This document shows, piece after piece, positions 1-45,778 of a stretch of 45,778 nt of DNA. The translations under genes and the position numbers were made by a program. Source of the DNA: Candidatus Rifleibacteriota bacterium (GTDB taxonomy: Bacteria; Riflebacteria; Ozemobacteria; Ozemobacterales; Ozemobacteraceae). A model generated the notes under the pieces. The model was not told the origin of the DNA. It ran no database searches and saw only the letters and a list, made by a program, of their open reading frames with translations. How positions within the stretch are numbered: position 1 is the stretch's first letter; each line of letters starts with the position of its first letter. The DNA is taken from positions 1-45,778 of the forward strand of contig JAKQKW010000169.1 of NCBI GenBank assembly GCA_029560455.1, given 5' to 3'.

Positions 1-1055
1 GCCTTGACCTGATCGATAAAATAACGGTTCTGTTCGAGACTGCCGACGCTGACGCGCAGGCAGTTCTTTAACAGCCGATGCGCGCCGACGTCGCGAATGG
101 CGATTTCGTTATTCTTAAGATGTTCGAAGAGAGCGGCCGAACGCTCACCGGCACTGAAGGTCACGAAGTTGGTATGCGACGGGTATGATTTCAGGCCTTC
201 GATTCCCTGCATTTCTTCATAGAGACTCTTTTTCAGAGCAACCGCTTCGCGGGTATGGCGCAGAAACAGGTCTTTGTTCATCAGCATCGTCATGACGAAG
301 GTCTGCACCATGATGCTGGTGTTAAAGATCGTCTGCACCTTGCGCAGTTCGACAATATTCTGCGGCTGGCTGACAATATAGCCAAAACGCAGACCGGCCG
401 CCGAAAACGATTTCGAAAACGATCTGACAATCAGCAGATGACTGAAGTCTTTGATACGGTCGACCCAGGTGATACCACTGAATTCGAAATAGGTTTCGTC
501 GAGCAGCACAGGTTTGCGGGTGTTGTTGAGCACATAGAGAATCTTTTCGTCGCTGAGCAGGTGCCCGGTCGGGTTATTGGGGTTGCAGAGAATGCCGAGC
601 CGACAGTTATCCGAGTTGAGGATTTTCACATACTCTTTTTCATCAAAATCGAAGTCGGGCAGAAAGTCCATGAATCTGATTCCGAGACCGGCGGCCTGCG
701 AATAGGTCGAGTAGTCGAAATAAGACGGGGCAAGGGAAAGGGCGAACGCGTCATTGTTCTCGCGCACCGCCAGAAAGGCGGCAAACAGCATGTCGTCGGC
801 GCCATTGCCCCAGAGAAGGTTTTCACCGGTAATACCGTGCCCGACGTAGTCTACGAGCAGCTTTTTGAGTTCAGAGGTAACGCCGCTGAAATAGCGGTTG
901 AGATGCACCTGCTGCATATTCTGATGAAAAGCTTCGTCGATCGTCTGATATGGGTCGAGAACGCTTTCGTTCAGGCACATCATATTTTTTTTACGGGGTA
1001 CGGAAATATCAGCCGGCGGGCCGGCCTTGAGCAGATCGGTTCTGAACAGGGTCAT
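1..1055 (-). CDS. hisC: Histidinol-phosphate aminotransferase, partial (C-terminus beyond window edge)
   Basis: A PLP-dependent fold-type I aminotransferase of the HisC family, which converts imidazole acetol phosphate and glutamate to histidinol phosphate in histidine synthesis. I translated this frame by hand, because it runs off the left edge without a stop. It shows CNPNNPTG, then DETYFEF (the PLP aspartate and tyrosine), then RSFSKSFSAAGLRFGY with the Schiff-base lysine, and a terminal LRVSVGSLEQNR that matches the C-terminal substrate-carboxylate arginine region of HisC. The start is ATG at 1055, preceded by an AGGAAAGGA ribosome site. An upstream ATG at 1080 is in another frame. No other his gene is visible. 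The last residues are outside the window. Cobyric-acid-type or other class I/II aminotransferases are a less likely alternative. Confidence 0.9.
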   Translation of the reverse strand, partial: MTLFRTDLLKAGPPADISVPRKKNMMCLNESVLDPYQTIDEAFHQNMQQVHLNRYFSGVTSELKKLLVDYVGHGITGENLLWGNGADDMLFAAFLAVRENNDAFALSLAPSYFDYSTYSQAAGLGIRFMDFLPDFDFDEKEYVKILNSDNCRLGILCNPNNPTGHLLSDEKILYVLNNTRKPVLLDETYFEFSGITWVDRIKDFSHLLIVRSFSKSFSAAGLRFGYIVSQPQNIVELRKVQTIFNTSIMVQTFVMTMLMNKDLFLRHTREAVALKKSLYEEMQGIEGLKSYPSHTNFVTFSAGERSAALFEHLKNNEIAIRDVGAHRLLKNCLRVSVGSLEQNRYFIDQVK

Positions 1056-1090
1056 GAAGAAGTCCTTTCCTGCAAGCCATTTTTACACAC

Positions 1091-1119
1091 ATACTAGCAG
1101 GCTTTATGTTACAATTCAA
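1091..1119 (-). promoter_or_regulatory. Predicted sigma70-type promoter of hisC
   Basis: On the minus strand, TTGAAT at 1119-1114 is followed by a 17-base spacer and then TAGTAT at 1096-1091, which is preceded by TGC (an extended -10). It lies about 35 bases upstream of the hisC ATG. Spacing and both hexamers fit a housekeeping promoter. Predicted by eye only. Confidence 0.6.
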
Positions 1120-1165
1120 TAAATCCGGGCGAGCTCACAGGCACGACTCAATCCCGGTTTGACTT

Positions 1166-1230
1166 AGATTCCAGCCTGCGCGGTAATGACAGATGCATTT
1201 CCCGTCATTCCGGGTGCAGACCCGGAATCT
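1166..1230. repeat. REP-like imperfect palindrome in intergenic DNA
   Basis: A 65-base block whose ends are exact inverted copies (AGATTCC at 1166-1172 and GGAATCT at 1224-1230). The inner arms GTAATGAC and GTCATTCC nearly pair, and a small CCGGGT/ACCCGG hairpin lies inside the right arm. The wording (ATTCC...GGAATGAC) is of the kind found in dispersed intergenic palindromes. It could act as a transcript-stabilising or terminating structure between two divergent genes, but no second copy was identified in this window. Confidence 0.55.
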
Positions 1231-1283
1231 CAGGAGTTTAATGCGACTACTTCACAATAAAACATCAGACAGGAGCGGATTTT

Positions 1284-2801
1284 ATGGCCCGAACACGTAA
1301 AGCGAACGATGCACCCGGCTGCGGCTTTTACCTGCTTTTCGCTCTTGTCATGATCGCCCAGCTTTTTTCTGACAAGGCTGAAGAACCTCGACGCGAAGCC
1401 GACGGCCGACCGGTCGAACCGGCGATTGCGCTGATAAAATACCATTCAGATGAAGAACTTGTCGGATTGCAAAGAAATGGCCGCCTTTCAGGCGTTATCG
1501 ACCCGCAGACAAAGCGAACCGCCATGCACGTAGCGGCAGCGCTCAATCGTCACCAGGTTCTCAGAATGTTGATCGACAGCAAAGAGAATGTCAGCGCGCG
1601 CGACAAGAATCAGGTTACACCGCTGCACCTCGCCCTCGAAAGCCAGGCGTCAGAATCGGTGCAGATATTGATGCAGGCTGGCGCTGACGTTACGGCGGTC
1701 ACCCGCAACGGTTACAGCATTCTGCATCATGCGGCCCGCTACGGCTTCTACGACGTAGCCAAAGCTGCTCTCAAGGCCGGCGTAAAACCTTCGATCGAAG
1801 CATACGGCGGCTTCACCCCGCTGCACTACGCCGCTCGTGAGAATCATCTGCGCATCGCGGTTCTTCTCGTCGAAAACGGGGCTGATATGAATGCACGAAT
1901 CAGCTACGGCTGGACCCCTGGCGATCTGGCCTTCAGCAAAAGCGAGCCGATCACGAATTATCTGCAGAGCAAGGGCGCTAACTTCTCAAAAGGAACCATT
2001 ATCGTCGAATTCAACCTGGTAAATGGCTGGCCTTTCTTCAGTCAACAGGAAATCATCGCGATACCCGACAGTAATGACCCGCTTTTTCGGGCTATCGATG
2101 CTGATTCACCCTCACAGCTCGCGGAACTCGAAAGCCATAGTGCCGATCTGAAGAAGAAAAGCCCGGCCGGCACTCCGCCCATTTGTCTGGCAATAGCAAA
2201 TAGCAAATTGCAGGCCGCTGAATATCTTTTAAAAAAGGCACCCGACCTTAACTCAACCGACGCGAACGGCAAAAACGCTCTGCTTTACGCGATCGAATAC
2301 CGGCACGAAGAATTCGCACGCCAGATTCTGCAGAAAAAGCCGGATCTTGCACACGCCGACAAATCGGGCAATACCGCCCTGCATTATGCCCTTGCCAACA
2401 GCCAGAATGCTCTTGCAGCCGAGCTGATAAACCGTGGCGCCGATATCTTCGCCGTAAACAATTTTTCCCGCGGCATGATTCATATCGCCAGCGAAAATTC
2501 GAACTCGATGATGTTTGAAGTGCTTATCAGCAATGGCTGCGACGTGAACCAGGAAGACGTAAACGGCAATACGCCTCTGCATCTGGCCGTCAAAAATGAC
2601 AATATCCCCATGATTTCAGCTCTGCTTAAAAACGGGGCCGACTTTGCGGTCATCAATAACCGGGGCAAGACCGCCCTGCAGCTGGCAAACTCTCAGGCAG
2701 CACGTAATCTGCTCAGCAATCGTTTCGAGATCGAAGGACAGAATCCTGCAGACAAACAGCTTCCCGCTGAAGTTAACATTCTGCCGCAGGCATCAAACTG
2801 A
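1284..2801 (+). CDS. Membrane-anchored ankyrin-repeat protein, first gene of the cyclase operon
   Basis: 505 residues. After a short basic N-terminus, one hydrophobic segment (about residues 13-29) acts as a membrane anchor or uncleaved signal. The rest is ankyrin repeats in two blocks (about 70-235 and 265-490), with typical TPLHLAL, TPLHYAA, TALHYAL and TPLHLAV motifs. Ankyrin repeats bind proteins and no catalytic domain is visible. ATG at 1284 has AGGAG eight bases upstream. Its TGA ends at 2801, directly against the first possible start of the next gene, so it is very probably translated together with cyclases A1, B1, A2 and B2. That suggests a scaffold or regulatory partner for those membrane cyclases, which is inference from position only. 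Whether the repeats are cytoplasmic or periplasmic is not settled by the sequence. Confidence 0.88.
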   Translation: MARTRKANDAPGCGFYLLFALVMIAQLFSDKAEEPRREADGRPVEPAIALIKYHSDEELVGLQRNGRLSGVIDPQTKRTAMHVAAALNRHQVLRMLIDSKENVSARDKNQVTPLHLALESQASESVQILMQAGADVTAVTRNGYSILHHAARYGFYDVAKAALKAGVKPSIEAYGGFTPLHYAARENHLRIAVLLVENGADMNARISYGWTPGDLAFSKSEPITNYLQSKGANFSKGTIIVEFNLVNGWPFFSQQEIIAIPDSNDPLFRAIDADSPSQLAELESHSADLKKKSPAGTPPICLAIANSKLQAAEYLLKKAPDLNSTDANGKNALLYAIEYRHEEFARQILQKKPDLAHADKSGNTALHYALANSQNALAAELINRGADIFAVNNFSRGMIHIASENSNSMMFEVLISNGCDVNQEDVNGNTPLHLAVKNDNIPMISALLKNGADFAVINNRGKTALQLANSQAARNLLSNRFEIEGQNPADKQLPAEVNILPQASN

Positions 2802-5800
2802 TTGGCAATGCTGTCGCAGAATTTTCAGACCGGGGAGCTGCAACAGCTGCGCCCCAAACCCTTCAGCCTTGAGCACCTGCTTCTGTTCTGGTTTCTAGCT
2901 CTTTTTCTTCCGTCTCTGGCGATCTTCGGGCTTCTCAATTTCTCTGTTCAGCAGCAGCGGGAAACCGCCAGGGCAGACCTTGCCGACCGGCTTCTCGATG
3001 CCTATGACACATTGAATAAAACCTGTGAGCCTGGTGCATGGCTGATCAACCAGATTGAAATGGCCGAAGAAATAGCCGGCCTGCCGCCAAAAAATGCAAA
3101 ACTGCTGCCGGCGGCAAACCTGGGTGATTCGGCAGGCAAACATCTGAACCGTCTGTTTTCCCGCATCAGAAGTCACGAAATGCTGCTACTGATGACCGCC
3201 GGAACCGATCTGCAGAACCTTGAAGTATTCACCGATCCGGTCAAAGCCCCTGATTTTCCGAGGCCTGGCCTGAGAGCGGCCCGCGAGATCCTTGGAGAAC
3301 TGCTGAAGCAGCATGGCGGCAAGCCCCAGACAAGTTCCGGCAAAAGCGGCCGTAAGATTCTGAAAAGCTTCATCATCTCAACCTTCGGCACTTACCTTGA
3401 CCCGGTTGACGCAGACGAAGACTTCACTTGCGGTTTCAGCGAGAAAAGCGGCATGAACCGCCTGCGCACTGCCAGACGACTGGTCAAAGATGCGCATGGC
3501 AAAGTGATTTTCAGCTATATTGCACTCTTTCGTGAAACAGACAGTTCTCTGGCACACAGCTTTGCTCTCGCCAGGAGAAACCTGGCCCAGTCAGGGCTGG
3601 CCGCAAGAATGGTGCTTAAACCAGCGCGGCCGTTCCCGTTTATTCACACAACAGCAGACAATCGTCTGAAACTGGTTGGTCCGTTGAACATAAACCTTCT
3701 CACTTCAGGTATTTTCAGACAGAAAGACCAGATCAGCGACCTGCTGAACCGCGGAATCATGTCATACAGGCCGGCACTATACCCGCATTTCGAGATTATG
3801 GCTATGCCGGATTCACATGATGATCAGTTCACAGCCGTCAGGCCCGGGTTCATCATCTTTCTTTTTCTCTGTCTGACACTGCTGGCGCTTAGAAGTTTTC
3901 ATCAACACGGCAATCTGAGGGTCAATATCCGCACACGGCTGTTTCTCTCAGTTCTTCTGGCAACGGTGCTGCCAGTTGCAATCTTTGTGTTTTATACGCA
4001 TCGACACCTGAACCTTGAACTGCAGCGAAGGCAAAGCCAGATGGGCCTGAAACTGAAAAGCCATCTGCAGCAACTCGAACTGGCGATCAAAGCCGGCGAT
4101 CAGAACCATTTTGCCGGGTTCAGTGATTTTATCAACCGCATGCGCGAAGTTGCCTGCAATACAGATGAAGAATACCTGAGAAAGTTCATCCAGACCGAGC
4201 TCGACCAGACATTTTCCGGAGCGGGGCTGCTGCGCAATGACGGCCTTATTCTGGAGTTTCTCGATTATAACAAGGTTTATGTCATCAAACTCGAAAAGAA
4301 ACTCAGTCTGACAAGAGAATTCATGTATGCCTCGATTATCAGGTTTTTTCAGCTGACCGGCCTGATGCCTGAGAGTCTGCACAAAAATCTGCAGAGCACA
4401 TCACGCGGCAAAAAACTGCTGGCCATGTCAGAAATTTTCCCGGCCATCGATATCGATAATTTCTGCAGTTACGAAGGCACCGCCCAGACATCAAAGCAGG
4501 ACTTCGGCAATTTCAGGATGATGAGCTACAAGATCCTGCCTCCCACAGCAGCAGGTGAAGAACGAAAGGGTGCGGTTCTGCTGCTTATTCAGGATATTCG
4601 CGAACTCGCCCACCTTATTGTGCAGCAATTAACCGAACGCTGGCGGGTATTCAGACAGGAAACAGAGGAAGGACTCATTGAAAGCCAGATCGTCAGTTCC
4701 TTCGATATGAACAGTTCAAGTCTCGACCTCAGCAAAGTCTGGCCAGAGGGGCAAAAACCCGGCATTGAGCAGCTGCGGGTTGCAGAACTTCTCACTGACG
4801 GCAGGGCCGAAGCTGAAATCAGACTCGAAGATAAAGACGGCACCCCGATTCTTATCAGCGGCCGAAAAATAGCAGGTTACCCGCTGATTGCAGTTGCGAG
4901 TTGCCGCATGAGCAGAATTTCTCAACAGCGTTCTCTTGCTGTCGGCATTATCGGAGCGAATATTGTCTACATCCTTATGCTTCTGATCATGCTGGTAAGC
5001 ATACTCTCAGAACTGTTCAATCCGCCGATTGACAGGCTGCTGACCGCCGCCAGGCTCACCGGTGAAGGGATGCTGGTAAGAATAAGCAACAGCTTCAGCA
5101 ACGAGCTTTCGCTACTGACAAATGAGTTCAACCACATGAGCCAGCACATACGCGAGCGAGAGCGTCTGGAAAGGTTTATCTCGCCTGAGGCGACCCGGAC
5201 TATAGTTTCTGAAAGCCGGACGCGCAGTGAGATTTTATCGCAGAAAGTCAGACGCAGCATAGTTTTTACGCACATCCGTCATTTCAGTGAACTAAGCACA
5301 TCTCTAAGCCCGGAACAGCTTTTTCAGATGCTGGACCTGTATTTTCCCTTTGTAGAAGCTGAAATAATCGCTGCCGGCGGCCAGATCGACAAATATATCG
5401 GCGATGCCATCATGGCGATTTTTGCTGATGAAGAGGGTGATTCGTCAGCCAGAAGAGCGTGCAACGCCATGATCAGAGTCGCCAGGCGGCTGCCGGAATT
5501 TAACCGGGCCCTGCAACAGCGAGGGCTTCCCGAAATCATGCCTGGAGCAGGCATTTCAACCGGCGAAGTCATTTCGGGCCGGATCGGCTCATACCAGGGT
5601 CGTCTTGACTATACGGTCATCGGCGACCGGGTTAACCTGGCAGCCAGACTCGAAGCCTCATCACATTTCGATCATAAATGCCATATTCTTACAGACAGCG
5701 AGACTATGGAGGCCGCGGGCAAAGAGATCACTGCCAGGTTCCATGGCGAAATAAAAATCAAAGGAAAGGCACTGCCGGTGAAGACCTATGAAGTCGTCTA

Positions 5801-5804
5801 CTGA
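2802..5804 (+). CDS. Membrane class III cyclase A1 (C2-like half, first metal Asp replaced by His)
   Basis: 1000 residues. Layout: TM1 (~24-48), first periplasmic region, TM2 (~348-365), TM3 (~379-400), second periplasmic region, TM4 (~711-737), HAMP-like linker (~738-795), class III cyclase domain (~817-1000). In the catalytic domain the first metal ligand of FxDI is His824 (VFTHIRHF, codon CAC at 5271), while the second, Asp868 in KYIGDAIMA, is kept. The base-contact Lys864 and Thr938 (DYTVIGD, the class IIIb form) and the transition-state Asn945 and Arg949 are present. Alone it should be weak or inactive. It is complementary to B1, whose start overlaps its end by 17 bases. The periplasmic regions match no domain I recognise but share GLLRNDG- and DNFC-type motifs with A2. 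The start is TTG 2802 or ATG 2808; neither has a strong ribosome site, consistent with coupling to the ankyrin gene. Confidence 0.9.
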   Translation: MAMLSQNFQTGELQQLRPKPFSLEHLLLFWFLALFLPSLAIFGLLNFSVQQQRETARADLADRLLDAYDTLNKTCEPGAWLINQIEMAEEIAGLPPKNAKLLPAANLGDSAGKHLNRLFSRIRSHEMLLLMTAGTDLQNLEVFTDPVKAPDFPRPGLRAAREILGELLKQHGGKPQTSSGKSGRKILKSFIISTFGTYLDPVDADEDFTCGFSEKSGMNRLRTARRLVKDAHGKVIFSYIALFRETDSSLAHSFALARRNLAQSGLAARMVLKPARPFPFIHTTADNRLKLVGPLNINLLTSGIFRQKDQISDLLNRGIMSYRPALYPHFEIMAMPDSHDDQFTAVRPGFIIFLFLCLTLLALRSFHQHGNLRVNIRTRLFLSVLLATVLPVAIFVFYTHRHLNLELQRRQSQMGLKLKSHLQQLELAIKAGDQNHFAGFSDFINRMREVACNTDEEYLRKFIQTELDQTFSGAGLLRNDGLILEFLDYNKVYVIKLEKKLSLTREFMYASIIRFFQLTGLMPESLHKNLQSTSRGKKLLAMSEIFPAIDIDNFCSYEGTAQTSKQDFGNFRMMSYKILPPTAAGEERKGAVLLLIQDIRELAHLIVQQLTERWRVFRQETEEGLIESQIVSSFDMNSSSLDLSKVWPEGQKPGIEQLRVAELLTDGRAEAEIRLEDKDGTPILISGRKIAGYPLIAVASCRMSRISQQRSLAVGIIGANIVYILMLLIMLVSILSELFNPPIDRLLTAARLTGEGMLVRISNSFSNELSLLTNEFNHMSQHIRERERLERFISPEATRTIVSESRTRSEILSQKVRRSIVFTHIRHFSELSTSLSPEQLFQMLDLYFPFVEAEIIAAGGQIDKYIGDAIMAIFADEEGDSSARRACNAMIRVARRLPEFNRALQQRGLPEIMPGAGISTGEVISGRIGSYQGRLDYTVIGDRVNLAARLEASSHFDHKCHILTDSETMEAAGKEITARFHGEIKIKGKALPVKTYEVVY

Positions 5805-8760
5805 TCAGGTTCTGCTCAACATACGCCGCAGCACCTTCATGAAAATTGCCCCGGTTCTGCTGTGGCTGGTGGCCGTTTTCATTCCGGCTCTTGTGGGCCG
5901 CAATCTTTATTTTGCCACTTTAAAAGAACAACAGGAGCAGTTCGCCGCCATGGGGCAACATCAGCTGATGACCCGCGCCAGAGAGCTCGATGCCCGACTT
6001 CATCCTGAGCAGCTTCTAAAAAAACAACTTAATCTGAGCTATTACACGCGCGCCTACGACATGGCTGTTCTCAAAAACAACCCTTCGACGCTTGCCAATT
6101 CGCCAATCGGTAAATCACTGCCTGATTTTTCCGGCGATATTGCAGAACAGCTCGCGTCTTTCAGTCGCACTCTGGAGTTCGAAACAGGCATCAGGCCCGT
6201 TTTTGTTGCAGGTTTAAACCCTGACCCGGCAAAATGCGGGCTGTTTTTGCGTGATGAGCCAATGCCGGCACCTGAGCAGTTACGGGAAATCCGGCAGGAA
6301 TTCGCCGAGATGTGTCTTTTTCTCAATTCAAGAGCAAATTTCCGGGAAAACGAACCCGCTGAACTTAAAACCTATGCGCCATTCAATTTTTTCAGTCAGT
6401 TTCTCGAAATTTTCGACCATTTCAACACCCATTTCTGGAGTCTGCATGGCTCATTTTCCGCCCGCTACCGCGAACGTCTTTATATAGTCAGCATGCGCCC
6501 GCCTTTCCCACCGGGGCAGGGCAACAATATCATAACCGGCATACTGATAAGCCATCTCGACCCGACGACGGTGATCACACGAGCTTGCCGCGACATGTCA
6601 GACAGTGAAATTTCAATTACCTGGGGTCAGGCTGAACCAACCGAACTGCCGAAATTCATCGAAGAAAATGGCGATATCTCGATGATAACAAGACTTTCTG
6701 AGCAGTTCCGGGCATCTTTCAACCGTCCAGGCTCAACTGACCAGCTGAACCGTGCGGCGGTCAAACTCACTGTTTCCGGAAAAACCAGGCAAAAACATCT
6801 GCGTGAACATGCAACTCATATAGACCTCGGCCTGCTGATTTTTCTGTCGTTCAGTTTTCTGCTTGGGGCCGGCACCAGTCTCGGGCAGATGAAACTGCGT
6901 ACCAGTCTGGCCAGACTCATTACTGTCGCCTTTTTTGTCAGCATGTTTCTGCCACTGACCGGGCTGGCATGGCTTGCCGCCGCCAATTCAAGCAACGCCC
7001 GTGATTCTGAATCCCGCCAGATAACGCGACAGATAAGACAGATATTGCGTCAGAGCGAAACGGCGTTTCGTCTGCAGCGATACCGCCAGCAACTGCTTAT
7101 GTTCCATATCAGCCATATAATTGCACATCTTTCGCCTGAAAAATGGGGGGATTATGTCGACCGTTTCTTCTTCAACGACAAGTATTCCCGTTTCAAAGCC
7201 CATTTCGATAATTTTTATCTTTACTCAGCCACACATGACAGGGATTATTTTCGTGGCCAGAAGCCGGAAGAACGTTTTCGTAAGAATGAACTGCCGAATG
7301 TTCTTTCTGGAGCCTTTCGGCGGGCCCTGATGTTTACCGACGCCTTTGCTCACATGTCAGATGCCGGCCGACGCAAGGTAGCTCAGATGGCTGATTTTTC
7401 GAGCGGCGTCATGGAAGAACTCGTTGACGACAAGTTTTTTAACGGTCTTCTCGGTAGCCCCGGAGAATTGAACAACGCTACACTGCTGGCCAGGCGCGAC
7501 CTGTTGACGATATTCTTTCTCAAGGGGCCGCAGCAGATGATGGGCATTCTCTGTCTGGTAACCAATAACCTTCTGCCAATGCAGATTATTGACGAAATCA
7601 ACGCCCGTGGCAGCTTTAAAAACAAGTTTACACTTGACGGTTATCGTGTCGAAATCGACTTTTACGCGATCAGCGAGTTCTATGAGCGCAGCCTCAGAGG
7701 GCGTTGGCGTGGCTATGCCGACGTAAATCCGCCAATCATGACATTAGAAGCTGCCGACGCCCTTTACAGCAATTCTGATACGAGTGTGGTCAATAGCCTT
7801 CAGCTCGACGACCCACATCTTCTGGTTACTGAAACCATGCTTGAAAGGTCAATTTTTGCCGTTGCCAGGGCCAGGCCACTGCACAACGGCAGCAGGCAAT
7901 ACAGCGGTGCCGGACTTCTTGCCTTCCTGGCCCTGTTGAGCTGCCTGACACTTGCCACCGGCATCTCACGCCTGATTCTGCTGCCGGTTCCACCATTCCT
8001 TGAAGCCATCAGAGCAATTGAAGAAAACCGGCATGACTGGCTGCTCGACCTCAATACCGGTGATGAATTCGACCATCTTGCCATTTCGATGAATGAAATG
8101 AACCTTAAACTGCTCGAAAGGCGAAAAATGCTGCAGCTGGTCTCGCAGACAGCAGCTGAAGCGGTTAAAACCGGCAACACACAGGAAGCACCCAGGCGGC
8201 GCTGTGCAACCATCCTTTTTTCTGACATCAGAGGCTTTACGACCATCAGCGAAAACCACAGCGCCGAAGAGGTCGTCGCCATGCTCAACGATTATTTTAC
8301 GCTGATGTGCCCAATAATCGAAGCGAATGGCGGCCATATCGACAAACTGATCGGTGATGCCATCCAGGCCGTCTTTTTGTCTGAAGATGAGGAAATTCGG
8401 GCAATATCTGCAGCCAGAGCCGCACTTGAAATGCGCCACCGGCTTGCGGAATTCAACGCGGCCAGAGCGGCGGCCGGGCAGTTCGCGATAACCAACGGCA
8501 TTGGCATTGCAACTGGCCAGGTTACCACCGGGGTTACCGGCTCAAATACCGGAAAACTCGAAGCGGCCATCATCGGCGAACCTCTGCAGCTGGCCGCCAC
8601 CCTTGAGTCATATAGCAAGTTTGCAGCCAATACCTGCATAATCATTGATCCGGCAACAGAAAACCTGCTGAAAAATCGCGCCAGAGTGGTATCATTAGAC
8701 GTGCCTGAAATATCACAGAAAATGTCAATCCACGAGCTGCAGGAACTAATCGATGCCTGA
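5788..8760 (+). CDS. Membrane class III cyclase B1 (C1-like half, transition-state Asn and Arg lost)
   Basis: 990 residues with the same plan as A1: TM1 (~19-42), periplasmic region, TM2 (~349-366), TM3 (~376-398), periplasmic region, TM4 (~708-732), HAMP-like region with GDEFDHLA (~735-785), cyclase domain (~803-990). Both metal aspartates are intact: Asp813 in LFSDIRGFT and Asp857 in KLIGDAIQA, with Lys853. The usual DYTVIGDxVNLAARLE block has become EAAIIGEPLQLAATLE, so the IIIb Thr is Ala927, the transition-state Asn is Gln934 (CAG at 8587) and the Arg is Thr938 (ACC at 8599). It should supply metals but not stabilise the transition state, the mirror image of A1. The gene overlaps A1 by 17 bases and A2 by 8. 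ATG 5788 is used; a second Met 17 codons later lies just before TM1 and lacks a ribosome site. Confidence 0.9.
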   Translation: MKSSTDQVLLNIRRSTFMKIAPVLLWLVAVFIPALVGRNLYFATLKEQQEQFAAMGQHQLMTRARELDARLHPEQLLKKQLNLSYYTRAYDMAVLKNNPSTLANSPIGKSLPDFSGDIAEQLASFSRTLEFETGIRPVFVAGLNPDPAKCGLFLRDEPMPAPEQLREIRQEFAEMCLFLNSRANFRENEPAELKTYAPFNFFSQFLEIFDHFNTHFWSLHGSFSARYRERLYIVSMRPPFPPGQGNNIITGILISHLDPTTVITRACRDMSDSEISITWGQAEPTELPKFIEENGDISMITRLSEQFRASFNRPGSTDQLNRAAVKLTVSGKTRQKHLREHATHIDLGLLIFLSFSFLLGAGTSLGQMKLRTSLARLITVAFFVSMFLPLTGLAWLAAANSSNARDSESRQITRQIRQILRQSETAFRLQRYRQQLLMFHISHIIAHLSPEKWGDYVDRFFFNDKYSRFKAHFDNFYLYSATHDRDYFRGQKPEERFRKNELPNVLSGAFRRALMFTDAFAHMSDAGRRKVAQMADFSSGVMEELVDDKFFNGLLGSPGELNNATLLARRDLLTIFFLKGPQQMMGILCLVTNNLLPMQIIDEINARGSFKNKFTLDGYRVEIDFYAISEFYERSLRGRWRGYADVNPPIMTLEAADALYSNSDTSVVNSLQLDDPHLLVTETMLERSIFAVARARPLHNGSRQYSGAGLLAFLALLSCLTLATGISRLILLPVPPFLEAIRAIEENRHDWLLDLNTGDEFDHLAISMNEMNLKLLERRKMLQLVSQTAAEAVKTGNTQEAPRRRCATILFSDIRGFTTISENHSAEEVVAMLNDYFTLMCPIIEANGGHIDKLIGDAIQAVFLSEDEEIRAISAARAALEMRHRLAEFNAARAAAGQFAITNGIGIATGQVTTGVTGSNTGKLEAAIIGEPLQLAATLESYSKFAANTCIIIDPATENLLKNRARVVSLDVPEISQKMSIHELQELIDA

Positions 8761-11704
8761 CGGGTCACAGCTGAAAACAATCAGCCCGGCGCGGCCGGAA
8801 ACCGGCAATCTGCTGGTATTCTGGCTGTTCGTCTTTGTTCTGCCGGCAGTCTGCTGCAGATTTTTCCTGAATGTTTACATCGAAGCCGATACCGGCAAGA
8901 CCATGCTGACAGCCTCACACATATTGCGTGAAGAAATCGAAAGTTTCAGCCACGACCTCAGTCTTGAAACACTTCTCAGCACAGGCATAGAAAAAGCAGT
9001 CGGCGACCTGAGAGCTACAGATATGCCTGCGACAATCAGTGACTCACCTGAGACAATCAGCCGGTATCTTTCTGAATCAATAGGCAACAACTGCGGGATT
9101 AAGCCAATTTTCTGCGGCATCATGCGTCTTTCTGACCGAAAAACCGGCGGATCAGCCACCGCCTTGTCACCGATCAATCCTGGCCGTAAATCCATTGCAG
9201 TTATCATGCAGCACCTTTTTCCAGATCCGACTGGCTCCGAAAAAGACTCAAGTAAACTTTTTCCGGCAGTAGCAAAAACCGTATTCGGTAACTATCTCAC
9301 CCTGGCAGACCGGTCTGACGTTTTTGCCAGTGGTTTTTTCTGCAAAAATGACACTGATCGAATGTTGCTTTTCCACAGTCGTTTTAAAAATCACTCAAAT
9401 GGCCTTAATTACGCCTTTCTGCTTGTATTTTCAGAGAATTCAATCTCCCCTCAGCAGCTGTTTGATTTTGCCAGAAAACGCACCAGATCAAAAGATTCCA
9501 GACGCGGCTATGCAATGCTCAGGACCATACCAGAAAGAGACTTTTTCATGACAGCTGAAGACAGACTTGTCTGCGTTGCACCGGTCGACCCTGCAGCCCT
9601 GCGCATCGGTTCTCACAAAGGGCAAAGCTGGTATGACCGCAGCATCAGCTCAGGCACAGCAGCGCAAAAACCTTCGCAGTTGCCATACCTGCTTGTCAGC
9701 AGAGAATTCAAAGGTTCATCTCTGAAACTCTATCTGCCGCAAATCAGCCTGCTACTACTGCTGTTCGCGTTTTCAGGAGTAGCACTGGTCAGGCAATATC
9801 TATCAGGTAACCTGCCCCCTTCTCCCCTGCATCAGCGGTTTAAAGTTGCCATTCTTGCGGCAACCCTTCTGCCATTTGCTGCATTCATTCTGACTTCGAT
9901 TGAATTTATCGAACACTTCAACCGGGTCACCATTTCAGCCCAGACTCAGAATCTGGTCAGCGACCTGCAGATGCTTGAGTTCAACATTCTCAACCACGAC
10001 CTGCAGGAGCAACGCGCCACATCGCAATTTGTGAAACAGCTTCGTAAACAGAGCACACAAAGCCGCGAAGTCATTCATCAGATGCTCAAGAGTAAAATAG
10101 GCATACTTTACGAAGGTTATGGTTTTTTACGCAGCGATGGGCTTTTTCTCGAACAACTCCCTGATACGAGAGACATTTCCGTCGACGACATTAACAAATT
10201 CCGTGTGGCACAGGAAATCAGTTTCGGTCAGCTATACAACATCTTCGAGTTTGTCGGAGCCATGCGCCCCGATTTTGCAGAGAACATAGAAGAAAAGACC
10301 GCCCTTGCAAAATGGAAGGCATTCAGCGTTCACCTGAACGAAGTCGACCGCGACAGCTTCTGCTGCACTGACGGTCAGTATTTCATGTCACGCAATGCCG
10401 ACAAGAACTATTTCCGGTTATCTTTTCACCAGCTCTTCCCCGACAAGAACAAGGCAGAACCATGGGCTGGAGTTACATTTATAAAAAATGTGCGCAACAC
10501 CATTGAGCACTATCTTGAAACTCAGAATCAGCACGGAATATTTTTCTACAGTCGAGACCAGATGCTTTTTCAATCAGCTGTTTTCCGCTGTCAGGAAAAT
10601 TCAACGGAAATCGACCAGTCGGTAGCATGGCCATTGTCAGCTTTGCGTGAAAAAGACATGATAGAAGCAACCAGAAAACCCGATCAGACAGAGAAAGAGG
10701 CTAGCTGGGTTACAAGAGACAACAACGGCATTATCAGTATTTTTGCCGTAAGAGCTATGGCTGAACTGCCGTTCGTTCTCGTCTCAAAGTGTCTGATAAG
10801 CACTCTGGCGATAAACGAGCAACTGTTCAGGGTAGCCGGCCTGCTGCTGATCCCCTACGCCCTGCTGCTTCTGGCAGTCCTAAGTTCCCTTCTGGCAGAG
10901 GTCTTTCTCAAGCCTATCAATCTGCTTATAGATGGCAGTTATCAGCTTGAGCAGGGGCATTTTCCGATAATTGATTTCCGGTCTGAAAACGAGCTCGGCA
11001 CTCTTGTTGAACACTTCAATACAATGTCTGAAGGAATGAAGCAGAGACAAAGACTGCAACGCTTCGTCTCCGAAGAAGTCTCAGACTCAATAAGCCTCGA
11101 AGCGATGACGATGCAGGAGTCTCTGGGCAAACTCGTTTACCGGGTTATCGTTTTTATACATATCCGTGATTTTACCAGCCTGTGTGAGAAAATCGAGCCA
11201 GAGTCGGCAATCTCGCTGCTCAACCGCTATTTTTCGACCTTTGAGCCCTGCCTGAAAAATAACCGGGGGCAGATTGAAAAATACATAGGCGACGCAATTA
11301 TGGTCAGTTTTTCACCGGAAAATTGCGACGATAGCCCCTCATTCGCCGCATGCGCTGCAGCCCTGTCATGCCTCGCAGCTTTGCCACAGCTGAATCGAAA
11401 TTTGTCAGACACCAGCCTGCCGAAAATAAAAATCGGCATTGGTATTGCCGCCGGCAATGTTATCAGGGGCAAAATCGGGGCCAGGCAAAGCCGAAAAGAC
11501 TTCACTCTGATCGGCGACCCGGTAAATCTTGCTGCCAGACTCGAAACCAATTCACATTTTGACAGCCAATCGCATATACTGATTGACAATGAGACCGCAA
11601 AAGCGGTTGAGGCCAGTTTCATTACCCACCTGCATGGCAATCTGGCCATAAAAGGCAAGAGTCAGCCGGTTTCAGTTTTTGAACTGAAGGGAGCCCTCAA
11701 ATGA
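8753..11704 (+). CDS. Membrane class III cyclase A2 (C2-like half, first metal Asp replaced by His)
   Basis: 983 residues, a paralogue of A1. TM1 (~19-42), periplasmic region, TM2 (~331-347), TM3 (~364-385), periplasmic region, TM4 (~691-718), HAMP-like linker with SENELGTL, cyclase domain (~796-983). The first metal ligand is His803 (VFIHIRDFT, codon CAT at 11159), the same substitution as in A1. Asp847 (KYIGDAIMV), Lys843, Thr918 (DFTLIGDPVNLAARLE), Asn925 and Arg929 are kept. The second periplasmic region shares GFLRSDGLFLE and DSFC motifs with A1. ATG 8753 has AGGA eight bases upstream and overlaps the end of B1 by 8 bases. The end overlaps B2 by 4 bases (ATGA), so A2 and B2 are probably made in equal amounts. 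Expected partner: B2, or B1 by cross-pairing. Confidence 0.9.
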   Translation: MPDGSQLKTISPARPETGNLLVFWLFVFVLPAVCCRFFLNVYIEADTGKTMLTASHILREEIESFSHDLSLETLLSTGIEKAVGDLRATDMPATISDSPETISRYLSESIGNNCGIKPIFCGIMRLSDRKTGGSATALSPINPGRKSIAVIMQHLFPDPTGSEKDSSKLFPAVAKTVFGNYLTLADRSDVFASGFFCKNDTDRMLLFHSRFKNHSNGLNYAFLLVFSENSISPQQLFDFARKRTRSKDSRRGYAMLRTIPERDFFMTAEDRLVCVAPVDPAALRIGSHKGQSWYDRSISSGTAAQKPSQLPYLLVSREFKGSSLKLYLPQISLLLLLFAFSGVALVRQYLSGNLPPSPLHQRFKVAILAATLLPFAAFILTSIEFIEHFNRVTISAQTQNLVSDLQMLEFNILNHDLQEQRATSQFVKQLRKQSTQSREVIHQMLKSKIGILYEGYGFLRSDGLFLEQLPDTRDISVDDINKFRVAQEISFGQLYNIFEFVGAMRPDFAENIEEKTALAKWKAFSVHLNEVDRDSFCCTDGQYFMSRNADKNYFRLSFHQLFPDKNKAEPWAGVTFIKNVRNTIEHYLETQNQHGIFFYSRDQMLFQSAVFRCQENSTEIDQSVAWPLSALREKDMIEATRKPDQTEKEASWVTRDNNGIISIFAVRAMAELPFVLVSKCLISTLAINEQLFRVAGLLLIPYALLLLAVLSSLLAEVFLKPINLLIDGSYQLEQGHFPIIDFRSENELGTLVEHFNTMSEGMKQRQRLQRFVSEEVSDSISLEAMTMQESLGKLVYRVIVFIHIRDFTSLCEKIEPESAISLLNRYFSTFEPCLKNNRGQIEKYIGDAIMVSFSPENCDDSPSFAACAAALSCLAALPQLNRNLSDTSLPKIKIGIGIAAGNVIRGKIGARQSRKDFTLIGDPVNLAARLETNSHFDSQSHILIDNETAKAVEASFITHLHGNLAIKGKSQPVSVFELKGALK

Positions 11705-14688
11705 GAGAAAACGAAACCGGGCTTAGCATTAACCGACAGTCTGCCAGCAGTTTCACCTACCTTCTTCTCTGGCTTCTGCTTATCCTTTTTCCGGTAATTG
11801 TCGCCAGATTCATTTTTGCTGCGGCAATGACCATGGAAAAACAGCTTGCAGACTCAAGAATGCGACAGAAGTTCAACATCGAACTGAAAAAATACGAGAC
11901 GGCACTCGAACCTCGGCACTGGATTCGCCACGCCCTGCAGGCAGACGATTTTGACCAGATCATTCATAAATTATATAAAGGCGAAGCGGGAGCCAATGAG
12001 TATCTTCGCCACCCGTTTATTGCATCTATTGGTCATATTGGCAACACCCCTGCTCAGAACATAGAACTCTTCTCAAAACAATTCAGGCGTTTTACCGGTA
12101 CGGTTCCTGACATCGTTATCGTGATTGCATCTGACCCGGCACAGTGCAGCTGGCAAATCAGAACTCCATTCGCGCAGCCGCAGAGCGATCAGCAACTGCG
12201 GCAAATTCTTGTTCAAAGCTGGAAAAGACTATCAGAGCGGCATAAAAAGAATCTGGAACAGGTTCCGGACTTCATTCGCCATGTCAGTAAAGACCGCGAA
12301 CTCAGTCGGATTTTTGGCATCTTCGACTTTGTTTCGACCAGCCTTGGGCTCGCCAAATCGCATTTTTCAACAGCCAACAACAGTGAGATGTTTATCAGCC
12401 TGCTGCCAATGCCAGATTCAAGCGGCAGACTCGATCACAGATTCATCCTCTCAGCCGTCTCAGCTGCAAGCCTGAATCCGGAATTCATGTTGAAAACAAC
12501 CTGTCATAGATTCAGCAACGCCTTCTCTAAACACAGTTTTGGCACCACATCGTTGAGCACTCTGCCCAGATTCGTCGAAACAGCAGGCAAACTCGCCCTG
12601 ATAGGTTCAACCCCTGAATCTTTCAGGAAATTGGCCTGGAAACACATAGAAAACAGCCAGACACTCCTGGCGATCAGCATTTCTGACGCAAGGCAGACAA
12701 ATTCAGAGACGCTGAAAATGCTGGTCAGCACTATTCTCCTCGCCTATTCTCTCGCCATGACAATGGCAATGGCAGGAATCATCTCTGGTCGTATCAAAGG
12801 CGTGCAAAACATTCAAAAAATAGTCGCAGCAGGCCTTTTTGCCGGCATGCTTCTGCCGCTCAGCGGCTCGATCTGGTTCGGTATCTGTTATCTGAACACC
12901 AGCAAACATCTTGAAGCAGAAGACGTGCTCGACCACATGCGCAATACCGCTTTTATCACCGATCAGGCTGTAAAAAACCAGATAACGCGAAATGTTCTTT
13001 TTCGTAATCTGTTCACCGCAATTCTTTCTGACTGGCAACCGGATCAGCTGAAAAAAATCAATACCCGAACCGGTTTTTTCGCCGAAGAAGGCGGAGAAGA
13101 GCCCGGAAAAAAACATCTGCGCCTGATGGACATGCTTGATTCTTACATTTTTTACCACCCAGACCTTGATGACATTGTTGGCATGGGAACTAACAGACAG
13201 AAAATTACCGAAACGCCATATCTTTTTGTCGGCATTCACGCCAGAAACATGCTGTATCAGCTGGGTGCCATGAACCACCTGCCGCCGGAGAAAATCAACC
13301 ATGTTCTCAATAAGTCCCAGTATATGGTGGGTTTCCTAGATAATGTTGTCGACAATCGACTTATTTCAAAAGCCTTTGCTGAAGAAAAGGCCCCTGTTCC
13401 CAACTCCATGAGCACCAGACGCGAGCAATTGACCACATCCTTCTGGCGTGATGTTAAGGGCAAAGTCAAGGGTATTTCAATTCTTCAGACCGATTCTGGG
13501 TGCTGGGTTTATGACTTCAGCGAATTCATAGAGAGAGGCCTGGTCAGGCAGGTGTTTTCGCATAACGGCTATCGCATCTTTCTCAATCTTTATCTCAGAC
13601 AGTCTTACAACCACCGGCGTCTCATCGACCAGTCGGTTAAAACCAGTATTCACAACAATCTATCCTGGCGGCAACTATGGCCTCTGGCCGAAGCTCTTTA
13701 CTCCTTCGGAGATTCGGTTCGCATCAACAATCTCGATGCTCCTGATCCGCACCTGCTTTTTACCACCCCCGCGGTCAACGGCGATGTCTGGATAATGGCT
13801 TATGCCAGGCCAGAAGGTCGGGGAAAAAGTGTATCTGGCTCGACAGGCCTGCTGTTGCTGGCAACTTTGGCCGCTCTCTGCGGTCTGGTTCTCGCCAGAG
13901 GTCTGAGCCGTGTTCTGTTACGACCGATTCCGGCGCTCGAAGAAGCTGTTGCCCATCTGGGTCGTCAGAACTTCAATTTTCGCCTGCAGATAAACAACGG
14001 CGACGAATTCGATCAACTGGCGACCGCATTCAATAAGGCATCCCGCAAGCTTTTCGAAAAACAACAGCTGAGTCAGCTTGTTTCGAGAAACGTGCTCGAC
14101 GCAATTTCGCAGGATGACGAACATCTGCTGAAACCTGGTGGCAGCCGTGTCAGGGGCAGCATACTGTTTTCTGATATCCGTGGCTTTACCAACATTTCTG
14201 AAAAATACCCACCCGAAGAGGTTGTCGCCATGCTCAATGATTACTTCAGTCGCATGGCTGACTGCATCGAAGGCAACGGCGGTCTGATCGACAAGCTTAT
14301 TGGCGATGCAATTCAGGCAGTTTTTTATGCCCACGAAAACGCCAATTGTGCTGAAAGTGCGGTCAAAGCAGGTCTGGCAATGCGCGCCGCCCTGCACGAA
14401 TTTAATTTCGACCGGCGGCAGAGAGGCCTTTTCACGATCGAAAACGGCGTCGGCATCTGCACTGGCAGCGTCATCAGCGGCCGGGTTGGCTCTGAACAGG
14501 GAATGCTCGACGCCACCGTAATCGGCAGTCTGGTCGGTCAGGCCGCCCAGCTCGAAGGCCGCAGTAAAACAGGCACCGCCAGCAGGGTAATGATTGACGC
14601 CACAACCAGCAGTGAACTGCCCGCATCTTATCAACGTCAGCATATCAGCTCAGACCAGCCCGAAGAAAATCTGATCGAAATGCTTTAA
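11701..14688 (+). CDS. Membrane class III cyclase B2 (C1-like half, transition-state Asn and Arg lost)
   Basis: 995 residues, a paralogue of B1. TM1 (~18-42), periplasmic region, TM2 (~340-361), TM3 (~375-398), periplasmic region, TM4 (~716-740), HAMP-like region with NGDEFDQLATAF, cyclase domain (~816-995). Asp825 (LFSDIRGFT) and Asp869 (KLIGDAIQA) bind metal, with Lys865 and Thr939 also kept. The catalytic block reads DATVIGSLVGQAAQLE: the transition-state Asn is Gly946 (GGT at 14536) and the Arg is Gln950 (CAG at 14548). B1 and B2 share both the cyclase motifs (EEVVAMLNDYF) and a DPHLL motif before TM4, so the A-B pair was probably duplicated as a unit. ATG 11701 follows AAGGGAG by seven bases. 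Last gene of the operon; no clear plus-strand terminator follows. Confidence 0.9.
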   Translation: MRENETGLSINRQSASSFTYLLLWLLLILFPVIVARFIFAAAMTMEKQLADSRMRQKFNIELKKYETALEPRHWIRHALQADDFDQIIHKLYKGEAGANEYLRHPFIASIGHIGNTPAQNIELFSKQFRRFTGTVPDIVIVIASDPAQCSWQIRTPFAQPQSDQQLRQILVQSWKRLSERHKKNLEQVPDFIRHVSKDRELSRIFGIFDFVSTSLGLAKSHFSTANNSEMFISLLPMPDSSGRLDHRFILSAVSAASLNPEFMLKTTCHRFSNAFSKHSFGTTSLSTLPRFVETAGKLALIGSTPESFRKLAWKHIENSQTLLAISISDARQTNSETLKMLVSTILLAYSLAMTMAMAGIISGRIKGVQNIQKIVAAGLFAGMLLPLSGSIWFGICYLNTSKHLEAEDVLDHMRNTAFITDQAVKNQITRNVLFRNLFTAILSDWQPDQLKKINTRTGFFAEEGGEEPGKKHLRLMDMLDSYIFYHPDLDDIVGMGTNRQKITETPYLFVGIHARNMLYQLGAMNHLPPEKINHVLNKSQYMVGFLDNVVDNRLISKAFAEEKAPVPNSMSTRREQLTTSFWRDVKGKVKGISILQTDSGCWVYDFSEFIERGLVRQVFSHNGYRIFLNLYLRQSYNHRRLIDQSVKTSIHNNLSWRQLWPLAEALYSFGDSVRINNLDAPDPHLLFTTPAVNGDVWIMAYARPEGRGKSVSGSTGLLLLATLAALCGLVLARGLSRVLLRPIPALEEAVAHLGRQNFNFRLQINNGDEFDQLATAFNKASRKLFEKQQLSQLVSRNVLDAISQDDEHLLKPGGSRVRGSILFSDIRGFTNISEKYPPEEVVAMLNDYFSRMADCIEGNGGLIDKLIGDAIQAVFYAHENANCAESAVKAGLAMRAALHEFNFDRRQRGLFTIENGVGICTGSVISGRVGSEQGMLDATVIGSLVGQAAQLEGRSKTGTASRVMIDATTSSELPASYQRQHISSDQPEENLIEML

Positions 14689-14699
14689 AAACGAGCCCC

Positions 14700-14743
14700 A
14701 AAAAACATACCCGCGGTCTGCAGAAGCAGTACACGCGGGTATG
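14700..14743 (-). terminator. Rho-independent terminator of urocanate hydratase gene
   Basis: A perfect 10-base stem, CATACCCGCG (14706-14715) with CGCGGGTATG (14734-14743). Read on the minus strand it is followed by six T's, which fits termination of the hut transcript. The T tract is absent on the plus side, so it should not be an efficient terminator for B2. Confidence 0.8.
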
Positions 14744-14760
14744 CACCTTATGAGGCGGAT

Positions 14761-16785
14761 TTATTTTTTGAACAGATCGGCGACGGCTTTTTTAACTGCG
14801 TCTTCCTGCGGAATAAAAGGCAGCGTAACATGATTACCAGCACCGCTGCGGTTAAAGGCAGCAGTCACTTCGATGGCGTTTTCGCAACGACCCCAGGCGC
14901 GGCGCGAAACACCACACATGACATCCCAGGTCATGGCCTGCCTGATGATTTCGTCAACCCTTTCGCTGCCATCGAGAACCAGCCCGAAGCCGCCGTTAAT
15001 CGACTTGCCGATGCCAACACCACCACCGTTGTGCAGCGAAATCAGACTCATGCCGCGGGCGGCATTACCGGCATAGCAATGTGTAGCCATTTCGGCCATG
15101 ATATTGCTGCCATCTCTGATATTGGCGGTTTCGCGGTATGGCGAATCGGTGCCGCCGGTATCGTGGTGATCGCGACCAAGCATTACGGGGCCGATTTCGC
15201 CATTGCGAACCATTTCATTGAATTTGAGCGCGATTTTAACCCGGCCTTCGGTGTCCTGATAAAGAATTCTCGCCTGGGTTCCCACCACCAGCGCATTCTT
15301 TTCGGCGTCTCTGATCCAGACGTAGTTATCGCGGTCTTGTGCTCGGCGGTTCGGATCGATGCAAGCCATAGCAGCCTGGTCAGTCTTTGCCAGATCTTCT
15401 TTTCGGCCGCTGAGACAAACCCATCTGAAGGGTCCGTAACCATAATCGAACAGCATCGGGCCCATTATATCTTCAACGTATGAGGGCCAGATAAAACCAT
15501 CACGCGGGTTTTCGCCATTGGCGCAGATTTCTTTGACGCCGGCATCGAAAACTGATCTCATAAAGGCATTGCCGTAATCGAAAAAGTAAGTACCACGCTG
15601 ACAGAGGGTTTTGATGGCTTTAAAGTGGGCTTTCAATGAAGCGTCAACCATTTCTCTGAATTTGACGGGATTCTTCGCGATCATTTCAGTGCGTTCGGCA
15701 AAAGTCAGGCCTTTTGGGCAGTAACCGCCATCATAAACCGCATGGCATGAAGTCTGATCCGAAAGCAGTTCAATCGGAACCCTTTTATTAACCGCATATT
15801 CAAGCAGATCGACAATATTGCCATGAAAAGCAATCGAGGTACTTTTGCGGGCGCGCATGTGTTCATGAGCCAGATCGAAGGCTTCTGCCGGTGTTCTGGC
15901 GATTTTTGCGACCCAACCCTGTTCGTGCCGCGTCTTGATTCGCGATTCGTCAACTTCGGCAATGATACCAACGCCATTGGCTATTTCGATGGCCTTCGGC
16001 TGCGCGCCGCTCATGCCGCCAAGACCGGAAGAAACAAAAAGATGACCGGTGAGGTCTTCATCTGCACCAATGCCTAGTTTCATGCGGCCGGCGTTCAAAA
16101 TGGTGTTGAAGGTTCCGTGTACGATGCCCTGCGGCCCGATGTACATCCAGCCACCTGCAGTCATCTGGCCGTAATTGGTAACGCCCAGCTGCATGCCGCG
16201 GTGCCATTCTTCCTGATTGTCGAACATACCGATCATCAGACCATGGCTCATAATGACACGCGGAGCCGAGGAATGTGACCTGAACAGGCCGAGCGGATGC
16301 CCCGACATCACCACCAGCGTCTGATCCTGGGTCATGATTTCGAGATATTTTTTGATCAGGCGGTATTGCATCCAGTTCTGGCAGACCTGACCGGTTTCAC
16401 CATAGGTAACCAGTTCGTAGGGGTAAAGAGCAATGGCAAAGTCGAGATTGTTGTCGATCATCACCTGAAAAGCCTTGCCTTCGATGCAGTTGCCCCTGTA
16501 TTCATCGATCGGGCGGCCCTTGAGATTGCCTGCCGGGCGATAACGGTAGCCATAGATGCGACCACGGGTTTTAAGCTCATCGAGAAATTCGGGAATCAGA
16601 GCTTCGTGCAACTCTTCAGGAATATAGCGCAGAGCGTTTTTAAGGGCAGTTTCGGTTTCGCCCTGATTCAATGTAAAGCCACGATCCGGGGCTCTTCTGA
16701 TGCCAGGTTCAAAAGCCGGGTAAGACGGCAGTTCGGCATCGAGCTTGATGGTCATGGCAGCGGCAATTGTCTTGTTGTCCAACAT
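14761..16785 (-). CDS. hutU: Urocanate hydratase (urocanase)
   Basis: 674 residues, the long form of the family. It converts urocanate to imidazolone propionate in histidine breakdown, using tightly bound NAD+. Visible signatures are GGWMYIGPQGIVHGT, SSGLGGMSGAQP, the conserved glycine-rich LHNGGGVGIGKSINGG near the C-terminus, and the YGPFRWVCLSG active-site region. The start is ATG 16785, with GGAGG nine bases upstream. It stands alone: no hutH, hutI or hutG is in the window, and it has no evident link with the cyclases on either side. It is transcribed away from the 16930 cyclase across a 144-base shared upstream region. Confidence 0.95.
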   Translation of the reverse strand: MLDNKTIAAAMTIKLDAELPSYPAFEPGIRRAPDRGFTLNQGETETALKNALRYIPEELHEALIPEFLDELKTRGRIYGYRYRPAGNLKGRPIDEYRGNCIEGKAFQVMIDNNLDFAIALYPYELVTYGETGQVCQNWMQYRLIKKYLEIMTQDQTLVVMSGHPLGLFRSHSSAPRVIMSHGLMIGMFDNQEEWHRGMQLGVTNYGQMTAGGWMYIGPQGIVHGTFNTILNAGRMKLGIGADEDLTGHLFVSSGLGGMSGAQPKAIEIANGVGIIAEVDESRIKTRHEQGWVAKIARTPAEAFDLAHEHMRARKSTSIAFHGNIVDLLEYAVNKRVPIELLSDQTSCHAVYDGGYCPKGLTFAERTEMIAKNPVKFREMVDASLKAHFKAIKTLCQRGTYFFDYGNAFMRSVFDAGVKEICANGENPRDGFIWPSYVEDIMGPMLFDYGYGPFRWVCLSGRKEDLAKTDQAAMACIDPNRRAQDRDNYVWIRDAEKNALVVGTQARILYQDTEGRVKIALKFNEMVRNGEIGPVMLGRDHHDTGGTDSPYRETANIRDGSNIMAEMATHCYAGNAARGMSLISLHNGGGVGIGKSINGGFGLVLDGSERVDEIIRQAMTWDVMCGVSRRAWGRCENAIEVTAAFNRSGAGNHVTLPFIPQEDAVKKAVADLFKK

Positions 16786-16902
16786 TCCTTGCGACCTCCG
16801 GGCTGTCTTTTTTCGTCAGACAATATACCCTTTTGCCCGATTTTGAGCAACAGGCAAAGATACAGACAGTGGTTTAATATTGCTGCGAAAAATGGGTAAA
16901 AG

Positions 16903-16911
16903 TGCTAGAAT
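16903..16911 (+). promoter_or_regulatory. Possible extended -10 element of the Cache cyclase gene
   Basis: TGCTAGAAT, an extended -10 of the same form (TGC plus TAGxAT) as in the predicted hisC promoter. It lies about 20 bases upstream of the ATG at 16930. No convincing -35 is found at 16-18 bases; TTGCTG at 16880 has a 20-base spacer. Confidence 0.35.
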
Positions 16912-16929
16912 TCTCAACAGGATCTACTG

Positions 16930-19020
16930 ATGAACAATACCGGTTTTCGTACATACAGACTGCAGGTCGTGGTCTTTTTCTCTTTTCTGGCGCTGTTTTC
17001 ATTGATAGTGGCCGGAATCGTCGTTTATGGCTATCGCAGCAATTCGGAAATCATGCTGCAGTCTTCTGATGAACTGCTGTATCAGATATCAGAAACGGTC
17101 ATCAGACAGACAAGCAACCATCTTGACCCGGCACGTAAAACCGGCACACTGCTGCGCAAAATGATCGAACGCGGCAATTCATTTTCAAAATCACCAGAGC
17201 TGGTAGAGACGATCAGCCTCGAAACCCTTGAGATCTATCCACAGTTTTCAGCTGTATATCTCGGCGATGAAAATGGCAATTTCATCATGTCACGCAGGCT
17301 CGAAGACGGCAATTTTTCGACGCGAATCATCTCGCGCACCAGTGAGCCTTCAGGTATGATCGAAATTGACCGCGACCAGCACTGGCAGATTATTGCAACC
17401 CGCAGCAGCTCGTTGCTCAGTTATGATCCGCGCGAGAGGCCCTGGTATGTACTTGCAAAATCTGAAGGAACAACAGTATGGAGCCGCGAGTACCGTTTGT
17501 TCACTGATCAGGTACCGGGCATCACCTGCGCTCATCCGGTATTCGACTTTGAAGGAAACTTTGTGGGCGCAGTAGGCATAGATTTCAGACTTTACGAACT
17601 CGCAGAATTTCTCAAAAGCCTTAAAATTGGCGAATCGGGTATTGCCTTTATTGCAGACAGCGAAGGAAATGTACTCGCCTACCCAGAAAAATCCGGAATC
17701 AGCCCGGACAATATCAGATCACCCCGATCACCAACCCGCGAAAGCCTTAAATCAGGCCCAATCAAGGCGGCGATCGAAAATTACCTCAACAGCGGCCAGT
17801 TCAAGTTCACCATCGACCATGATGGCAACCGTTATGTTTCGTCGTTTCGGCCTTTTCCCGAGAATTTTGGCCGCGACTGGGTTCTTGGCATCATCGTTCC
17901 TGAAGATGACTTTATCGGGCCAATCGCCCGCATTCACGAAACCACCCTGCTCTTCTCATTCTGGCTGTTGATTATTGCCGGTTTTCTTACCTCGGCCATC
18001 GCCCGCGAGCTTACCGAACCAATAAAGCGACTGACCGCAGAAGCCGGCCGCATTCAGAATCTTGATTTTGACGGATCGATCGACCTGCGTTCGCCGATCA
18101 CAGAAATTCAACAGATGGGCGAAACCATGGATTCAATGAAAAAAGCGCTGGGTGCTTTTAAAAAATATGTTCCATCAGAAATTGTTCAGGGTCTGGTGCA
18201 CAGTCGTGACGAGGCAAGACTGCAGGCTCAGGCAGAAGAAATCACCCTGATGTTCACCGACATCAGCGATTTTTCGTCGATTACCGAACGGGTAGCGCCG
18301 GCTGAGCTCATGAAACAGCTGTCTGAATACTTCGACTGCATCGCTGCCGTCATCCATCGACACGGCGGCACGATCGACAAATATATCGGCGACTCGGTCA
18401 TGGCCTTCTGGGGTGCCCCGGCCCGCGACGCACGTCAGGCCGAACACGCCTGTGCCGCTGCCCTCGAAATTGAAGCAGCGATCAAAAAGCTCAACGCCCG
18501 CTGGTTAGCTGAAAACAGCGATCAACTCAAAACCAGAATCGGCATCAATACAGGCATTTCATTGATCGGCAATTTTGGCTCATCTGACCGCTTTAATTAC
18601 ACAGCCGTCGGCGACAGCGTCAATCTTGCCAGCCGGCTTGAAGGCCTCAACAAAATTTATGGTTCAGAAGTCATTGTCAGCGAATCTACAGTTGCCGTTG
18701 CCGGAAAAAGTTTCATTTTCCGACCGCTTGATCTGGTAGCGGTCAAGGGCCGCAAAAAGAGTGTCAGAATTTTTCAACTTCTCGGTCGAGCCGACGACCC
18801 GAAGGCAGAACTTTTCAAACACCTTGCACAGATGGCAGAAAAGGCGCTCGAAAGCTACCTGAACCGGCAGTGGCGTGAATCTTATGAACAGTTTCAGCAG
18901 ATACTCGACGTTCTGCCAGAAGATGCCGCTGCCGAAATGTATCTTACCCGCTGTCGCGAACTGCATGATCGCCCGCCCGGCCCAGACTGGGACGGCGTTT
19001 TCAGGGTTCTGCACAAATAG
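16930..19020 (+). CDS. Cache-HAMP class III adenylyl/guanylyl cyclase with C-terminal helical repeat tail
   Basis: 696 residues. TM1 (~12-33), periplasmic double-Cache-type sensor (~40-330, with DPRERPWY and GAVGIDF motifs), TM2 (~338-358), HAMP (~360-410), a KKYVPSEIV linker, then a complete class III cyclase domain (~437-600). All key residues are present: Asp444 (MFTDISDF), Lys484, Asp488 (KYIGDSVMA), Thr558 (class IIIb), Asn565 and Arg569. It should therefore work as a homodimer, unlike the six large cyclases. The tail (~625-696) looks like TPR helices and ends with a PPGPDWDGVFRV motif that recurs in the 38469 cyclase. ATG 16930 has AGGA seven bases upstream. Small organic ligands are usual for Cache domains; the ligand here is unknown. 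Cyclases of the Thr type usually use ATP, but that is inference. Confidence 0.93.
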   Translation: MNNTGFRTYRLQVVVFFSFLALFSLIVAGIVVYGYRSNSEIMLQSSDELLYQISETVIRQTSNHLDPARKTGTLLRKMIERGNSFSKSPELVETISLETLEIYPQFSAVYLGDENGNFIMSRRLEDGNFSTRIISRTSEPSGMIEIDRDQHWQIIATRSSSLLSYDPRERPWYVLAKSEGTTVWSREYRLFTDQVPGITCAHPVFDFEGNFVGAVGIDFRLYELAEFLKSLKIGESGIAFIADSEGNVLAYPEKSGISPDNIRSPRSPTRESLKSGPIKAAIENYLNSGQFKFTIDHDGNRYVSSFRPFPENFGRDWVLGIIVPEDDFIGPIARIHETTLLFSFWLLIIAGFLTSAIARELTEPIKRLTAEAGRIQNLDFDGSIDLRSPITEIQQMGETMDSMKKALGAFKKYVPSEIVQGLVHSRDEARLQAQAEEITLMFTDISDFSSITERVAPAELMKQLSEYFDCIAAVIHRHGGTIDKYIGDSVMAFWGAPARDARQAEHACAAALEIEAAIKKLNARWLAENSDQLKTRIGINTGISLIGNFGSSDRFNYTAVGDSVNLASRLEGLNKIYGSEVIVSESTVAVAGKSFIFRPLDLVAVKGRKKSVRIFQLLGRADDPKAELFKHLAQMAEKALESYLNRQWRESYEQFQQILDVLPEDAAAEMYLTRCRELHDRPPGPDWDGVFRVLHK

Positions 19021-19023
19021 TCT

Positions 19024-19875
19024 TCAGATCTGGCGGTTCCAGGTGAAGAGCGCCTGCGAAACGTTATAAACCAGGTTATATCGACCATCAGAGTCTTTTA
19101 TCAGCCGGGTAGCAAGATAATCGGCGAATCTGGGCATACAACAGCATGTCGTTGCCACTCCGGCCTTGCGCAGTAATGTTTCGCATGCTTCCTCGCGACT
19201 GGCAAATTTCCAGCGAAAGGGGCGACTGATAATCTCAAGATTCGGCAGCATGCCACAGTCAACCATGGCAAAATAGAGAATAGCAATACGTCGGCGTTCA
19301 CTGCAGACTTCTTCGAGGCCAAGAATCTGCCGCATCGTTTCGTCGAGCGGCGAATCTGCATGCGGTATCAGAACGATAAGGCGTCTGCTGCAGGCGTCAC
19401 GAAGTTTTTTCAACGCTTCTGCCAGTTTGGGCTGATGGTTGGCATCGGTAGAGATTACTCCGAGACTGTTAAGACAAAGCACTGTGTCGAATACTCCAGG
19501 AGCATCGATTTCGAGCCAGCGGCCTCTGATCAGATCGAGGTTGTGAATGCTTTCGGCAACGGCAAATCTAAGCAACTGATCGAGCATACCGGTTGAAAAG
19601 TCGGTCGCGGTAATTCGTTTTACCAGACGCGAAAGAGGAATTGAAAAAGCGCCGGGGCCGGCCGCCACATCCAGAACCGTTTCATTCTGACTCCAGGCAA
19701 AGCGATTCAGAAAGGCTTCGGCCTCAGCCCTGGCTTCAGACGAATGTGCTTTGGCAGCAAAGTCTGTGGCTTTTTCATCCCAGAAGGCAGAAGTTTCCTT
19801 TTCGGGGCTATCGCCGCTGTTAAGTGCCCAATGCTGCTCATACAACTCTCTGAAGCTGTCATAATTCTGTGACAT
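19024..19875 (-). CDS. Class I SAM-dependent methyltransferase
   Basis: About 283 residues. The Rossmann-fold SAM site is seen as VLDVAAGPGAFSIPL (motif I), followed by ATDFSTGMLDQ (motif II) and a DTVLCLNSLG segment (motif IV). The substrate cannot be told. The frame opens at 19881, but GGAG at 19882-19885 abuts that ATG, while it stands six bases from the second ATG at 19875, so the second is the likely start. It ends three bases from the convergent stop of the Cache cyclase. The C-terminal half contains a Cys-rich TTCCCM stretch of unknown meaning. Confidence 0.8.
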   Translation of the reverse strand: MSQNYDSFRELYEQHWALNSGDSPEKETSAFWDEKATDFAAKAHSSEARAEAEAFLNRFAWSQNETVLDVAAGPGAFSIPLSRLVKRITATDFSTGMLDQLLRFAVAESIHNLDLIRGRWLEIDAPGVFDTVLCLNSLGVISTDANHQPKLAEALKKLRDACSRRLIVLIPHADSPLDETMRQILGLEEVCSERRRIAILYFAMVDCGMLPNLEIISRPFRWKFASREEACETLLRKAGVATTCCCMPRFADYLATRLIKDSDGRYNLVYNVSQALFTWNRQI

Positions 19876-19968
19876 ATCCATCTCCGTTTTTGATTATTAT
19901 AAGGCCGCAGACGCCAGCCAGCAACCAGAGAACGAAGAGAAATGTAAAGATTAAATGTACAACAGAGA

Positions 19969-19990
19969 ACTGCCCTTTAAAAAAGGCAGT
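19969..19990. terminator. Small hairpin downstream of the 374-residue gene
   Basis: ACTGCC (19969-19974) and GGCAGT (19985-19990) pair around an AT-rich loop. The hairpin sits between the end of the minus-strand 374-residue gene and the methyltransferase. There is no following T run, so it is only a weak candidate terminator. Confidence 0.3.
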
Positions 19991-20042
19991 CCAATAAGGT
20001 TTGCAATCTTCCCTGAATTCCCTTTCGATGTGTCTGCGATGT

Positions 20043-21167
20043 TTATGCTGTCACGGTTTCCGGTTCACTGACAGTCTCAGTATCGTCTCCGTCTGACTGG
20101 CTCTGGCTGCGGGAATTGTCAACTTCCATGTGATTTCCCTGGAATCCATTTCCGACAGCGAACGAGAACCCGGCTCTGACGACCGTTGCCCCACCACCTA
20201 TAGATGATGAAAGACTGTCGATGAGTTCAAGAAACTTGTCCAGAACTGAGTTGCGCATATTCAGCGCCACTCCCTGATCTGAAGAAGCCAGCTGTGCTGG
20301 CACTTCAACCGCTTTACTTATATCTCCTGACGAATTGCCTGAAGAATCAACCTTTTTAAGGTCATTGCGATTCTTGAGCATCGACAGTGAAAAACCTGAA
20401 CCATAGTCAACCATAGGAGCAGCCGATGAACTTGAAGAAATCATCTGATTGGTTTTCAGTAATGCTTCCTGCAGCTGCAGCTTTGCAAGGTCCATTGGCG
20501 AGCCTGAATTCATACCGGAAGAATTCATTGCTGAGCCGGTGAGATTAAGCCCTGACATCCAGGCAGAACTGGCAATTGAAGCAGTAACAGCCTTCAAACC
20601 GTTATCAGCTGCCGCAAGAATGTTGTCAATGAACGACTTCGACGAAGCAAGCCCGCCACTCGAAGCCTCTTCGGCTTTTCCGAGATACTGATCAAGTGAA
20701 TCCAGCCCGTAATCGCCATCTGAACGCAAAGCACTGACAAAACTGCGGGTCGCCTGCCTGAACTCATCGACGAGACTCTGCTGCAGGCCGCCCATATCGC
20801 CACTGATTCTGACATACATCGTAAAACGATACATGGCTGAACGACCACTGACGGCCTGATCGACAGCCGCAGCCCTTTCACCGGCCCCGGTTTCAGCAGC
20901 AGTTTCAGCGGCAGTTTCAGCAACAGCAGCATCTGCAGTTTCTGCAGCAACTTCGGCAGTGGTTGCGGCAGCTGAATTATCTACCGTCGGCGGCGCTGTT
21001 TCTTCAACCGGAACCGGCTGGGTCACCCTGATACATGGCCGGCAGGCCAACTGCTTGTCGACCTCCTGCCCAATCACACTGGCAAATGCTTTGCCGGAAG
21101 AATTTTCAGCCGGCCGGCTGTTTTCATAGCTCTGAACAGAATTTGTCTGAATTTTGCTTATACTCAT
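20043..21167 (-). CDS. Unrecognised protein with Ala/Glu/Thr-rich low-complexity stretch
   Basis: 374 residues with no signal peptide, no membrane segment and no family I recognise. The first ~60 residues are polar. Residues ~60-100 are a low-complexity repeat of AAET/AETA units. Residues ~110-240 look folded (RFTMYVRISGDMGGLQ, SLVDEFRQATRSFVSAL and DYGLDSLDQYL segments). The C-terminus is rich in Ser, Gly and Asn. The MSISKIQ start, serine-rich disorder and lack of Cys in the folded part recall flagellar or secretion accessory proteins, but this is only impression. ATG 21167 follows AGGGGG by about four bases. The small ORF 21183-21308 lies directly upstream in the same direction. Confidence 0.75.
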   Translation of the reverse strand: MSISKIQTNSVQSYENSRPAENSSGKAFASVIGQEVDKQLACRPCIRVTQPVPVEETAPPTVDNSAAATTAEVAAETADAAVAETAAETAAETGAGERAAAVDQAVSGRSAMYRFTMYVRISGDMGGLQQSLVDEFRQATRSFVSALRSDGDYGLDSLDQYLGKAEEASSGGLASSKSFIDNILAAADNGLKAVTASIASSAWMSGLNLTGSAMNSSGMNSGSPMDLAKLQLQEALLKTNQMISSSSSAAPMVDYGSGFSLSMLKNRNDLKKVDSSGNSSGDISKAVEVPAQLASSDQGVALNMRNSVLDKFLELIDSLSSSIGGGATVVRAGFSFAVGNGFQGNHMEVDNSRSQSQSDGDDTETVSEPETVTA

Positions 21168-21182
21168 ATTGCCCCCTGTAAT

Positions 21183-21308
21183 TTAACGCTCATTTACCGC
21201 TACCGAGGTCAAAGCCGGCCAGTGTACCGATTTAATCAGAGGCTCGAATGCGAACACCGTGAGAACGTCAAAGAGTTTGTTGCCCTTATCATTTTTTCTG
21301 CTGTTCAT
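21183..21308 (-). CDS. Small 41-residue ORF upstream of the 374-residue gene
   Basis: Reads MNSRKNDKGNKLFDVLTVFA at the start and ends SVAVNER with a TAA stop. AAGGAG stands seven bases before the ATG at 21308, a strong ribosome site, and the stop is 15 bases upstream of the next ATG. Spacing and site argue for a real two-gene unit or a leader peptide. Basic N-terminus, then a mildly hydrophobic centre (LFDVLTVFAFEPLI); no known family. Confidence 0.5.
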   Translation of the reverse strand: MNSRKNDKGNKLFDVLTVFAFEPLIKSVHWPALTSVAVNER

Positions 21309-21488
21309 TTTCGGACTCCTTATTTTTCAGGCCGGAAGGTGGCGTTTCCCATTCGTCTTAGTCTCTAATTTATTAATCGACTTCGGCATCGGGCATTTTT
21401 AACAGTGTTTTCAGACAATGAATCCGATATTTTACCGGTTTTCTTCGTTTTTCTTGCATTTTTATCCACATAACACTAACTTAAAGAA

Positions 21489-22499
21489 ATGAAAGTTTTT
21501 TTTCGAAAAAAATGGCTGGTTAATTTTTTTCTCGGAATGATGCTTGTCTGCCAGATGGCATCAGGCGCACAAGAAGCCTATCCAGCCAAGCCCGAAAGAC
21601 CTCTGCTTCTTGAATATTTCAGAGACTTTGTCATCAGAGCCGGGCAAACCCCTCTGCCCCGGCTCATTGAGGAGTTGACCGGGTTCACTCACCTGATAAA
21701 CCTTCTGCACACGGCCGGCAAGCCAGAAACGGTTATTATTGCAGCCTCAGGCCAGGCTTCAGCACAATTGCAGCCAGACCGTCTGCGCATCCTGACCACC
21801 AACACCCTGCTTTTCCCCTGGCCTTTTTACAATGACCAGGCCGAAAGAATCGCAGAATTCGAAAAACTGGCCCGTTCGGTCTCGCCCGATATAATCTTCC
21901 TCCAGGAAGTATGGGATAACAAAAGTCTGCAGCTGCTCCTGAGGCGGTTTTCTGATTACCACGCGGTCATAATGCCCAACCCACTGTTCAACCTCGGTGG
22001 CCTGATGATTTTTTCGCGCATCGCTCCGGTCAGAGTGACGGCTGAGAACTTTCCGCTGACGCTGCATCACAACCCTGAAGAACTGATCGCGCGCAAGGGC
22101 ATTCTCTGGGCCGAAATCAAATTAAACAACCGCCAGGTCTGGCTGGCAACGACACATCTTTATTCTGCATCTGGTGAAGCATCTTTTCGGCCGAATCCCG
22201 TTCAGTTTCAGCATCTGCTTAAACGCATGCAGGCTGCCCCGGGTCTGGTCATCGCCGGCGGCGACATGAATCTTGAGCCTGATGAGCTTGAATCCTATCT
22301 ACCTGAAAATATTCTGCGTGATGACTGCAACCTGCCGACTGCTGGCCGCAGGATTCAACGAAAACTGGATTATGTTCTCGCCGCCGACACAGCCCGGCCT
22401 TCCGGAATCAAAATTGTCGGCAGCCGGGTCGAGTGGAAAAAGAGGTTCTCTGACCACCATGCATTGCTGGCAGAAGTAATCTTCAGCCCACAACCCTGA
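21489..22499 (+). CDS. Exported endonuclease/exonuclease/phosphatase (EEP) family protein
   Basis: 336 residues. Basic start, then a hydrophobic signal (~9-26) ending near ASGA, so export is likely. EEP-fold motifs follow in order: LTTNTLLFPWPF (first Asn), IIFLQEVW (metal Glu), GLMIFSR, WLATTHLYSA (catalytic His), GGDMNLEP (Asp/Asn pair), KLDYVLA and FSDHHALLAEV (the last Asp-His dyad). The family cleaves phosphodiesters; secreted forms include DNases and sphingomyelinases. The YxAxGE and LDYVL spacing resembles neutral sphingomyelinase-like members, but the substrate is not settled. The ribosome site is weak (TTAAAGAA). Its end overlaps the convergent end of cyclase A3 by 17 bases. Confidence 0.85.
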   Translation: MKVFFRKKWLVNFFLGMMLVCQMASGAQEAYPAKPERPLLLEYFRDFVIRAGQTPLPRLIEELTGFTHLINLLHTAGKPETVIIAASGQASAQLQPDRLRILTTNTLLFPWPFYNDQAERIAEFEKLARSVSPDIIFLQEVWDNKSLQLLLRRFSDYHAVIMPNPLFNLGGLMIFSRIAPVRVTAENFPLTLHHNPEELIARKGILWAEIKLNNRQVWLATTHLYSASGEASFRPNPVQFQHLLKRMQAAPGLVIAGGDMNLEPDELESYLPENILRDDCNLPTAGRRIQRKLDYVLAADTARPSGIKIVGSRVEWKKRFSDHHALLAEVIFSPQP

Positions 22500-25400
22500 C
22501 TTTAACCGCATATACTTCGACTTCCTGTGACTTGCCTCTGATGCTTCTGATATCTACCTTGTCAATCGGGTAGATATTTTTTAGAGATACGGCAACAGTT
22601 TCAGAGACCATCAACGGCCGATCTGCCGACCTTGCCAGAGAACAGAGGCGGGCCGCCACATTGACCGGGTCACCAATGACTGTGTTGTCCATTCTGACAG
22701 AAGGGGTCCCGATAATTCCAGAAATGACGCGGCCCGAGTTCAGACCAAAGACCGGCCGAATCAGCTGATTATCACGAAACGATCTGAGAATGGCCTCGAC
22801 AAAAGCTGCGGCATTTAATGCGGCTCCCTGAGCTCCCCCACTCTGGTGCGGGAAAATGATCAGCAGCTTGCCGCCAATCAATTTATCGACTTCGCCGCCG
22901 GAGAGGCCAGCCTGCTGATAGAACTGCTCGAGAACAGATTCAAGCAGCGACTGCACCTGCTGAACCGGAGCCGAAGCCGCAAACTGGTCAAAGCCTTCAA
23001 GAGCCGCAAACAGAATGGTCGCCTCGATTTCATTGCCGGCACGAGCCTGCTGAAAAAGCTCCGGGTTACGTGCGAGTCGGCGCACTGCCGGCGAGACGAA
23101 CTTGCCCAGCGTGTCACGTTCGCGCAGACGGCGGGCCATAACATTGAAAGCACGTGAAATTGACCCGAATTCGTCTTCGCGGCTGGCGCGAAGTCTGACG
23201 CTGAAGTCGCTTCTCTCAATGCGGCTGATGCCCCAGAGAAGGTGATCGAGTGGACTGCTGACCGATCTGCTGATGTTTACTGCAGCGAGAGAGGCACAGA
23301 CAATAAACAGGAGCGTTCCCAACAGCAGAATCAGTGCCCGCCAGTCTTCGATCTGCCTTAAATGCGCTGTCGACTGCAGCCCGCCAAGGATATAAAGATT
23401 GAAAAAACGCCCGGGCAGGACATAATAAAGGTCTTCACCACTTTCATGGGTCTGCAGTTTGATCATTCTACGGGTTCTCTGACCGGTTTTCAGCAGCATA
23501 CCCAGTCTCGCAGAGCCTTTTTCTCCGGAAAACAGCATGTCGCCCCTGACGTTACCATACGCCTGCAGCTTCAATGGTGGCTCAATCACATAATTTGCCG
23601 GGTCGAACAGGTCAAAAACAGAATTGATGTTTTTTCTGGAATCAATCAAGCTGCGCCTGTAGCTCGCAAAAACCCTGCCGAGGTAAATGCGACTGATGAC
23701 GAATTCATCCCATGATACACCACAGAAATAACTTATGACGTTATTTACCCATACCGGAAAAATAGCGAAATTAACCAGACCTATCGAGGTCCTGAAACTG
23801 TTCAGTCCCTCAAAATTGGTCAGCATCGAATAAACCTTTTCGTTACCAACCGAAGCAGAAACATGCTTTTTGATTTCTTCGAACTTGAACAGTTCAATTT
23901 CGCCGGCCCGCCCTGGCTTCGGCTTGAGGGCCAGGCCTTTAGCCAGCTGATCAGGCCTGAAAAATTTTTCGACAGTGCGGCGGTAAAGGTTGAGAATCAG
24001 AAAAATAGGGTCGGTTTCCGGCAGACTGCGGGTAAGAAATGTATAGCTTTTGAAACGATCAAAGTAGCGGGTGAAGTTATCAGGGCCCATAATAATTATG
24101 GCGTTGGCCTTGCGATGCATATCTTCAACCAGCTCGATAGTTTCCATGAATGGGGCAAAGATTTCGACCGCCATATTTTGAATCATGTCTCCGGCAGCAA
24201 TATTGAGAGTCTCTGAGGTCGACCCGTCGGTTGTGGCAACTTCTTTGAGTGCTGCGTCCTGGCGCTCTTCTTCGCGAAGCTGAAGAAGAGTTTTCGTTTT
24301 TTTGATCAGACGCTTAAAATTCTGCAGAATATTGGCATGAAAAAGTCTGGCACCAACATCTATACCCCTGACCTGGCCATGCAGATTTCTTTCGAGTTTG
24401 AGACGACCACTTTCTGACTCCTCGTTCAAAATCAACCTGAAAATTGAGTTACCCATCATGAATGGCATGCTTATGGCTGCCAGACTGGCAAGCAAAAGTG
24501 CCCGACCAACTGTCATTCTGAAACCACGGGCGAAACAGATCGACTGTACGAAGAAAAACATGGTCAGGCAAACTGCAGAAAAGAATATCAGATTTGCAGC
24601 AACCCCTGTTGAAGCAGGTCTGGCATGTTCAACACCAAGCAGAACCACAGGCACCATACCCGGGTTCATCATTCTGCGTCCGGCAACACCCAGCAGGTCA
24701 CCTGCCGGAATAATGGCAACATTGCCGTCATCACCCCGGCCAATTTCTTCGCACACATCCCTGATTCCTGCAATTGTTTTGCCTGTCAGGGAAGCAAAAG
24801 CCTGATTGCCGACAAACAGGCCGTGTTGAAGATCGTAAAAAGCATAGCAAGCCTTGGTTTGAGAGTTTGATTTAAGATACATCCTTGCCGGGTAAAGATC
24901 TGAAAGGTTTGATAAGTCAAAGCGACTGAAAAAATAAGCTTTTCCACCATCCGGCAGAAGCTGACTGTCCCAGTAAAGACCAAGCAGATGCCCACGTGCA
25001 TCAAACAGACTCATGCGCGATGCGCGCAGATGCAGATATGCCGTGCGATCGGTATTGATGCCGAGAAATTCGGCCAGCAGACGGTCTGCTGCCTCTATCT
25101 GCGCTTTATACTCGGGTTCAAGAAAAACTTCCTTCTGCTCGACCGAAACCTGCTGATCAATTCTGATGAATTGTCTGGCAAACTCTTCATTCATTTTTCC
25201 CGCAAGATTGACAAAGTTTTTCATGCTACCGGAAGCATCTGTTACAGCGAGAGACAATGTATGAGACGGAAGCAGTTTGAGAAAAGCCGGTTCTTCTCTC
25301 ATTTCCAGCAACAGAGGCAGGTCATCGACCAGCCTCTCACGAAAGACGTTGAAGGTCGCCTGCACCTGATAATCAAGATTTGCTTCGCCACGCATTTTTT

Positions 25401-25536
25401 CGGTCATCAGATATGCGTCCTGAAGCCGCTTCTGCTCGTAATCGACAGAGCCTGCCAGATTCCTTTCAATTTTAAACAGGCAGAAAAGGACTGCGACGAA
25501 CAACAGAGCGTAGAAAAGTGCAGCCGGAAGTCTCAT
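22483..25536 (-). CDS. Membrane class III cyclase A3 (C2-like half, both metal Asp lost)
   Basis: 1017 residues. TM1 (~3-22), periplasmic region, TM2 (~312-332), TM3 (~345-366), periplasmic region, TM4 (~732-753), HAMP (~754-805, SREDEFGSISRAF), cyclase domain (~836-1017). The first metal position is Ala845 (LFAALEGF in place of FSDIRGF) and the second is Gly889 (KLIGGKLLI in place of KxIGD). Lys885, Thr952 (DNTVIGDPVNVAARL), Asn959 and Arg963 are all kept. This is close to the pattern of a mammalian C2 domain, where the second Asp is also replaced. It cannot bind the catalytic metals itself. ATG 25536 has GGAGGAG five bases upstream and overlaps the B3 stop by 4 bases (ATGA). Confidence 0.9.
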   Translation of the reverse strand: MRLPAALFYALLFVAVLFCLFKIERNLAGSVDYEQKRLQDAYLMTEKMRGEANLDYQVQATFNVFRERLVDDLPLLLEMREEPAFLKLLPSHTLSLAVTDASGSMKNFVNLAGKMNEEFARQFIRIDQQVSVEQKEVFLEPEYKAQIEAADRLLAEFLGINTDRTAYLHLRASRMSLFDARGHLLGLYWDSQLLPDGGKAYFFSRFDLSNLSDLYPARMYLKSNSQTKACYAFYDLQHGLFVGNQAFASLTGKTIAGIRDVCEEIGRGDDGNVAIIPAGDLLGVAGRRMMNPGMVPVVLLGVEHARPASTGVAANLIFFSAVCLTMFFFVQSICFARGFRMTVGRALLLASLAAISMPFMMGNSIFRLILNEESESGRLKLERNLHGQVRGIDVGARLFHANILQNFKRLIKKTKTLLQLREEERQDAALKEVATTDGSTSETLNIAAGDMIQNMAVEIFAPFMETIELVEDMHRKANAIIIMGPDNFTRYFDRFKSYTFLTRSLPETDPIFLILNLYRRTVEKFFRPDQLAKGLALKPKPGRAGEIELFKFEEIKKHVSASVGNEKVYSMLTNFEGLNSFRTSIGLVNFAIFPVWVNNVISYFCGVSWDEFVISRIYLGRVFASYRRSLIDSRKNINSVFDLFDPANYVIEPPLKLQAYGNVRGDMLFSGEKGSARLGMLLKTGQRTRRMIKLQTHESGEDLYYVLPGRFFNLYILGGLQSTAHLRQIEDWRALILLLGTLLFIVCASLAAVNISRSVSSPLDHLLWGISRIERSDFSVRLRASREDEFGSISRAFNVMARRLRERDTLGKFVSPAVRRLARNPELFQQARAGNEIEATILFAALEGFDQFAASAPVQQVQSLLESVLEQFYQQAGLSGGEVDKLIGGKLLIIFPHQSGGAQGAALNAAAFVEAILRSFRDNQLIRPVFGLNSGRVISGIIGTPSVRMDNTVIGDPVNVAARLCSLARSADRPLMVSETVAVSLKNIYPIDKVDIRSIRGKSQEVEVYAVKVRVVG

Positions 25537-28418
25537 TCTGTCTCCTCCAGACTCGCAAGCTCGTATGCTTCCTGATTTTCGTGCTCGACAAACCTGAAGT
25601 TGTCAACCGATTCATAGACCAGTGGCGACACCATAATTCTGGTATAACGACCGTGTCTCGACATTGACTCAAGTTCTTCAGCCGCGTTTCTGGCCGTTCC
25701 GACAACGGTATAATCACTGCGCTGCACTGCTGTAACAGTTCCAGACAACAATTCGCCACCTTCTATCCCAACCCCTATGTCGTAAATAAACTTACCCCGT
25801 TGACGGCGGCTCAGACAGTTTTCCTGATGGCGCTTCATCATGGCAACACCAGCCTTGACAGCCTTTTCACATGCGTCCGGGAGCGATTTTCCGTGAAAAA
25901 CAGCGAGAACTGCATCCCCGATAAATTGCTCAACCAGTCCGCCATTTTCCCTGATACATTCAGACATTGCGGCCAGGTGCTCGTTAAGCATTTCGACGAC
26001 CTCGCGAGCCCCATATTTTTCACCTATCGATGTAAAAGACCTGATATCAGAGCAGAGAACCGCTCCCTCGCGTTTGGCCAACCCTTCTTCACCAATTTCT
26101 ACAGCATGTGAAACCTGATGATCAAGAGCTGCCGAGACAAAGCGGCCAAGATTTCGCCTTTCCTTCAGACCTTCTACCATCTGGTCGAAAGCCATGGTCA
26201 TCCGGCCGAGTTCATCTTCCCGGTTCAGATGCAGCTTTGTCGAATAATCTTCTTCAGCGATGCGCTTCAGACCATTTTCGACGCCGAGCAGCGGACTTAC
26301 CAGGTAATCGGCGGTCAGTCGAGAAATGAGAAACACCGGCAATGCCATCAACAGAACGATGACAGACAGTAACAGTTCCTGACGATAGGCCATCTCACGA
26401 AAAGCTCTGAAAAAGACCACGTTTACCACAACCGAAGAGCCAGACTTAACGCAAGGGTAAGCAATCACCAGCTTGTCATCAGACTGTTCGATCAACTGGC
26501 TGCGGGTAACAGTCGCAAGATCTATCAACCGGCCGGCAGAATCATTGATAATCCCGGCTTCCCGACTTTGCGGCGGCGGAAACAGCATCTTTGTCTCAGC
26601 CCGCTCAACCACAGTTATCGCGTAGAAGTTCTCGTTATAGATTTTCTGCATGCTGGTGATGGTTTCACGCAGATAGTTTTCAAAAATCTCGGTAATGTCG
26701 AAACGGAAAAAATACCAGTTCATCGGCTTGCCGCCGACAAGAACGTAATTCTGATAGATGAGCTGCTTTTCTTCGCCAAGATCGACAAATTCAACGTCGC
26801 TGCGGTTACTGAGAAAGATTCTCAGAATTTCCTGCCCGGTGCGACCATGAAAAATACTCATTTCGGGCTCAGGCCCGATCATCAGCTCCGGGGCAATCTT
26901 GTGATAGGCCTTTTTAACCCAGGTTGAATAAAACCCGCACGCCTGCTCTTCTTCGGCCTTTTTGTCGAGAGAACCGGGCAGAAGATAACACTGATTGCCA
27001 AGACCAGACTTATCGGGCGGGTAAATATATATAGCCCCATTCTTGAGTCCGGCTTCAGAAAAATGGCCAATCATGCGATTAGCTGCTTTCTGCCATAAAT
27101 CCGGATCCCAGGATGAGATTTCCTGCATCCAGTCACTTTTCACCGTCCAGCGACGACAGGCATCGCGAAACTCAGCCATGATTACTTCACCCGAGGCGTC
27201 AGCCTCTTCGAGTTGTTGCAGAGCGTCTTTTACCGCTTCCTGCTCACGACGGAAGGCGGCAGCATCAATATGAAAAATGCCGGCGACAAAGAATACGAGC
27301 AATGGCAAAATCCCCACCACAACAAAAGTCAGGGTCAACCAGTGCTTCAGGCTTATTCCCACAGGTCTGCCGCTGATCAGAACCTTGCAGAAAACCAGAA
27401 TCCAGCTCGAAAAAAAGAACAGGCGCAGAAGAAAGCTGACTATCGGCTCCTGCAGTTTCATTTCAGGATTATCGCGACTGAGAACCCAGATTTCATAGGG
27501 AACGGCATAATCGATAAAATCTCGCATAATCCTGACGCCCTGATAGTCCACAAATTTTCCGGCCGGCACCAGTCGATCCCTTTCGAGGGGCTTGCCAGCT
27601 ATCTTTTCATAAAGAGCAAGAATTCGCTGTTTCTGCTCTACCGGCACCGTTGCATCAAAAGCCGGTCGAATAGACGGGTCGACAAACTCAAGTGGCATAA
27701 GCACCGAACAGATCGAAACGTTTTTTTCGCTGAGAGAATCGGCAACCCGACGCATCAACGGCAACCGGTCTACATCCCCTGCAGGAAACAACTGCAGGTA
27801 AGCCAGCAAAGAACCGTCACTGCCGCTGCAGATATCCCAGAATACCAGTTGCAGTTCGTTTTCAAACATTACTCTTGCCACTCTGCCCTTGCGGTGAGAC
27901 GCCAGCACCTGAAAATCGAGAACATCGCCAAATGCTCCACGCACAAGACTGTCGAGGGTTGCTGCCTCCACCGGTCGGCCAAGCTCTTCATAAACAAGAC
28001 CTTCAAGAATACGCTTGAAAAACCTCTGTTTCTGCACGGTAAACCCGGGACCGGAAAACATCCGCAGGCCGGACTCAGGCCTGAATATGCCTGCATAGTT
28101 CAGCCGCGGCTGCATTTTCGGAGAAAAGACCGTCTGCATGTCAGCCATGAACCTGGCGCCTGAAAAATCCTTCGTAAAACCGGCTTTCTGTCTGGCTTTC
28201 TTAAAAAGGAACTGCCGGTGGCAAATCTGCTGCTCGATTGACCAGAGAGATTTGAAAAGTTGCAGATAATTGCCGGCACGGTGCTCCCATTGCAAAATTT
28301 CACGCTCATGCTGAATCAGAGCGCGCTGATGCTGATTATATTCAAGCAGCCCAAATGGCAGAAGCGTCAGGAAGAATGCAAATACCAGAGGTAATGCCAT
28401 CTTCAGTCGTTGGTTCAT
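25533..28418 (-). CDS. Membrane class III cyclase B3 (C1-like half, Arg and Lys lost)
   Basis: 961 residues. TM1 (~8-27), periplasmic region, TM2 (~330-347), TM3 (~360-381), periplasmic region, TM4 (~681-705), HAMP (~706-757, NREDELGRMTMAF), cyclase domain (~782-961). Both metal aspartates are present, Asp791 (LCSDIRSFT) and Asp835 (QFIGDAVLA). The base-contact Lys is Gln831 and the transition-state Arg is Glu915 (SDYTVVGTARNAAEELE), while Thr904 and Asn911 remain. This is a C1-like half matched to A3, which follows it with a 4-base overlap. The gene order (B then A) is the reverse of the first operon. ATG 28418 has AGAGG six bases upstream. Confidence 0.9.
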   Translation of the reverse strand: MNQRLKMALPLVFAFFLTLLPFGLLEYNQHQRALIQHEREILQWEHRAGNYLQLFKSLWSIEQQICHRQFLFKKARQKAGFTKDFSGARFMADMQTVFSPKMQPRLNYAGIFRPESGLRMFSGPGFTVQKQRFFKRILEGLVYEELGRPVEAATLDSLVRGAFGDVLDFQVLASHRKGRVARVMFENELQLVFWDICSGSDGSLLAYLQLFPAGDVDRLPLMRRVADSLSEKNVSICSVLMPLEFVDPSIRPAFDATVPVEQKQRILALYEKIAGKPLERDRLVPAGKFVDYQGVRIMRDFIDYAVPYEIWVLSRDNPEMKLQEPIVSFLLRLFFFSSWILVFCKVLISGRPVGISLKHWLTLTFVVVGILPLLVFFVAGIFHIDAAAFRREQEAVKDALQQLEEADASGEVIMAEFRDACRRWTVKSDWMQEISSWDPDLWQKAANRMIGHFSEAGLKNGAIYIYPPDKSGLGNQCYLLPGSLDKKAEEEQACGFYSTWVKKAYHKIAPELMIGPEPEMSIFHGRTGQEILRIFLSNRSDVEFVDLGEEKQLIYQNYVLVGGKPMNWYFFRFDITEIFENYLRETITSMQKIYNENFYAITVVERAETKMLFPPPQSREAGIINDSAGRLIDLATVTRSQLIEQSDDKLVIAYPCVKSGSSVVVNVVFFRAFREMAYRQELLLSVIVLLMALPVFLISRLTADYLVSPLLGVENGLKRIAEEDYSTKLHLNREDELGRMTMAFDQMVEGLKERRNLGRFVSAALDHQVSHAVEIGEEGLAKREGAVLCSDIRSFTSIGEKYGAREVVEMLNEHLAAMSECIRENGGLVEQFIGDAVLAVFHGKSLPDACEKAVKAGVAMMKRHQENCLSRRQRGKFIYDIGVGIEGGELLSGTVTAVQRSDYTVVGTARNAAEELESMSRHGRYTRIMVSPLVYESVDNFRFVEHENQEAYELASLEETE

Positions 28419-28504
28419 CTGTGACCTCTCGATCTGCCAGATATCTTAACCTATTCAGGATTGATTATCCACCAGCCGGGGAGAAGTTTTGACGGTTAAG
28501 CAAC

Positions 28505-28533
28505 TTTACAAACCGGGCAAAAACATTTAAATT
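28505..28533 (+). promoter_or_regulatory. Possible promoter of the Sel1 lipoprotein gene
   Basis: TTTACA at 28505-28510, a 17-base spacer, and TAAATT at 28528-28533, about 30 bases upstream of the ATG at 28563. The -35 is a good match and the -10 only fair. Confidence 0.4.
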
Positions 28534-28562
28534 CGAAGTAACAATTGACTAAGGAACCATAA

Positions 28563-29051
28563 ATGAAATCGCTATACCGCTGTTTTGCTTTAATGTTGCT
28601 CGCCCTGCCGGTGCTGTTTTTCACCGGTTGTTGCAGCCGCAAAGCATCTCTGGAAGAAGCTGGCAAAGCTTATCAGAGCGGCGACTTCGCCAAAGCGGCT
28701 TCGATTTTTGCTCCTGCCGCCGAAAAAGGTGACCCCGAAGCTCAGGTCAACATGGCTTTTATGTACTACTGTGGCATGCATGTGCCTAAAGATCAAAAAA
28801 AAGCAGCTGAACTATATCGCCTGGCCGCTGACCAGAACCATGCCAACGCCCAGTTCAGCCTCGGCACCATGTATGAAAATGGTGAAGGTGTCGAACGCAG
28901 TTTTGTTGAAGCCTACTTCTGGTATTCACTGGCCGAAAAGCAGAATGACAAAGACGCCCAGCGCCTGCGCCGTGAGCTTGAGCTCAAGCTCAGCAAAGAT
29001 CAGGTTACCAATACAAAAAAACGCATCTCTGCCTGGAAGCCGGTAAAATAA
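28563..29051 (+). CDS. Sel1-repeat lipoprotein
   Basis: 162 residues. An N-terminal lipoprotein signal has a lipobox ending FFTGC (Cys ~23). After it come three or so Sel1-like helical repeats, seen as AYQSGDFAKAASIF, DPEAQVNMAFMYYCG and NAQFSLGTMYENGEGV, then AYFWYSLA. Sel1 proteins act as protein-binding adaptors, often at the envelope. ATG 28563 has AAGGA seven bases upstream. It is monocistronic, divergent from the B3-A3 operon with a 144-base spacer. A link with those membrane cyclases is possible but unsupported. Confidence 0.88.
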   Translation: MKSLYRCFALMLLALPVLFFTGCCSRKASLEEAGKAYQSGDFAKAASIFAPAAEKGDPEAQVNMAFMYYCGMHVPKDQKKAAELYRLAADQNHANAQFSLGTMYENGEGVERSFVEAYFWYSLAEKQNDKDAQRLRRELELKLSKDQVTNTKKRISAWKPVK

Positions 29052-29053
29052 AA

Positions 29054-29080
29054 GCCAGACAGAAATTTTCTCTGTCTGGC
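29054..29080. terminator. Intrinsic terminator-like hairpin between convergent genes
   Basis: Perfect 10-base stem, GCCAGACAGA (29054-29063) with TCTGTCTGGC (29071-29080), seven-base loop, starting two bases after the Sel1 stop. The following T tract is broken (CTTGTCTATTT), so efficiency is uncertain. Confidence 0.65.
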
Positions 29081-29103
29081 CTTGTCTATTTGAGCAACTA
29101 TTT

Positions 29104-30039
29104 TCAGCCGTCGCGGGTGATTTTTTCGATCAGTTCTTTAAGCACGGTCGGAGCTTTGTCGTGATCTATCTGACAGGTGCCAGCGGCATGATGGCCACCA
29201 CCGCCATATTTTAACATCAGTTCACCGACATTGGTTTTTGAAGAACGGTTGACAATCGACTTGCCGACCGCATAAACGGTATTCTGTTTCTGAAAGCCCC
29301 AGAGAATGTGAATAGAAATGTTACATTCGGGGTTTAGCGCATAGATCATAAAGCGGTTGCCGGCGTGAATCACCTCTTCATCGCGCAGGTCGAGAACGAT
29401 CAGGTTGTGATAAATCTTTGAGCAGCGCCGCAGCTGCTCACGAAATTTTTCTTCCTGTTCGAAATAGAGATCGACGCGCGCTTTTACGTCAGGCAGTTCC
29501 ATGATTTCGTCGATGGTAAGATCTTTGCAGCAGTCGATCAGATCCATCATCAACTGATAGTTCGAAATACGGAAATTTCTGAAGCGACCAAGGCCGGTGC
29601 GTGGATCCATGAGGTAGTTGAGCAGTACCCAGCCCTGCGGGTGCAGAATTTCATCGACGCTGAACTGAGCAGCATCAGCCTTGTCAACCGCTTCCATCAT
29701 TTCTTCAGAAATATGCGGAAATCGTTCCCTGCCACCATAATAGTTATAGACGACTCGCGCAGCAGACTTGGCAGTCGCTTCGATGATGTGATTTTCGCGC
29801 TGGCCATCATTGCGTATCGTTTCGCTCAGATGATGATCAAAAACCAGATATGCCCCGTTAACATAGGGCAGATTTGTGGTTATATCACGATCAGTGATCT
29901 CAATTTTGCCATCCTGCATGTCTTTCGGGTGAACGAATTTGATATCGTCGATCAGGCCGAGATCTTTAAGCAGCACAGCGCAGACAAGGCCGTCGAAATC
30001 GCTGCGGGTTACCAGTCGATACTTTTTTTCCTCTGTCAT
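29104..30039 (-). CDS. DHH-family phosphoesterase (exopolyphosphatase-like)
   Basis: 311 residues, cytoplasmic. Motifs: SDFDGLVCA (metal Asp pair), VFDHHLSE (the DHH motif), a VDKADAAQ segment (further metal Asp), and a C-terminal DHHA1-type KYGGGGHHAAGTC. The family hydrolyses phosphoester or phosphoanhydride bonds (polyphosphate, pAp, short oligonucleotides or cyclic dinucleotides). The substrate here cannot be told, and proteins of this layout are commonly labelled exopolyphosphatase-like. No class III cNMP phosphodiesterase activity should be assumed. ATG 30039 has GGAG five bases upstream. Confidence 0.88.
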   Translation of the reverse strand: MTEEKKYRLVTRSDFDGLVCAVLLKDLGLIDDIKFVHPKDMQDGKIEITDRDITTNLPYVNGAYLVFDHHLSETIRNDGQRENHIIEATAKSAARVVYNYYGGRERFPHISEEMMEAVDKADAAQFSVDEILHPQGWVLLNYLMDPRTGLGRFRNFRISNYQLMMDLIDCCKDLTIDEIMELPDVKARVDLYFEQEEKFREQLRRCSKIYHNLIVLDLRDEEVIHAGNRFMIYALNPECNISIHILWGFQKQNTVYAVGKSIVNRSSKTNVGELMLKYGGGGHHAAGTCQIDHDKAPTVLKELIEKITRDG

Positions 30040-30200
30040 AAAAGCTCCAGCTTGAGAGTTATTGCAGTTAATTTACCATGGTCATGTGGTAAATTCCAGA
30101 AAACTGAGGAAAGTTTTGCGACTGTTTTATTGTCGAGGCGGCAATTCTTGCCTTTGCACCCTCCATGCGTGTAAACTGAATAAAGAAACCGGAGGAGATA

Positions 30201-32276
30201 ATGCCAGGAGTGACAGGACAAAGCAGACGTGCCGGGGTTGCCATGTTTTCGGCAATCTTTGTCATGATCATCGTCGGGCTGCTGGCGATGCAGTTTCATT
30301 ACATGACACGTCAGGCCCAGTCGACCGCATTCCGGTTCCAGACTTCGGAACTGGCAAGACAGCTCGCTGCCTCGGCCATGGAAGAAGCTTTCATGTATGT
30401 TCACAACGAAACCGAAAATCCGTCCGGCGCCCTCTTCAACAAGTTAGTCAGCCGTTCAACTGAGATAGACGCATCTACCACCAGCCTGGACAACAAAAAC
30501 AGCAAAGGCACAACGATTCCCGTTGCCCTGACTCTGGCTCAGGCCGCCGCCATGCCGATTGGCTCACGTCTGAAAATTGAAGCGACTGCCAGAATCGTCG
30601 ATTTTCGCAATACCGATTCAACCGGCGCCCGTTACTACGAAAACGAAGGGGTTGGCACGATTGAACTACGGGTAACCGTAGAACCGAAACCAGAGTTCAA
30701 AAAGCAGCTGCAGGGCGCCTGCACGATAACCAGACACCATGATTACAAGGTCGTAACCATTGTCTCGCGTCGTGACAACTCAACTCAGCGCAATGCATAT
30801 GCCAACGGTTTCATTCTCGACTACGCTCTTTTCGTTCGCAACGGCCAGGAAGAATTCGAAACCAGCGGCGGATTAAGCCTGAATCCCGTGAAGCAGAAAC
30901 TCTCTGTCGACCAGACGGGCCTTTCGCCGTCGCAGTTCGGCAAAATCTATCTCGGAAACAGGCGCAACAACAGTGTTTATCTCAACATCGGTTCAGCCAA
31001 CACCGATTTCATACCCGAGCCACGCAAAAAGGAAAAAATGATCGAAGTCGACGACCAGACCGTCTTCAAGCTGCTGCCCCAGTTTTTTAATCAGGTCAAA
31101 GCCCAGGCGCAAAAAATTGTCAACGACAAGGGTGCCAGTCTGAAAGGTTTTTCGATGAACGGGCATAAGGCATATTTTGAATATCAGCGACTGCCGATCA
31201 CTGACGAAGCCCTGGCGCCAAAGGGCGATCTGAAAGACACGAGATTATTGACGCATGCGGCTGAACTGAAATACAAGAACAAAAAAGAATCGGAAGAACT
31301 TTTTCAGGGTATCAGGTTTCTGCCTGAAGATTCTCTGACCGACATTCTCGAAGGTGACATCAGACAGCGTTATTTTCACCACGGTTATTTTTATGTCGAC
31401 ATGAGCAGCTGCAAAATCTGGGTTAAGGCCAAAAAAAGCGGCAAATCAGAGTCAGAAACGATCGAAATCACCGACCCGGCACTCATAAACCAGTTCAAAA
31501 ACCGCCTGATCCCATGTTTCAATGCCGATCATATCGCTGCGGTTACCGGTGGTTCGCCCAATGCAATTACCGGCAATTCGATTGACCTGGTATATCTGAA
31601 CAACAACATTGCCAACACCAACTCCGATGTACTCTGCCGCATTGACGCAGAAAACCGCTATCTCAAAGGCAGCAACACCACACTGGCCCACCCCGGCATG
31701 TTTCACTTCAGAAATGCCGGATCAGTTGACGACCCGACCCTGTCTTCCGTTCCATTTGCCCATATAAACCTCTGGGCCCGACGCCTGGTCACCCGCAAAC
31801 AGCTTGAAGAATTCGATATCTACCGGCCCGACCAGAAAAAACTCAACCTGCGCGGCGTGGTAGAACTCTCTGAGGCCATTACTCTCGGCGAAACCGGCGA
31901 CCTGGAATATGAGGGCTGCGGCGTTATCGTTGCCCCCGGCATAACTTTACAGGGCGGGCTCAAGCGTAAAGCCGGCACAGACTCCATATGCGTTCTGCTG
32001 ACCCGCGGCCAGGCTCTTCAGGTAAACACAGAAAGTAGAGTTGAAGCAGCTCTGGTCAGCCTTGGCCGCAACGACCGCAATGGCCAGGTAATCGCCGGTA
32101 AAAAGCTCGATCTGCTTGGCTGCGTGGCTGCAGATAATCTGAATCTTGCGAAATGGGCCGAAGGGGTCGACCACAAGATTGTTTATGACCCGGCTTTTAA
32201 GCGCAACAACGACCTCTATCAGGTTAATATTGCCCGCTGGGTAACCTTTGAACGGATGGTCGAACAGGACGAATGA
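30201..32276 (+). CDS. Large PilX/GspK-like pseudopilin-cluster protein
   Basis: 691 residues. One N-terminal hydrophobic helix (AMFSAIFVMIIVGLLAMQF, ~14-32) is followed by an amphipathic helix (RQAQSTAFRFQTSELARQLA), the layout of PilX-type minor pilin assembly proteins, without a classic GFTLIE site. The large exported part is mainly beta, and its end (~560-670) has repeated hydrophobic turns (ITLGETGDLEYEGCGVIVAP) like a short beta-helix. GGAGGAG stands just before the ATG at 30201. The 3' end overlaps the next gene by 4 bases (ATGA), so it belongs with the two prepilin-like genes that follow. Confidence 0.7.
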   Translation: MPGVTGQSRRAGVAMFSAIFVMIIVGLLAMQFHYMTRQAQSTAFRFQTSELARQLAASAMEEAFMYVHNETENPSGALFNKLVSRSTEIDASTTSLDNKNSKGTTIPVALTLAQAAAMPIGSRLKIEATARIVDFRNTDSTGARYYENEGVGTIELRVTVEPKPEFKKQLQGACTITRHHDYKVVTIVSRRDNSTQRNAYANGFILDYALFVRNGQEEFETSGGLSLNPVKQKLSVDQTGLSPSQFGKIYLGNRRNNSVYLNIGSANTDFIPEPRKKEKMIEVDDQTVFKLLPQFFNQVKAQAQKIVNDKGASLKGFSMNGHKAYFEYQRLPITDEALAPKGDLKDTRLLTHAAELKYKNKKESEELFQGIRFLPEDSLTDILEGDIRQRYFHHGYFYVDMSSCKIWVKAKKSGKSESETIEITDPALINQFKNRLIPCFNADHIAAVTGGSPNAITGNSIDLVYLNNNIANTNSDVLCRIDAENRYLKGSNTTLAHPGMFHFRNAGSVDDPTLSSVPFAHINLWARRLVTRKQLEEFDIYRPDQKKLNLRGVVELSEAITLGETGDLEYEGCGVIVAPGITLQGGLKRKAGTDSICVLLTRGQALQVNTESRVEAALVSLGRNDRNGQVIAGKKLDLLGCVAADNLNLAKWAEGVDHKIVYDPAFKRNNDLYQVNIARWVTFERMVEQDE

Positions 32277-32737
32277 AAAAACGGGGCTTTTCACTGCTCG
32301 AAATAATCATTGCCATGGCATTTCTGTCAGTGGCCATCCTCTCCATGTTCTGGATGAACCGGGCATCAAATCAGGGCTCCATGGACGCTTATTACGAATT
32401 TCTCGCGTTCTCGCTCGCCCGTGAACCAATCGAAGTTTTTCGTGGCTTTGGCTATGACTATCTTAAAATGATTGCCGACGGCAATATTTCGCCACCTGCC
32501 TGGTACCCGGTCGGCGTCATGAAGGATATCGAGTTCGACCTGATGTCAGACATGCAGTATCCGGCTGAAGCCAGGCTCTTTCAGCGACTGATCGAGCTGA
32601 CCCCGGTGACTGCAGGCAAACTGAAAGGCATGCTTATAAAGGTAACGGTGGCCGCGAAGGGGCAGAGTCGCGTCGAAGTCTGGATGAGCCGGAAGGCCGT
32701 TTCCCTTGAATCTCTGGTAATGGAGCGCCCAAAATGA
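32273..32737 (+). CDS. Prepilin-like protein (PilV/GspI type)
   Basis: 154 residues. Class III signal with predicted prepilin peptidase cleavage in KKRG/FSLLEI, Glu at mature position 5 and a hydrophobic stretch to about residue 25. The exported part is short and lacks cysteines. It overlaps both neighbours by 4 bases, so the three genes are translationally coupled. The pilus or type II secretion ATPase, platform and peptidase are not in the window. Role inferred: minor pseudopilin. Confidence 0.85.
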   Translation: MKKRGFSLLEIIIAMAFLSVAILSMFWMNRASNQGSMDAYYEFLAFSLAREPIEVFRGFGYDYLKMIADGNISPPAWYPVGVMKDIEFDLMSDMQYPAEARLFQRLIELTPVTAGKLKGMLIKVTVAAKGQSRVEVWMSRKAVSLESLVMERPK

Positions 32738-33480
32738 AATTAAATCAACGGCGCCAGGCTTTCACTCTTGTCGAAGTCATGATTGTGCTTATCTGCACGG
32801 CATTATTGATGGGGCCGATTTTTCTCGTGCTGCGTTCGAGCACGAAAACCTCGCTGAAGGGAATGCTGCGCATCGACACGACCCTTGAAGCGAGACGGGT
32901 GATCAAACAGGTCTATGCTGATCTGAAGATGGCCTGTTTTCCGTTGCCATACAATTCAATCTATAACTTTTCCGATGTAATGCAGGTAAGCGGCACCCCG
33001 CCGCAGAATTCATACCGGTTCAACACGTTTCCGGTTCATCAGCGGCTCAATGATATTTTCGCCAGTCAGGGCAGCGGCGTCAACTTCCGCAATGTCTCTG
33101 AAGTTACCTATCGGGTCGAAGAAAGCAAAAATCCTGATAATCCCTTTATGCGTCTTGTCAGAACTGAATCTTTCGGCGGCAAGGTGAACACCAGGATTTT
33201 GACCGAGCGGATCAACTTTTTTGAAATCAAACCCATCATGCTGCAGCCATACGGTAAAAACCAGTTTTATTTTCTCGTGACACTGCAGCTGATCGATGCG
33301 GTTCACGCCAGTGACATGAAGGGCAGAACCGCCGGTACGAAACTCGGCGAACTTCAGAAAGACGTCATTCTCGCCGACTTCTTCGACGTGGTGTACCCGG
33401 AATTTTTTCATGCGGCCTGGAACCAGACACGCGTGAACCCCAACTGGCACACTCAGATCCGCAGTCCTGAGGCGCCCTGA
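32734..33480 (+). CDS. Prepilin-like protein (PilW/GspJ type)
   Basis: 248 residues. N-terminus RRQA/FTLVEV gives a prepilin cleavage site with Ala in place of the usual Gly at -1, and Glu at +5, followed by a long hydrophobic helix. The exported domain has EARRVIKQVYADLKMACF, typical of GspJ/PilW proteins. Third gene of the coupled cluster. The following DNA (33481-33500) is A+T rich with no stem, so termination is unclear. Confidence 0.82.
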   Translation: MKLNQRRQAFTLVEVMIVLICTALLMGPIFLVLRSSTKTSLKGMLRIDTTLEARRVIKQVYADLKMACFPLPYNSIYNFSDVMQVSGTPPQNSYRFNTFPVHQRLNDIFASQGSGVNFRNVSEVTYRVEESKNPDNPFMRLVRTESFGGKVNTRILTERINFFEIKPIMLQPYGKNQFYFLVTLQLIDAVHASDMKGRTAGTKLGELQKDVILADFFDVVYPEFFHAAWNQTRVNPNWHTQIRSPEAP

Positions 33481-33563
33481 TTTTTTTTAAAAAATTCTGC
33501 AACAAATAAAACTTTCACTTCGTAAGTCAGGTAGATTCAACTGTCTGCTCAGGAGGTCAATTT

Positions 33564-34466
33564 ATGTTCATGTCAGTTTTGCGAAATTCGCTGTTCATTT
33601 CTCTGTTGCTCATGGTTTCCGTAACGCTTTCAGGCTGCAGCGTCGATTTTGGTGCAATTTTCAGCGGTCTGAAGAATGTTATCGGCAACATCAGCTCTGG
33701 TCTGGGCAGTTTCATCGAGAAGGGTGTCGGCATGGCCAAAGACTTTATCGGCAAGGCCAAAGAATTTGTCACCCCGATCATAGACAAGGGCAAAGAAATA
33801 TATGACAAGGTAAAACCAATCGCCGACAAGGTAAAAGATGGTTTTGACAAGGTGCAGAATGTTGTTAACAAAGTTCAGGATGCCGGCAACGCCATTTCTG
33901 ACTTTGGCAAGCAGATGAAAGAAGGCGGCAACGATGCCGTCGGCAACAAAATTGACCAGAATGCAGCAACTAATGAAGTCGTAGCCTCGCCTGACGATGA
34001 AGATGCAGTTATCACCATCCGCCCCGAAGGTAATGCCACGGCATCAGCCAATGTGGCTGCCAATGCTACCGCTTCTGCTGCGGTCAACGCTCTTATGACT
34101 CCGGCTGAACGCGAAGCGGTCACGAAATCGGTAACTACCAACGTTAATCAGATCAGTGCCGCTGTCGACAGTCTCTCGAACAATCTCAAACAGCTCAAGG
34201 TTTCAGATGCCGAACGCAAAGCCACCGAAGAAAAGATCAAAAAACTGCGCGACAGCCTGAAGGCAGTTCTCAAAGACCCGACTTCAAAAGAAGCTCAGGC
34301 TCAACTGAAGGCCGCCAAGGCCGATGTTGACGGCCTTGCCGCTACCGCCAAAAAATACGCAGACCTGGCCAAAGGTACTATTGAATCGGTCAAGAGCACC
34401 GTCAGCGGTCTCGAAAACAGCTTCAACAGTATCAAAGACTCTTTTTCTTCAGTTTTCAACAAGTAA
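33564..34466 (+). CDS. Lipoprotein with long amphipathic and coiled-coil helices
   Basis: 300 residues. The signal ends in a lipobox LSGC (Cys ~23). Residues ~40-135 are amphipathic repeats with regularly spaced Lys and hydrophobics (GKAKEFVTPI, KGKEIYDKVKPI, KVKDGFDKVQNVV). An Ala/Asn-rich linker (~145-180) leads to a second helical part (~190-300) with heptads. The pattern is reminiscent of apolipoprotein-like or LEA-like helices, but no family is recognised. AGGAGG stands seven bases before ATG 33564. The anti-sigma-like gene follows after 28 bases, so the two probably share a transcript. Confidence 0.75.
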   Translation: MFMSVLRNSLFISLLLMVSVTLSGCSVDFGAIFSGLKNVIGNISSGLGSFIEKGVGMAKDFIGKAKEFVTPIIDKGKEIYDKVKPIADKVKDGFDKVQNVVNKVQDAGNAISDFGKQMKEGGNDAVGNKIDQNAATNEVVASPDDEDAVITIRPEGNATASANVAANATASAAVNALMTPAEREAVTKSVTTNVNQISAAVDSLSNNLKQLKVSDAERKATEEKIKKLRDSLKAVLKDPTSKEAQAQLKAAKADVDGLAATAKKYADLAKGTIESVKSTVSGLENSFNSIKDSFSSVFNK

Positions 34467-34494
34467 TCACGCCCATCCGCAAGGAAGGTAGACT

Positions 34495-35343
34495 ATGACC
34501 AGCCCGCAAGACAATACATTATGCCAGAAATGCCGCGAAGTCATCAGTGGCAGCGAAGCAGAACTGCTGCGTGACCCTTCGTTGCAGCAGCATCTGGCAA
34601 CATGCCCCGAATGCGCGCAAATGCTGAATACTATCGGGCATCTGCGTCAGCAGGGCTCGGCCTTTGCCGGCGAGTCATACCCCGAGCTTAAAATCAGAAT
34701 CATGCAACGTCTTGAACCGGCTCTGCAGCAGCGGCGAAACACTGCCGCAGAGCCGGCCAGACCACCTCTTGCAAGCAAAAACTGGTTTTTAAAGTTTGCT
34801 TCGGTTTTCTGCATGGCGGTTCTCGGTATTGTTCTCATCTATCAGAATCACTCTCCGGTTGAACGTGTACCAGTATCTACTCAACAACCGGCTATCAGTG
34901 CCACCCCAACTTCTTTTACGATTGCCCTCAACTCAGGCGCGCCGACGCAGGTCTCGCTCGACAACCCGGTATCACTATTCAATGGTGACAGCGCGGTTAT
35001 CAATGTTCCTGACGGCTCGACTCTGCGTGTAACGGGCCCCGCAAGACTGAACGTCTGCCCGCGCGGCTTTCACCTGCTGCAAGGGCAACTGAAAGCCGAG
35101 GTAGTATCGGGTAAAGGCGAATTTGTCGCAACGACACCACATGGTCAGATAACTGTTCTCGGCACTGTATTCAAGGTTGCCACCGATCAGCGACACACTC
35201 TCGTTGAGGTAATCTCGGGTCGAGTCAGAGTTTCTGGCGACAACCATGCCGAAACAATTCTCAATGCCGGTGAAAAAACAGAGATGTATCAGCCCGGTAT
35301 CTCTTCTGAAACCGAAACGATACCAGCTGTCGACAGTGAGTAG
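34495..35343 (+). CDS. Anti-sigma-like protein: zinc-finger, one membrane helix, FecR domain
   Basis: 282 residues. The N-terminus has CQKCRE and then HLATCPECAQML, the H-x3-C-x2-C arrangement of zinc-binding anti-sigma domains. One TM helix follows (~98-118, WFLKFASVFCMAVLGIVLIY), then a periplasmic FecR-type domain (~150-270, LFNGDSAVINVPDGS and TPHGQITVLGTVFKV). This layout fits a membrane anti-sigma factor or sensor. The nearest sigma gene, at 35384-35953, is convergent rather than in the same operon, so pairing is inferred. AAGGAAGG stands six bases before ATG 34495. Confidence 0.82.
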   Translation: MTSPQDNTLCQKCREVISGSEAELLRDPSLQQHLATCPECAQMLNTIGHLRQQGSAFAGESYPELKIRIMQRLEPALQQRRNTAAEPARPPLASKNWFLKFASVFCMAVLGIVLIYQNHSPVERVPVSTQQPAISATPTSFTIALNSGAPTQVSLDNPVSLFNGDSAVINVPDGSTLRVTGPARLNVCPRGFHLLQGQLKAEVVSGKGEFVATTPHGQITVLGTVFKVATDQRHTLVEVISGRVRVSGDNHAETILNAGEKTEMYQPGISSETETIPAVDSE

Positions 35344-35363
35344 TTAACCATATTTTTTAAGAC

Positions 35364-35406
35364 AAAAAACAGCTCCTGTGCCATTACGCGCGGGAGCTGT
35401 TTTTTT
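35364..35406. terminator. Bidirectional rho-independent terminator
   Basis: ACAGCTCC (35369-35376) pairs with GGAGCTGT (35393-35400), flanked by six A's on the left and a T6 run on the right, so it can end transcription in both directions. It lies between the convergent anti-sigma-like and sigma genes. Its right arm overlaps the last codons of the sigma gene. Confidence 0.85.
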
Positions 35407-35953
35407 CGACTTCGAGTCGCAGCTTGCCCATGATCCGAAAAAACCGCGAGCGTAGAGTTGCCTCGACTTCGCCAGTCAGTTCAGCAATTTCGGCAAAGGG
35501 CATCGCCTGAAAAACCCGCATTTCAACCAGAAAGCGCTCCGCGGGGGCAAGAGCTACCAGAAGTTCACCGGCTGAATGCCTGACAATAACTTCTTCTTCA
35601 GGTGTCGCTACATGTTCGTGACTGCTTTCAGGCTGAAATTCACGCCGGCGGTTCTCGCGTCGGCATTCATCAAAATAAAGATTTCTACCCACTGTCATCA
35701 GCCAGGCCGAAAATTTACGGTCTTCTTCAAAAGAATCAAGTTTGAGCAGCAACCGCTCAAAGGTTGCCTGAACCATATCTTCAAGGCTGGCCTCTGGCAC
35801 CCTGAGATATCTGAAAAACGCCATAAGCTGCGACAGGTAGCGGTCGATCAGCCTGCCCATGGCAGAACTGTCACCCGCCCGTATTTTTCTTACAAGAGCA
35901 AGATCTTCAGCCTGACGACAGGCAGCCGCATCCGGCCGCTCAACATTGCTCAT
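35384..35953 (-). CDS. ECF-type RNA polymerase sigma factor
   Basis: 189 residues. The sigma-2 region (~25-95) includes LEDMVQATFERLL and FSAWLMTVGRNLYFDECRRENRR (core binding and -10 recognition). The sigma-4 region (~130-185) includes LAPAERFLVEMRVFQAMPFAEIAELTG and LRSRFFRIMGKLR (helix-turn-helix for -35 recognition). The start ATG 35953 overlaps the stop of the HEAT gene (ATGA) and has AGGAGG six bases upstream. It is co-transcribed with the HEAT protein and faces the zinc-finger/FecR gene across a shared terminator. Confidence 0.9.
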   Translation of the reverse strand: MSNVERPDAAACRQAEDLALVRKIRAGDSSAMGRLIDRYLSQLMAFFRYLRVPEASLEDMVQATFERLLLKLDSFEEDRKFSAWLMTVGRNLYFDECRRENRRREFQPESSHEHVATPEEEVIVRHSAGELLVALAPAERFLVEMRVFQAMPFAEIAELTGEVEATLRSRFFRIMGKLRLEVEKNSSRA

Positions 35954-38427
35954 CTGTTGCCTCCTGTTTCTGGAGGCGAGAAGTTGTCGATTTCACGCAA
36001 GGCCCTGATTCTGGCAAGATAGCTGTTATCCGGGCCTTTTCGGAAAGGAACCAGCGACACCCGCAGTTTTGTGCCGACCGATGGCACCCTGTAGCCTTCC
36101 CGCGCCGGGGTCAGAACAAACTTTTCACCCTGGGTGCTTTCGAATTCCACGGCGGCATTCACCACCATTTTTACGACCCCTTCTCTGACCAGCTGATCGA
36201 CAACAATGGCCCCGCCAGTGCCTGGGCCGGCTTCAGAATCACGAGGAACAAAAAGAACATAAAAACCGCCGGCAAACAACAGCAGAATTGCAAGTGCCAC
36301 CCATGAACTGCGGGCAGTCACAAATTCCCTGGCAGTATTTACAAGCGCCTCAACAGTCTGACGCGGTGTCAGTTTCTCTTCTTCAGCAGGAGAACGGTAG
36401 GCATAAGCCGGCTTGCGACTTTTTTTCTTTTCCTGTTCGGCTTTCCAGCGTTCCTGCAGACTTTCGTCACCCTCTGCAGCAGTCTGATCCGCGGTATGAG
36501 GCGATGCCTGCGATTCTTCGGCAGAACCTGAACGACAGGCTTCCCGCAACTGACGGGCCTGACTGGCAATACGCCCGGAATGTGCCTTTTCAATTTTATA
36601 AAGACTATAAACATTGTCTGGCCCAGGGTTGGCAGCGAAATGACAGAGACCGGCCTCAGCCAGACTTTCGCTTTCGCAACGACAGAGATAATCTGTTAAT
36701 TGCTCACGGATCAGGGCGAAATCAAACTGTTCCATGCATTGAATCGCCATTTTCTGTTGCTCCGGGTCGGCAGAGCGCAGCATGGCGTTGAGCGACGACA
36801 GAGCCTGGTTGAAATCGAAGTTTTTGAGAATACCAAGGGCTGCCGATTTCATACGCACATCGGCAATTTTCAGGCATTGCCCGAGATATGGAAAAATCGT
36901 ATCAGGGTCAACTTCGCCAAGGTATTCAACGGCAGCGGTTGCGAGACCGATATTCGGGTTGGCAATAAGCTTGACCGCAACGTCTTCAAGCCCGCGCAGG
37001 CGCAGCCGGCCAAGACTGTGGAGAGCGGCGACACGGATTTCGGCCGAGGTTTCACGCCCGAAAAAAAGCTTTTGAAGAACCGGAAGCAGCTGCGGCGCCT
37101 GCTCTTTATCGAGAGTCGTCAGAGCCGCAAGCTTACCTGCCTCATCGCTGCCGACAAAAATTTTGCCCAGCTTATCGTCATTGTCAGAGGCTTTGCCTGA
37201 CGCAGGCTTTTCTGGTTCTGCGGCAACTGCAGTAATCACAGAGCCCGATGCTTTCTCACCTTCAGCAGTCACACTTTTTATATATGCCCGCAGCCGGCCT
37301 TTGACCGTCTCGGAAACCGGCCATTCAAGAGCTTCATTGAAAACATCAACGACAACCTGCTGTTTTAAACTGTTTCGCAGTGTCTGATCGAGTTCAGGGT
37401 CTATTTTTTCGGCATCGAGACGCGCAACTGCCTGACGGGCAAATCTCAAGGCATTGCGGCGCGAAACCCAGGTCTGCAGCTTGCGGGTATAGGCAGCGAA
37501 CTGATTACCAAGAATACCCGATTTTTCGAGCAATTTAACCGCTTCGTTGAGAATGCCCCGCACCAGCTCAGCTTTGCGGGCCGGTGAGCGTTCGGCAATT
37601 TCAAAAAGTTTGAAGGGAACCTGAACGTCGGGGTTCATTTCGAGAATCCAGCCGGCTCTTATCAACAGCTCCGGGTGATTTTCGGCGGCGAAATATTTGA
37701 GCAATACCGGCTTAACCATGTCGAATGGCAGAAACGGGCAGTTCTGAATGCCAGCGAGGCGATCAGACAGGTCAGCAGAGAGCAGCAGCGCCTGCAGATG
37801 ATTCAATGCTTCTTCTTTGTCGATTTTGACCAGGCCTCTGATTGCCAGAGCCTTTATCTGCGGATCTTTAGATGAAAGCAGAGCCGGAAGATCATTAACG
37901 AGAAGTTCGGGCTTCATGTGAACGATGGTTCGCAGTGCCGCCAGCTTGAGGGTAAGGCTCTGCGAATCAAGATAGGCTGAGATGCGATCAAAGCGGTCTT
38001 CGGGCCAGTTGCGGCAAAAAACTCTGATAATTCTGGCGACGATGACCGGGCTGGTTTCGTTAACGATCAGATCAGGGCCCAACTCGCGCAGTTCTTTTGG
38101 CAGCCTGGTCGGCAGGTCTGATAGAATGCGCATTTTTTCGTTGTCATCGGCCTTCTGCCAGGCGCCGGTAAATTCTGACTGACCACTCAGAACGGCTGCC
38201 GGTGTGGAGCCGACGCCTGCCAGGCGCCCTTTTACAGCGCTGATCGCGTGACTGATAAGCATCGAACATTCAGCATCATCTTCAAATCGGCTGATTTCTT
38301 CAAGAACCTGCAGCAACTCCGGCGAAGAACCGCTTCTGATGACTTCTTCAAGCGCAAAAATTCTGAACGACTTGATTGGGGCCTTCAGATCATCTATCAG
38401 ATTCTTTTGTTCGTTATTATTAGACAC
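35950..38427 (-). CDS. HEAT-repeat protein with a C-terminal membrane helix
   Basis: 825 residues. N-terminal and central HEAT-type helical repeats (~10-350 and ~420-640) show typical LKLAALRTIVHM, IKALAIRGLVKI and IRVAALHSLGRLRL units. A charged linker (~640-715) is followed by one TM helix (~722-742) and a small exported C-terminal part. HEAT arrays bind other proteins. The start is GTG 38427 (MSNNNEQ) with no ribosome site; a promoter appears only 7 bases upstream, so the mRNA may be leaderless. It overlaps the sigma gene by 4 bases, which suggests a role in the same envelope-sensing circuit. Confidence 0.82.
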   Translation of the reverse strand: MSNNNEQKNLIDDLKAPIKSFRIFALEEVIRSGSSPELLQVLEEISRFEDDAECSMLISHAISAVKGRLAGVGSTPAAVLSGQSEFTGAWQKADDNEKMRILSDLPTRLPKELRELGPDLIVNETSPVIVARIIRVFCRNWPEDRFDRISAYLDSQSLTLKLAALRTIVHMKPELLVNDLPALLSSKDPQIKALAIRGLVKIDKEEALNHLQALLLSADLSDRLAGIQNCPFLPFDMVKPVLLKYFAAENHPELLIRAGWILEMNPDVQVPFKLFEIAERSPARKAELVRGILNEAVKLLEKSGILGNQFAAYTRKLQTWVSRRNALRFARQAVARLDAEKIDPELDQTLRNSLKQQVVVDVFNEALEWPVSETVKGRLRAYIKSVTAEGEKASGSVITAVAAEPEKPASGKASDNDDKLGKIFVGSDEAGKLAALTTLDKEQAPQLLPVLQKLFFGRETSAEIRVAALHSLGRLRLRGLEDVAVKLIANPNIGLATAAVEYLGEVDPDTIFPYLGQCLKIADVRMKSAALGILKNFDFNQALSSLNAMLRSADPEQQKMAIQCMEQFDFALIREQLTDYLCRCESESLAEAGLCHFAANPGPDNVYSLYKIEKAHSGRIASQARQLREACRSGSAEESQASPHTADQTAAEGDESLQERWKAEQEKKKSRKPAYAYRSPAEEEKLTPRQTVEALVNTAREFVTARSSWVALAILLLFAGGFYVLFVPRDSEAGPGTGGAIVVDQLVREGVVKMVVNAAVEFESTQGEKFVLTPAREGYRVPSVGTKLRVSLVPFRKGPDNSYLARIRALREIDNFSPPETGGNR

Positions 38428-38434
38428 GGATAAT

Positions 38435-38463
38435 ATGATATTAGAATCTGAGGCAGTTTACAA
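38435..38463 (-). promoter_or_regulatory. Predicted promoter of the HEAT-sigma operon, giving a near-leaderless transcript
   Basis: On the minus strand TTGTAA (38463-38458), a 17-base spacer, and TATCAT (38440-38435, five of six consensus bases). The expected start of transcription falls at or one base from the GTG start codon at 38427. It lies in the 41-base gap after the GAF cyclase gene. Confidence 0.5.
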
Positions 38464-38468
38464 TTAAA

Positions 38469-40817
38469 TCAGGACTTGCTGGTCATGGTCCAGACGCCAT
38501 CCCATGTTTCACCGGGCGGATTCTTCATGAAATGATGACAGCGGCTGACATACATTCTCGCCAGTTCATCGCGACGGTGCAATTTGATTGCTGATTCAAA
38601 GTCAGCTATGGCTTCTTCCCAGCGCTGTTGTCGGTAAAATTCGATGCCGCGATGGGTATAGCCGATAACCTCATCCATGCTCGGAAACGACTGTCGATCG
38701 TGATGATCGAGAATCTGCAGCACTTTGACCGGCTGCAGCTTGCCTTTAACTCTTATCAGATCGACTTCACGCACCTGATAGCGATATTTCAGCTGTTCAT
38801 AGGTCTTCTCGCTGATCAGAATATCAGAATGATAGAACTTGGTTGCGCCCTCAAGCCGTGAAGCCAGATTGACCCCGTCACCGATGACTGTGTAGTCCAT
38901 GCGCTTCATCGAACCGATATTACCGACCAGAACGTTGTCGGTCGCAATACCGATGCCGATTGCTATGGTTTCCTGGTTTTTCAGCATCCGGGTTGTATTG
39001 AACTGCTTCAACGCCCGCATCATCTCGATGGCCGTCGTCACAGCCCGGTCGGCATCTTCGCCGGTGCTGAACGGCGCCCCGAAAATGGCCAGCATAGCAT
39101 CACCGATAAATTTATCGAGAATACCGCCATGGTGAAAAAGAGTATCGACCATGGTTGAGAAGTATTCATTAAGCATTACCACAGTTTCCTGCGGGCCAAG
39201 ACGCTCAGAAATGGTCGTAAAATTGCGGATATCAGAAAACAGGATGCTGAGTTCCTTGATCTGACCGCCGAGCTGGGCGTCGCCATCCATCAGCTGGTCG
39301 GCAATTTCCTTGGTCATGTAGCGGGCCAGAGTACCTTTCAGGCGCTTCTCGACCGACAGATCTTCGATGATCATCAGGCCGCCCATCGGCTGATCACAAA
39401 CGTCTCTCAGGGGTACCACCGCCATATTGATCGAGGCTTTGCGGCCCTGCATGGTTGTCAGTTCTGTGTCAAAGAAAGTATCACAGTCATTGCGGGCAAT
39501 AACGCGGCGCAGACTGTCAACAACCCAGTGATTGTCGCCGGTAAAGAAGATATCGGCGTATTTTCCGATGACCTGGTGATCTTCGGCGCCAAGAATGCGC
39601 AGAGCCACAGTATTGGCCTTCTCGATGCGACGCATGTTATTGACGCTGATAACGCCATTGCTGAGGCTTCTGAGAATGCTTTCGCTGTAGTTGTTGGCGT
39701 TGAGAACTTCGTTGAAAAGCTTGGCATTTTCGATAGCAATCGAGGCCTGGGCCGAGAAGCTTCGCAGCTTTTTCTCGTCGAGGCGGTTGAATGCCCCGCC
39801 CTTCTTGTTGAGAACCTGAGTTACCCCGATAATGGTACCGGCTTTGTTTATCAGCGTCATGCAGAGAATATTGCGGGTGCGGTACCCGGTTCTGCGGTCG
39901 ACTTCGGGGTTAAATCGCGGATCTTTATAGGCATCGGGAATATTGACAGTCTGACCGGTGGTAAAAACTTCGCCCGCTATGCCACGGTTTGCCGGAATAC
40001 GGATTTCCTGGTCGTGCATGCCGAGCGCAACCTGCGACCAGAGTTCATTGCCCTTGGTATCGTGCAGAAAAATCGTGGCTCTTTCGCAATTGAGAATCAT
40101 GGTCACCGCTTCCATGAGCTTTTCGAGCAGGGGCTTTAACTGCAGTTCCGAAGAAATAACCGAGGTGATTTCGAGCAGATGCGACTCATTCTCACGCGCC
40201 TGCTTGGTCTGCTCGAACTGGTGGGCGTTATGAAGAACCCGGGCTGAATTATCGGTCACCTTTTCGAGAATTGCCATGGTCTGCGGAGACATTGGCATCT
40301 CTCTGATGTTCATCAATTCAAGAACACCGATGATCTGGCCGGTTCTGGCAATTTTGACCGGTACACAGATCAGGTTGTTCGTCTGAAAACCTGTCTGCTT
40401 GTCTATTTCGGGGTTGAACAAAGGGTTGGCGTAGGCATTCGATGAAATAATCGGCTCACCGGTTTCGAAAACCGCGCCGGCGATACCCTTATCTGCAGGA
40501 AACCTTATCTCTTCTATGTTCTCTCCGACAAAAACGCGCGAAAAAAGTTCGCCCGAGTCGGCATCGAAGAGAAAAAGTGTGCCGCGTTCAGCACCGGCAA
40601 TATCTGAAGTTATCTCGACAAGCAGTTGCAGCAGGTTATCAAGCAGTCTTTCACTGACGTTGAGAAGATCGGCGACCTGTTCGAGAATATCGGTGAGAAC
40701 ACGGGCATAATCACCACTTTCAGCGATTTTGACGCTGCCGACCAACTGCTTGATCTGTGAATCGTCAAGCTTTTCGGTAAGAATCCGGTGAATTATGCCT
40801 GCTGAATTGTCCATCAT
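38469..40817 (-). CDS. GAF-GAF-PAS class III adenylyl cyclase (CyaB1-like), soluble
   Basis: About 782 residues, no TM. Order: helical N-terminus, GAF-A (~60-205), GAF-B (~220-370), PAS (~385-490), complete cyclase domain (~520-695) and helical-repeat tail. GAF-B carries the NKxnFx3DE signature (N-K, then F, then D-E in LNKKGGAFNRLDEK) that marks cyclic-nucleotide-binding GAF domains of PDE2 and Anabaena CyaB1/B2; GAF-A lacks it. The cyclase has LFSDIRNFT, KFIGDAMLA and DYTVIGDGVNLASRLE, so all metal, base and transition-state residues are present. It ends with PPGETWDGVWTM, shared with the 16930 cyclase. The frame opens at GTG 40895, but AGGG five bases before ATG 40817 makes that the likely start. 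Expected: cAMP synthesis with positive feedback by cAMP on GAF-B. Confidence 0.92.
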   Translation of the reverse strand: MMDNSAGIIHRILTEKLDDSQIKQLVGSVKIAESGDYARVLTDILEQVADLLNVSERLLDNLLQLLVEITSDIAGAERGTLFLFDADSGELFSRVFVGENIEEIRFPADKGIAGAVFETGEPIISSNAYANPLFNPEIDKQTGFQTNNLICVPVKIARTGQIIGVLELMNIREMPMSPQTMAILEKVTDNSARVLHNAHQFEQTKQARENESHLLEITSVISSELQLKPLLEKLMEAVTMILNCERATIFLHDTKGNELWSQVALGMHDQEIRIPANRGIAGEVFTTGQTVNIPDAYKDPRFNPEVDRRTGYRTRNILCMTLINKAGTIIGVTQVLNKKGGAFNRLDEKKLRSFSAQASIAIENAKLFNEVLNANNYSESILRSLSNGVISVNNMRRIEKANTVALRILGAEDHQVIGKYADIFFTGDNHWVVDSLRRVIARNDCDTFFDTELTTMQGRKASINMAVVPLRDVCDQPMGGLMIIEDLSVEKRLKGTLARYMTKEIADQLMDGDAQLGGQIKELSILFSDIRNFTTISERLGPQETVVMLNEYFSTMVDTLFHHGGILDKFIGDAMLAIFGAPFSTGEDADRAVTTAIEMMRALKQFNTTRMLKNQETIAIGIGIATDNVLVGNIGSMKRMDYTVIGDGVNLASRLEGATKFYHSDILISEKTYEQLKYRYQVREVDLIRVKGKLQPVKVLQILDHHDRQSFPSMDEVIGYTHRGIEFYRQQRWEEAIADFESAIKLHRRDELARMYVSRCHHFMKNPPGETWDGVWTMTSKS

Positions 40818-40940
40818 CACAACCCTGATTTCTGTTTCGACGGCATATTCTACTCTGGCATACCGCATAAATACAAGCCCTGACAAAAATTTCACCCGCA
40901 GTATGAACTGGCTGGAATTTTCGGGTGAAGTGGTGGATTT

Positions 40941-40949
40941 TGGTAAAAT
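40941..40949 (+). promoter_or_regulatory. Possible extended -10 of the amidohydrolase gene
   Basis: TGGTAAAAT, an extended -10 (TG-N-TAAAAT), 47 bases upstream of ATG 40997, in the space between divergent genes. No clear -35 hexamer. Confidence 0.4.
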
Positions 40950-40996
40950 ATGCTGATATCCTGTCAGGTAACTCAGATAACAGGAAAGGTTAAAAG

Positions 40997-42964
40997 ATGA
41001 AAAAAGTTGATAAACTTTTTAAGAACGCAACAGTTCTGACCGTCGATGAAAAATTCAACCAGTTTCCGAATGGCGCCGTTGCCGTATCAGGTGACGCAAT
41101 TGTGGCTGTTGGCCCCCAGGAAGAAATCTGCAAACAATACGAAGCCGCCGAAGTGCTTGACTGCCACGGCAAGATTCTCATGCCCGGCCTGGTCAACGGT
41201 CATACTCATGTTCCGATGACGCTGCTGCGCGGCCTGTCTGACGATCTGCGCCTCGATGTCTGGCTGATGGGTTATATCATGCCGGTCGAACGCGAATTCG
41301 TTTCGCCCGAAATGGTAGTTCTCGGCACCAAGATCGCCTGCGCCGAAATGATCCGCTGCGGCACCACCACTTTCGCCGACATGTATTATTTCGAAGAACA
41401 TATCGCCAAAGCCACTGCCGAAGCCGGCATGCGTGCCATCTGCGCCGAGAGCGTTCTCAAGTTCCCCTCTCCCGATGCACAGTTTTATGAAGAATCACTG
41501 ACCCGCACCCGCACCTTTATCGAACAGTATCACAAACACCCGCTGATCGTTCCGGCCATTGCACCGCACGCTCCTTACACCTGCACCCCCGAAATTCTGC
41601 AGGCCTGCGCCTCGATCGCCCGTGAATTCGACGTGCCGCTGATGATCCATCTCGCCGAAACCGCCTGGGAAGTCGACGCCCTGCGTTCTGAACACGGCGT
41701 TCCGGTTGTTCCCTACATCAAGCGTCATCACCTGCTCGACACCAAACTGATCGGTGCTCACCTCGTTCACATCGACGAAGGCGAAATCCGCGATCTGGCC
41801 AAATATGGCTGCGGCGGCGTTCATAACCCATCTTCTAACATGAAGCTTGCCTCAGGCACCGCCCCGGTCACCAAGATGGTCGAACTTAACATGAACGTCG
41901 GTATCGGCACCGACGGCCCCGCCTCGAACAACGACCTCGACATGTTCGAAGAAATGCGCCTCGCCTCGTTCCTGGGCAAACTGCAGACCGGCGACCCCAC
42001 TTCCCTGCCTGCGAAAACGGTAATCTACATGGCTACCCGCGGCGGCGCCAAAGCTCTGCATCTTGACAAGCTCACCGGCTCTATCGAGCCAGGCAAGCGC
42101 GCCGACATGATTCTCGTCGACATCAGCCCGGTTCACAACGCCCCCCGCTTCATGCGTGACCCCGATGGTCTCTACGCTCAGATCGTTTACGCCGCCAAGT
42201 CTAACGACGTAACTCACGTCATGGTCAACGGCAACTGGCTGATGAAAGAACGCCAGCTGCTCACCATCGACGAATCTTCACTGCTGACCGAAGCCAAAGC
42301 TTTTGCCGCCAAGGTTGACAAGTTTTTGATGGAAAGAGAACAGTCACTGCTCTCGAAGCTCGTCACCATCGGTGGCGCCACCCAGGAAGAAAGCTTCGAA
42401 ATTCAGACCAAGGTCAGGGTCGACGATATCGCCCCGGTTCTCGAAAAGATCAACATGCCCGAAATCGTTATCGAACAGAAGAAGCATTACAAGCAGTTCG
42501 ACACCTATTTCCGCTTCAACAACACCGATCAGATGATCCGCTACCGCGAAGATGAACTGATCGACGAGAAGGGCGCGGTTAAGAATGTCCGCCCGCGTCT
42601 GACTCTTATTGAAGAAACCAAACATGGCGTCAGCCCCGAAAGCAAGATTCTGCTCTCTCGCAGTCGCTATCTTGCCGCCGCCGGCAACTCACTGCGCTTC
42701 TATCGCGAATATTTCAGACCCGATTCAGTCTTCGAAGTACAGAAAGATCGCCTGAGATTCCATGTTCTCTTCAAAGGCATCAAGTTCTTCATCAACGTCG
42801 ACACGATGAACCAGCCCGAAATCGGCAAATTCGTCGAAATCAAAAGCAAGACCTGGAGTCGCATCGACGCCGAACAGAAGACCAAACTCGTTTCTTCACT
42901 GCTCAGTTTCCTTGGCCTCAAGGCCGACGCTGCGATTCACGAAGATTATCACGAACTCAAGTAA
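40997..42964 (+). CDS. MTA/SAH deaminase-type amidohydrolase fused to a CYTH domain
   Basis: 655 residues. Residues ~1-440 are a metal-dependent amidohydrolase of the 5'-methylthioadenosine/S-adenosylhomocysteine deaminase type: NGHTHVPMTLLRG (HxH), MIHLAET (metal His), VGIGTDGPASNN (metal Asp). Residues ~466-640 are an added CYTH-like (triphosphate tunnel) domain: a degenerate ExExK (FEIQTKV, second Glu replaced by Gln), QFDTYFR, MIRYRED, RLTLIEE and FINVD...GKFVEIKSKTW. CYTH proteins include class IV adenylyl cyclases and tri/thiamine-triphosphatases. A typical deaminase is about 430 residues, so the extra domain is unusual. AGGAAAGG stands seven bases before ATG 40997. Codon use is more biased (CGC, ATC, GAC, few AGA or ATA) than in the cyclase genes, suggesting high expression. 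Confidence 0.88.
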   Translation: MKKVDKLFKNATVLTVDEKFNQFPNGAVAVSGDAIVAVGPQEEICKQYEAAEVLDCHGKILMPGLVNGHTHVPMTLLRGLSDDLRLDVWLMGYIMPVEREFVSPEMVVLGTKIACAEMIRCGTTTFADMYYFEEHIAKATAEAGMRAICAESVLKFPSPDAQFYEESLTRTRTFIEQYHKHPLIVPAIAPHAPYTCTPEILQACASIAREFDVPLMIHLAETAWEVDALRSEHGVPVVPYIKRHHLLDTKLIGAHLVHIDEGEIRDLAKYGCGGVHNPSSNMKLASGTAPVTKMVELNMNVGIGTDGPASNNDLDMFEEMRLASFLGKLQTGDPTSLPAKTVIYMATRGGAKALHLDKLTGSIEPGKRADMILVDISPVHNAPRFMRDPDGLYAQIVYAAKSNDVTHVMVNGNWLMKERQLLTIDESSLLTEAKAFAAKVDKFLMEREQSLLSKLVTIGGATQEESFEIQTKVRVDDIAPVLEKINMPEIVIEQKKHYKQFDTYFRFNNTDQMIRYREDELIDEKGAVKNVRPRLTLIEETKHGVSPESKILLSRSRYLAAAGNSLRFYREYFRPDSVFEVQKDRLRFHVLFKGIKFFINVDTMNQPEIGKFVEIKSKTWSRIDAEQKTKLVSSLLSFLGLKADAAIHEDYHELK

Positions 42965-42977
42965 TCTTTATTAAAGC

Positions 42978-43013
42978 AAAAAGCGCACTGTCAGCCGACA
43001 GTGCGCTTTTTTT
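42978..43013. terminator. Strong rho-independent terminator after the amidohydrolase
   Basis: A perfect 15-base inverted repeat (42978-42992 with 42997-43011), four-base loop AGCC, with flanking A and T runs (T7 on the plus side). It can also end the convergent 43046-43561 transcript on the minus strand. Confidence 0.92.
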
Positions 43014-43045
43014 ATTAAGAACCGTTGAGAGAAGGGTTTTACCTG

Positions 43046-43561
43046 TTACCAGGCAAAGTCGTGACGGGTGGGGTAATTGAATTTGTGTTCATACTGCCAG
43101 GGTGAATTCTTTTTCGGGCAGAAAACCTTGTGAACGCTGGCTGAAATCATGGTGTCGCGGGGCAACCCCTTGAGCGCCATAGCGCTCGAACCGCGCGGAT
43201 AAAAAAGCCAGACAGCAGTCGTATAAGGCCGCATGCCGCCGTTGACGATCTGCACGAAACGCTCGCTGAAGAGTCTGTGCTTACCTTCGTCAGCTGTGAA
43301 CTCGACATCGATGAAAGCACGGGTGATTACTTCTGGCGAATTATTGAAGACCCGTATCTTGATAAAAGGGTCGTAATTTGCCCTCGAGTATGGGTCGGCG
43401 GCAAACTCGACCGTAATGATTTCAAGCAGGGCCGGGTCGACAAAGCCCGTAGAAGTATCTTCTTTGACCTCGTCAGCCGAAACCTCTGCCCTGGAAAACA
43501 GAAAAACCGCCAGACCGCACAAAATTGCGCAAAACAACAAAGTTCGCATCGTTTTTAACAT
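43046..43561 (-). CDS. Exported protein of unknown function
   Basis: 171 residues. A signal peptide (~5-28) ends near EVSA. The mature part has a beta-rich, Ig-like feel (FIKIRVFNNSPEVITRAFIDVEFTA, RPYTTAVWLFYPRG), as in domains describing extracytoplasmic beta-sandwiches. No catalytic motif and one Cys only in the mature chain (VFCPKK). ATG 43561 has AGG seven bases upstream; ATG 43549 is an alternative. Transcribed away from the metalloprotease gene. Not recognised. Confidence 0.7.
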   Translation of the reverse strand: MLKTMRTLLFCAILCGLAVFLFSRAEVSADEVKEDTSTGFVDPALLEIITVEFAADPYSRANYDPFIKIRVFNNSPEVITRAFIDVEFTADEGKHRLFSERFVQIVNGGMRPYTTAVWLFYPRGSSAMALKGLPRDTMISASVHKVFCPKKNSPWQYEHKFNYPTRHDFAW

Positions 43562-43724
43562 TTTTTGCCTGCAATACTGAATAAATGAGATTACCCGCCA
43601 CCTTTATCGACTCATCTGCAACCTTTATTAACCGATGTATATCAGGCACCGGCGAAAAACTGCCCGGCCTCGACAGCCTGCCGTTTTTCCATTAAATCTG
43701 CTTATTGTTGCTGCCCGGATATGG

Positions 43725-43753
43725 TTTCGGGATGTCGGTTTTTCGGGTATAAT
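43725..43753 (+). promoter_or_regulatory. Possible promoter of the metalloprotease gene
   Basis: A perfect TATAAT at 43748-43753, with a poor -35 (TTTCGG at 43725-43730) at 17 bases. The ATG is 25 bases downstream. Confidence 0.45.
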
Positions 43754-43777
43754 TATCGGGTAGCGGAGAAAAATAAA

Positions 43778-45622
43778 ATGTACACCAGAAAACTTTTCGG
43801 TCTGTCTTTGCTCGCAGGTCTGACTTTTGCAGGCCTTACGGTCGCCCGACCGGCTTTTGCCGACCTGACGCACCGCATAGACGCCACCCACATCCTCGCA
43901 CGCGAATACGAACTGCCGAAACAGGGCATTGGTGCCGCTGCGGGAGTCGCTTACGCCGACGGGCAGACCGATATCAGAAGAGTGCGCCGTACAGCCGCCC
44001 CGAAACAGCTCGGGCAGAAAGAAACCTTCTGGACCAACAACATCGCCAGCGGCAAGTTCGAACAGATAACCGCTACCCTGCGCGCCATCGGCAAGCATTG
44101 TCATGTATTCGTGCAAGACACACAGACCGTCGACCAATCGGCCATTACCCGTATTCAGAAGCAGTTTGACGAGCAGATTTACCCGGTCAATACCGGCCAT
44201 TTCGGCAGCGAGAACAAACCCGGCCTCGATGGTGACCCACGCATCACCCTGCTGATGCTCGACATCCAGGATGGCTACACCAACCCCAACGACGGCTACG
44301 TTGCCGGCTATTTCTTTGCCGGTGACCAGATGCTGCAGTCTGAGTTCGAAAGCCACAGCAAAGTTAAGAGCAACGAACGCGAGATTCTCTACCTCGACAC
44401 CTACCCCTGCGACCCGAAAGCCTCCGATTACCTCGAAATCGTCGCCCATGAGTTTCAGCACATGATTCACCATAATCTTGACCGCGACGAAGTCACCTGG
44501 GTAAACGAGGGCTGCTCGCAGATCGCCCCGGTATTCTGCGGTTTTCGCCCGCCTGGCCACTACAAGCTTCTCAAAGATGACCCTGACCGCAGTTTGAATA
44601 ACTGGGCAAAATGGAACCCGATGCCGGATTACGGTCAGGTCTACCTCTGGAACCAGTTCATCGTCGATCACTGCCTGCCCGATGCCGCCAGCCGTTCCGG
44701 CTTTTTCAAAACCCTCGTCGCCGGCAAAAAGAAGAGTATCGGCGGCTATATCAATGCTCTCAAGGGTATCAACCGCAGCTTTTCAGATACCTTCACCGAC
44801 TTTTCGATCGCCAACCGCATCAACGACCCGCGGCTTGCCAAAGGTCGCTACGCCTATCGACAGAGCGCACTCAAAAAGTTCAGACTGCCGCCGACCAAAC
44901 ATGTTAAGACTTTTCCGCAGAAAGTCAGCGATTCAGTTTACGTCTGGGGCTCAGACTCGATCTTTGCCGACATTTCGAACGTGGCCAGCCGCCTGAAAAT
45001 CTCTTTCAGCGGTTACCGCCGTTCGATCGGCCCGACTCAGCCATATTTCAGACTTGCCGCCATCCTGCAGGACTCAACCAGCATTCAGCCGCCAAAAATA
45101 ACCTTTTTCAACCTCGACGTTAATCCGGCCGATAAAAACCGGCTGATCGGTTCGATCGAAGTGAACTGTGACGGCAGCTACGACGCTCTCAACATAGTTG
45201 TCATGGCGCTTGCCCCCGAAGAAATCGATGATGCCACCTACATGCCCGCCTCGGGCTTTATTTATGACCTCAACTTCGAGGTTACCGAGGCAATCGCCAA
45301 CGCCAGCCGCGGCACCCATAACCTCGACATGAACGCCTTCATCGAAGCGGTTAACAACGCCGCCAGTGATTACTCGGTCGCCAACATCAGAATGCGCGAG
45401 CATTATGCCAATCTGCTGATCAGAACCGTCAAACGCGATATCGAAATGGGGTCACTGACCACCGTCGATTCATTCATCGAATCAGCCTCAGGCAACCAGC
45501 ATCTGGCGCCATTTGCCCGCGACATTTCGGGTATGCTGCTGTTTTTCCGCAATCAGCAGAGCAGCGTTTTCTCTGACGAAGATCTGCAGAACCGCATCGA
45601 AATGCTCGGCACCTTCAAATGA
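43778..45622 (+). CDS. Secreted HEFQH zinc metalloprotease (hyicolysin/M30-like)
   Basis: About 614 residues. The open frame begins at 43721, but ATG 43778 has GGAG upstream and starts directly with a signal peptide (RKLFGLSLLAGLTFAGL, cleavage near AFA/DL), so it is the likely start. The catalytic site is HEFQH (His224, Glu225, His228) with a third ligand Glu244 in WVNEG, a gluzincin arrangement like that of M30 hyicolysin-type peptidases. The region after it (~260-420) completes the peptidase lobe, and the C-terminus is beta-rich then helical (~500-614). Expected role: extracellular or periplasmic protein breakdown. Its stop abuts the convergent fragment at 45623. Confidence 0.88.
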   Translation: MYTRKLFGLSLLAGLTFAGLTVARPAFADLTHRIDATHILAREYELPKQGIGAAAGVAYADGQTDIRRVRRTAAPKQLGQKETFWTNNIASGKFEQITATLRAIGKHCHVFVQDTQTVDQSAITRIQKQFDEQIYPVNTGHFGSENKPGLDGDPRITLLMLDIQDGYTNPNDGYVAGYFFAGDQMLQSEFESHSKVKSNEREILYLDTYPCDPKASDYLEIVAHEFQHMIHHNLDRDEVTWVNEGCSQIAPVFCGFRPPGHYKLLKDDPDRSLNNWAKWNPMPDYGQVYLWNQFIVDHCLPDAASRSGFFKTLVAGKKKSIGGYINALKGINRSFSDTFTDFSIANRINDPRLAKGRYAYRQSALKKFRLPPTKHVKTFPQKVSDSVYVWGSDSIFADISNVASRLKISFSGYRRSIGPTQPYFRLAAILQDSTSIQPPKITFFNLDVNPADKNRLIGSIEVNCDGSYDALNIVVMALAPEEIDDATYMPASGFIYDLNFEVTEAIANASRGTHNLDMNAFIEAVNNAASDYSVANIRMREHYANLLIRTVKRDIEMGSLTTVDSFIESASGNQHLAPFARDISGMLLFFRNQQSSVFSDEDLQNRIEMLGTFK

Positions 45623-45778
45623 TCAGGCGTCGACCTCGATTCTGATTCTGAATGTTGAGCCGTCGCTCGACTCACTCACATTGCTGACCGAACCGAGCTG
45701 GCCGGCTTTTTCCCTGATCGCTTCGCGGTAAACGTCTTTCAACACGGCATTTACTGCAGCCCTGGCTTTTACTGCCAG
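45623..45778 (-). CDS. C-terminal fragment of an unrecognised protein (window edge)
   Basis: An open frame of 51 codons that enters from the right edge and ends with TGA at 45623-45625, directly after the metalloprotease stop. It reads LAVKARAAVNAVLKDVYREA, then a Ser-rich turn, then TFRIRIEVDA before the stop: a helix followed by a final beta strand. Too short to assign a family. Codon use and pattern are like its neighbours. Confidence 0.55.
   Translation of the reverse strand: MAVKARAAVNAVLKDVYREAIREKAGQLGSVSNVSESSDGSTFRIRIEVDA

Follow-up and report, generated by a model that had tools for sequence, protein, structure and literature searches.

The window, by which we mean the whole stretch of DNA that was analysed (45,778 nucleotides of contig JAKQKW010000169.1 from a Candidatus Rifleibacteriota bacterium), codes for six membrane cyclases of 961-1017 amino acids which are organized as three adjoining pairs, A1/B1, A2/B2, and B3/A3 (Table 1). 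The genes of A1, B1, A2, and B2 follow one another on the plus strand with successive overlaps of 17, 8, and 4 bases; the first of these overlaps had already been described in the initial annotation and agrees with the gene coordinates. All six proteins contain a Guanylate_cyc match (PF00211) above the Pfam cut-off, which is located C-terminally in A1 (residues 819-996, 2.2e-13) and in B1 (residues 802-962, 1.8e-16). A simple hydropathy scan predicts four widely spaced transmembrane segments in A1 as well as in B1, and each of the two proteins has two segments of ~300 residues between the membrane helices. The first extracytoplasmic segment of B1 is scarcely covered in the fold search. A database protein assigned to a Candidatus Ozemobacteraceae bacterium has the same sequence as B1, and with the B1/B2 alignment the highest-ranking genome locus comes from Candidatus Riflebacteria bacterium GWC2_50_8.

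Table 1. Cyclase genes, catalytic domains and active-site codons of the window, and cNMP-binding genes on contigs of two other genomes (last two rows). Codon positions were computed from the ORF start.
Feature	Position	Strand	Description
A1	2802-5804	+	1000-aa membrane receptor; TTG start; C2-like (A) cyclase domain, HKDTNR
A1 catalytic domain	5256..5795	+	
A1 metal-side and Lys codons	His824 5271-5273, Lys864 5391-5393, Asp868 5403-5405	+	
A1 Thr, Asn, and Arg codons	Thr938 5613-5615, Asn945 5634-5636, Arg949 5646-5648	+	
B1	5788-8760	+	990-aa membrane receptor; ATG start; C1-like (B) cyclase domain, DKDAQT
B1 catalytic domain	8206..8733	+	
B1 metal-side and Lys codons	Asp813 8224-8226, Lys853 8344-8346, Asp857 8356-8358	+	
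B1 codons at Thr, Asn, and Arg positions	Ala927 8566-8568, Gln934 8587-8589, Thr938 8599-8601	+	
A2	8753-11704	+	second A subunit, HKDTNR; 8-base overlap with B1
B2	11701-14688	+	second B subunit, DKDTGQ; 4-base overlap with A2
dCache-HAMP class III cyclase	16930-19020	+	ordinary cyclase, internal control; all six residues, DKDTNR
A3	22483-25536	-	third A subunit, AKGTNR, both metal Asp gone; 4-base overlap with B3
B3	25533-28418	-	third B subunit, DQDTNE; upstream of A3
GAF-GAF-PAS class III cyclase	38469-40895	-	ordinary cyclase, internal control; all six residues, DKDTNR
cNMP-binding gene, G025 C1	274142-274384		candidate local effector
cNMP-binding gene, G028 C159	25876-26112		candidate local effector

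Upstream of the first pair lies the gene of an ankyrin-repeat protein (1284-2801), the stop codon of which directly abuts the A1 start codon TTG; two codons on there is an ATG. The segments 30201-33480 and 34495-35953 of the window encode two proteins that carry pilin-type N-terminal methylation motifs, beside them a large protein without a family, and then a FecR protein as well as a sigma factor of the ECF type.

The six-letter codes in Table 1 were read from the alignment and list, in this order, the first metal Asp, the base Lys, the second metal Asp, the base Thr, the Asn, and the Arg. For A1 and B1 the alignment yields, in the same numbering, the residues that the initial annotation had assigned: in A1 His824 replaces the first metal Asp and Lys864, Thr938, Asn945, and Arg949 are kept, in B1 Asp813 and Asp857 are kept and Gln934 and Thr938 replace Asn and Arg. 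Missing from that description were the second metal Asp of A1 (Asp868), which is retained, as well as the loss of the base-contact Thr of B1 (Ala927) and the retention of its Lys853. Two ordinary cyclases of the window have an intact DKDTNR set, thus the losses in the pairs are not an artefact of the alignment. By its residues the A1/B1 dimer has one complete site, and its second site is deficient on both sides as proposed, although it keeps two of the six residues (Asp868 and Lys853) and is without the other four. That A1/B1 should be the only combination with a complete site goes too far: as there are two pairs in the operon, A1/B2 and A2/B1 are by residues alone complete too. Moreover, A2/B2 and B3/A3 repeat the reciprocal loss pattern, so that describing a single such pair understates the window.

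All 39 genomes of the phylum group match the B1/B2 profile; the residue level covers 13 of these, seven of them in part. A survey of six Riflebacteria genomes with PF00211 gave 328 matches in 226 regions. The first set consisted of the window, 112 regions selected for a long frame or multiple matches, and 8 single-match regions; a second set of 38 more single regions came from two genomes, and 158 of the 226 regions were covered in all. Domains that keep Asn and Arg and have lost a metal Asp were assigned to class A, and domains that keep both Asp and have lost Asn and/or Arg to class B; Lys and Thr were left out of these definitions. The first set (window and six genomes) contains 232 distinct domains, namely 91 A, 88 B, 41 complete, and 12 not typable ones, and none of the 232 has losses on both sides.

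Domains on the same strand and less than 3 kb apart were taken as neighbours. In the window and the six genomes there are 97 typed A/B junctions, 71 in the order B-A and 26 in the order A-B, and not a single A-A or B-B junction. This is far beyond chance, as independent loss would lead to about half of the junctions being unlike, and it is the free test of reciprocity. The initial annotation had named reciprocity in orthologous pairs as a check on its reading, and all typed junctions show it. When the metals of B are combined with Lys, Thr, Asn, and Arg of A, a complete site is obtained in 82 of 82 typed pairs, and the other site is complete in none of the 82; in this count Lys and Thr alone provide an independent test, as Asp, Asn, and Arg already enter the class definitions. 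Both base residues are kept in every A domain (91/91 for Lys and 91/91 for Thr), and the base positions have drifted in B (Lys 54/88, Thr 29/88).

These counts bear on a different explanation of the losses, namely that A and B are inactive pseudo-cyclases which act as homodimeric regulators binding a nucleotide or another ligand, their adjacency reflecting gene duplication only. Random decay should also produce same-side neighbours, which are absent from the typed junctions, and the base residues that are kept throughout A yet drift in B are likewise not in its favour. Some domains do look like what this explanation predicts: among the 38 additional single domains, 32 are complete, 4 not typable, and 2 have losses on both sides. 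These two, one each in two genomes (L321, G025 C2, ERGSAT, frame of 775 codons; L347, G028 C175, ERGSAH, 744 codons), are unpaired and do not fit the pair rule. On balance we regard the pseudo-cyclase explanation as improbable, and continue with the reading that A and B complement each other.

A typed B adjoins 84 of the 91 A domains and a typed A adjoins 82 of the 88 B domains. This leaves 7 A domains and 6 B domains that have no typed partner. One of these (G026 C14) has a fused partner with the code DKDSNR, which was counted as complete; the others are located at contig ends, or their partner is masked, truncated, split, or not aligned at a key column. Complete domains are rarely found next to the pairs, as a same-strand A or B domain less than 3 kb away is present for only 2 of 41. 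There are also exceptions within the classes: five B domains keep the Arg, eight keep the Asn, and four A domains keep the first Asp and have lost the second. Together with the fused DKDSNR domain, these make homodimer activity possible for some members. Up to 19 typed pairs are found in one relative genome, and pairs of separate genes and fused pairs occur side by side in one genome.

Fused pairs were typed in 24 cases in a single open frame, always in the order B then A (24/24). The frames have 1976-2141 codons, apart from one that reaches the end of its contig and counts 1593 codons. When one fusion was used as the query of a protein search, scoring of the 7994 candidates with the most words in common gave at least 138 homologues. 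Among the best 120 of these 138, B and A are present in one chain in 117; of the remaining three, two have a B domain only and one has its B domain cut. Where the source of these best 120 is named, it is Riflebacteria, Rifleibacteriota, or Rifleibacterium, plus one 'uncultured bacterium'. The B-A fusions are separate evidence that both domains work together, and they have the C1-then-C2 order of the animal enzymes; for inactive regulators that are neighbours through duplication only, fusion in one constant order is unexpected. In the same best 120 homologues Lys and Thr are kept in 118 of 118 A domains and Lys in 119 of 119 B domains. In addition, the replacements are themselves conserved: the second Asp has become Glu in 78/118 A domains, and the Asn has become Lys in 102/119 B domains. 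Thus, the second pocket of the fused family is under some constraint and is not simply decaying, and a regulatory use of this pocket is possible.

The conserved replacements would also suit another reading, in which catalysis is left to one partner alone, its site being altered so as to use different metal ligands or substitutes for Asn and Arg, and the other partner has a regulatory role only. A1 does retain one metal Asp, and some class III enzymes tolerate active-site substitutions. In the six-genome set, however, the first metal Asp of A is replaced by G, A, H, S, Q, R, K, or T and the Asn of B by 14 different residues, a variety which looks like relaxed constraint and not like a new ligand. 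We therefore consider such a lone catalyst even less probable than a pair of pseudo-cyclases. Errors of assembly or sequencing, or recent pseudogenes in metagenome bins, hardly deserve consideration as the origin of the pattern. The named sources are indeed metagenome assemblies, and a few members are cut at contig ends, masked, or stop-bearing (G029 C26 and C86; masked stretches). Nevertheless, the frames are open over ~1000 or 2000 codons, and the same pattern recurs in the window, in six other assemblies, and in the 117 database proteins mentioned above.

The evolutionary relationship of complementary A and B domains was inspected in trees. In a FastTree phylogeny of 220 domains, calculated without the six active-site columns, A requires 2 changes and B 2 changes (shuffled mean about 69), and thus the A/B split is nearly single within these genomes. 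A larger tree of 364 domains, which includes other phylum members and the control loci and has several long branches, requires 8 changes for A and 5 for B (shuffled means 85 and 87, respectively). The A and B distances across pairs are correlated with r = 0.85, and with 0.69-0.90 within each of five genomes; these correlations were never reached in 2000 permutations. The matching distances indicate that the pairs were duplicated as pairs, and matching A and B trees would also come from co-duplication of linked genes alone.

Further members of the phylum have such pairs as well. In G035 the losses are reciprocal in 4 of 4 pairs; the record of its locus L004 is labelled Candidatus Cloacimonadota, the genome groups with the Riflebacteria phylum, and the pairs are of the same kind. 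One reciprocal pair was typed in G036, one fused pair of 2224 codons in G010 (AKGSNR in its A domain, where Ser replaces Thr), and one pair in G003. For four further pairs of G036 and one of G010 the first-Asp column of the partner is unaligned, and no Asp motif is present where the sequence was inspected. The pair of G003 (L304, C238, frames 794-3025 and 2994-5144 on the minus strand) consists of adjacent dCache cyclases with the codes DKDSSR and KKDTNR. In the 364-domain tree it is placed among complete cyclases and not in the A or B clades, so that the reciprocal loss apparently arose more than once. In G006, all five loci inspected (of nine matches) are complete. The split is thus widespread in the Riflebacteria phylum, with one apparently separate origin.

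Some loci of other organization were also encountered. In L299 (G040 C154) an A-like domain which has lost the second metal Asp alone (DKGTNR) adjoins a complete cyclase, an arrangement that may represent an early step towards the split. L300 (G032 C52, 493-5142, minus strand) and L301 (G032 C115, 920-5212, minus strand) span 1550 and 1431 codons, respectively, and each encode two cyclase domains followed by an AAA domain, with a weak TPR match in one of the two proteins. The first domain of L300 reads DKDLRA and the second retains Lys, Thr, Asn, and Arg. The architecture resembles that of human soluble adenylyl cyclase.

As a control, 80 loci from many phyla were collected via the B1/B2 alignment. 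They contain 86 domains, 83 of which are complete and one of which is not typable, and the only A and B domains come from a Riflebacteria locus (L001); at least one other locus, L004, belongs to the same phylum group. As the patterns used for selection favour an intact first Asp, this control tests mainly the loss of Asn and Arg. We also considered whether the A/B split is generic to cyclase-rich bacteria, and rejected this possibility by eye among the matches listed of 163 from 8 genomes: G035 belongs to the Riflebacteria group, and in the other seven genomes there is one same-strand pair less than 4 kb apart (G041 C4), and both of its members are complete.

A template-free AlphaFold2 model was obtained for one fusion, which stems from a relative and is not A1/B1, with moderate pTM. 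The model superposes on human AC9 over 372 residues with 2.6 Å, which is more than one catalytic domain. Whole-length Foldseek alignments to the animal enzymes have an rmsd near 30 Å because the membrane and sensor parts differ. A Pseudomonas aeruginosa structure, 6yii, also superposes on the fusion model, as one chain over 357 residues; its PDB title calls it a class III adenylyl cyclase-like ATP-binding protein, and a paper on 6yii was not found in our literature search. Tandem class III domains are thus probably not wholly new in bacteria, and a protein titled in this way is a point for the pseudo-cyclase explanation.

In animal membrane adenylyl cyclases, one domain holds the metals and the other provides the base and transition-state residues. 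The initial annotation had recognized this C1/C2 logic in A1/B1, and the same split of the catalytic residues is present in all of the typed A/B pairs. The likeness to ADCY1-9, ADCY10 being soluble, extends to the domain order of the fused relatives and to the superposition on AC9. There are also clear differences. The animal enzymes have both catalytic domains in one chain, whereas A1 and B1 are two genes that are fused in relatives; they have two six-helix bundles, whereas each subunit here has four spaced predicted segments, with HAMP in most; and their base residue is an Asp, whereas it is a Thr here. Thr at the base position is the bacterial IIIb style. The best solved relatives by sequence are the bacterial CyaB and Cya2 (1e-21 to 1e-23), and the animal membrane enzymes follow with 1e-5 or weaker. 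Given these bacterial features and the closer match to CyaB and Cya2, the likeness to the animal enzymes is most likely convergent.

Heterodimers of separately encoded class III subunits are described for soluble guanylyl cyclase (sGC) alpha/beta and for the fungal rhodopsin cyclase-NeoR (PMC3591389; PMC8815786). In the former, one site is functional, and the other is a cavity that lacks key catalytic residues (PMC3591389). Unlike A1/B1, both systems are eukaryotic, use other sensors, and form a guanylyl product. Bacterial class III cyclases such as Rv1625c/Cya, which has the same catalytic fold and is membrane-bound, are homodimers with two equivalent sites, and a 2022 review states that bacterial class III cyclases homodimerize and that fused dimeric species are unknown in bacteria (PMC9552081). 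Among the papers listed in our literature search, which covered titles and the starts of abstracts with few subscription journals, none names a class III membrane cyclase from bacteria that is heterodimeric or fused. As far as this search goes, paired and fused membrane receptors that are built, judged from sequence, with one site would appear to be new.

How might A1 and B1 work? Having lost opposite half-sites of a class III cyclase, they are likely to be active only as a heterodimer of predicted fold with one complete site, and the predicted product is cAMP. We propose that the two receptors would meet via their linked catalytic domains and so form one competent site. Asp813 and Asp857 of B1 would bind two metals and the triphosphate, Lys864 and Thr938 of A1 would hold the adenine, and Asn945 and Arg949 of A1 would stabilize the transition state. 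The pseudo-symmetric second pocket, without residues from both sides, is very unlikely to be catalytic and would probably be regulatory or merely a structural cavity. For heteromeric animal enzymes, a free second pocket has been suggested to serve regulation (PMC3591389). With four predicted membrane helices and two segments of ~300 residues per subunit, two different sensor inputs could act on the one site, which they may reach via HAMP-like linkers. A2/B2, B3/A3, the pairs of the relatives, and the B-A fusions are of the same design.

The combination of Lys and Thr at the base positions confers ATP specificity of the bacterial IIIb type. This is the basis for predicting cAMP as the product, and the 19 and 20 cNMP-binding matches of two genomes are only indirect support for it. 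In G025 and in G028 a B/A pair has a cNMP-binding gene (Table 1) on the opposite strand, ~1.1 kb upstream of its first gene.

Taken together, it is likely, and we hold this nearly as firmly as the heterodimer itself, that bacteria independently invented an adenylyl cyclase of the animal membrane type, with a metal half and a catalytic half encoded first by paired genes and then by a C1-C2 fusion, with nearly twenty pairs in one genome and two inputs acting on one site. How a homodimer turned into a heterodimer and then into a fusion, and how the spare pocket is used, thereby become questions that can be tested directly outside the eukaryotes. A paired receptor of this kind could integrate two signals, and these bacteria carry such cyclases in large numbers.
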